Of a stretch of DNA of 38,154 bases, positions 1-38,154 are shown in pieces. Numbering within the stretch: the stretch's first letter is position 1; every line of letters starts with the position of its first letter. The notes beneath the pieces were generated by a model. It saw nothing but the letters and a program-made list of their open reading frames with translations, did not search any database and was not told the origin of the DNA. Source of the DNA: Bacteroidota bacterium (GTDB lineage Bacteria > Bacteroidota > Bacteroidia > Chitinophagales > Chitinophagaceae); NCBI GenBank assembly GCA_030706635.1, contig JAUZOD010000039.1, positions 1 to 38,154 of the forward strand. The letters run 5' to 3'. A program made the translations under genes and the position numbers.

Positions 1-142
1 AAGGAACCTGGTGGCGCTCAAAAAAAGCGCAGATCAGGTCCGCCGTATCATTTTCTTCTTTTGAAAAAGAAGGCGTGGAAATTAATTCCTTTAACAGGGC
101 TATCGCTTCTGACTGCAGGGATTCAATAGACAAATTACTCAT
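1..142 (-). CDS. argE: Acetylornithine deacetylase / M20 peptidase-family protein (ArgE-like), N-terminal 47 residues only
   Basis: The frame opens with ATG at 142-140 and runs without a stop off the left edge, giving 47 residues. The visible start contains ALLKELISTPSFSKEE followed by an acidic stretch and ADLICAFFE. This is the usual N-terminal helix of M20 zinc amidohydrolases (ArgE/DapE/peptidase T), which precedes the metal-binding core; the core itself is outside the window. The start overlaps the end of argB by 8 bases, so it is the last visible gene of the arginine operon. By position it should deacylate N-acetyl- or, more likely here, N-succinyl-citrulline/ornithine. In pathways using an acyl-ornithine carbamoyltransferase the deacylase acts on the acyl-citrulline. 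The family call is firm from context plus motif; exact substrate is inferred. Confidence 0.75.
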   Translation of the reverse strand, partial: MSNLSIESLQSEAIALLKELISTPSFSKEENDTADLICAFFERHQVP

Positions 143-920
143 GGCTGATGGTTGTTCCGGATTTTCCATTCAATAGATTTCCAAGGTCTTCTCCTTTTCC
201 GATAATGACTTTTTTTACACCTTCGCGGATGGCCGCGAAAGCATTATCCAGTTTAGGGATCATGCCTGCAAATATTTTTTTTGATTCTTTTAATTCGAGA
301 TAGGATGCTGGGTTTAATGAACGGATCACCGACTGCTCATCTTCCACATTCATTAGAACACCGGCTTTTTCAAAGCTATAGATCAGCTTCACCTGGAATG
401 ATCCACTCATGGTTTTGGCTATCTCCTGCGCCATGGTATCTGCGTTGGTGTTTAACAGTTGACCCTGACCATTATGGGTAATGGGCGCCATAACGATGGT
501 CAGTCCCTGATCCAGCAGGCTTTTCAGCCATTGTCCATTTACAGAATCAATATCGCCGGCAAGCCCGAAATCTGTTCCCGTACTAACCCGCTTGTGGGCC
601 AGAACGCTGTTGCCGTCTGCACCGCAGATGCCGGTAGCATTGCATTGATGGGACTGCAGCCGCGCAACGATGTTTTTATTGATGTAGCCGGCATAGACCA
701 TGGTTACGATCTTCAGGGTTTCCGCATCGGTAACCCGCCGGCCATCTACCAGTTGCTGCGGGATACCCATTTTCTCCGCCATCCGTGTGGCCATTTTTCC
801 ACCACCATGAACGAGAATCTTTTTGCCGGTTACGGACGCAAATTTCTTTAGAAACGAAGAAAGCATGGGCTCTTCGTCAATGATGTTTCCCCCGATCTTA
901 ATAACGTTCAGGTCTTCCAT
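135..920 (-). CDS. argB: Acetylglutamate kinase family (N-acyl-glutamate kinase)
   Basis: 261 residues, a normal length for the amino-acid kinase family ArgB. The phosphate-binding N-terminus reads VIKIGGN (Lys8), followed by HGGGK near residue 40. A substrate/nucleotide segment NTNADTMAQEIA lies near residue 160, and the C-terminus carries VIIGKGE and GTTI. The enzyme phosphorylates the gamma-carboxylate of N-acyl-glutamate with ATP, the second step of arginine synthesis in the cytoplasm. Its start is 3 bases after the argF' stop and its end overlaps argE, so translation is probably coupled. Because the neighbouring carbamoyltransferase has a succinyl-type active-site residue, this kinase may also prefer N-succinyl-glutamate, as has been described for Bacteroides; that is inference. 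Confidence 0.93.
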   Translation of the reverse strand: MEDLNVIKIGGNIIDEEPMLSSFLKKFASVTGKKILVHGGGKMATRMAEKMGIPQQLVDGRRVTDAETLKIVTMVYAGYINKNIVARLQSHQCNATGICGADGNSVLAHKRVSTGTDFGLAGDIDSVNGQWLKSLLDQGLTIVMAPITHNGQGQLLNTNADTMAQEIAKTMSGSFQVKLIYSFEKAGVLMNVEDEQSVIRSLNPASYLELKESKKIFAGMIPKLDNAFAAIREGVKKVIIGKGEDLGNLLNGKSGTTISHE

Positions 921-923
921 AGA

Positions 924-1889
924 TTAAAATGGAGATTGAAGGATTTCGCTCAGCACGGCCTGGGCCGCCCAAACACGATTTCCGGCCTGACGGGTTACAA
1001 TGCTGTTTGGCCCGTCCAATACTTCATCACTCAGCTCCACATTACGCCGCACCGGGAGACAATGCATTACCTTGGCGTCATGACTTACTTTTAATTTGCC
1101 GGCGGTCAGCATCCATTCGGGATCGTTGGTATATATCTTGCCGTAATCATTGTACGTGCTCCAGTTCTTCACATAAACAAAATCAGCATTCTTCAGGGCC
1201 TCGTTCTGGTTGTGGGTAATGGTCGCTCCCCGGGTAAATACCGGATCCAGCTCATAGTCCTCGGGATGGGTGATCACAAAATCAGATTTGCCCCAGGCAT
1301 TGATCCATTGGGAAAAACTGTTGGCAACACACTGAGGCAGCGGTTTCACATGCGGCGCCCAGGTGAGTACGATCTTAGGCTTTTTAACTAGTGGCGCGTT
1401 TTGCATCGACTCTGTTATGGTGATGATATCCGTCAGGCTTTGCAGCGGATGAAGGGTTGCGCTTTCCAGGCTGACTACCGGGATACCCGAATATTTTACA
1501 AACTGGCGGATGTATAATTCGCTGTAGTCGTCTTCCCTGTTTTTGAGGGAAGGGAATGTGCGGATGCAAAGGATATCGAAATATTTTCCCAGTACTGGTG
1601 CCGCGTCTTTTATATGTTCCACAGTATTCCCGCTCATGATGGCCTCTTCTTCAAACTCCAGCGCCCAGCCTTCTTTATCTACATTAAATACCACTGGTTC
1701 GAGACCCAGCTGGCGGGCAGCCACCTGCGTGCTCAAACGGGTCCGCAGACTCGGATTGAGGAATAGCAGGCCGATCCGTTTATTTTCGCCAAGGGTCTTA
1801 TCCGAAAAAGGATTGGCTTTGTAATAAAGGGCTTTGCCGATCAGCTTGTCCAGGTCTGTTACATCAGCGATGGAGATGAAATTTTTCAT
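924..1889 (-). CDS. argF': N-acyl-L-ornithine carbamoyltransferase, probably the N-succinyl type (ArgF')
   Basis: 321 residues, matching acyl-ornithine transcarbamylases. The carbamoyl-phosphate loop SLRTR is at residues 47-51, HPLQS in the middle replaces the OTCase HPCQ motif, and MHCLPVRR near residue 275 is the HCLP signature. The enzyme carbamoylates N-acyl-ornithine to N-acyl-citrulline. In this family the residue in the 90-loop decides specificity: Glu (Glu92) in the Xanthomonas acetyl enzyme, Pro (Pro90) in the Bacteroides fragilis succinyl enzyme. Here the loop reads SGNTVEHI with Val90 at that site, and the basic/acidic Glu is missing. This favours the succinyl substrate. It overlaps argD by 4 bases (ATGA), a typical coupled junction. 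Confidence 0.93.
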   Translation of the reverse strand: MKNFISIADVTDLDKLIGKALYYKANPFSDKTLGENKRIGLLFLNPSLRTRLSTQVAARQLGLEPVVFNVDKEGWALEFEEEAIMSGNTVEHIKDAAPVLGKYFDILCIRTFPSLKNREDDYSELYIRQFVKYSGIPVVSLESATLHPLQSLTDIITITESMQNAPLVKKPKIVLTWAPHVKPLPQCVANSFSQWINAWGKSDFVITHPEDYELDPVFTRGATITHNQNEALKNADFVYVKNWSTYNDYGKIYTNDPEWMLTAGKLKVSHDAKVMHCLPVRRNVELSDEVLDGPNSIVTRQAGNRVWAAQAVLSEILQSPF

Positions 1890-3052
1890 GCCTGACTTAC
1901 CAGATTTGATGATGAGGTTAAATGGTTAATTTCATCCGTTAGTGATTCCATAAATTCTCCGGCTTCTTTTTTTCTGAGAGCCAGGGAAGGCAGCAAACGG
2001 ATTACGTTTGGTTTTGCCTCGCCGGTAAATACCTGCTGGTTGAAGAGAAGGTTCTTGCGCAGGTCTTTCAGTTCGCCAGCTACATCAAAACCGATCATCA
2101 GGCCCTTACCGCGCACGTTTTGTAATCCTTCCACCTTATTCAATTCACCCATCAGAAAATCACCGGTTGCTGTTGCGTTTTCCATCAGCTTTTCCCCTTC
2201 AATCACTTCGAGTACCGCAAGCGCTGCTGCGCAGGCCAGGTGATTCCCGCCAAAAGTAGTGCCCAGCATTCCGTGCCTGGATTTAAATTCCGGTGAAATC
2301 AGGATGCCTGCAACAGGAAACCCGTTGCCCATTCCTTTGGCCATACTGTAGATGTCGGCATGGACGTCTGCATGATCATGAGAGAAAAATTTGCCGGTTC
2401 TTCCATATCCGCATTGCACACTGTCTGCAATGAAAACGGTATTGTATTTAGTACAGAGCGCACGGATCTGCTGAAGAAAAGAATGACTGGCCACATTGAT
2501 GCCGCCAACGCCCTGAATGCCTTCAATGATTACGGCTGCTGTTTCTTTGCCATGCTCCGCAAAATAATCCTCCAGCGCCTGCTCACTGTTGAATGGAAGA
2601 AATACCACATTGTCTGTTTGGTTCACCGGCGCCTGAATGGCCGGATTATCAGTTATGGCAACGGCCAGTGAAGTTCTTCCGTGGAAAGATTTTTTAAAGG
2701 CGACGATTTTTTTTCTTCCGTTATGAAACGAAGCCAGCTTAAGTGCATTTTCATTGGCTTCTGCTCCGGAATTGCAGAGGAATAGCTGGTAATTTTCTTT
2801 TTCGGAAACCTTACCCAGTTTAGCCGCCAGCTCCTTTTGCAGGGGGATATTGACCGAGTTGGAATAAAAGGCCACGAGGTTCAGCTGATGGGTGATGCGC
2901 GATACGAAATGCGGATGGGTGTGACCGATGGAAATCACGGCATGGCCGCCATACATATCCAGATATTGTTGTCCCGCATCATCCCAGAGATAGGATCCTT
3001 TTGCCCGGGTAATGGTGATGTTGTTGATGTCGTATACGTCGAATAGGTTCAT
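1886..3052 (-). CDS. argD: Acetylornithine/succinylornithine aminotransferase
   Basis: I place the start at the ATG at 3052 (388 residues, beginning MNLFDVYD), the usual ArgD N-terminus. The frame stays open upstream to 3145, but those 31 extra residues are translated from an inverted heptamer repeat and are not convincing. Class III aminotransferase landmarks, numbered from this start: LCNSGAEANENALK near 92-105 (phosphate cup), FIADSVQCGYGRTG with Asp210 contacting the pyridine nitrogen, and SMAKGMGNG with Lys239 as the PLP Schiff-base lysine. It converts N-acyl-glutamate semialdehyde to N-acyl-ornithine using glutamate. The operon continues directly into argF' (4-base overlap). The 142-base gap to argC upstream is the largest inside this operon and holds the repeat. 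Confidence 0.93.
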   Translation of the reverse strand: MNLFDVYDINNITITRAKGSYLWDDAGQQYLDMYGGHAVISIGHTHPHFVSRITHQLNLVAFYSNSVNIPLQKELAAKLGKVSEKENYQLFLCNSGAEANENALKLASFHNGRKKIVAFKKSFHGRTSLAVAITDNPAIQAPVNQTDNVVFLPFNSEQALEDYFAEHGKETAAVIIEGIQGVGGINVASHSFLQQIRALCTKYNTVFIADSVQCGYGRTGKFFSHDHADVHADIYSMAKGMGNGFPVAGILISPEFKSRHGMLGTTFGGNHLACAAALAVLEVIEGEKLMENATATGDFLMGELNKVEGLQNVRGKGLMIGFDVAGELKDLRKNLLFNQQVFTGEAKPNVIRLLPSLALRKKEAGEFMESLTDEINHLTSSSNLVSQA

Positions 3053-3090
3053 AGTGCTTGTGTTTATAATGAGCGTTTGTTGTTGTCCAT

Positions 3091-3168
3091 GGTATATGGT
3101 TAATGGTGGATGGATCTCCGGTTCGAATTCGAGATAAAAGTCCATCCACCATCCACCATATACTATCC
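3091..3168. repeat. Inverted heptamer-repeat hairpin between argC and argD
   Basis: The left arm 3091-3114 reads as heptamers ggtatat, ggttaat, ggtggat plus gga. The right arm 3141-3168 reads tccatcc, accatcc, accatat, actatcc, which is their reverse complement with a few mismatches. The 26-base loop contains the perfect palindrome tcgaattcga at 3123-3132. Transcribed from either strand it would form a long stem-loop within the arginine mRNA. Two further intergenic heptamer hairpins occur in this window (11222-11302 and 32994-33083) with a different unit. Confidence 0.85.
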
Positions 3169-3194
3169 ACGATTCATCCTGAGTATTAAAATTG

Positions 3195-4190
3195 TCAAAA
3201 ATAATTCGCCTTCAATCTCAGTCCCGCGCATTCATCCAGACCAAATATCAGGTTCATGTTCTGAATTGCCTGCCCGGACGCGCCTTTTGTCAGGTTGTCG
3301 AGTGCCGAATGGATCACCAGCATATCGTCTAGCTGTTCGAGTTGGATGATGCACTTATTGGTGTTCACCACCTGCTTAAGGAATATGGGTTCTTCGCTGA
3401 CCACTGTGAAAGGATGATCGGCATAGTAGTTTTTATAGAGTTCGGTGATCTCCCGGATGTCCCGGTCGATTTTTACCTGGGAACTCACGAAGATTCCGCG
3501 GGTGAAATCTCCGCGCCAGGGCACGAAATGCAGGTTGGATTTTGCTTTGGAAAACCCGGGTTGAAGCTGGTCCAGGCATTCATTCACTTCCGCCAGATGC
3601 TGATGTGTAAGGGTTTTATATGCCTGAATATTGTTTGCCCGCCAGGAAAAATGGGAAGTGGGGGATAACGCCTGGCCGGCCCCGGTTGACCCGGTAATGC
3701 CGGTGCTAAAGGTTTCCGACAGCCATCCTTTTTTTGCGAGGGGCAGCAGGCCCAGTTCAATGGCAGAGGCAAAACAGCCCGGGTTGGCGATATTTACCGC
3801 CTTTTTTATTTCATTCCGGTTCAGTTCCGGCAAACCATAAACAAAAGGATATTCGTTTCCGGGAAAAACCTGATTGGCCTGGAGGCGGAAATCCTGCGAC
3901 AGGTCTATGATTCGGATATTTTTATCCAGCGGATTTTCTGAAAGGAATTTTCTGGCGGCGCCGTGACCAACACAAAGGAACAATATATCAATGCCCTGCT
4001 CTATCTGCTCTGTGAACCGGATCCCACTTTCTCCGGCAAGATCATGATGTACACTGGAAATTTCTTTCCCGGCATTGCTCTTGCTCTGAACAAATGAGAT
4101 CTCAGCCTGCGGATGATGCAGGAGTATTCTGATCAATTCGCCACCGGTATATCCCGCGCCGCCACTGATGCCTATTTTGATTTTTTTCAT
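3195..4190 (-). CDS. argC: N-acetyl-gamma-glutamyl-phosphate reductase
   Basis: 331 residues. The N-terminus KIGISGGAGYTGGELIR is the NAD(P)-binding GxxGxxG signature of ArgC. The catalytic cysteine sits in NIANPGCFASA (Cys139), with EYPFVYGLPELNR just before it. The enzyme reduces N-acyl-glutamyl-5-phosphate to the semialdehyde with NADPH. The start overlaps the argG stop in an ATGA junction (4187-4190), indicating coupled translation. The stop is followed by the heptamer-repeat hairpin before argD. Length and motifs are complete. Confidence 0.95.
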   Translation of the reverse strand: MKKIKIGISGGAGYTGGELIRILLHHPQAEISFVQSKSNAGKEISSVHHDLAGESGIRFTEQIEQGIDILFLCVGHGAARKFLSENPLDKNIRIIDLSQDFRLQANQVFPGNEYPFVYGLPELNRNEIKKAVNIANPGCFASAIELGLLPLAKKGWLSETFSTGITGSTGAGQALSPTSHFSWRANNIQAYKTLTHQHLAEVNECLDQLQPGFSKAKSNLHFVPWRGDFTRGIFVSSQVKIDRDIREITELYKNYYADHPFTVVSEEPIFLKQVVNTNKCIIQLEQLDDMLVIHSALDNLTKGASGQAIQNMNLIFGLDECAGLRLKANYF

Positions 4191-5401
4191 TTCCTGATAT
4201 TACTGCCGTCGTTGATCTTGTGAAAGATCGAAGACTGATTGCCAAAAATTTTTGCGAAGCCTTTTACATCATCGCCCGTCCAGCCGCTGTTCATTTCTCC
4301 GTAAGATCCAAAGCGGCTGCTCATCAGATCGTGCGGGCTCTCAACACCGGTTACGATAAAGCGGTAAGGCTCCAGTGTTACAAAAACTTTTCCTGAAACC
4401 GTGCTTTGCGTGTCCTCCAGGAATTTCTCCATGTTCCGCATGGTCGGGTCCAGCATCTGTCCTTCATGCAGCCAGTTGCCGTACCAGGCGCTCAGCTGAT
4501 CTTTCCAGTATAACTGCCATTTGGTAAGGGTATGTTTTTCCAGCAGGTGATGTGCCTTGATGATGATCAACGGGGCAGCGGCCTCAAAACCCACGCGGCC
4601 CTTGATGCCGATGATGGTATCGCCGACATGAATATCCCGTCCGATGCCATAGGGTTGTGCGAGAGATTGCAGAAACTGAATGGCTTTTACGGGGTGATCG
4701 AAACGTTTATCGTTCACTGCGCTGAGTTCTCCTTTATCAAACTGCAGACTGATCTTTTGCGGACTGGTTGAAGTAACGGGAGTGGGCCATGCGTTTTCAG
4801 GGAGGTATTCTTTGGAGCTGAGCGTTTCTTTTCCGCCCACAGATGTTCCCCAAAGACCCTTATTGATGCTGTATTGTGCTTTTTCGAAATTCATGGTCAC
4901 CCCATTTTCTTTCAGGAAAGAGATTTCCTGATCCCGGCTGAGTCTCAGGTCCCGGATGGGGGTCAGAATTTCCGCCTGGGGCACAATACTCTGAAACACC
5001 ATGTCGAACCGCACCTGGTCGTTTCCTGCACCGGTGCTTCCGTGGGCAACATAGGCAGCATCCATTTCCTGAACATATTTTGCCACAGCAATGGCCTGAA
5101 CCATTCTTTCCGCACTGACACTTAAAGGATAAGTGGCATTTTTCAATATATTTCCGTAGATCAGATAGCGGATGCAGGAATGATAGTAGTCTTCTGTAAC
5201 ATCCACCGATTTGAAGGAAGAAACACCCAGCTGTTTTGCTCTTTCTTCGATAGACCTGATTTCTTCCTTGCTGAATCCACCGGTATTTACCGTAAGGGCA
5301 TGCACTTCCAATCCCTTTACCCTGCTGAGATAAATGGCGCAGTAGGTGGTATCGAGGCCGCCACTATAAGCCAAAACCACTTTCTTGTTTTCTTTGTTCA
5401 T
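4187..5401 (-). CDS. argG: Argininosuccinate synthase
   Basis: 404 residues, the normal size for ArgG. The PP-loop pyrophosphatase motif SGGLDT is at residues 13-18, preceded by VVLAY. Further family segments are YVAHGSTGAGNDQVRF (about residues 116-131) and GRDIHVGDTIIGIKGR. It ligates citrulline and aspartate with ATP to argininosuccinate. It is the second gene of the operon, 25 bases after the GNAT gene and overlapping argC by 4 bases. The final enzyme of the route, argininosuccinate lyase (argH), is not in this window. Confidence 0.95.
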   Translation of the reverse strand: MNKENKKVVLAYSGGLDTTYCAIYLSRVKGLEVHALTVNTGGFSKEEIRSIEERAKQLGVSSFKSVDVTEDYYHSCIRYLIYGNILKNATYPLSVSAERMVQAIAVAKYVQEMDAAYVAHGSTGAGNDQVRFDMVFQSIVPQAEILTPIRDLRLSRDQEISFLKENGVTMNFEKAQYSINKGLWGTSVGGKETLSSKEYLPENAWPTPVTSTSPQKISLQFDKGELSAVNDKRFDHPVKAIQFLQSLAQPYGIGRDIHVGDTIIGIKGRVGFEAAAPLIIIKAHHLLEKHTLTKWQLYWKDQLSAWYGNWLHEGQMLDPTMRNMEKFLEDTQSTVSGKVFVTLEPYRFIVTGVESPHDLMSSRFGSYGEMNSGWTGDDVKGFAKIFGNQSSIFHKINDGSNIRK

Positions 5402-5426
5402 TGATCCTGATCGGTTTATATTGATA

Positions 5427-6155
5427 CTATTTAACCAGTTTTTCTTTTTTCCATTTGCCGATGGGCAGCAAACCGAGTTCCGTGAGCACCATGTCCACCT
5501 TTTCCTTGCGGATCAGGTGTTTAAGAAGTCCCCACTGTTTGAACTTCATAAAACGCTCGTATAACTTGCTTTTTTTTATGAAATCACGGGAAGTTTCTTC
5601 CGGTTTGTTGTGCTCTTTGGGATCATACAGCATGGCGGTACACATGCAGTTCTTGCGATCCTTGCTCATGAGGATCTCGTAGTTCACACAGCTTTTACAG
5701 CCTGCCCAGAAAGCCTCATCCTGTGTCAGTTCCGAATAGGTGACGGGTTCGTAACCCAGATCGGAATTGATCTTCATGACGGCCAGGCCGGTAGTAAGGC
5801 CGAAGATTTTGGCGTTGGGGTAATATTTGCGGCTGAGCTCAAAAATCTTCTTTTTGATCTTTTTAGCCAGACCGCTTTTCCGGAAAGAGGGCGCAACGAT
5901 GAGTCCGGAGTTGGCTACATATTCGCCGTGGCTCCAGGTTTCGATATAGCAAAAGCCTGCCCAGATATCATCTTCCGTAAAAGCGATCACCGCTTTGCCT
6001 TCCCGCATTTTAGCCTGGATGTAGTCGGGGCTTCTCTTGGCAATGCCGGTTCCGCGGGCCTTCGCGGACGACTCCATTTCATCACAGATGATCCGGGCAA
6101 AATCCTGATGGGAGGCATTTGCGACGAGTATTTTGAACTTTTGTTCTTGTTCCAT
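5427..6155 (-). CDS. GNAT-family acyltransferase heading the arginine operon (candidate N-acyl-glutamate synthase)
   Basis: I choose the ATG at 6155 (242 residues starting MEQEQKFK). The longer frame to 6197 would start inside a 17-bp palindrome. A GNAT fold is indicated by the acyl-CoA binding segment VAPSFRKSGLAKKIKKK. After the GNAT core there is an unusual cysteine group, GCKSC then NCMC (CxxC-13-CxC; four Cys at about 153, 156, 170, 172), that could bind a metal. No classical argA or argJ is present, and this gene is the first of the operon, so it is the best candidate for acylating glutamate. From memory, a homologous GNAT in Bacteroides thetaiotaomicron was linked to arginine synthesis by genetics, with a succinyl donor proposed. 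The function remains inferred; the family is clear. Confidence 0.75.
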   Translation of the reverse strand: MEQEQKFKILVANASHQDFARIICDEMESSAKARGTGIAKRSPDYIQAKMREGKAVIAFTEDDIWAGFCYIETWSHGEYVANSGLIVAPSFRKSGLAKKIKKKIFELSRKYYPNAKIFGLTTGLAVMKINSDLGYEPVTYSELTQDEAFWAGCKSCVNYEILMSKDRKNCMCTAMLYDPKEHNKPEETSRDFIKKSKLYERFMKFKQWGLLKHLIRKEKVDMVLTELGLLPIGKWKKEKLVK

Positions 6156-6182
6156 GGAATGATTACATGAGATAAAAAATGC

Positions 6183-6199
6183 CAATGACTTTGTCATTG
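6183..6199. promoter_or_regulatory. 17-bp palindrome upstream of the arginine operon (possible operator)
   Basis: The sequence caatgac-ttt-gtcattg is a perfect 7-bp inverted repeat around a 3-base centre, ending 28 bases before the chosen start of the first operon gene. Its size and AT-rich centre are what one expects of a dimeric regulator site such as an arginine repressor box, although it does not match the E. coli ARG box closely. It could alternatively be a small RNA hairpin in the leader. Confidence 0.4.
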
Positions 6200-6320
6200 A
6201 TTGCGTGACCCGTCTGGATACGGGGCATAGGTCCTGTCGGAGTTCTATGGATGGAATATATCAACGTCGTACCCAAAAGGGAATGGGACGAACAGAAAAA
6301 ATAACGCACACAGGCGCTAC

Positions 6321-6347
6321 AAAAAACCCACGCTTGTTAAAGGCGTG
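6321..6347 (-). terminator. Terminator-like hairpin upstream of the arginine operon
   Basis: Read on the minus strand, CACGC, a 9-base loop, and GCGTG are followed by GG and then six T (6326-6321). The 5-bp stem is short. It may end the GGGPS transcript (about 350 bases downstream of that stop codon) or act as an attenuator in the arginine leader. Confidence 0.45.
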
Positions 6348-6493
6348 CAATACCATTCCGGTCAGGACTGATATGGGTGAGTTTTTTTTCATTTCAGGGA
6401 AAAATGAGATGACTGATATTTTTATCCGTACAAAGAAACAGCTTTTTTAGAAAGCGAGGGCAATATTTTGGTTAAAAATGAGGGGAAATAAAG

Positions 6494-6533
6494 GAAAATG
6501 TGAAAATGTGAAAATTTGAAAATGTGAAAATGC
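6494..6533. repeat. Octamer tandem repeat, five units
   Basis: Five consecutive 8-base units: gaaaatgt, gaaaatgt, gaaaattt, gaaaatgt, gaaaatgc. Two units differ from the consensus by one base each. There is no inverted partner array nearby. It falls in the gene-free spacer between the GGGPS gene and the arginine operon. Confidence 0.9.
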
Positions 6534-6587
6534 TTTACCCATGCGTCTTTGCTGCTACTATAGCGCATGAAACTGAGGCTTTTTTCA

Positions 6588-6613
6588 GCCACCGAAGCTT
6601 CGGCATAGGTGGC
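6588..6613. repeat. Palindromic intergenic element with CCGAAGCTTCGG core
   Basis: A perfect 12-bp palindrome ccgaagcttcgg (6592-6603) is overlapped by a second inverted pair, gccacc (6588-6593) and ggtggc (6608-6613). The two pairings exclude each other because they share bases 6592-6593. Next to it is a run of T/A (6580-6585). Its sequence is of the sort that recurs between genes in many Bacteroidota genomes, as far as I recall; only one copy is in this window. Confidence 0.55.
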
Positions 6614-6701
6614 AGCGCGGGTGATGGCTATAGAAGGCAATATCGTAATAATTCAGCCTGTTTTGAGTGCGAAATCATGGTTTGGGAGCCTAAAATGAGG
6701 A

Positions 6702-7463
6702 TCAGGGGCGTTCCGGAATGGAAACCGACTGGAGGGCAGATACCATTTCCGACAGCAGGGAAGCATCTTTTTCTATGGCGTTGCCAACGATGATCAGGTC
6801 TGCCCCCGCTTTGGCATTGAGATATACTTTTTCCGGGGTTTTAATACCACCTCCGATCAGCAAAGGGACTTCTATAAAAGATGAGACCAGCTGGATCATT
6901 TCTTCGGAAATTGGTCGTCTGGCTCCGCTTCCGGCATCCATGTAGATCAGCTTCATACCCAGCATTTCCCCGGCCATGGCGGTGCAGAGGGCAATTTCAT
7001 TTTTATCTGCCGGAATGGGACTGGCGTTGCTGATATAAGAAACCGTCGTGGGGGCGCCCCCGTCTATCACCATGTAACCTGTGGACATGATTTCCAGACC
7101 ACTTTTTTTAACAATTGGGGCAGAAATCACGTGCTGCCCGATGAGAAGTTCCGGATTCCGGCCGGAGATGAGGGATAGGTAAAGGAGTCCGTCAGCGTAT
7201 GGGGATATCTGTGAGGGGGAGCCTGGAAACAGGATAACCGGAATATGGCAACTGGACTTGATCTGCTGTACCAACTCGTCGAGCTGGTGCGAAATGACCA
7301 GGCTTCCGCCGACAAACAGGTAGTCCACCCTGGCCCTTACGGCGAGTTCTATGATCCGGGCCGTTTTCCCCGAATCCACTTTATCGGGGTCGATCAGCAC
7401 GGCGAAGGACTTTCTCCGGTTGCTTTTCTTTGCCAGTAAGGAAGAATATATCGCGTCCTTCAT
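6702..7463 (-). CDS. Geranylgeranylglyceryl/heptaprenylglyceryl phosphate synthase (PcrB/GGGPS family)
   Basis: The start is set at the ATG at 7463 (253 residues, MKDAIYSSLLAKK). The frame extends to 7523, but the added 20 residues cross a palindrome and do not look conserved. Landmarks of this TIM-barrel prenyltransferase are FAVLIDPDK, DYLFVGGS, VILFPGSPSQ, LIYMDAGSGARRPIS and PLLIGGGIKTPEK near the C-terminus. The enzyme joins glycerol-1-phosphate to a long-chain polyprenyl diphosphate. Members are known in Bacteroidota, including Chitinophaga and Flavobacterium, where the ether-lipid product's role is poorly understood. No glycerol-1-phosphate dehydrogenase or other archaeal-type lipid gene is next to it. 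It is divergent from nrdJ. Confidence 0.92.
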   Translation of the reverse strand: MKDAIYSSLLAKKSNRRKSFAVLIDPDKVDSGKTARIIELAVRARVDYLFVGGSLVISHQLDELVQQIKSSCHIPVILFPGSPSQISPYADGLLYLSLISGRNPELLIGQHVISAPIVKKSGLEIMSTGYMVIDGGAPTTVSYISNASPIPADKNEIALCTAMAGEMLGMKLIYMDAGSGARRPISEEMIQLVSSFIEVPLLIGGGIKTPEKVYLNAKAGADLIIVGNAIEKDASLLSEMVSALQSVSIPERP

Positions 7464-7771
7464 GTTGGTGGTTGCTCGCTGCAAATGTGCGAAAACTTTC
7501 CCGTTTTTGAAAACGGCTGGCAAATCGTTCCCGGGTTAAACGATTATTGTATCACCGCCAAATTTTTTTTAACATTCCCACCCGCTTTTATGTGCATAAA
7601 TCAATTCAGTGAATGCCCGCCTGCGCTTCAGGATTTATCAACCATTCTTTTCCACAAGTGTTAATATTTCAAAGAGGGAAATTCGAGAATCAAAAAATAC
7701 TTTCGTTACCTGCTTAACAATTCGGTAATAAGCGGCGCATTTTCCAAAAAACAACAAAAGCTTTTATCCTC
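7464..7771. promoter_or_regulatory. Divergent promoter region between GGGPS and nrdJ (308 bases)
   Basis: No gene is visible here. It must contain promoters for both flanking genes. Candidate elements: a perfect inverted repeat at 7501-7516, a sequence ttttccaca at 7648-7656 that fits the relaxed DnaA-box pattern TTWTNCACA, and tactttcg at 7698-7705, one base from the Bacteroidota -7 consensus TAnnTTTG. I see no cobalamin riboswitch core and no convincing NrdR box, although the gene downstream encodes a B12-dependent reductase. Confidence 0.55.
7501..7516. promoter_or_regulatory. 16-bp palindrome upstream of GGGPS
   Basis: ccgtttt-tg-aaaacgg is a perfect inverted repeat with a 2-base centre, 38 bases before the chosen GGGPS start. 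It could be an operator or a leader hairpin; nothing else identifies it. Confidence 0.35.
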
Positions 7772-10700
7772 ATGGTTACTCATACGCAATCTGCGAGCGG
7801 TTTGCAGTTCAGCCGTCGCTTTACCCGGGAAGATATCCCCGTTTTTGACCAGTTCGATTATGATTATCGCAGTTCGGTGATCCGCAATCCTACGGGTGAG
7901 ATTGTTTTTGAAATGACCAATGTGGAGGTGCCGGGATCATGGAGCCAGATAGCCACAGACATTCTTGCCCAGAAATACTTCCGCAAGGCGGGTGTGCCCC
8001 AGCCGGACGGTTCCCTGGGCAGGGAAACCTCGGTGAAACAGGTGGCTCACCGCCTGGCCAACTGCTGGAAGGTATGGGGTATCCGGTATGGTTATTTTGC
8101 CAGTGACCGGGACGCTCAGATCTTTTATGAAGAACTGGTTTATTCCATTCTTAATCAGGCCTGTGTTCCCAACAGCCCACAATGGTTTAATACCGGCCTT
8201 CATGAAAGTTATGGCATCACCGGGAAGCCGCAGGGGCATTATTATGTTGACCAGCTGGACGGACAACTGAAGAAATCCACTTCAGCTTATGAACGCCCCC
8301 AGCCGCATGCCTGTTTTATTCTGAGCGTGGAAGACGATCTCGTAAACGATGGCGGCATCATGGATCTCTGGGTTCGGGAGGCCCGCATTTTCAAATATGG
8401 ATCAGGCGTCGGGACCAATTTTTCCAATATTCGCGGGGAAGGTGAGAGGCTCAGTGGTGGAGGAACGTCCAGTGGCCTGATGAGTTTTCTTAAAATAGGC
8501 GACCGTGCGGCTGGTGCAATCAAATCCGGCGGCACTACCCGCCGCGCAGCAAAGATGGTTTGCCTTGATCTTGATCACCCAGAAATCATGGACTTCATCA
8601 ACTGGAAGATGGAGGAAGAGAAAAAAGTGGGAGCATTGATTGCTGCGGGATACCCGAGTGACTATGAAGGGGAAGCTTACAAAACAGTAAGTGGCCAAAA
8701 CTCAAATAATTCTGTACGTATACCCAACTCATTTTTTGAAAAGCTCGAAAACGGGGAAGACTGGGAGCTGAAGGCAAGAAGTGACGGAAGGGTGATGAAA
8801 AAAATTCCTGCAAAGGAGGTTTGGAATCAGATTAACTATGCAGCATGGCGTTGTGCTGACCCGGGTACCCAATACGATACTACCATTAATGAATGGCATA
8901 CCTGCCCGAGTGGTGGCCGTATCCGGGCATCCAACCCTTGCTCCGAGTACATGTTCCTGGATAATACCGCATGTAATCTGGCTTCCGTGAATCTTCGCAG
9001 GTTCTATGATGAAACCACCAACAACATCGATGTAGAAGGATTTGAGTACACTTGCCGCCTATGGACGGCTGTGCTGGAGATTTCAGTGCTAATGGCCCAG
9101 TTCCCATCCAAGGAAGTGGCCCAGCTGTCTTACGACTACCGAACCCTGGGGCTCGGTTACGCCAATCTGGGCTCTATGCTGATGGTGATGGGCATTCCTT
9201 ACGACAGTGAAGAGGCCAGGGGTATTGCCGGTGCCATCAGCGCCATCATGACCGGGGTATCTTACAAAACATCTGCTGAAATGGCCCGGACGCTCGGCGC
9301 ATTTCCCAAATTCGCTGAAAACCGGGAATCCATGCTTCGCGTAATGCGTAATCACCGGCTGGCGGCTTATGATGCCGATGAGTATGAAATGCTGCAGATC
9401 AAGCCACAGGGTATCAAAGCAAAGTATTGTCCGGATTATCTGCTCACGGCGGCTACCCGGGCATGGGATGACGCTGTTCAGCTCGGAGAGAAATACGGTT
9501 ACCGGAATGCACAAACAACCGTTATTGCACCTACCGGAACCATCGGACTGGTTATGGACTGCGACACAACCGGTGTTGAACCTGATTTCGCGTTGGTGAA
9601 ATTTAAAAAACTATCCGGAGGCGGTTATTTCAAAATCATCAACCAGTCTGTTCCCGCCGCCCTGAAAAATCTCGGGTACGGAGACAGGGAAATTGATGCG
9701 GTTATTAAATATGCTGTTGGCGCAGGAACTTTTGCCGGCGCCCCGCATATCAATCACCAAACGCTGAGTGAAAAAGGATTTTTTGCTGAAGAAATAAAGA
9801 AGCTGGATTCGGCTGTTGCATCAGCCTTTGAAATCGGCTTCGTTTTTAATGTATACAATCTCGGGGAAGAATGCCTGAAACGCCTGGGCTTCCAGCCGGA
9901 GCAATATTATAATTTTGAATGGAACCTGCTGGAAGCCCTTGGGTTTTCCGATGAGCAGATCGCGGAAGCCAACAATTACGTGTGCGGTACCATGACGGTA
10001 GAAGGCGCGCCCTATCTGCGAAATGAACATCTCCCGGTATTTGATTGTGCCAATAAATGCGGTAAGATCGGGGAAAGATTTATTCACGCCCATGGCCATA
10101 TCCGGATGATGAGTGCCGCTCAACCTTTTATCAGCGGTGCGATTTCCAAAACAATCAATCTTCCCAATGAAGCAACAGTAGAAGAGATTGCCGATGCTTA
10201 TCTGCTGAGCTGGAAACTGGGACTTAAAGCATGCGCGCTTTACCGGGACGGATCCAAACTTTCCCAGCCACTTAGTAACAAATCAGATAAAAAGAAGAAA
10301 CAGGATACAACGGATGAAGTGAAGGGAGCCATTTCCAATGAGCCCCTGGCAGGAGTGGAACCGAATATTGTGGACATGAGCCAGCTTACGGTGAGGGAGC
10401 TGCTGGAAGAAGTACAGAAGAGAGTTCAGTCTTCTCCAGACACCAAGTTGAAAAGAGAGCTTGCCACGATTGTGGAACGCAGAACACTTCCGGCAAAAAG
10501 ACGCGGCTTCACGCAAAAGGCCAAAATCAATGGCCAGGCCATCTTCCTGCGCACCGGCGAATATGCAGATGGAACCGTAGGCGAGATTTTCATAGACATG
10601 GCCAAGGAAGGAGCCACGATGCGGAGTATGCTGAACTGTTTTGCGATCGCAATCTCGATCGGACTGCAATACGGCGTGCCGTTGGAAGAGTTTGTGGAAA

Positions 10701-11146
10701 AATTTGTGTTTACCCGCTTTGAACCATCCGGCATGGTAGATCATCCGAATATCAAAAGCGCCACATCAATTGTTGATTTTATTTTCCGCTCGCTGGCGTA
10801 TGAATATTTAGGAAGGGCCGATCTGGTACATGTACTTGACAAACCGGAAGTGTTGAATACCGGGAATGCGGAATGGGATCAACCCATTCAGGCAGAACCA
10901 GAAAAGAAAACACCGGAGTTAAGTGAAGTAAGAATAGTTGCCAAACCAGCTTCGTCATCTACCGGCCCAACAGCTCAGAAAATAGTAAAAAACAATAAGG
11001 TGGAAAGCGGACTCGATGCAGTGAATGCAGCGGCTAAAAGTATGCAGAGCGATGCGCCTGCGTGCAATACCTGCGGGCATATCACCATTCGCAGCGGCAC
11101 GTGCTATAAGTGCCTCAACTGCGGAAACAGCATGGGCTGCAGTTAA
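7772..11146 (+). CDS. nrdJ: Vitamin B12-dependent (class II) ribonucleoside-diphosphate reductase
   Basis: 1124 residues, in the range of the long NrdJ form. Active-site residues by motif: Cys181 in PHACFILS (disulfide partner), Cys390 and Glu392 in SNPCSEYMF (thiyl radical cysteine and base), and Cys401 in NTACNLASVNL (second redox cysteine); the Cys390-Cys401 spacing of 11 is that of class II enzymes. APTGTIGLVMDCDTTG lies near 590. The catalytic part ends near 840, followed by a Lys-rich linker, a TSCPD-type domain (about 910-1040) and a cysteine-rich tail (Cys1098, 1101, 1111, 1114, 1117, 1123) of the zinc-ribbon/thiol-shuttle kind. It reduces ribonucleotides using adenosylcobalamin and needs neither oxygen nor a second subunit. 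It is monocistronic, followed by a stem-loop. Confidence 0.96.
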   Translation: MVTHTQSASGLQFSRRFTREDIPVFDQFDYDYRSSVIRNPTGEIVFEMTNVEVPGSWSQIATDILAQKYFRKAGVPQPDGSLGRETSVKQVAHRLANCWKVWGIRYGYFASDRDAQIFYEELVYSILNQACVPNSPQWFNTGLHESYGITGKPQGHYYVDQLDGQLKKSTSAYERPQPHACFILSVEDDLVNDGGIMDLWVREARIFKYGSGVGTNFSNIRGEGERLSGGGTSSGLMSFLKIGDRAAGAIKSGGTTRRAAKMVCLDLDHPEIMDFINWKMEEEKKVGALIAAGYPSDYEGEAYKTVSGQNSNNSVRIPNSFFEKLENGEDWELKARSDGRVMKKIPAKEVWNQINYAAWRCADPGTQYDTTINEWHTCPSGGRIRASNPCSEYMFLDNTACNLASVNLRRFYDETTNNIDVEGFEYTCRLWTAVLEISVLMAQFPSKEVAQLSYDYRTLGLGYANLGSMLMVMGIPYDSEEARGIAGAISAIMTGVSYKTSAEMARTLGAFPKFAENRESMLRVMRNHRLAAYDADEYEMLQIKPQGIKAKYCPDYLLTAATRAWDDAVQLGEKYGYRNAQTTVIAPTGTIGLVMDCDTTGVEPDFALVKFKKLSGGGYFKIINQSVPAALKNLGYGDREIDAVIKYAVGAGTFAGAPHINHQTLSEKGFFAEEIKKLDSAVASAFEIGFVFNVYNLGEECLKRLGFQPEQYYNFEWNLLEALGFSDEQIAEANNYVCGTMTVEGAPYLRNEHLPVFDCANKCGKIGERFIHAHGHIRMMSAAQPFISGAISKTINLPNEATVEEIADAYLLSWKLGLKACALYRDGSKLSQPLSNKSDKKKKQDTTDEVKGAISNEPLAGVEPNIVDMSQLTVRELLEEVQKRVQSSPDTKLKRELATIVERRTLPAKRRGFTQKAKINGQAIFLRTGEYADGTVGEIFIDMAKEGATMRSMLNCFAIAISIGLQYGVPLEEFVEKFVFTRFEPSGMVDHPNIKSATSIVDFIFRSLAYEYLGRADLVHVLDKPEVLNTGNAEWDQPIQAEPEKKTPELSEVRIVAKPASSSTGPTAQKIVKNNKVESGLDAVNAAAKSMQSDAPACNTCGHITIRSGTCYKCLNCGNSMGCS

Positions 11147-11190
11147 CCATTTTTAAAGATACTTTGGACGGTTTTTACTTAACCATAGGT

Positions 11191-11220
11191 CCCTGCATAT
11201 CCATGCGGGGATCTTTATTT
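11191..11220 (+). terminator. Probable terminator of nrdJ
   Basis: An 8-bp stem ccctgcat / atgcgggg (one G-T pair) with loop atcc, followed by the T-rich atctttattt, 44 bases after the nrdJ stop. The T-run is interrupted, so strength is uncertain. Confidence 0.6.
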
Positions 11221-11221
11221 A

Positions 11222-11302
11222 ATTGACAATTGACAGTGGAGAATTGACAATGCTTTAATGAAGAATTGCCGATGGAGGGCAATGCATTGTCCCTTGTCAA
11301 TT
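11222..11302. repeat. Inverted heptamer repeat (attgaca type)
   Basis: Left arm: attgaca, attgaca, gtggaga, attgaca, then atgc (11222-11253). Right arm: gcatt, then tgtccct and tgtcaat (11284-11302), which are reverse complements of a degenerate and a perfect unit. The loop region ends in the small palindrome caatgcattg. The unit is closely related to that at 32994-33083 (gttgacg/attgacg). Confidence 0.85.
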
Positions 11303-11395
11303 AATTCCCTATTTGGGAAACCTGTAGTTGTGCGAGCGAAATTGGTCATTTATCCGCAATTTTCAACCCATCTGTACGTTAATGTGAAAGCTCAA

Positions 11396-11521
11396 ATGAA
11401 AACCATGAAAAAGATCCTGGCCCTGGCATTACTCCTCGGTTTATTGTACTCCTGCAACCGTTCTGTTACACCTTATCAGGCTGCATCGCACCACTACAAT
11501 CATTGCCGCGACATGAGGTAA
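11396..11521 (+). CDS. Very small predicted lipoprotein (41 residues)
   Basis: The chosen start (ATG 11396; a second ATG three codons later is also possible) gives a lysine-containing N-terminus, a Leu/Ala-rich hydrophobic segment and the lipobox LLYSC at residues 16-20. Only 21 residues remain after the lipidated cysteine, including a His/Tyr-rich stretch ASHHYNHCRDMR. Tiny lipoproteins of this form are common in Bacteroidota; I recognise no function. The frame is open upstream to 11258 but those codons come from the repeat region. It stands alone between nrdJ and the YcxB-like gene. Confidence 0.6.
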   Translation: MKTMKKILALALLLGLLYSCNRSVTPYQAASHHYNHCRDMR

Positions 11522-11617
11522 ATTCGGCCTTATTTATTATTGGTCATCAATCATTCTACTTCTTTAGTACATTGCGTACCGTAATTTTCCACCACTGTGG
11601 GAGGTTAACCCCTGAGG

Positions 11618-12094
11618 ATGATCATTCATTTCGAATACGATAAAAAACAAGTGCTTCAGGCGCTGAGGTATCATTTTATTTCCAGACCGGAGATCAGGAT
11701 CCTGCTGATCCTTCTCAACGTTTTCACCATCTTAAGCGCAATCCTTTTTTTCATGCACAAGATCCAGCCGCTGTCCTTTCTTACGTTTTCATTGTTGTGG
11801 TTCTTGCTACTCATCACCATTTGGAGATTATTGCCTTTAAGTGTATATAAAAGGTCGCAAACTTTTAAGGACCAGTTCAGCATGGACCTCAATGAACAGG
11901 ATGTTGTATTGCAAACGGAACGCGGATCGCATGCCTGGCAGTGGCGGGAATTCAGTTCCTTTCTGGAAAGCCCACATTTCTTTTATTTGTATTTTAACAG
12001 CCGTTCTTTTTTCCTCGTACCCAAGGATGCCTTTAAGGAACAGGACAATCTGCAGCAGGCAAGGGCCTTGTTGAAAGAGAAACTTAAAAAATAA
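11618..12094 (+). CDS. YcxB-like membrane protein
   Basis: 158 residues. Two hydrophobic segments (about 28-46 and 52-72) form a membrane hairpin, followed by a soluble part with FSMDLNEQDVVLQTE, HAWQWREFSSFLESP and FFLVPKDAF. This order of a short N-terminal cytosolic piece, two membrane spans and a tail that reads WxxF...VPK...F fits the YcxB-like domain found in many small bacterial membrane proteins of unknown role. It ends 10 bases before the first YeeE/YedE half, so the three genes probably form one transcript. Whether it assists the transporter is unknown. Confidence 0.65.
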   Translation: MIIHFEYDKKQVLQALRYHFISRPEIRILLILLNVFTILSAILFFMHKIQPLSFLTFSLLWFLLLITIWRLLPLSVYKRSQTFKDQFSMDLNEQDVVLQTERGSHAWQWREFSSFLESPHFFYLYFNSRSFFLVPKDAFKEQDNLQQARALLKEKLKK

Positions 12095-12104
12095 GATCAT
12101 CATT

Positions 12105-12665
12105 ATGATTTCATTCATCAGCCAGCCATGGCCATGGTATGTTTCCGGACTGGCCATTGCTGTGATTATGACCATTCTTATATTTTTTGGAAAATCATTT
12201 GGCTTTTCTGCTAATCTGTCCACCATCTGTTCTATGATGGGAGCAGGTAAAAAAGTATCTTTTTTTAGTTTTGACTGGAAGAAAGAGCAATGGAACCTGT
12301 GGTTCCTGGTTGGATCCGTTGTCGGTGGGTTTATTGCGGTTCACTGGTTACAGTCTCCTGAACCCATGCGTTTATCTGCTGCAACCGTTACGGATTTGCA
12401 AAAATTAAATATTCCATTTGATGGCCGGCTGGAGCCCGCATCCATTTTTAACTGGGAGTTCCTGACCACCTGGCGAGGCATCATTTTATTCCTGGTTGGT
12501 GGGTTTTTAATCGGTTTTGGAACCCGTTACGCAGGTGGTTGTACTTCGGGTCATGCCATATCCGGACTTTCCAATCTTCAGCTTCCCTCTTTGATTGCCG
12601 TTATTGGATTTTTTATCGGCGGATTAATCGTAACCCATCTTTTATTTCCGGTCATCTTTAAATAA
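12105..12665 (+). CDS. YeeE/YedE-family sulfur transporter, first half
   Basis: 186 residues with about four to five membrane spans. The conserved YeeE/YedE signature FGTRYAGGCTSGHAISG lies near residues 145-160 and holds the family cysteine; the final span is followed by a short tail. In full-length YeeE/TsuA proteins, conserved cysteines in such pseudo-repeat motifs relay thiosulfate through the membrane. Here the protein is split in two, and the second half starts 7 bases downstream. The usual partners (rhodanese, persulfide dioxygenase, sulfur-responsive regulator) are not in this window. Substrate is inferred to be thiosulfate or a related sulfur compound. Confidence 0.85.
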   Translation: MISFISQPWPWYVSGLAIAVIMTILIFFGKSFGFSANLSTICSMMGAGKKVSFFSFDWKKEQWNLWFLVGSVVGGFIAVHWLQSPEPMRLSAATVTDLQKLNIPFDGRLEPASIFNWEFLTTWRGIILFLVGGFLIGFGTRYAGGCTSGHAISGLSNLQLPSLIAVIGFFIGGLIVTHLLFPVIFK

Positions 12666-12671
12666 GCAGCA

Positions 12672-13085
12672 ATGAAAGCAATCAAATATATACTGGCCGG
12701 CATTGTGTTCGGGATCATCATGACCAAATCGGAGGCCGTGTCCTGGTATCGCATTCAGGAGATGTTCAGGTTCCAGTCGTTCTTTATGTATGGAATCATG
12801 GGAAGTGCGGTTGTTCCCGGTATCCTCGTTGTAGCGCTGATCAAACGATTTAAATTCAGGGACATCACCGGAACGCCCATTTATTTCCCTGATAAGGACA
12901 AGCATTGGAAGAAATATTTGTTTGGAGGCACTATATTCGGACTGGGCTGGGCATTGACCGGAGCCTGCCCCGGCCCCCTATTTGTATTGCTTGGATGCGG
13001 ATACGGAGTGATGCTGCTCGTGATTGCCGGCGCCTTACTGGGAACATTCACTTATGGCATTTTCCGGGACCGTTTACCGCAATAG
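12672..13085 (+). CDS. YeeE/YedE-family sulfur transporter, second half
   Basis: 137 residues. The N-terminus KYILAGIVFGIIMTKSEAVSWYR followed by IQEMFRF (given in two parts) is the typical start of the second half protein. The C-terminal half contains FGLGWALTGACPGP with the second conserved cysteine, then LLGCGYG. Four membrane spans are likely. It is separated from the first half by 6 bases, so both are made together and should assemble as a heteromer in the inner membrane that imports a small sulfur species. Confidence 0.85.
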   Translation: MKAIKYILAGIVFGIIMTKSEAVSWYRIQEMFRFQSFFMYGIMGSAVVPGILVVALIKRFKFRDITGTPIYFPDKDKHWKKYLFGGTIFGLGWALTGACPGPLFVLLGCGYGVMLLVIAGALLGTFTYGIFRDRLPQ

Positions 13086-13278
13086 ACCGGCCCTGGAGTC
13101 TTTTCAAAACCATGATCATTAATTCCGGAGGAATGCCGGAAACCAGGACACGCATCCGTATGATCACGCATTGACGTTAAGCCCCCACAACTATTAAACA
13201 ATCTCTCAGGGATTCCCAAATTTTGTTTAAATTGATTTACATAAGCAAAATCAACTTATGCCAGTCACACCTTCCATC

Positions 13279-13647
13279 ATGAGCCTTCACCTGCGGTACC
13301 GGCTTTGGATTGCGGAAATGAATTATGACATTAACATACTGCGGATCTTTAACGATTACCTCGAAGCCCTTTCATCAAAAAAGGAAACGTCTGAAGTAAA
13401 TACCGGGATCGGCTATTTTGAGCAGAAGTTCCCGTCCGTCCGAAAAGAGATAGACGATTTAAGAAATGAGATGCATTTGCTGAAAATGAAACTGGCTGCG
13501 TATTCCAGGGAGAAAAAACCACTGGACTATAAAACTTACCTGGCAGACAATCACACGGCGCTGAGAAAACGTTATTTGAAATTCCGGGACGACTTTGAAA
13601 AAATAAAGAAAGAGTTTGGAAGCTTTGAAGTAAAATGGCTGATTTAA
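13279..13647 (+). CDS. Hypothetical coiled-coil protein
   Basis: 122 residues from ATG 13279 (an alternative ATG at 13258 adds seven residues). It begins MSLHLRYRLWIAEMNYDINI, then is largely helical and charged. A heptad-like segment SVRKEIDDLRNEMHLLKMKL suggests a coiled coil in the middle, and the C-terminus ends FGSFEVKWLI. No signal peptide, membrane span or catalytic motif is visible, so it is probably cytoplasmic. I do not recognise a named family. It converges on the GH92 gene with only 13 bases between the two stops. Confidence 0.7.
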   Translation: MSLHLRYRLWIAEMNYDINILRIFNDYLEALSSKKETSEVNTGIGYFEQKFPSVRKEIDDLRNEMHLLKMKLAAYSREKKPLDYKTYLADNHTALRKRYLKFRDDFEKIKKEFGSFEVKWLI

Positions 13648-13660
13648 TTTTTATTCTCTG

Positions 13661-16600
13661 CTAATGGGCTCCGGCAATGGCTGATTTTTCTTTCAGATAA
13701 ATGGCTTTTACACCTGCTTCATCCAGCGCCGCATTGAATATTTTAACACCCCGTATTTTTCCATCAAAAGATCTGTCCAGCGGAAACTCTTCGTTGCCGC
13801 CGATGGACCAGGCCGCAGCCACATACAGATCTATTACTTTTTCCAAAGGCGTAACACCGTTCAGCGCTCCATCTATGTACACGCGGAGATCAGTTCCGTT
13901 ACAGACCCCCGCAATGTGATGCCAGTTATTGCGCCAGTTGCCGGGCAATGGAACGGAACAATCACCTCTTCCCCAGCCACCGGCAAAGAAGCTCAGTTCT
14001 GAGGTTCCTTTTAACTGCAATACATGATTATCGCCCTTGGCCAGCAGGTCCGTTAATTTCCATTTGTCACCGGGGTCATTGATCCAGGCCATCATGGTCA
14101 GCGTGGTTCCGTTACTGTCCAGGCTTGCTGTGTGTGGCAGGCTTGTAAAATCTCCTTCTTCTGACTTGTAGCCGTCGTTGCCAAATCCGGAAATGTCTTT
14201 TGCCTTTTCCGAAAAATGAATTTCTTCCGGAATATCCAAAACGACGGCATCATCAGCATCGGTGTAGATTTTAGTTTTGGCTGTATTATTGTTTACCTGC
14301 AAAGCATATAATCCTTCCTTCAGCGCTGCCCTGATGCTATGTCTTATTTTAAAGGAATCACCGGCATTCAAAATAACCGTGTCCCGGAATATTGTTTTTC
14401 CATTCAGCATGACCGGAATGACGAATTTTCGGTTATCCCCACCCTTGTTTTTTACAATATAGCTGGCATAGATCCAGTTTCCCATTCGGGTCACGGGAGA
14501 TGCCTGAAGACCGACTATCTCCGGCGCGGTGCTTACAGGATGTCTAGGACGCACCACGGTCACTTCCCGGGCAGGCATACCTTCTATCTGTAACTTGTTA
14601 CGTCCATAGGCATATAGCCTGCACAACAGGGAATCGTGCAAAGTCGTTCGGTCCGTAATAAAACAGTTCTTTTGAATCACCAGACTGTCATTCACATGCA
14701 ATCTGATGATGGCGGTACCCGCAGCACCTGTGTTGTGGATCGTAAACCTGACCCAAAACGGCGCGTCTGGTTTGATGCGGTGTTCTCTTACATAAAAGCC
14801 AGACAGGCTTACTTGCATGCTGCTGTCTGTTTCTTCCGGAATAAAGCCGGGTATCTTTTCCTTATCCGGTTTGTTATCCATATTAAACGATATTTCCCCG
14901 CCCTGTATCAATGTGGCATGCGGCAACCACTTTTCATGATATGACTGCCCGTTTATAGTAATCGATTTTACATAGAAATTTTCTGCTGAATTATTACCGG
15001 ATAATATTTTCCATTTCTTTCCTTCGGGAAGAGAAAGAGTGGCCTCTTTAAATAAAGGTGTTCCGATTGCATAAACCGGATTGCCGGGGCAAACAGGGAA
15101 CAGGCCCAGAGCGCTCCATACATACCAGCTTGAAATGGCTCCCAGATCATCATTTCCCGGTAACCCGCCTGGCGAATTGCCAAAGCGGTTATGCATGATA
15201 TCGTGTACCCATTCCTGCGTTTTGTATGGATAGGCAGTGCTATTGAATAAATAGGGTGCGTGCAATAGCGTTTCATTATCAAATACGATCCGTTTGTCTT
15301 CACGGGCCGAATCAAGTCCTTTGATAAAGTTTTTATCACCCCCCAGCAGATTGATCAGGTCGCGCTGATAATGCGGCAGGAAATAGGTATATACCCATTG
15401 GTCGCCTTCTTTATACCCTGCATTACCGGTTGCGTGATAAAATGTATTGCCTTTGCGTGGCAGTAGACATAATTCATCCGGATTAAATAAATTCCGGTAG
15501 TTGCGGCTCCGTTGCATTAGTTTGGCATAAAGATTTTGATCGTGCATTACCTGGCCGGCAAACCGGGCAAGCGCCCAGTCATCATAAGTATATTCCACGG
15601 TGCGTGTAACCGATTCGGTATAAGGGTAAGGAATAAAGCCCTTTTGGTATAAGGCCATATCCTTCTGTTTAAAGGGGCCGGTGACAATGCTCTTTTTCAT
15701 CGCCTCATAGATCACGGTACTGTCCAGGTTCTTTATCCCTTTCAGATAACTGTCCACGAGGATGGGAATGCTGTGATTGCCGGTCATCGATTCCGTAGGC
15801 AGATAACCGGACTGCCGGTAGATATCCAGCATAGACGAAAGCATATCTGCCTGTCTGCCCGGATACAGCAGGCATAACAAAGGATGCAGGGACCGGAAAG
15901 TATCCCAGGGTGAAAAGCCTCCATATTCATTTGCCCCATTTGTTTTGTGCACCTGTCTGTCACTGCCGCGATAGTAGCCATGCACATCAGAGATGATCCA
16001 TGGGAGTAAGAGCGAGTGGTACAGAGCCGAATAGAATATCGTTTTATTTTCTTCGGAAGGGTCCACGATGCTTACAACTGATAATTGTTTATTCCATTCA
16101 GCTTGTGTTTTGGCAAGAACCTGCTCAAAAGAATTACCGGTTAGCCCGGCATCCATGTTATCGAGAGCGGTTTCATAACCCGTTGAAGAAGTACTCAATT
16201 CTACGTTTAAAACAGTATTGCCTTCAGGAGCAGGTTGAAATTTTATGAACGATCCGCCGGCCAGCTTTTGTGTATCAGTAATGCTTCTGTTGAAGCGGAT
16301 GAGAATGATATTCTGCGTGTCGGCAGTCGCTTTTCCGCTACGGTTAGATCTGCGCATCGACCTGCCTTCCATTTCTACGGCAGATAGCGTGGACAAATCG
16401 TCAGCATCGCTGATAAAAATTTCTGGTACTGTACCGGCAGGAAATGTGATGCGGAACAAACCCGCATGTACGGTGGCCGTTGCTTCCACCAATGTTCCAT
16501 TGTCTCTGAATAAAACGCGATAATAACCAGGTTCGGCGTGTTCATCCTGATGCCGAAACCGCCTGCCATGCTCAATGGTCTGCTCACTTGCCACCGGCAT

Positions 16601-16936
16601 CACGTGCAACTTGCCGGCCGACCCGCCGGGAAAACCGCTGTGGTGCTGCAAACAACTGAAATAACTTATGGTACTGTCTTTATAATCATAACCGCTTTTG
16701 CCATTTAAACCGGTCTCCGGCGTCAGCTGAAAATAACCCCAGGGAGCCACGGCGCCGGGAAAAGTCCCCCCCTCATTTCCCCATCGGGTAAATACATTGC
16801 TGCTGGAAGTGCCTATGAAAGGATTTACATATTGTATAAGTCCCTTTCCCTGGGATGAGGCAGTATAGGGCAGGAGGAAACATAAGGCCAGACTAAAATG
16901 CCGGAGATCAGCTTTGCCTTTAGGGGATAAGTTCAT
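13661..16936 (-). CDS. GH92 alpha-mannosidase with C-terminal CARDB-like and LamG-like domains
   Basis: 1091 residues with a signal peptide (cleavage near residue 29). The GH92 part spans about 33-697: VNPFIGTSSS, GGTFPGAVAPWG, FSPWDTFRSLHP (344-348 WDTFR), VEYTYDDW with Glu448 as the probable catalytic acid, and LPGNDDLGAISSWY with Asp596/Asp597 in the Ca-dependent base region. GH92 enzymes are exo-acting, calcium-dependent alpha-mannosidases, mostly alpha-1,2. The roughly 390 residues that follow are unusual: two beta-sandwich segments resembling CARDB/Ig-like modules (about 705-880) and a concanavalin/LamG-like domain (about 880-1090; MMAWINDPGDKW, WHHIAGVCNGTDLRVYIDG, GKIRGVKIFNAAL) that probably binds carbohydrate. 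It is the last gene of the PUL, 33 bases after GH89. Confidence 0.93.
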   Translation of the reverse strand: MNLSPKGKADLRHFSLALCFLLPYTASSQGKGLIQYVNPFIGTSSSNVFTRWGNEGGTFPGAVAPWGYFQLTPETGLNGKSGYDYKDSTISYFSCLQHHSGFPGGSAGKLHVMPVASEQTIEHGRRFRHQDEHAEPGYYRVLFRDNGTLVEATATVHAGLFRITFPAGTVPEIFISDADDLSTLSAVEMEGRSMRRSNRSGKATADTQNIILIRFNRSITDTQKLAGGSFIKFQPAPEGNTVLNVELSTSSTGYETALDNMDAGLTGNSFEQVLAKTQAEWNKQLSVVSIVDPSEENKTIFYSALYHSLLLPWIISDVHGYYRGSDRQVHKTNGANEYGGFSPWDTFRSLHPLLCLLYPGRQADMLSSMLDIYRQSGYLPTESMTGNHSIPILVDSYLKGIKNLDSTVIYEAMKKSIVTGPFKQKDMALYQKGFIPYPYTESVTRTVEYTYDDWALARFAGQVMHDQNLYAKLMQRSRNYRNLFNPDELCLLPRKGNTFYHATGNAGYKEGDQWVYTYFLPHYQRDLINLLGGDKNFIKGLDSAREDKRIVFDNETLLHAPYLFNSTAYPYKTQEWVHDIMHNRFGNSPGGLPGNDDLGAISSWYVWSALGLFPVCPGNPVYAIGTPLFKEATLSLPEGKKWKILSGNNSAENFYVKSITINGQSYHEKWLPHATLIQGGEISFNMDNKPDKEKIPGFIPEETDSSMQVSLSGFYVREHRIKPDAPFWVRFTIHNTGAAGTAIIRLHVNDSLVIQKNCFITDRTTLHDSLLCRLYAYGRNKLQIEGMPAREVTVVRPRHPVSTAPEIVGLQASPVTRMGNWIYASYIVKNKGGDNRKFVIPVMLNGKTIFRDTVILNAGDSFKIRHSIRAALKEGLYALQVNNNTAKTKIYTDADDAVVLDIPEEIHFSEKAKDISGFGNDGYKSEEGDFTSLPHTASLDSNGTTLTMMAWINDPGDKWKLTDLLAKGDNHVLQLKGTSELSFFAGGWGRGDCSVPLPGNWRNNWHHIAGVCNGTDLRVYIDGALNGVTPLEKVIDLYVAAAWSIGGNEEFPLDRSFDGKIRGVKIFNAALDEAGVKAIYLKEKSAIAGAH

Positions 16937-16969
16937 AACGGGTTATAAATTTTGAGCTGCCGGTTATTT

Positions 16970-19165
16970 TTATTCTTCCTGCATCCGGGTATTATATTTG
17001 TCAAATAGTTTCTTTACAGTTTCCACTGCATTGTTTTGGGGTTCGGTGAGATATTTTTCGGTGTGACTGTTTACCCACTGCCATTCCCAAAGCTTCACGG
17101 AAGTTTCAAAATCGGTGGTTTCCATCCTGCTCCCGTTCAGCATCTTTGCTTTGAGGTAAACAAAGAACTGCTGCCATCTCGGTTTATAAAATCCTTTGAT
17201 CAGGCCCGCCCACTGCCTGTTGGCATATTCATGCAATTCACTATCCTTATCGCCCCATAAAGTGATGATGTCCCTGGCATTGCGCTCGTACAAATCTTTT
17301 TCCTGTTCCTCTTCGCCGCATCTTCTGGCATCGGCTATCCATTTGCCCAGTAAGAATTCTTTCCGTGTGGAAAGCAGGGCGTCCATATCATCCATCAATT
17401 CGGTAAACGCATTACTGTACTTGCTGAAAGAAACAGTATCGTGTTGCAGGTAGGCGAGCACCCATTTCTGTTGCAATGGCGTTGCATAGTTGGCCAGTAT
17501 CTGACGGGTCAGATCTACCAGATCGTATTGGAACCCGTCGCTGTTTTGCAATTCAGGGGCTGCATTCAGGAACAGGCTCCAGGCTTTTAGTAAGTCTTTT
17601 GGATTGTAATCCAGTTTGGTTCTCACGCGATCTGCCCAGACGTCGGTCGTCGGTCTGGATACAATAATGGATTCCGGTCCGCCTTCGCCCAGACCACCCT
17701 GGTAAACTGTTTTTTCCAGGATTTTCCAGGCCTCGTTAACATCGGCATTGAAACTTCCGTAGCGTTGCAAAGCATATTGTGTCAGCCAGGGGGCCAGGTC
17801 TACCGGTTTATCCTGCCACACATTTTCCAGCATCAGCTGATACAACGCCGGATTTTGTTCTATCCCTTCCGGCGTTAGGCCAATGCCTGCCATTTTTCCC
17901 GAGTTGGCATCATGCAGAGCGGCTGAAGGATCGTTCGCCACCTGGCTCATTCTTCCCCACAAAGAAATATTGCCACCAAAATTATGCAGCATATTCCAGA
18001 TCCAGGGTTTGCCATAATAAGCATGTGTTCTGTTCCACACAGGATGGCTCTCGCTATACAGGTCCAGGATGATCATGTGATCATCCGGTACGGCATTTAA
18101 TAAAGCCTGTATCTGCGTTTGTTTCCAGAAGGAGGCATTGTAATGGAACATCCAGCCCTGCATGAGCCAGACTGCTTTGGGATCTGCGGCAGACATGGAT
18201 TCAAAAACTTTTTTACTCATTCCGCTTAAATAAGTGGAGTCATCTGTCGGGGGCAGGTTCTCATTAAATGTATCTGCAGAATATAAATGATCCGTGCCGA
18301 ATGCTTTTGTTTGGGCTTCCATGAAAGATTTACCGATGGATTCAAACATGGGATCAGACGGGTCTAAAATATATACATCGGCAAATCCGGCGCCCCAGTT
18401 TGTTTTTTTTACTTTGGCAGAAGGGAATTTTTTTATGAAAGATGGAGGAACGTGCCCGGAGAATGCCGGAAGTACCGGTTTCATGCCCATGGATCTTTCT
18501 GCTGCGAGAATCTTTTGTTGTAAAGCTTTATGGGTATCCATCCAATGTTGGGGCAAGGGTCCTCCCCAGGCATCCAGATTGCCCATCCAGAACCAGGAAA
18601 AATAAGCAGGGCCGCAAAAGAACTGATCCAGTTCCTGATCACTGAATCCCAGGTTCCGGTAAACCTGCTGCCAGATGGCTTCTTCACCCGTCAGGGCAAG
18701 TGGGGTATTGATGCCGTTGAGCGCCATCCAGTCAATTTCCTTTTGCCAGCGATCCCAGTCCCACCACGCCATGGAATAGTTGAACGTGCAGTAGTTCAGA
18801 TAATAGCGGTATTGATAAGGCGTCGTTTTGTGAATTTTCTCCTTTACTACGGGCAGTAAAACCGGCAGATTCATGTTGATGCCATCCCAGGTAATTAAAC
18901 AATGGCAATAGTCTCTCAGATAATAATTGAGCGCGGACGCAATGCTGGTTCCGTTATTTCCGCGGAGAATGATTTTATTTTTTTTGCTTTCGATCTCGAA
19001 AACATCCTTACCCTTCGACGGAGCGATGTATTCGATTACGAATGCTGGGGCCCTGTCTTTTACGATTCTTTGTAGGAAATGAACAGCCGCCTCTTTATCC
19101 AGTTGAGAGAATGCCTGTTCGCCACATGCCGCGAGGCAAAGAAAAAGCAGTAAACGAATTTTCAT
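16970..19165 (-). CDS. GH89 alpha-N-acetylglucosaminidase (NAGLU family)
   Basis: 731 residues with a signal peptide ending near residue 20. Order of domains: a small N-terminal alpha/beta domain (about 21-115), a TIM barrel from YQYRYYLNYCTFNYSMAWWDW onward (quoted in part), and an all-helical C-terminal domain. The two catalytic glutamates, by comparison with human NAGLU Glu316 and Glu446, are Glu302 in ADTFNENLPP and Glu433 in LTPEGIEQNP. The enzyme releases terminal alpha-linked GlcNAc, for example from heparan-type chains or alpha-GlcNAc-capped mucin glycans. It lies between the susD terminator and the GH92 gene and should act in the periplasm or at the outer membrane. Confidence 0.94.
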   Translation of the reverse strand: MKIRLLLFLCLAACGEQAFSQLDKEAAVHFLQRIVKDRAPAFVIEYIAPSKGKDVFEIESKKNKIILRGNNGTSIASALNYYLRDYCHCLITWDGINMNLPVLLPVVKEKIHKTTPYQYRYYLNYCTFNYSMAWWDWDRWQKEIDWMALNGINTPLALTGEEAIWQQVYRNLGFSDQELDQFFCGPAYFSWFWMGNLDAWGGPLPQHWMDTHKALQQKILAAERSMGMKPVLPAFSGHVPPSFIKKFPSAKVKKTNWGAGFADVYILDPSDPMFESIGKSFMEAQTKAFGTDHLYSADTFNENLPPTDDSTYLSGMSKKVFESMSAADPKAVWLMQGWMFHYNASFWKQTQIQALLNAVPDDHMIILDLYSESHPVWNRTHAYYGKPWIWNMLHNFGGNISLWGRMSQVANDPSAALHDANSGKMAGIGLTPEGIEQNPALYQLMLENVWQDKPVDLAPWLTQYALQRYGSFNADVNEAWKILEKTVYQGGLGEGGPESIIVSRPTTDVWADRVRTKLDYNPKDLLKAWSLFLNAAPELQNSDGFQYDLVDLTRQILANYATPLQQKWVLAYLQHDTVSFSKYSNAFTELMDDMDALLSTRKEFLLGKWIADARRCGEEEQEKDLYERNARDIITLWGDKDSELHEYANRQWAGLIKGFYKPRWQQFFVYLKAKMLNGSRMETTDFETSVKLWEWQWVNSHTEKYLTEPQNNAVETVKKLFDKYNTRMQEE

Positions 19166-19177
19166 TTTTTATTTTTT

Positions 19178-19217
19178 AAAAAAGAAACCCATAAAGATTT
19201 AACTCTTTACGGGTTTC
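19178..19217 (-). terminator. Strong terminator between susD and the glycosidase genes
   Basis: On the minus strand GAAACCCGTAAAGA (19217-19204), loop GTTAAA, then TCTTTATGGGTTTC (19197-19184) give a 14-bp stem with one G-T type mismatch, followed directly by TTTTTT. It is 59 bases after the susD stop and 13 bases before the GH89 start codon, so it should partly or fully separate expression of the glycosidases from SusCD. Confidence 0.85.
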
Positions 19218-19275
19218 TAAATTAATTGAAAATATTCAAAAGATCAGTCAACCAAAGAATGCTCAGCCCGTCTCG

Positions 19276-20847
19276 TCAATAGTTGGGATTTTGGGTAATG
19301 ATCCCCTTGCTTTCGTCAATCACCTCCTGAGGAAGCGGCATATAGTAATCTTTGGGCCGGGTAAACGTTCTGGCCGGAATAACGATAGATCCGTTATACG
19401 GCGCCAGTGGGGAAGCCGCTTTGGGCTGGCCTACAATATCGTTTATGTCAATGATCTGGTCCTTGTCCCAGCGCAACAGATCCTGCCAGCGCACGTTCTC
19501 ACCACCCAGTTCCACCCTGCGTTCGTGAATCAATTGCGTCATGCCGGCATTGGAAATAGGCGCTACGCCTGCACGGGCGCGCACGGTATTTATTTCGGCA
19601 TCGCCGGCGCCGGCGCCGTTAAGCCTGATTTTGGCTTCGGCGACCAGGAGGAATATATCAGCACTGCGTATGAGGGGCTGTTTTAAATCGGCATTCAAAC
19701 CACCATCTCCATTGGGTTCAAAGGCGGTGTATTTGCGGATACAGTAACCCGTGGTGGTCATGCTGGGTAACAAACGCCCGGTGGACTGACCGGCCTTGCC
19801 TGTAAACATCTGATAGGCGTCTCCGGGGCCGATGGTTGATATGTTGGTTTGAAATGGTATCGTATCGCCAACAGAAATCAGCGTGGCACGTTTACGGATG
19901 CTGTCATCGGGTGTGAATTCATCTACGAAATTTTGAGTGGGGTTGTGAAAGCCCCAGCCCTGCCAGGCCCTTGGCGTGAAATAAATATTTATGGGCGAAT
20001 TGAGGGCGCCGGATTCTTCTCCATTCTTGTTCCAGACAGAAAACAACAGTTCAGTGCTGGATGCCTGCTGGATACCAGCTGTAAAGTTATCAGTATAATT
20101 AGGAGCCAGCGCGTAATTGACATCGTTGGTTACCATGGAACCATATTGAATGGCTTTGTCGAGCTTATCCTCCATCATATACAATTTGCAAAGTAATCCC
20201 CAGGCTGCTCCTTTGCTTACTCGGCCCTTGTTATCTGCATCATAGGTTTCCGGCAACAGATCGGCCGCCTTTAAAAGATCTGATTCTACCTGCGCCCTCA
20301 CGGAGTCTATAGATGATTTGGGAATATTATAATTACCATCCAGCACATTCTGTTCGAGCGGCATGGGCACTTCACCATAAATCTGGTTCAGCACGAAATA
20401 AGCGTGAGCCCGTAAAAAATACGCTTCCCCGAGGGAACGGTTACGGATGTCTTCATCCATCACCGGCACTTTGGGAATATAAATAATGGCGTTGTTGGCG
20501 CGCGCTATTTGTTCATAAGCAAACGGCCAGATGGTGTAGATCACCTGGAGGGTGGGATCGGCATTCAGGCGTTCAATGGATTTAAAATCCGGATGATCAC
20601 CTTCCACCGCGATATCGTTGGACTGGTCATCAAAAATATACAGGTTATGACCAACCCAGTCTTCGGTGTATAATATATTGTAAATACCCAGAACACCGGC
20701 AATCACATCGTTCTGGTTTCGCCAGAAATTACCTGTGGTGTAGCCGCCCGTGGGGCTTTGGTCCAGCGGCTTTTTATTACAGCTGACACTCAAAAGACAG
20801 ATGAGTGCGACCGGTATAAAAAATAGCTTATAATTCTTGTTCTTCAT
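19276..20847 (-). CDS. susD: SusD/RagB-family nutrient-binding outer-membrane lipoprotein
   Basis: 523 residues from ATG 20847; an ATG three codons upstream (20856) is only 9 bases from the susC stop and less likely. A lipoprotein signal ends in LLSVSC with the lipidated Cys23. The SusD TPR region appears as ARANNAIIYIPK, GEAYFLRAHAYFVLNQIYG and GAAWGLLCKLYM. The C-terminal signature HERRVELGGENVRWQDLLRW (given in part) and IPARTFTRPKDYYMPLPQ is the classic RagB/SusD end. It caps the SusC barrel on the cell surface and binds the oligosaccharide. The gene follows susC by 18 bases. The glycan bound is unknown; GH89 and GH92 next door suggest GlcNAc- and mannose-containing chains. Confidence 0.96.
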   Translation of the reverse strand: MKNKNYKLFFIPVALICLLSVSCNKKPLDQSPTGGYTTGNFWRNQNDVIAGVLGIYNILYTEDWVGHNLYIFDDQSNDIAVEGDHPDFKSIERLNADPTLQVIYTIWPFAYEQIARANNAIIYIPKVPVMDEDIRNRSLGEAYFLRAHAYFVLNQIYGEVPMPLEQNVLDGNYNIPKSSIDSVRAQVESDLLKAADLLPETYDADNKGRVSKGAAWGLLCKLYMMEDKLDKAIQYGSMVTNDVNYALAPNYTDNFTAGIQQASSTELLFSVWNKNGEESGALNSPINIYFTPRAWQGWGFHNPTQNFVDEFTPDDSIRKRATLISVGDTIPFQTNISTIGPGDAYQMFTGKAGQSTGRLLPSMTTTGYCIRKYTAFEPNGDGGLNADLKQPLIRSADIFLLVAEAKIRLNGAGAGDAEINTVRARAGVAPISNAGMTQLIHERRVELGGENVRWQDLLRWDKDQIIDINDIVGQPKAASPLAPYNGSIVIPARTFTRPKDYYMPLPQEVIDESKGIITQNPNY

Positions 20848-20865
20848 GTCGTTCATTTTGTCAAA

Positions 20866-23800
20866 TTAAAAATTGATAGTTGCACCAATGGTAAAATTCC
20901 TGGCTGCAGGGTATTGCGCCACGTCTACGCCCCTTTGCGAGTTCGCCGGTTTGTTACCGCCGCTGGTATAACCTAATTCAGGCGTATATCCTTTATAGCT
21001 TGTCAGCATGAATAAATTATAGGAACTGACATATACGCGGATCTCGGGAATTTTTACGTCGCTGATCTGTTTGTTAGACAAGGTGTAACCCAGGGATAAG
21101 TTTTTCAACGACAGGTAATTTCCATTCTGTATCCAAAGATCAGATGAACGGTAATTGTTATTCAGGTTCTGGATGGTTAAACGGGGAATGGAATTGCTTG
21201 TGCCCTGTCCATGCCACCTGCCCAATTCCTCATTGTACCAGTTAAATACCTGCGTACCGTCAAGACCTGCAAGACGGTCGGCATTGTACAGTTTGAAACC
21301 CATTGAGCCTGCGAAATTGAACACCAGATCGAAACCACCGTAGTTCAAGGCACCATGAAAACCGAAAACGAAATGCGGATTCGGATCTCCGAGATTTACG
21401 CGGTCATTGTCATTAATGATGCCATCTTTTTTGCCGGCGGTACCATTTACATCCAGGAACTTCACATCTCCAGGTTTGATATTGGCCTTGTTCGGATCGT
21501 TGGCAATATTGGGATCGCTGTCGATTTCACTTTGCGTCTGATAAATGCCGGCGGTTTTAAAACCATAAAATGAAGCTAAAGGCTGCCCCTCGTAGGTGCG
21601 GGAAATATCCGTGTTTTCCCGTCCATACGGAGTTGATCCGATATAGGTTCCCGCGCCATATAATTTGGTCACCTTATTCCTGATGAAAGAACCATTCGCA
21701 CCAAAAGAATAGTTCAGTTTTCCTGCTTTGTTCTGGTAGTTCAGCTCAATTTCCACGCCGTGGTTATTAAGCGTGCCTATGTTCTGGTTAGGCAGCGTAA
21801 CGTTACCACCATCATCGGGCAGGTTGGTTTGCGCCCCGAAGGTTTCTACCAGCTGGAAGGGTACCAGCATGTCGGTTGTGTTTTTATCAAAATAAGTAAC
21901 GACCGCCGTCAGGTGATTATTAAGCGTGGCCAGTTCCATACTGATATTCGTCATTACGGCTCTTTCCCAGGTGATATTGGGATTTGCCAGTCCGGTTACC
22001 ACTGCGCCGCTCTGCAGCACGTTACCGGTTCCCAGATTGTAGCCGTAACCACCGCTATAACCAATCGTACTCAGGTATTGGAAATCTCCAATGTTCTGAT
22101 TACCCAATTGCCCCCAGCCACCGGTGATTTTTAAGGAATTGATTGTTTTCTTCAGGTTTTCACCATAAAAATGTTCGTCAGATACGCGCCAGCCTGCAGA
22201 AAATGCCGGGAAATAACCCCAGCGTTTGCCAGGAGCAAATTTGCTGGATCCATCAGCGCGCATGGTTACGGTTAACAGGTATCTGTTCTGAAAAGCGTAA
22301 TTGCCGCGGATGAAATAAGACTGCAATCCTGAAGTGGCATAATTGTAGCCGGAGTTCGATTGGGAAGAATTGCTCCCCAGATTGAGTACGCGCTGGTCAA
22401 CACTGGTATCTGCAAATCCGGATCTGGCTGCGTTGAAATAATTTCCGCTGGATACCTGGGAGGAATATCCGGCAGTGAGGTTCAGTTCATGGGAAGAACC
22501 GAACTGCTTAACATAGTTCAGGTAATATTCTTCCAGAAAGGACCTGCTTTTTCCAAAGGTCCGGTTCAGGCTCGCGATGGAAGGCCCGCGGGTTTGGTCC
22601 GGCATTGCATTACTGTAATAATCGCCTTCACCAACGCTCTGATCATATCCGTAGTTGGCCCGTAATTTCAAACCTTTGATGATCTCGAGCTCAGCATAGC
22701 CGTTAGCCAGGAGGCGGTCTGTTGAGCCATAACCCGTGTTTTCATTTGCGGTTGCAACCGGGTTATTGATATCGCCCAACTGGTTGTCGGCCTGAGAAGT
22801 TCCCCAGCTGCCATCCGGGTTAAGTACCGGGATAGCCGGGTTAAAACGTATAGCGCTCCAAACCAAACCGGTTTGGGTTGATTTGGTATCCGGATTAAGT
22901 CCGTTGGTATTGGAATAAACCACGTTCTCGCCAACCCGTATACGGCTGCCGATCTTATGCTCTGAATTCATTCTGAAGCTATACCGTCTGAAATAAGAAT
23001 TGACGATCAATCCTTTTTCATCATAATAGTTGCCGGAAAAACTGTAGGTGGAACTGGCATTTCCTCCGCGAACGGCGATGTCGGCATTGTTCACATGACC
23101 TGTGCCTAATAAAGCTTTTTGCCAGTCTGTCCGCTGTGTCGCATAATAAGGATCGCTCCAGAGGGTGGGTACGGAAAGACCATCATTATTATAAGCTTCC
23201 TGTTTAAGGGTAACCAGGTCCGGCGCCTTGAGCATATTCAGGTACTTAACCGCTTTATTGCTGCCTGTGTAGAGATTCAGCGTGGTCTTTAATTTTTCTC
23301 CGAAGTTTCCTTTTTTGGTCGTAATGATCACTACTCCGTTTGCAGCGCGTGATCCGTAAATAGCGGAAGAAGATGCATCTTTCAAAATTTCAACAGAAGC
23401 GATATCGTTGGGGTTCACATCATTTAATCCTCCGGCTGGAACACCATCTATGACGACCAGCGGATCAGAATTATTCAGGGTACCCGTACCCCGGATGCGT
23501 ATGCTGGGCGTACTTCCCGGAGAACCGTCGTCCCGAACAATATCCACGCCGGAGGCCCTGCCCTGTAAGGCATCTGCCGCATTACTCACTGGCAGGTTTT
23601 TGAAATCATCTCCTTTCACGCTGCTGATGGTGCCGGTTACATCCCGTTTTTTCTGTGTACCATAACCCACTACCACCACTTCATTGAGTCCTGCTGCGCT
23701 TGGCTGTAATTGTATTGAAACCGCCTGCCGGCCATTCACGTCAACAATCTGATCCTTGTATCCTACATAGCTGATCGTTAACTGGGCGTTGTCAGGACCC

Positions 23801-24318
23801 ACTATGCTGAAGTTTCCGTTTTCATCGGAAAGAACCGTTTTATTGGATTTGTTTAATCTAATGGTTACCCCGCTCAGTGGGTTGCCATTCTCGTCCACCA
23901 CCTTTCCCCTGATCTCCCCATCGGCGACGGCCGTAGCCTCGGTAAGATCATCCTGCTTCGCGGGAGAAATGATCACCATATTCCCGTTGTTGATGGTGTA
24001 CGTGAATTTATCTCCAAGGATCATATTCAGTATCTGGTCCAGTGGCGAGTCCGTAACTTCCAGATCCACTTTGCCCAGTTTACTGATATAACCATTGTTG
24101 TAGAAAAAACGGTAATTACTTTCTTTCTCTATAGTGGCAAAAATTTTGGCTACTTCTGCTTTCTTGAAATGCAGGCTGAATTTTTCCTGGGAATTGCCGC
24201 GGGCTGAAACCTGCAGACAGGTAATCAGAATCAGGGCAACGCTGAGTTTCATAAGCAGGAGAAATTTTAGGCAAGGTAATAGAGCCTTAAAAGTGGTTGC
24301 CTTTTTGAATTTCTTCAT
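20866..24318 (-). CDS. susC: SusC/RagA-family TonB-dependent transporter with STN signalling domain
   Basis: 1150 residues. A long signal region (LKFLLLMKLSVALILITCLQVSA-like, about 17-39; quoted loosely) is followed by an STN domain (about 45-115; FSLHFKKAEVAKIFATIEK). Next come a carboxypeptidase-regulatory-like domain (about 130-210; IRGKVVDENGNPLSGVTIRL), the SusC signature LNEVVVVGYGTQKKRDVTG, the plug (IRIRGTGTLNNSDPLVVIDG) and a 22-strand barrel ending in ARNFTIGATINF. The STN domain is the part that contacts FecR-type anti-sigma factors, and such a pair lies directly upstream, so transport and transcription are probably linked. It imports oligosaccharides using TonB. Confidence 0.96.
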   Translation of the reverse strand: MKKFKKATTFKALLPCLKFLLLMKLSVALILITCLQVSARGNSQEKFSLHFKKAEVAKIFATIEKESNYRFFYNNGYISKLGKVDLEVTDSPLDQILNMILGDKFTYTINNGNMVIISPAKQDDLTEATAVADGEIRGKVVDENGNPLSGVTIRLNKSNKTVLSDENGNFSIVGPDNAQLTISYVGYKDQIVDVNGRQAVSIQLQPSAAGLNEVVVVGYGTQKKRDVTGTISSVKGDDFKNLPVSNAADALQGRASGVDIVRDDGSPGSTPSIRIRGTGTLNNSDPLVVIDGVPAGGLNDVNPNDIASVEILKDASSSAIYGSRAANGVVIITTKKGNFGEKLKTTLNLYTGSNKAVKYLNMLKAPDLVTLKQEAYNNDGLSVPTLWSDPYYATQRTDWQKALLGTGHVNNADIAVRGGNASSTYSFSGNYYDEKGLIVNSYFRRYSFRMNSEHKIGSRIRVGENVVYSNTNGLNPDTKSTQTGLVWSAIRFNPAIPVLNPDGSWGTSQADNQLGDINNPVATANENTGYGSTDRLLANGYAELEIIKGLKLRANYGYDQSVGEGDYYSNAMPDQTRGPSIASLNRTFGKSRSFLEEYYLNYVKQFGSSHELNLTAGYSSQVSSGNYFNAARSGFADTSVDQRVLNLGSNSSQSNSGYNYATSGLQSYFIRGNYAFQNRYLLTVTMRADGSSKFAPGKRWGYFPAFSAGWRVSDEHFYGENLKKTINSLKITGGWGQLGNQNIGDFQYLSTIGYSGGYGYNLGTGNVLQSGAVVTGLANPNITWERAVMTNISMELATLNNHLTAVVTYFDKNTTDMLVPFQLVETFGAQTNLPDDGGNVTLPNQNIGTLNNHGVEIELNYQNKAGKLNYSFGANGSFIRNKVTKLYGAGTYIGSTPYGRENTDISRTYEGQPLASFYGFKTAGIYQTQSEIDSDPNIANDPNKANIKPGDVKFLDVNGTAGKKDGIINDNDRVNLGDPNPHFVFGFHGALNYGGFDLVFNFAGSMGFKLYNADRLAGLDGTQVFNWYNEELGRWHGQGTSNSIPRLTIQNLNNNYRSSDLWIQNGNYLSLKNLSLGYTLSNKQISDVKIPEIRVYVSSYNLFMLTSYKGYTPELGYTSGGNKPANSQRGVDVAQYPAARNFTIGATINF

Positions 24319-24458
24319 AATCTTGTATTGGTTGATGTGTTTAAAAGAACAAGGACGGGAAGTTTTCTCCAGAGGTCTTTTTATACTAAGAGTCGGAGAA
24401 AATCTGTTTTGGCAGCATGGCAGTTGACTTTATAATTAATAAAATAGCATAGTATCCT

Positions 24459-25553
24459 TTAAAAAAGATGGATCTCGTTTCCATTTATCCGGTAATTGAA
24501 CCTTGTTGTCATTTTAAGGATTTCCAATACCTGAGTAATGTTTTCCTTTTCAAATACTCCGCTGATGTGTTCCTGTTTCAGTGCACTGTTATCGAAATAA
24601 ACCGTCACATCATATTTTCTTTCCAGCAGTCTGGCCACATTTTCAAAGTCCTCGTTGCTGAGCACCATTTTATGGTCGAGCCATGCCGTTTCAACATAAT
24701 TGTTATTTACAGCTGCGGGCAGTACCTGAACCTGGTATCTCAGTTCATTGCTGACTTCCGGAGCCCGGACTTTGACAGGATCTGATTTCGGTTCGTTGAT
24801 TACAGTGAGCTTTTCATGCGGGAATAGCATAATTTTCTTTTCCTCATCGTCATTCAGCATCACCTGCACTTTTCCGCTGATCAGCGTAGTTTCTATATCG
24901 GCATCTTCCTTATAAGCTTTTATATTAAACCGGGTTCCCAATACCCGCACTTTTATTTTGCCGGCATGAACCAGAAAGGGAGCGTTGGCGCTTTGGGTCA
25001 CTTCGAAAAAGGCCTCTCCCTCCAGAGTTACCTCCCGGCTTGTGTTCGAAAAATGTTCGGGATATATCAGTTTGCTGCCTGCGTTCAACCTCACCCGGGT
25101 ACCATCAGACAGCGTGATTTCCGAAGTGGACCCGTTATGGACCACCGCTGTTTTGCTGACGGTTGCCGACTGCGATTTGTTGTAATAGGAGCGATAATAT
25201 AGTAAAGAGGCGCAGGCGCAAACAAAAATGGCCGCGGCAGCCGCCCACCGCCGGAGGTATAGATGAAATTGGTTTGAGAAGGAGCGTTCGTTAGGGAGCC
25301 CGGATTCAACCTCGTTTCCCGGTTCCGTATTTAGCCGGTCTGTCAGATGCTGCCAGCCATGGTTTACAAGCTCTTCCCTGGGAATATTCCTTTCGAAATG
25401 ATTCCTGCTGCCTTTCAGGGAAAGGACGATCTCCTGTAAATAGGCATAGTCAGGATACCTGGATAACAAGGCGGCCAGTTCGCTCAATTCTTCATCAGAG
25501 GCGCTGTTGCCGGTTTTTTTGGCCATCAATTCTATGATCCTTGATTTTTCCAT
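24459..25553 (-). CDS. FecR-family anti-sigma factor with DUF4974
   Basis: 364 residues. The cytoplasmic N-terminus (1-100; sigma-binding) includes SDEELSELAALLSRYPD. One membrane span follows (about 103-120, Ala/Leu-rich). The periplasmic FecR domain (about 135-235) carries ITLSDGTRVRLNAGSKLIYP, EVTLEGEAFFEV, PFLVHAGKIKVRVLGTRFNI, and the C-terminal DUF4974 (about 290-363) ends with FNYRINGNEIHLF. It should hold the adjacent ECF sigma factor until the SusC STN domain signals substrate. It begins 114 bases after the sigma gene and ends 140 bases before susC. Confidence 0.95.
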   Translation of the reverse strand: MEKSRIIELMAKKTGNSASDEELSELAALLSRYPDYAYLQEIVLSLKGSRNHFERNIPREELVNHGWQHLTDRLNTEPGNEVESGLPNERSFSNQFHLYLRRWAAAAAIFVCACASLLYYRSYYNKSQSATVSKTAVVHNGSTSEITLSDGTRVRLNAGSKLIYPEHFSNTSREVTLEGEAFFEVTQSANAPFLVHAGKIKVRVLGTRFNIKAYKEDADIETTLISGKVQVMLNDDEEKKIMLFPHEKLTVINEPKSDPVKVRAPEVSNELRYQVQVLPAAVNNNYVETAWLDHKMVLSNEDFENVARLLERKYDVTVYFDNSALKQEHISGVFEKENITQVLEILKMTTRFNYRINGNEIHLF

Positions 25554-25667
25554 ATGTTACAGCATTCCGTATCTGCAAATCAGGACACCCGAGAGGGCCA
25601 ATATTCTTAAAACGAACCGAACTTTTTTTTTCCGGGAGGAAAGGGGGAGATCCTGCCATCGCCTGGT

Positions 25668-26225
25668 TTAAGCCTTTAAATGGACCGGCTTCAGGAATGG
25701 CTTAAGCAGTTGTTCCAGCTTCTTTAAAGCGATGGTTAGCTGGGTGTTAACGGTCTTATAGGAGATTTCCAGAATTTCCGCGACTTCTGTGCTGGATAAG
25801 CCATCTTCTTTTACCAGTTTGAATATCAGTTTGCATTTGGGGGGCAACTGGTCAATGGAAGATTCTATCGTTTTCTTCAGTTCATTGGTAATAAGCGCCT
25901 GCTCCGGATCTGGGCTCAGGTAAAAGTGGGTCACTACAAACCGCTCATGATCTATATTCTTTTTGGAAGTCAGCTTACGTAAATAATTGGCAGCCGTATT
26001 CTTGATGGCAACGTACAGATACACGTTAATGTTTTTGATGGAATCAAGGCTTCCCCGTTTTTGCCATAATTTCAGAAAAACATCGTTTACGATCTCTTCG
26101 GCCAGTTGTTTGTTTTGTATAAAAGCATAGGCAAACTGGAATAGTTTAAACACATTCTCCTCATACAGCTCCTTAAAGGCAGTTTCATCGTTTTCAAATT
26201 GTATGCGCTTGAGTAAAGTATTCAT
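25668..26225 (-). CDS. ECF-family RNA polymerase sigma factor (Bacteroidota PUL type)
   Basis: 185 residues with region 2 at about 10-80 (ELYEENVFKLFQFAYAFI, AEEIVNDVFLKLW) and region 4 at about 125-178 (QLPPKCKLIFKLVKEDGL, STEVAEILEISYKTVNTQL). No region 3 is present, as expected for ECF factors. With the FecR gene it forms the cis-encoded sigma/anti-sigma pair of this PUL, likely driving susC onward. Its start codon is 6 bases after the stop of the FG-GAP gene, so it is likely to be transcribed with that gene as well. Confidence 0.95.
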   Translation of the reverse strand: MNTLLKRIQFENDETAFKELYEENVFKLFQFAYAFIQNKQLAEEIVNDVFLKLWQKRGSLDSIKNINVYLYVAIKNTAANYLRKLTSKKNIDHERFVVTHFYLSPDPEQALITNELKKTIESSIDQLPPKCKLIFKLVKEDGLSSTEVAEILEISYKTVNTQLTIALKKLEQLLKPFLKPVHLKA

Positions 26226-26231
26226 AATTTT

Positions 26232-29200
26232 TTAATGCCCAGGTTTAACCACCTGTATGCTGCCATTGCTTTTGGCCACTATGATCAGATAATCATTACC
26301 CGTCGTGATATCCATAATATTTCTAACATCACCTGTCAGGCATAAGCCGGTTTTTGCGTAAGTTAAAGGCGTGAATCCTCCTTTGCCATCCCCTTTTAAA
26401 ACCAATCCCATTCCCGCATCCAGCGGACCCTGCTGTACCCGGAAGGGGTAGAAGTTGCCTGCTAAAATGATGTCTTTGTGACCGTCTCCGTCAACGTCTT
26501 TAACGATCATTCCATTAATAACACTCATTTGTGCGTAATCGGGCAGGTCAGACTGGGTAAAGGTTCTGTTCCCGTTATTACGCAGGTACACGGATTTGGT
26601 TGTTTTTATTTCAACGGATTTGGAATCAGCTAATTGTTCTGCACTGAAAAGATCTGGCAGCCGGGCATCTGCATAGTCTGCATACCGGCTGAATTTTTTT
26701 TGAAGACCCGGCAATTCACGCAGTATTTCATCGCGTGTGAAATAAGGATAACTCTTGCCGCCATTGTAATAACTCAGTATGGGATCAATAATGCCGTCCT
26801 GATTAAAATCTGCGTAGGTTATGGTCAATGGTTCATCGGCCGTGGCTTTAAATTGTGTGTTGAGACCAAGATTGCCGATCACCAGGTCGGTATCCCCGTC
26901 ATGATCAAAGTCGCCGGTAAGTATCCTGCACCACCAGCCTGCCGTTTCGGATAAACCGTAGGCTTTGGTTTGGTCAGTCAATCTGCCTTTTTGATTTTCA
27001 AATATGCGAACAGGCATAAATTGTCCTACAACAACCAGGTCTTCCCATCCGTCCTTATTCAGATCAAGCCACAAAGCATCGGTGACCATGCCCGGATGTG
27101 CGAGCACGGAATCATTTTGAACAACATCTTTTTCAAATCTGATTTTACCGGGAACACTTTTGTTTTTCAGAATAAAACTTTCCGGCGATTCGGGAAATAG
27201 CCCCGGCTGAATGCGACTGCCTACAAATAAGTCCGGCAGCCCGTCGTGATCAATGTCTGCAGCGCGAACACAGGAGCCGCTCACCGTTTCCGCCGGAAGG
27301 GCGCCATCCTGTTTTTTAAAATTCCCGTGACCATCATTCTGAAATATCCTGTCCTGGTAGTTTTTGCTGTTCAGCGGATAGTCTGCCCCGCCGCTTACCA
27401 CGTAAAGGTCCGGATGACCATCTCCATCCGCGTCAAAAAAAAGCGCATCCGTGTTGGTAATATTCTTATCCGCGTTCCAGGGCTGGCTCGGAGAGGGAAT
27501 AAATTTTCCGTCTCTGGTTTGAAGGTACAATATGCTTTCCTGGCCTGAAGAAGCGCCGATAAACAGATCTTCCAGCCCGTCTCCATTTACATCTGCTTTC
27601 GCCAGACAGGGCCCGGTTTTCGACAATTGGTAGGGCAGCAGCGGAGATATTTTAAAGTCTACAAAATTGGATTGATGATCGGTAAAATGGATCCCGGAAT
27701 TTTGGGTCACATCCCGGAAAAGGGGTGCCACGGCTGGTTCATCCTTACCCGGAGCAGCAGGCGAAGCTGCGCTTTCATCGATGACCAGCAGCGTATCTGC
27801 TTTTATGTTTTGGAGCAACGTTTCTTTTCCGCCAGGCCATTTTACTTTTAGCGTTTGGATCAGACTATCGGCTCCTAAACCGATATGCATTATGGGATCG
27901 ACAGAAGACTGAAACCCCCTGGCCGTATATTCTTCCTGCATCTGACTTCCGTGTGCCGTTTGAACGTACAGCTTTGCGCCGATGCCGAAAGTATTTTTCC
28001 CTTCGCCCCTGAACCTTATCTTTAAAAAGTGCGCCCGTTTGTTGTCTGAACTGTTGTTTTTATAAATGGTCACTTCATCATTCAGATTATTGATCACCAG
28101 GTCCAGGTCGCCGTCATTATCCAGGTCAGCATAAACCGCCCCGTTGTTAATGGATTTTTTGGTTATTCCCCAGTCGTTCGTCACATTGGTAAAACGGAGA
28201 CCGTGATCATTCCTGAATAAATAATTATTCAATTTGGTGGAAGGCATATCCTGCACCAGTTGCCACATCTGTAGTTTATTGCCGTTTTTTTCCTTGTATT
28301 CTGAGGAATAACCGGAAGTGTACTTCACAAAATCCAGGTTGGTCATATCCCTCAGGATACCGTTGGAAATAAAGAGATCTTTCCATCCATCATTATCAAA
28401 GTCGGCAAACAAAGGCGCCCAGCTCCAGTCGGTATTGGATACGCCCGCCATTTGTCCTACTTCGCTGAATATCGGCATGCCGCTGCTGTCTGTGCCGTTG
28501 TTCAACTGGAGGGTATTGCGCATTTGCTGATGATGGAAGCCATGATCCACCCGCAGGGTGTACTTGTCGTAACTGTCTGCGCCGCGCAATAGTTTTTGCC
28601 TGTGATTCCCTTCGGGCAGCATATCGAGAACCATAATGTCGGGCCGGTCATCGTTATTGTAATCGGCGATATCAGAACCCATCGCAAATTCAGAAATATG
28701 ACCGGCTGCCTTGTCCAGCACTTCCCGGAATGTTCCGTCGTGATTGTTGAGATAAAGGAAATCCCTTTCATCATAATCATTCGTGACATAGATATCTGGC
28801 CAGCCATCGTTATTCACATCGCTGATGGCAGCGCTCAGTCCGAAATTAAGTCCGCTTCCATTGATGTGCGCCGAATCGCTCACATCGGTAAAATGACCAT
28901 TATCGTTCCGGTAAAGGCGGTTGCCGAATTTCGGATTCCGTTTGGCCCGCAGTTTATCCGTATTGAAGTAAGGATTAAAGAACATGTCGGCGTGATTCAC
29001 CATGAACATATCGAGGTCGCCATCATTGTCCATATCAAAAAACGCCACCGTTGTGGTATAGGTGCCGGGCGCATCCAGCCCGTATTCTTTTGCGGATTCC
29101 TTAAAAACCGGAATGCCATCTTTCAACCCCTGATTTATATACAACTCGTTGCATCTTTCTTCGTCCGTTCCCGGCCCGGAATAGCAGACATATATATCCA

Positions 29201-29576
29201 GCAGTCCATCCCCATTTATATCTGCCATCACCACGCCGGTTTTCCATCTGGACCGCCCTTGAATACCGGCCTTATCCGTGACGTCTTCAAACTGAAAATT
29301 TCCCTTATTGAGGTACAATTTATTGGAGACCATATTGCCGGTGAAAATGATATCGGGCAGACCATCGTTGTTCAGGTCGCCTACCGCCACTCCGCCGCCA
29401 TTATACAGGTATTCATATGTAAGAATATTATAATCTACATTTTCCTTTATATCGTTCCGGAAATTAATATGGGATTGGGAAGAAGGGATCTCTGTAAAAA
29501 CCGTTTTAGCTTGATTCCTGCAGGCTGCCAGCAAGAGAACTGGGATGAGAAGAGACGGAACGGATTTGAATTTCAT
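26232..29576 (-). CDS. Large FG-GAP/VCBS-repeat lipoprotein with ASPIC/UnbV domain
   Basis: 1114 residues with a lipoprotein signal (LLLAAC, Cys19). The first half has several FG-GAP/VCBS blades with calcium-binding DxDxDG-like loops: VGDLNNDGLPDI, MADINGDGLLDI, FFDMDNDGDLDM, ISDVNNDGWPDI, FADFDNDGWKDL and YADLDNDGDLDL. An ASPIC/UnbV domain follows at about 517-600 (GIGAKLYVQT, LKVKWPGGKETLLQNI), then a second propeller-like half to the C-terminus. Such CRTAC1-like proteins are calcium-binding beta-propellers at the cell surface. They often accompany SusCD genes in Chitinophagaceae, presumably in glycan or protein binding. It lies 6 bases upstream of the sigma gene. Confidence 0.9.
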   Translation of the reverse strand: MKFKSVPSLLIPVLLLAACRNQAKTVFTEIPSSQSHINFRNDIKENVDYNILTYEYLYNGGGVAVGDLNNDGLPDIIFTGNMVSNKLYLNKGNFQFEDVTDKAGIQGRSRWKTGVVMADINGDGLLDIYVCYSGPGTDEERCNELYINQGLKDGIPVFKESAKEYGLDAPGTYTTTVAFFDMDNDGDLDMFMVNHADMFFNPYFNTDKLRAKRNPKFGNRLYRNDNGHFTDVSDSAHINGSGLNFGLSAAISDVNNDGWPDIYVTNDYDERDFLYLNNHDGTFREVLDKAAGHISEFAMGSDIADYNNDDRPDIMVLDMLPEGNHRQKLLRGADSYDKYTLRVDHGFHHQQMRNTLQLNNGTDSSGMPIFSEVGQMAGVSNTDWSWAPLFADFDNDGWKDLFISNGILRDMTNLDFVKYTSGYSSEYKEKNGNKLQMWQLVQDMPSTKLNNYLFRNDHGLRFTNVTNDWGITKKSINNGAVYADLDNDGDLDLVINNLNDEVTIYKNNSSDNKRAHFLKIRFRGEGKNTFGIGAKLYVQTAHGSQMQEEYTARGFQSSVDPIMHIGLGADSLIQTLKVKWPGGKETLLQNIKADTLLVIDESAASPAAPGKDEPAVAPLFRDVTQNSGIHFTDHQSNFVDFKISPLLPYQLSKTGPCLAKADVNGDGLEDLFIGASSGQESILYLQTRDGKFIPSPSQPWNADKNITNTDALFFDADGDGHPDLYVVSGGADYPLNSKNYQDRIFQNDGHGNFKKQDGALPAETVSGSCVRAADIDHDGLPDLFVGSRIQPGLFPESPESFILKNKSVPGKIRFEKDVVQNDSVLAHPGMVTDALWLDLNKDGWEDLVVVGQFMPVRIFENQKGRLTDQTKAYGLSETAGWWCRILTGDFDHDGDTDLVIGNLGLNTQFKATADEPLTITYADFNQDGIIDPILSYYNGGKSYPYFTRDEILRELPGLQKKFSRYADYADARLPDLFSAEQLADSKSVEIKTTKSVYLRNNGNRTFTQSDLPDYAQMSVINGMIVKDVDGDGHKDIILAGNFYPFRVQQGPLDAGMGLVLKGDGKGGFTPLTYAKTGLCLTGDVRNIMDITTGNDYLIIVAKSNGSIQVVKPGH

Positions 29577-29700
29577 ATAATCTGATTAAGCAAGCGCAGA
29601 CTTTGAACTAATCATTTATTTCTCTATGGATGCAGTCGTATGGTTTATCCCAGATACAGTTGCATGAAATTAAAGTATAACCTATAACCCGCCCATTAAC

Positions 29701-29716
29701 GGGGAAATTTTTCCCC
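29701..29716. other. GC/AT palindrome between the amidohydrolase and FG-GAP genes
   Basis: ggggaaa-tt-tttcccc is a perfect inverted repeat with a 2-base centre, about 125 bases upstream of the FG-GAP gene and about 115 bases past the amidohydrolase stop. No T-run follows on the minus strand, so a terminator is not clear; it may be an operator or a weak terminator separating two transcripts. The rest of this 253-base gap holds nothing I can identify. Confidence 0.4.
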
Positions 29717-29829
29717 AAGCCAGAGGACTTCATCCAGCAATAGTAGGGAAATAAGTGAAAACTTGTATAAAACTTAAAATAATGATAACCTGGGCCTGGA
29801 ATACAGACGTTTAACAGGATCAACATTTC

Positions 29830-31077
29830 CTATCTGTGGGGAGCAAATATCGGATTGGCAATGCCGTTGAGGTCATATACTACTTTCCCTCCGCGGATGG
29901 TCAATTCAGCTTCCAGTCTTTTGTCGGCTTCTATTTTCTGGCCTGTATAATCAAAGAAACCAAACTTGCCCTTACGCAGGTTGAGAACTGCTACATCGGC
30001 TTCAGCTCCCACCGACAGATTACCCAGTTCCGTATGTTTTATTTCCTGGGCCGGGTTCCAGGTGGAAGCCCTGATCACGGCATTCAGGTCCATGCCCATG
30101 GCCATGAACTTGGATGCAATATTCAACATGTCTTTCATTGCGTTGTTCATACTGCCGGTATGCAGGTCGCTGCTGAGCGAATTGGGCGGAAAACCTTGTT
30201 TCAGTGCGGGAATGGCCTGTGAAAAAGAGAAGCTGATCCCGCCATATCCCACGTCAAAAATGATCCCTTTTTTCCGGGCTTCCCATGCCAGGGGCTTGAC
30301 TTTCCAGCTGAGCGTGTCTACGATGGATTCGCGGGATCTTAACTGGGCATAGCAATGGGTAAAAATATCGCCGGGCCTCAGGTGTTTTTCAAAAAGCTCA
30401 TCAATGGAAAGGGGAGGATTACTTCCGCCAAAATCAATCATCACCGGGATGTTCGCGATCTTTCCGCCCTCTACCGCCTGATCCACCGGTTTCCAGTCAG
30501 GTCCTTCGAAATGTGCCACTTTTATTCCGACAACGATTTTCGGATTGGCCCGGGCGACCATGGCAGTAAGTCTTCCGTCCATATCGGCAGGGTTCTGTTC
30601 ATAGGGGCCGCCCCGCATGCCTTCCCCGACGATATTCAGAAATACTAAAATCCTCGTCTGGGAATTGTCAATGATATTTTTTTTGAACAAGGCAAAACTC
30701 TTCCATCCCGAACTGCCGGCATCCACTACAGTGGTCACACCGGTACGGAATGTGAATCCGTCCGGTGCAATGGCAGAAAGCCCGTCGCTGAGATAGTGGT
30801 CTGGTTCGGTGCCAAAGAAATCATGGGTATGAATATCGATCAGACCGGGAGTGACATATAATCCGGTTGCGTTCACCACCTGTATGGCATTTGATGTATC
30901 GACCTTTTTTGAAACAGCAGCAATCTTTCCGTCTTTGATGCCAATATCCATAGCAGCATCGATATTATTCTTCGGATCAATCACATGACCACCACGGATG
31001 ACGATATCGTAGGATTGTCCGTAGCTGAAAAAAGATACCAGAATTAAAGCGACGAGACTGCATGCTGTTTTCCCCAT
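29830..31077 (-). CDS. Exported amidohydrolase/deacetylase-family metallohydrolase
   Basis: 415 residues from ATG 31077, giving a signal peptide MGKTACSLVALILVSFFSYG; the frame is open to 31104 but that start would overlap the upstream stop. Amidohydrolase-superfamily metal sites, numbered from this start: GLIDIHTH (His83, His85), VVGIKVAHFEG (Lys186, likely carboxylated bridge), IFTHCYAQ (His241) and SSDLHTG (Asp304). The overall sequence is of the EF_0837/AHA_3915-like 'amidohydrolase/deacetylase' group, whose cytoplasmic members neighbour SelA-like/DgaE enzymes and KDPG-type aldolases. It should hydrolyse an N-acyl or cyclic amide bond, here outside the cytoplasm. It is 23 bases after the cytochrome gene. 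Confidence 0.85.
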   Translation of the reverse strand: MGKTACSLVALILVSFFSYGQSYDIVIRGGHVIDPKNNIDAAMDIGIKDGKIAAVSKKVDTSNAIQVVNATGLYVTPGLIDIHTHDFFGTEPDHYLSDGLSAIAPDGFTFRTGVTTVVDAGSSGWKSFALFKKNIIDNSQTRILVFLNIVGEGMRGGPYEQNPADMDGRLTAMVARANPKIVVGIKVAHFEGPDWKPVDQAVEGGKIANIPVMIDFGGSNPPLSIDELFEKHLRPGDIFTHCYAQLRSRESIVDTLSWKVKPLAWEARKKGIIFDVGYGGISFSFSQAIPALKQGFPPNSLSSDLHTGSMNNAMKDMLNIASKFMAMGMDLNAVIRASTWNPAQEIKHTELGNLSVGAEADVAVLNLRKGKFGFFDYTGQKIEADKRLEAELTIRGGKVVYDLNGIANPIFAPHR

Positions 31078-31100
31078 GATGTTTTCTTTATGATAAATAA

Positions 31101-32945
31101 TCAATGTTTTTTTGAATTTGACTTCACCTTATTGCCGGTCTTTGATGGCAGAATAACCTTCCAGATATGGCCTTCCCTTCCGCCGTATTCAATCACATAG
31201 GCAATATTGCCGATGAGCACGGCATCGGTGGGCTGGCGGAACCCATCCACAATCCGCGTAGTGTGCATCGTAAAGTTGTCCATGGTTTTATCATAGGTCA
31301 TCTCCAGATGCAGCATGTCCGATCCCTGAGACGTGAAGGCACGCATCATGCCCTCATTCCTGCCGAGGGTATAACGGATCACGAATCCATCTCCCCGTAA
31401 ATCATCCGAAAGCACTTTTTTAGTGTCGAAAAACAAACCCAGCGGTGAGGAATGCGGGGTGAACGTACTAACGGCAACGCCTGTCTGATCCCCGTCAAGC
31501 ACCCTGCCGGTATGTCCCCGGTACTCGTTGGCATCAGGTCCCATATTCTGTACCCCGGCGGAGAATTTCACACCGGGTGGAATTTTGGGGAAAGTAGAAT
31601 CATTGTAGTAGTAGTGCACCCGCCAGGAGTGCGAATTGGGATTGATGAAAGAATCTGTGGCGGGATCCGGTTTCCATCCCGGAAATTGCATGGGATTCTC
31701 ATCTCCTCCCAGTAACCACGGAAATCCATAATGATGATTTTGTCTTAGCCAGAACATATCTTCCGGAAAATCATAGTCGGAAGAATTAACCACCGCAAAA
31801 AGATTTCCGGAACCGTCAAAGGCCATGTCAAACGCATTCCGGATCCCCTCGGCATAGAGATAGCCTTCGGCCCTGAGTTTTGCCGTGTCCATCGGCAATA
31901 CGAGGTCTTTTGTGTCAATGGGAAACCTGAAAATTTTGGACGTCAGCGCATTGTCCCGCGCGTTGGGATATAGACCCCCGTTATCCTCGATCTCGCCGTG
32001 ATCGGTGCGGGCGCCACTGTTCACAAAAATATATTTGCCGTCGGGACTTACCGCGAGTGCATTCCAGCCATGATCGTAAATGGTTTTGTTGGATGGATAT
32101 TCCGGTGTAGTGAAGACGACGGACATCCGGGGAGGTCCCGATTTTCCGAAATCAAAACGGACCATTCTTCCACTCGTACCCTGTTTATGATTCAGGTCCA
32201 CATTGCCGCAGAGAAAAAGAGTATTCCTGTTCCAGATGGCCCCCTGTAATCTTCCGATACCGTGATCTGCGGCAGTCAGGATCTTCACGGAGTCGGGATG
32301 ACCGCTGTTGAGGTTCCTGATTTGAAATACATCACCATCAAAAGTAGTGTAATAGAGGTCACCGGTTACCGGGTTCTGCAGAAGGCGAACAGCCAGCGGT
32401 CCGATGTTCATCAAATGTTCGATTTTGATATCCGGACGTAAGGCTCTTGGTGGAACCAGGGTTTCCTCCTGGTAGGAAAGGCTCCTGATATAAGCAACGA
32501 GGGACCAGCGTTGTTCATCCGTGAAGCTGGTTTTGAAAGAAGGCATAATGCCCCTGCCGGTAGTGATTTTCCAGTACAGGGCGCCGACAGGTTCTTTTTT
32601 TATTTTTTCCGAATGGAAATTAGCTGGTTTCTGAGACTGTCCCTGCGCGGCGCCCCCATCTCCATAACCCTGCGGCCCATGGCAGGATACGCATTGCAGT
32701 GAGTACAACTCCATTCCCTTTCTTACCGCTATATCAAAGTCTTCAAATCCGGGTCTGAGTTTTCGCGCTTCCTCCGGCGCAACCCATTCCTTACTATAAT
32801 CGTCAGGCTCTTTTTTTTCCGATTTATCTGATTTGCAACGGGAGATTCCCGATAAGAAAAAAATCGCCAAAGCGAAAGCAGATACAACTTTAATTGTTTT
32901 GCTGATCTTAAGCTTTTTTGTGAACCGGTCGGAGCTTGTGTTCAT
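31101..32945 (-). CDS. Cytochrome c fused to a sugar-dehydrogenase-like beta-propeller
   Basis: 614 residues from ATG 32945. The frame extends to 33008 and there is another ATG at 32966, but the extra upstream codons lie in the heptamer repeat. A hydrophobic export signal (VVSAFALAIFFLSGI) ends before SRCKSD; a lipidated Cys is possible but Arg at -1 is atypical. Counting from this start, heme c binds at CVSCH (85-89) with axial Met134 in GRGIMPSF. From about 165 on comes a propeller similar to PQQ/soluble aldose sugar dehydrogenases, with HGWNALAVSPDGKYIF, NSGARTDHGE, GIRNAFDMAFDGSGNL and LRQNHHYGFPWLLGGDENP. It probably oxidises a sugar or sugar derivative in the periplasm and passes electrons to its own heme. 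Confidence 0.8.
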   Translation of the reverse strand: MNTSSDRFTKKLKISKTIKVVSAFALAIFFLSGISRCKSDKSEKKEPDDYSKEWVAPEEARKLRPGFEDFDIAVRKGMELYSLQCVSCHGPQGYGDGGAAQGQSQKPANFHSEKIKKEPVGALYWKITTGRGIMPSFKTSFTDEQRWSLVAYIRSLSYQEETLVPPRALRPDIKIEHLMNIGPLAVRLLQNPVTGDLYYTTFDGDVFQIRNLNSGHPDSVKILTAADHGIGRLQGAIWNRNTLFLCGNVDLNHKQGTSGRMVRFDFGKSGPPRMSVVFTTPEYPSNKTIYDHGWNALAVSPDGKYIFVNSGARTDHGEIEDNGGLYPNARDNALTSKIFRFPIDTKDLVLPMDTAKLRAEGYLYAEGIRNAFDMAFDGSGNLFAVVNSSDYDFPEDMFWLRQNHHYGFPWLLGGDENPMQFPGWKPDPATDSFINPNSHSWRVHYYYNDSTFPKIPPGVKFSAGVQNMGPDANEYRGHTGRVLDGDQTGVAVSTFTPHSSPLGLFFDTKKVLSDDLRGDGFVIRYTLGRNEGMMRAFTSQGSDMLHLEMTYDKTMDNFTMHTTRIVDGFRQPTDAVLIGNIAYVIEYGGREGHIWKVILPSKTGNKVKSNSKKH

Positions 32946-32993
32946 CGTTCTATGGCGTTGTTTCATGCAAAAATGAATGAATCCTACGGAGAA

Positions 32994-33083
32994 GTTGACG
33001 GTTGACAATTGACGGTTGACCGGCTTCAGTTACGCGTTCGCAATAAAACTCGGCCAACCGTCAACCATCATTAATCGTCAACC
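32994..33083. repeat. Inverted heptamer repeat (gttgacg type) overlapping a stop codon
   Basis: Left arm: gttgacg, gttgaca, attgacg, gttgacc, gg (32994-33023). Right arm (33051-33083), read on the opposite strand: gttgacg, attaatg, atg, gttgacg, gttggcc. The TGA stop of the PLP-enzyme gene (33080-33078) is part of the last unit of the right arm. The left arm lies just upstream of the cytochrome gene start. Confidence 0.9.
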
Positions 33084-34292
33084 AAAAACAGCGGAAAGTT
33101 CCTCCCTCACCCTCCTCGCCACGATCTTTTCCTGGCCCGGTCTCATCACCCATACCGTAATGTGAATGCCTTTGTCGTACGGCATCACTTCGATGGATGG
33201 ATTACCATTCCTTAATTTTTCAACGAAATCTTTTATGGGGAGCCGGTTGAGATCCCATGACAATTCCAGCGTCGGGGTGATATTGCCCAATGGCGGCACA
33301 AACACCCTGGTGGTTACGCCTTTAACCGATTTGGCCGCATTTTCAATGGTAGCGGTATTAGCTTCCCAGAGTTTCCATTCCGCTTCGTGATCATAGTTGA
33401 TGTAATGCTGCAATGCGGCATACATACCGAAGATCTCTTCCTTGTTTACTTTCATGCCCCTGCCAATATTGAAACCACGGGGCGGCATGTGTAATCTTGC
33501 TGCGGTAACGATATCCTTTTTGCCCATCAGCAAACCGGCGCTTTGCGGACCCCGCAGGGCTTTGCCTCCGGAGATGACCACGAAATGAAAGCCCATATCA
33601 TTGAACTTCCAGAGATTTGACACCGGCGGAACATCGGCAGCGATATCTATGGAGGTCGGTATGCTGTGCTTTTCGCCCAGCGCGACCCATTCTTCATGCA
33701 TGATCTTTCCGTGGTCGGCTTCAATATTCAGGAAATGCATGAGGGCGGTATTGCCATTGATGGCTTTTTCCACATCCTCCGTTGTTTCAACCACAATCAG
33801 TTTGGCGCCGGTGTTGGTCAGCGCGTGATTATAATCAATGGCATGTGCTTTCTGGATCAGTATTTCGGTTTTCATCCCCGAGCCCTCCAGTTGAGGAAGC
33901 ATCTTCACTTTTTCCACGTCATTGCCGGTCAGAACACCTGCGACGCCCAGGGTGAGGGCGGAAAAAGCACCCGCAGTTACCACAGCGGATTCCGCGTGAA
34001 CCATCGCCGCAATCTTTTCGCCTACTTTATCCTGCAATTCATCGAGCAGGCAGAAATCGCCGGCAGTATTCCGGATGGCATCGATCACTTCTTCCCGCAT
34101 CAGCGAGCCGGTCATGAATGTATAGGTGCCGGCGGCATTGATGAAGGGTCGTACCCCGAGTTCTTCGAAGAGGTTGCGTTTGCTGTTCTGGCCCGTGCCA
34201 GCCTTTGCTTTTTTTGGAATGATCAGGTCGCCGCCCAGGGTTGCGGCAAAGGGGAGAATGGTTAATCCCCTCAGCATGTCTCTGCGTTTCAT
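33078..34292 (-). CDS. Exported SelA/DgaE-like PLP-dependent enzyme (candidate ammonia-lyase)
   Basis: 404 residues. The N-terminus KRRDMLRGLTILPFAATLGG resembles a twin-arginine signal. The fold-type I PLP core follows: GVRPFINAAGTYTFMTGSLM, ESAVVTAGAFSALTLGVAGV, SIDIAADVPP (Asp216/Asp220) and VVISGGKALRGPQSAGLL with Lys244 as the Schiff-base lysine. It belongs with SelA-like enzymes such as DgaE, D-glucosaminate-6-phosphate ammonia-lyase, not with true selenocysteine synthases. Export of a PLP enzyme through Tat makes sense because the cofactor is inserted before export. It probably eliminates ammonia from an amino-sugar acid or beta-hydroxy amino acid. It lies between the ridA-like and cytochrome genes; its stop codon is within a repeat. 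Confidence 0.82.
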   Translation of the reverse strand: MKRRDMLRGLTILPFAATLGGDLIIPKKAKAGTGQNSKRNLFEELGVRPFINAAGTYTFMTGSLMREEVIDAIRNTAGDFCLLDELQDKVGEKIAAMVHAESAVVTAGAFSALTLGVAGVLTGNDVEKVKMLPQLEGSGMKTEILIQKAHAIDYNHALTNTGAKLIVVETTEDVEKAINGNTALMHFLNIEADHGKIMHEEWVALGEKHSIPTSIDIAADVPPVSNLWKFNDMGFHFVVISGGKALRGPQSAGLLMGKKDIVTAARLHMPPRGFNIGRGMKVNKEEIFGMYAALQHYINYDHEAEWKLWEANTATIENAAKSVKGVTTRVFVPPLGNITPTLELSWDLNRLPIKDFVEKLRNGNPSIEVMPYDKGIHITVWVMRPGQEKIVARRVREELSAVFG

Positions 34293-34343
34293 ATGGCTCC
34301 GTTTTTTCGTTAGGTAAAAAGCTTCAGATCCGGGATCCGGCCG

Positions 34344-34826
34344 TTACACGTGGGCTATGCAATCCATTTCTACCAGCGAATTTCCCGGAACACCGCCTTT
34401 CATTACGGCCACGGTAGTGCGCACCGGCGGATTTTCTCCAAACCGACCCCCGTAAACTTCGTTCATTCCCTTGTAATCGGCAATATCATTGAGGAATACA
34501 CTTACTTTTAAAACCTTTTCCATGGAGGAGCCTGCTTCGATCAGTACTTTCTCCATTTGCTTGAGCACGATCTCTGTGTGCGCTTTGATCTCGAAGGGTT
34601 CCACATGAGCGCCTATACCGGCGACATAAATCAGGTCTCCAAACCGTGTGAAACTCGAAAACAGCGGTACATTCTCAAAATGAGTAATGTTACCGGATAT
34701 TTTTTCTTCCTTTTTAGGCTTTTCAGCCAGGGGATTGTTCATGGCTTTGGCCGACAGGCCGATGCCGGCAATCCCTGCAATGGAGGCCATTATTTTTTTC
34801 AAAGCAGATCTGCGTTGTGTTGGCAT
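34344..34826 (-). CDS. Exported RidA-family enamine/imine deaminase
   Basis: 160 residues, about 35 longer than cytoplasmic RidA because of an N-terminal export signal, QRRSALKKIMASIAGIAGIG, with twin-arginine character. The RidA domain spans about 45-160: LIYVAGIGAHVE, HTEIVLKQMEKVLIEAGSS, VSVFLNDIADYKGMNEVY, and the active-site arginine in PPVRTTVAV (Arg136) with Glu153 in LVEMDCIAHV. RidA enzymes hydrolyse reactive enamine/imine products of PLP-dependent lyases to keto acids and ammonia. Placement 51 bases before a PLP-enzyme gene, and the shared signal type, suggest the two work together outside the cytoplasm. Confidence 0.88.
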   Translation of the reverse strand: MPTQRRSALKKIMASIAGIAGIGLSAKAMNNPLAEKPKKEEKISGNITHFENVPLFSSFTRFGDLIYVAGIGAHVEPFEIKAHTEIVLKQMEKVLIEAGSSMEKVLKVSVFLNDIADYKGMNEVYGGRFGENPPVRTTVAVMKGGVPGNSLVEMDCIAHV

Positions 34827-35089
34827 ACAGTGTGATTTTTAGAAGTTATTAAAATGCAAGGAAGGAACCAGATTGGCTGGTCAAAATCTATAGTAAAATA
34901 CTGCATATTGGGAAAATATGGCTCAAAAATTTTGATCAGATGATCTTCCTTCAGCAAAATCCGGTGGCGGATATAGGTTGTGGTTAGAATACGGAAGGCA
35001 GGGTGACCAGCCGTATCTTATTCCGGCGAATGTTTTTCAAAAGGTCAATGCCTTGTGCGGAAGTAATCTTTGAAGCTGAACCCGTTTAA

Positions 35090-37585
35090 TCAATTCGTGT
35101 CGGAAGGGTTGGAAAATTCTTTATCCTTTTCTTCCTTTTCCTTCTTGAATTCAAGTTTTCCAAACTTGTACGTGAAATTGATGCCAAAAGAACGGTAGGG
35201 TATGCGTCGCAGACTGTTGAGGGTAAAATCCTGTCCCGATACGGAGGTCGCCTGGTTTACATAATTGGCGAAAGGATTCGTGGTGGTAAAAGCAAAACTG
35301 CCTTTCTTGTTCCACACCTGTTTGCGGAAAGCAAAATTGTATGAGGTCCAGGAAGGGTAACGCCCCTGTATTTCATTTCGGGCGGAATTGAAATTGCCGT
35401 AAAATTCAAAGACCAGGGTTTTATTCAACTGATAATCGGCATTCAGATTGAACCGGTAATTAAAGCTGCTGATCGCATCGCCACCCAGGTCGCCGGTGTT
35501 GATGTAGCGGTCGAATATGGATATATTGGTCCGCAAATTTAATTTCGAGTTCACGGGAACCGATCCGTAGATATTTGTACCGTAGTTATTTTCCGAGCCC
35601 ACATTCATGGGCGTATTCACCGATACGTCTGTATAGGTTGAATCACCCAGTTGGTAGCTGGGATAATAGACAATAAAAGGCTGGATATCATGATCCGAAC
35701 GGTGATAAAATAAAATCACGTTCAGCGCGCTCCCTTTCTCAAAGGATTTGCTGTAGGAAAGATCAATATTATTGGCGATCTGCGGCTGCAGGTAAGGATT
35801 GCCCTGCGAAAGATTTTTGGGATCGCTGGCATTGACAAAAGGATTGAGCGAATGGTAATCGGGACGATGAATTCTTTTGGAATAACTTATTTTAAGCGTT
35901 TGTTCATTTTCAAAACGGTGCGAAAGAATAACGGAGGGAGCAAACGTATTATATCCGGGGATCACGGTTCCGCCGACTTTGGAAAAGCCCGCTTCAGTCT
36001 CTGTTCGTTCATAGCGCAGGCCGGCTTTGACGTTCAGGATTTTATAAATGGGGAACAGGAGGGAAGCGTATCCTGCATATACATCCCGCGTGTACGTTAA
36101 TGAATTCGATTGGGCAGTGTCATACAGATAACTGGAAAGGGCGGGATTGAGCGAGAAAACATCTGACGTGCTGCTGATGTTGCGTATCGATACCCGGGCT
36201 CCTGTTTCAAGCTTTACTTTTTCGCTGAAAGGCTGGGTATAGTCTATATTGAAGTGGGATGCATGGTCCTTACCTTCGTTATTGCTGTTGGATCCCTGAA
36301 AGAGCGAATCGCCGGTGGGAAGACTTTGTTCCTGTGTATACGCGGAAGCACTGTTTCCGTTGCTCGCATTATAGTATATATCCAGCTCCCGGTCCTCCTG
36401 GGCAAATGTCTTTTTATAACCGACACTCCAGTCAATGGAATGAAATTGAAACCGGTTTTGAGTATTTACCAGGCTTAGCAAATCCGACAGGGTATTTCCG
36501 GAAGGTTGGGTAAACTCAGCCTGTTCCTCGTTCACGATCCCGGTGCTCCTGTAGCCGAAATGATTGAAGCTGATATTTCCCGAAACGGAATTCTTCTTGT
36601 CGATGCTCCAGTCGAAACCAAGGCCCGCCTGATATCCGCCGCGTCGAAACCGGCTGCTTCCGTCCTGCGAGAGCAGTGATTTACTATTGTCTGCGGAATC
36701 CACAGAATTCCGGTCCGAATGGCTCCGCGTAGTAGAAGGAACCTGGGCATTACTGCTGAAATAGGCGTTCATGCCAAAGCTGCCATGACGGGCATTCAGG
36801 TTCAGGGAACCGTTTTCCAGGCGGCTGCCGGCAGTGAGGCTCAGATTTCCGTTAATGCCTCTGAGTTTGTTGTCTTTCAGTACAATATTGATAATGCCGC
36901 CGGTGCCTTCCGCATCATATTTAGACCCCGGGCTTGTGATGACCTCGATATTTTTGATCTGACTCGCCGGAATGCTCTGCAGGGCATCTGAAAGACTGCT
37001 GCCAAAGATGCTTGAAGGTTTGCCATTGATGAGAAACAGGATGTTTGAATTACCCAGCAATTGCACGTTTCCATCCACGTCAACCGATACCATGGGTACT
37101 TTTTTCAGGACATCTGTTGCCATGCCGCCCTGGGAACTGACGTCTTTTTCCGCATTATAGACCAGCTTGTCAATCTTGTTTTCCACGAGCCCGCGCGTAG
37201 CCGTGACGGTTACCGCCTGCAGGCTTTCCGATTTTTTCTGGAGCAGGATGTCTCCGATGGAAAAGACAGCGGATTTGCCGCTGATCCGAAGCGGTCCCAG
37301 AGACCGTGCCTGGTATCCGATAACGTCGATCTTAAGGGTATATGACCCCGGGGTAAGCCCATCCAGGGTAAAACTGCCGTTATTTCCGGAAGAACCGCCT
37401 TTTAGGGGCCGGGCATTTTTTTCCTGGTATGCTGTGACGCTGGCAAAGGATATATAACTCCGGGACAGGGAGTCCACGATACGTCCGGTAATTTTAATCT
37501 TCGATCCTACGGGGTGTTGGGCACACAGAAAAAAGGGGCAAAATAAAATCAGGAGGGACACACCTGTCATTCTCATCATGTACAC
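35090..37585 (-). CDS. TonB-dependent outer-membrane receptor (OMP_b-brl_3 type)
   Basis: 831 residues with a signal peptide (GVSLLILFCPFFLCA, cleavage near residue 22; an internal Met at 4 or 6 could be the start). A carboxypeptidase-regulatory-like domain follows (about 30-115; ITGRIVDSLSRSYISFASVT, TPGSYTLKIDVIGYQ), then the plug (about 120-240; VTVTATRGLVENKIDKLVYN, LINGKPSSIFG, IKNIEVITSPGSKYDAEGTG) and a barrel ending at FGINFTYKFGKLEF with a charged Lys/Glu-rich tail. This class differs from SusC and has no SusD partner here. Ligands for this group are usually unknown. It sits 263 bases upstream of the RidA gene on the same strand, so a shared transcript is possible but unproven. Confidence 0.92.
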   Translation of the reverse strand: MYMMRMTGVSLLILFCPFFLCAQHPVGSKIKITGRIVDSLSRSYISFASVTAYQEKNARPLKGGSSGNNGSFTLDGLTPGSYTLKIDVIGYQARSLGPLRISGKSAVFSIGDILLQKKSESLQAVTVTATRGLVENKIDKLVYNAEKDVSSQGGMATDVLKKVPMVSVDVDGNVQLLGNSNILFLINGKPSSIFGSSLSDALQSIPASQIKNIEVITSPGSKYDAEGTGGIINIVLKDNKLRGINGNLSLTAGSRLENGSLNLNARHGSFGMNAYFSSNAQVPSTTRSHSDRNSVDSADNSKSLLSQDGSSRFRRGGYQAGLGFDWSIDKKNSVSGNISFNHFGYRSTGIVNEEQAEFTQPSGNTLSDLLSLVNTQNRFQFHSIDWSVGYKKTFAQEDRELDIYYNASNGNSASAYTQEQSLPTGDSLFQGSNSNNEGKDHASHFNIDYTQPFSEKVKLETGARVSIRNISSTSDVFSLNPALSSYLYDTAQSNSLTYTRDVYAGYASLLFPIYKILNVKAGLRYERTETEAGFSKVGGTVIPGYNTFAPSVILSHRFENEQTLKISYSKRIHRPDYHSLNPFVNASDPKNLSQGNPYLQPQIANNIDLSYSKSFEKGSALNVILFYHRSDHDIQPFIVYYPSYQLGDSTYTDVSVNTPMNVGSENNYGTNIYGSVPVNSKLNLRTNISIFDRYINTGDLGGDAISSFNYRFNLNADYQLNKTLVFEFYGNFNSARNEIQGRYPSWTSYNFAFRKQVWNKKGSFAFTTTNPFANYVNQATSVSGQDFTLNSLRRIPYRSFGINFTYKFGKLEFKKEKEEKDKEFSNPSDTN

Positions 37586-38154
37586 GTATAAAATGAAAAT
37601 GCAAGTTAGTCTATCGGGTTGATGGAATTCGCGTTAAATATTCATTTTATTCAATCTTATTAACCTCTGGGGGCATTATGGATCTTGACGTCAGTTTTTA
37701 CCACCGTGTGATTCTTTTTTGTATCTTTAGTCTGAACCTGATTATCCACGGCTGCAACATCAGGATCATCCGGAAACGAGCCTGCAAATTTTCAATTTCG
37801 AGGCCCGTTCTCTACTTCTCAGGATGACGCCGTTCCGGTCCCGCGCGTTCCTGCGGAAAAATTTCCAGAAGCACCCGTTAAACTGAAGCTGTTCGATAGA
37901 AAGCCTATATTCAATACTCTATAAAATAGTAATAAGATAAAGAAAAAACAAAGATAAGCCAGAGATAAGCCTGTTCTTAAAAGATCTGGCTTATCACTGG
38001 CTTATCACTGGCTTATCTCTGGGTTATCTCTGCCTTATCATATAATAAATATAGAACAAACCCGGTCTTGTACCGGCTGCCCAGCTTCTTTATGATATCC
38101 TTTTGCTAACGGATGGAAGAAACTCCAGTCCCGGAAAGAAATCCCGCCGGAAGA
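37586..38154. other. Right-end region without a convincing gene (569 bases)
   Basis: It includes the upstream region of the TonB-receptor gene, a start-less 60-codon open frame on the plus strand (37742-37924) and an 11-bp repeat array (37953-38040). An ATG at 38113 opens a 14-codon frame that reaches the window edge, too short to judge. I found no clear promoter consensus. Confidence 0.6.
37953..38040. repeat. Palindromic 11-mer repeat array
   Basis: Right part: five tandem 11-mers from 37986, ctggcttatca twice, then ctggcttatct, ctgggttatct, ctgccttatca. Left part (37953-37971): gataagccaga followed by gataagcc, the reverse complement of the same unit. The two parts could form a long stem-loop around a 14-base spacer. 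The architecture matches the heptamer hairpins elsewhere in the window, but the unit length and sequence differ. Confidence 0.9.

Follow-up and report, generated by a model that had tools for sequence, protein, structure and literature searches.

A conserved cluster of four predicted exported proteins in Bacteroidota and its possible role in oxidative amino-sugar breakdown

The four genes and their products

Four consecutive ORFs on the minus strand occupy positions 29830-34826 of the stretch of DNA analysed here (the window; 38,154 nt, JAUZOD010000039.1); all coordinates below are positions in this whole window, not in the cluster. They encode a RidA-family protein, a SelA/DgaE-like PLP enzyme, a cytochrome c domain fused to a propeller, and an amidohydrolase, and are separated by gaps of 51, 132 and 23 bases. 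ATG start codons at 31077 and 32945 were chosen by us as likelier than the TTG codons of the ORF list. All four proteins passed the threshold of a home-made export-signal scan, with arginine-biosynthesis enzymes of the same window, serving as the control, remaining below it. An earlier note on this DNA had claimed four consecutive minus-strand genes, each with an export signal, and the ORFs, the signal patterns and the scan all bear this out. An extracytoplasmic location is supported for the cluster proteins, as predicted from conserved export-signal patterns.

The RidA-family protein (34344..34826, minus strand; PF01042, 2.8e-19) begins with a twin-arginine signal, MPTQRRSALKK..., with RR at residues 5-6. 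Its Tat-type signal region, delimited by the scan and by relatives, covers residues 1-29 (34740..34826, minus strand; end approximate), and the twin-arginine pattern is present in 57 of 64 relatives. Besides the PF01042 match, the protein has the catalytic Arg and Glu expected of a RidA member, which we take to be R136 and E153, each kept in 66/66 sequences of the family.

The PLP enzyme (33078..34292, minus strand), a proposed exported amino-sugar-acid ammonia-lyase, scores 151.1 bits against TIGR01437 (the DgaE family), below the curated cut-off of 385.3, and matches PF03841 at 7.8e-07. Its nearest solved structures, both by sequence and by fold, are 7lc0 and 8t7j. The N-terminus is again a twin-arginine signal (MKRRDMLRG...), in which R3 and R4 are invariant in 28/28 sequences, with RR found in 120/122 relatives. 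Alignment of 7lc0 to the PLP-enzyme profile begins at profile position 40, leaving ahead of it a Tat-type signal plus N-terminal extension (residues 1-38; 34179..34292, minus strand). The PLP lysine, K244 (33561..33563, minus strand), lies in the SGxK motif of DgaE and DGL and is conserved in 122/122 sequences.

Two sets of residues known from these relatives are missing. At the positions of 7lc0 Arg301, Arg332 and Arg346, which lie near the substrate phosphate, none of the 122 sequences has an arginine (2, 10 and 3 of them, respectively, have gaps there), whereas Cap15 (8t7j) retains all three. From the alignment, this loss fits a non-phosphorylated amino-sugar acid as the substrate. Likewise absent is a counterpart of the proton donor His-163, which is strictly conserved in DGL (PMC9529869); its position falls in a 2-residue gap, and a nearby His (position 189) occurs in just 6/28 sequences. 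The absence, as aligned, fits a RidA partner: the H163A mutant of a known DGL enzyme builds up a transient intermediate, and RidA has been named as the remover of such enamines (PMC9529869). However, the steady-state activity of the H163A enzyme was near normal (PMC9529869), and a missing His-163 is thus no proof that RidA is needed. The cluster might represent a natural case in which a lost proton donor is accompanied by a regular RidA partner.

The third protein (31101..32945, minus strand) combines a cytochrome c domain (PF13442, 3.4e-13) with a propeller resembling soluble glucose dehydrogenase. Its c-type haem motif, CVSCH (residues 85-89; 32679..32693, minus strand), by itself implies a periplasmic location. 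The N-terminal hydrophobic segment ends in an atypical lipobox, ...GISRC, the relatives at L004 and L006 having ...LTGC and ...VVSC. A Pfam search gave no GSDH match for the propeller and a profile search against PDB sequences gave nothing useful. The best PDB match of its model, a low-confidence one (pLDDT 67), was the soluble PQQ glucose dehydrogenase 1c9u (E 2.6e-12). We treat the propeller as predicted to be sugar-dehydrogenase-like, on conserved motifs and this low-confidence model. A search for PqqC was negative in all 14 genomes, and its control was equally silent.

The amidohydrolase (29830..31077, minus strand), a proposed N-acetylhexosaminate deacetylase, carries a Sec-type signal and scores 444.8 bits against NF006689, above the curated cut-off of 371. 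Among 27 sequences, H83, H85, H241 and D304 are invariant and K186 and D215 are at least 90% conserved. The D-aminoacylase-type structure 9kb1 matches residues 19-88 only (E 2.2e-6), rather than the full length expected of a GlcNAc1A deacetylase like OngB. As a separate observation, the metal-ligand beta-5 His of 2ogj, 2ics and 8wzy is replaced by Asp, which counts against the pathway proposed below.

Gene neighbourhoods in related bacteria

Many bacteria from soil and water have this gene set. RidA and the amidohydrolase both lie in the same-strand run of the PLP enzyme at 54 of 78 related Bacteroidota loci, and neither does at 14. Counted singly, such runs contain the amidohydrolase at 62 loci, RidA at 56, a GSDH+cytochrome gene at 35, the window-type propeller at 28 (7/35 groups), an SBF transporter at 20, RraA at 14, a PF10282 lactonase at 13 and SGL at 11. 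The PLP-enzyme, RidA and amidohydrolase families were all absent from 20 control stretches, where a single GSDH+cytochrome gene was the only partner gene present. The earlier note had proposed to survey homologous clusters for co-occurrence and for signal peptides, and both proved to be conserved, the latter in the RidA and PLP-enzyme relatives counted above.

Recurrent neighbours include PQQ-type dehydrogenases, gluconolactonase-type propellers, an exported RraA-type aldolase, SusC/SusD and transporters; further sugar-related ones are a lactonase, a PF01011 dehydrogenase, GH20, a PIG-L deacetylase and an amidohydrolase fused to DUF386. In the genome of the closest relative, a RidA-amidohydrolase-RraA run (L187) lies beside a GH20 gene. 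GH20 also occurs within the same-strand run at L077 and L181 and nearby at L009 and L011. GH20 genes are common here, with 3 to 13 matches per genome, so their proximity gives modest support.

The window's own run contains no lactonase, aldolase or transporter, and the exported RraA of the source genome is encoded at a separate place, beside a Tat-type enolase-superfamily gene. The second PLP gene of this genome (L116) has no partner genes in its 19.5 kb stretch, nor does the second copy in another genome, G203 (L124), within 10.7 kb. Both RidA and the amidohydrolase are lacking at L182. Genes of the glucosamine-6-phosphate deaminase type were found in 14/14 genomes, so an exported route would be dispensable for GlcNAc use.

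Three possible substrate sources were considered. The earlier note had an adjacent GH89 enzyme (16970..19165, minus strand; PF05089, 6.4e-147) feed the pathway. This enzyme belongs to a neighbouring PUL outside the conserved system: BLAST found matches at 0/78 loci, and an FG-GAP gene and a sigma/FecR pair separate it from the cluster. It was therefore rejected as a conserved supplier. GH18, which lies beside the second PLP gene of the source genome, had no match in 11 stretches, four of them loci of that gene's orthologues (70-84% identical), and was not counted as general evidence. LPMO as a source of the acid was not found in any of the 14 genomes, in a search whose control was positive in 1/14 control genomes.

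A proposed pathway and its alternatives

On balance, the cluster probably encodes the central, extracytoplasmic steps of an oxidative pathway for amino sugars, whose reactions, substrates and step order we infer as follows. A dehydrogenase of the PQQ type, carrying its own cytochrome c, would oxidize an N-acetylhexosamine, GlcNAc being favoured, to a lactone, the electrons passing to the respiratory chain. The lactone would open to N-acetylhexosaminate, either spontaneously or through a lactonase such as those at loci of relatives. The amidohydrolase would then take off acetate; the Tat-exported PLP enzyme would act on the free hexosaminate, which carries no phosphate, and eliminate water and ammonia from it; and the Tat-exported RidA would hydrolyse the released enamine/imine to 2-keto-3-deoxyhexonate. 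The latter might be cleaved outside by the exported RraA-type aldolase, or imported and then phosphorylated. A 2-keto-3-deoxyhexonate product agrees with locus L067, where genes for DGOK, KDPG aldolase and a transporter share a run with the PLP enzyme. More tentatively, and with rather less confidence than we place in the core, an entire Entner-Doudoroff-like breakdown to pyruvate and glyceraldehyde might proceed via this aldolase outside the cytoplasmic membrane, with ammonia and acetate released there and the electrons going directly to the respiratory chain. The earlier note had sketched an oxidative path outside the cytoplasm, without phosphorylation, in which an amino-sugar acid yields ammonia and a 2-keto-3-deoxy acid; the neighbourhoods, the lost arginines and the conserved signals favour that part, but do not support its GH89 supply.

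The same chemistry might chiefly serve a substrate other than GlcNAc, with GalNAc, ManNAc, muramic acid or free glucosamine in its place. This reading is one version of the pathway just described, within which most of its probability lies, and we regard it as unlikely. At L067 the order is SelA-like-amidohydrolase-DGOK-KDPG aldolase-TIGR00893-type transporter-SelA-like, with gaps below 30 bases; DGOK, found at this locus only, points to the galacto series, and the transporter is of the galactonate type. Some loci also carry two or three divergent copies of the PLP enzyme and amidohydrolase, as if for several isomers. GH20 enzymes, however, release GlcNAc and GalNAc alike, so GH20 neighbours do not decide between them.

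Less probable still is a scavenging role, in which peptidoglycan or peptides would supply the amidohydrolase and the PLP enzyme with N-acyl-D-amino acids or D-hydroxy-amino acids (D-serine, D-threonine), and the dehydrogenase would have a separate function. Enzymes related to this amidohydrolase group use N-acetyl-D-amino acids and esters like them as substrates. OngC, of a different PLP fold, deaminates D-serine and D-threonine too (PMC9537276). Scavenging, however, would not predict the recurrent lactonases, dehydrogenases, RraA-type aldolase and SusC/SusD, nor the run of DGOK, KDPG aldolase and transporter. Most improbable is an oxygen-dependent PLP chemistry like that of Cap15 in place of a lyase: 8t7j equals 7lc0 in closeness of fold, but Cap15 holds the three arginines that the cluster enzyme has lost, and a RidA partner better fits a lyase.

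If the proposed oxidative pathway is correct, the periplasm, not an expected site of central carbon chemistry, would host a PLP-dependent deamination with its RidA partner and perhaps an aldolase reaction as well; amino sugars, for example from chitin, would be degraded outside the inner membrane by exported relatives of cell-interior enzymes. It would also give a candidate function to a recurrent group of exported proteins of Bacteroidota, for which the labels from family models go no further than SelA/DgaE-related, RidA and amidohydrolase.

Comparison with known systems

The PLP enzyme shares its fold and PLP lysine with 7lc0 (DgaE/DGL), its closest solved relative, but differs in its Tat-type signal, its RidA partner and the loss of the phosphate-site arginines and His-163. 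The propeller, compared through its low-confidence model, has 1c9u as its best fold match, yet is fused to cytochrome c and lacks the GSDH Pfam match. The amidohydrolase is homologous across almost its entire length to 8je0, 2ogj, 2ics and 8wzy, which we take to be the cog3964 group, and differs from them in having an export signal.

As for whole pathways, chitinase clusters of the haloarchaeon Natrarchaeobius also contain a DgaE-like gene, a glucose dehydrogenase and a RutC-family gene (PMC12343721). That archaeal GlcNAc route is predicted to proceed via a phosphorylated acid and a CE14 deacetylase, and the text of the paper available to us makes no mention of export. In the literature searched, titles and opening lines of abstracts describe no exported version of the pathway. 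This chemistry, RidA partner included, has already been published for the cytoplasm (PMC9537276), and the exported variant appears to be the new part.

The closest parallel is the ong pathway of Pseudoalteromonas prydzensis, a cytoplasmic oxidative chitin utilization following the same logic with other enzyme families, in which growth on GlcNAc1A requires each of ongB, ongC and ongD, the last of these a RidA-family gene, and KDG is the product (PMC9537276). A deacetylase, a PLP deaminase and a RidA-family protein are common to both. However, OngB is of the D-aminoacylase type and OngC of fold type III, both being cytoplasmic, whereas the cluster enzymes are different, the PLP enzyme having the SelA/DGL fold, and are predicted to be exported. 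In the ong pathway GlcNAc1A comes from an LPMO, an enzyme not found in any of the 14 genomes checked here; the cluster, if it acts as proposed, would open a second way to oxidised amino sugars, one that does not depend on LPMO.

The four-gene run and its recurrence

The arrangement described in the earlier note, four consecutive minus-strand genes each with an export signal, was borne out by the open reading frames and a home-made signal scan. The run begins with a RidA-family gene (34344-34826), followed by the SelA/DgaE-like PLP enzyme gene (33078-34292), a cytochrome c plus propeller gene (31101-32945) and an amidohydrolase gene (29830-31077), all on the minus strand, with intergenic gaps of 51, 132 and 23 bases. 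The N-terminal signals of RidA and the PLP enzyme are of the twin-arginine type, which would fit an enzyme already carrying PLP before export. An FG-GAP/ASPIC-UnbV repeat protein with a lipoprotein-like signal (26232-29576) separates this cluster from a PUL at 13661-24318 (GH92 plus laminin-G domain, GH89, SusD and SusC), which is adjoined by a FecR/sigma pair (24459-26225).

A scan of named genomes gave 173 stretches with a relative of the PLP enzyme; the best 80 of these were kept, yielding 78 loci with 56-80% identity to it across the best segment. Runs were taken as the same-strand genes that surround one or more PLP genes at a locus, with gaps below 600 bases. An amidohydrolase gene was present in the run at 62 of the 78 loci, RidA at 56, and both together at 54, or in 25 of 35 groups (our own grouping by sequence-record names), the group count being fairer because Dyadobacter supplies a large share of the loci. 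Neither gene was in the run at 14 of the 78 loci, including nine from Dyadobacter and three on contigs shorter than 6 kb. The distribution of the set is patchy rather than universal. The window's gene order (RidA, PLP enzyme, fused cytochrome-propeller, amidohydrolase) recurs unchanged at four loci (L004, L005, L064 and L186), and RidA is absent from the corresponding run of the closest relative (L003), where an acetate kinase gene comes after the amidohydrolase. A PLP-enzyme match at E ≤0.001 was found in 24 of 395 phylum genomes (eight below 1e-100, the own genome included) and, at the family level, in 62 of 147 (14 below 1e-80 by our own count).

In the main loci of seven other phylum-sample genomes (L117-L123), two of which (L117 and L119) repeat genomes of the 78-locus set (100% matches), RidA and the amidohydrolase were present in 7/7, a GSDH-cytochrome gene in 6/7, SGL in 6/7 and RraA in 4/7. 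Control stretches (20 of 19.9 kb, with 329 ORFs, from seven of the same genomes) contained one GSDH-cytochrome gene and no PLP enzyme, RidA, amidohydrolase, SGL, RraA, SBF, second YjgF, CBM9, PF10282 lactonase or window-type propeller. Three further PLP genes lack both RidA and the amidohydrolase in their stretches (L116, L124 and L182). The first is the second copy of the own genome (L116:9696-12180, G000:C1), 47% identical to that of the window and adjoining a GH18 gene; no match to this GH18 lies near the copy's 70-84% identical orthologues (L176-L179).

Export signals and active sites

Export was called by home-made rules rather than SignalP, and the hydrophobic-segment rule was passed by RidA (62/66), amidohydrolases (81/83), window-type propellers (29/30), RraA (16/16), SGL (16/21) and lactonases (15/17), by only 66/101 PLP enzymes, and by no sigma factor (0/32) or FecR protein (0/30). 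The twin-arginine pattern occurred in 92/98 PLP enzymes and 57/64 RidA proteins, window and own-genome copies excluded, compared with 2/82 amidohydrolases, 3/30 SusC, 0/31 sigma factors and 0/29 FecR. In a larger set, 120/122 PLP enzymes have the RR pair, the remaining two being gapped at that place.

Residues of the solved DgaE-type structure 7lc0 were transferred to the PLP enzymes by profile alignment. The PLP lysine, set as residue 213 by its SGxK motif (PMC9529869 gives Lys-217, its His and Arg numbers matching the chain index), is present in 122/122. The counterparts of Arg301, Arg332 and Arg346, which lie near the substrate phosphate in 7lc0, are Arg in 0/122 each (gaps in 2, 10 and 3, respectively). 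The alignment is able to reveal these arginines, because Cap15, another close structural relative, retains all three. The position of the proton donor, His-163, falls in a two-residue gap, with a nearby His in 6/28. We infer that the exported PLP enzymes would set free the enamine and depend on a RidA partner. RidA R136 and E153 are conserved in 66/66, and amidohydrolase H83, H85, H241 and D304 in 27/27, K186 and D215 reaching at least 90%; at the position of D215, the solved homologues 2ogj, 2ics and 8wzy have His instead. The PLP-enzyme model (pLDDT 84) matched 7lc0 best and Cap15 second, and the propeller model, which is poor (pLDDT 67), had soluble PQQ glucose dehydrogenase as its best PDB match.

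A longer PLP-enzyme subtype of about 535-573 aa (L006:13310-17628, L117:10079-14456, L183:11940-16198), with Gly at the Arg346 position in 8/8, is followed by two divergent amidohydrolases, with a GSDH-cytochrome gene nearby. Five loci (L047, L051, L058, L070 and L079) encode a DUF362 protein that carries a twin-arginine signal, adjacent to an additional PLP-enzyme gene lying on the opposite strand; the PF04015 assignment comes from a scan of L079 alone.

Neighbouring genes and the proposed substrate and product

Recurrent neighbours, assigned to Pfam from one representative per family, are GSDH plus cytochrome c, SGL gluconolactonase-type, PF10282 lactonase, RraA-type aldolase, SBF transporter, CBM9 and a second YjgF protein; SusC/SusD and sigma/FecR also recur. 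The clearest neighbourhood, one locus in 78, is L067, with a PLP enzyme, amidohydrolase, DGOK (1.9e-57), KDPG aldolase (1.9e-37), MFS protein and another PLP enzyme at gaps below 30 bases. In NCBIfam the MFS protein scores highest against the model for D-galactonate transporters, at 238.6 bits, which is under the cut-off of 395, and no export signal was seen by eye on the kinase or aldolase. This gene content points to a 2-keto-3-deoxyhexonate as the probable product, formed outside, imported and then phosphorylated. Another contig of the closest relative (L187) carries RidA, amidohydrolase (both identified by eye) and RraA in one run, adjoined by MFS-like and GH20 genes. The own genome's exported RraA-type aldolase lies apart from the window run (L115:5669-9444, G000:C97), next to an MFS transporter and an enolase-superfamily protein that resembles sugar-acid dehydratases and has a Tat-type signal; this cluster may be a further exported route leading to 2-keto-3-deoxy acids.

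The substrate may be a hexosamine other than GlcNAc. Among 14 hand-picked genomes, GH18 was found in 13, GH20, glucosamine-6-phosphate deaminase-type genes and KDPG aldolase in all 14, and LPMO in none; by this gene content, the organisms have other means of using GlcNAc. Amidohydrolase fusions to DUF386 (YhcH/YjgK/YiaL), a family that includes a sialic acid anomerase, occur at L176:7079-8878 (from its sequence) and L177:14248-16038. Other neighbours, each at one or two loci, are a PF01011 PQQ dehydrogenase (L179, L182), DUF4380 (L178, L179), GH20 (L181, L077) and a PIG-L deacetylase (L176). In Spirosoma, two FAD_oxidored (PF12831) genes and then a GH20 gene lie downstream of the cluster (L009:14313-17874).

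Comparison with known pathways

RutC and RidA belong to one superfamily. In haloarchaea, according to PMC12343721, chitinase clusters combine a DgaE-like gene with genes for a glucose dehydrogenase and a RutC-family protein. In Pseudoalteromonas prydzensis, as given in PMC9537276, OngB deacetylates GlcNAc1A, OngC deaminates the product to KDG and KdgK phosphorylates it; OngB and OngC are predicted to be cytoplasmic, and growth with GlcNAc1A also requires ongD, a gene of the RidA family whose role is unknown. OngB is a member of a D-aminoacylase-like family (PMC12017989). In contrast, the candidate deacetylation and deamination enzymes of the Bacteroidota set belong to different families, with predicted export. 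Given these published routes, the chemistry proposed here is of a known kind, and what varies is its predicted location and the enzyme set.
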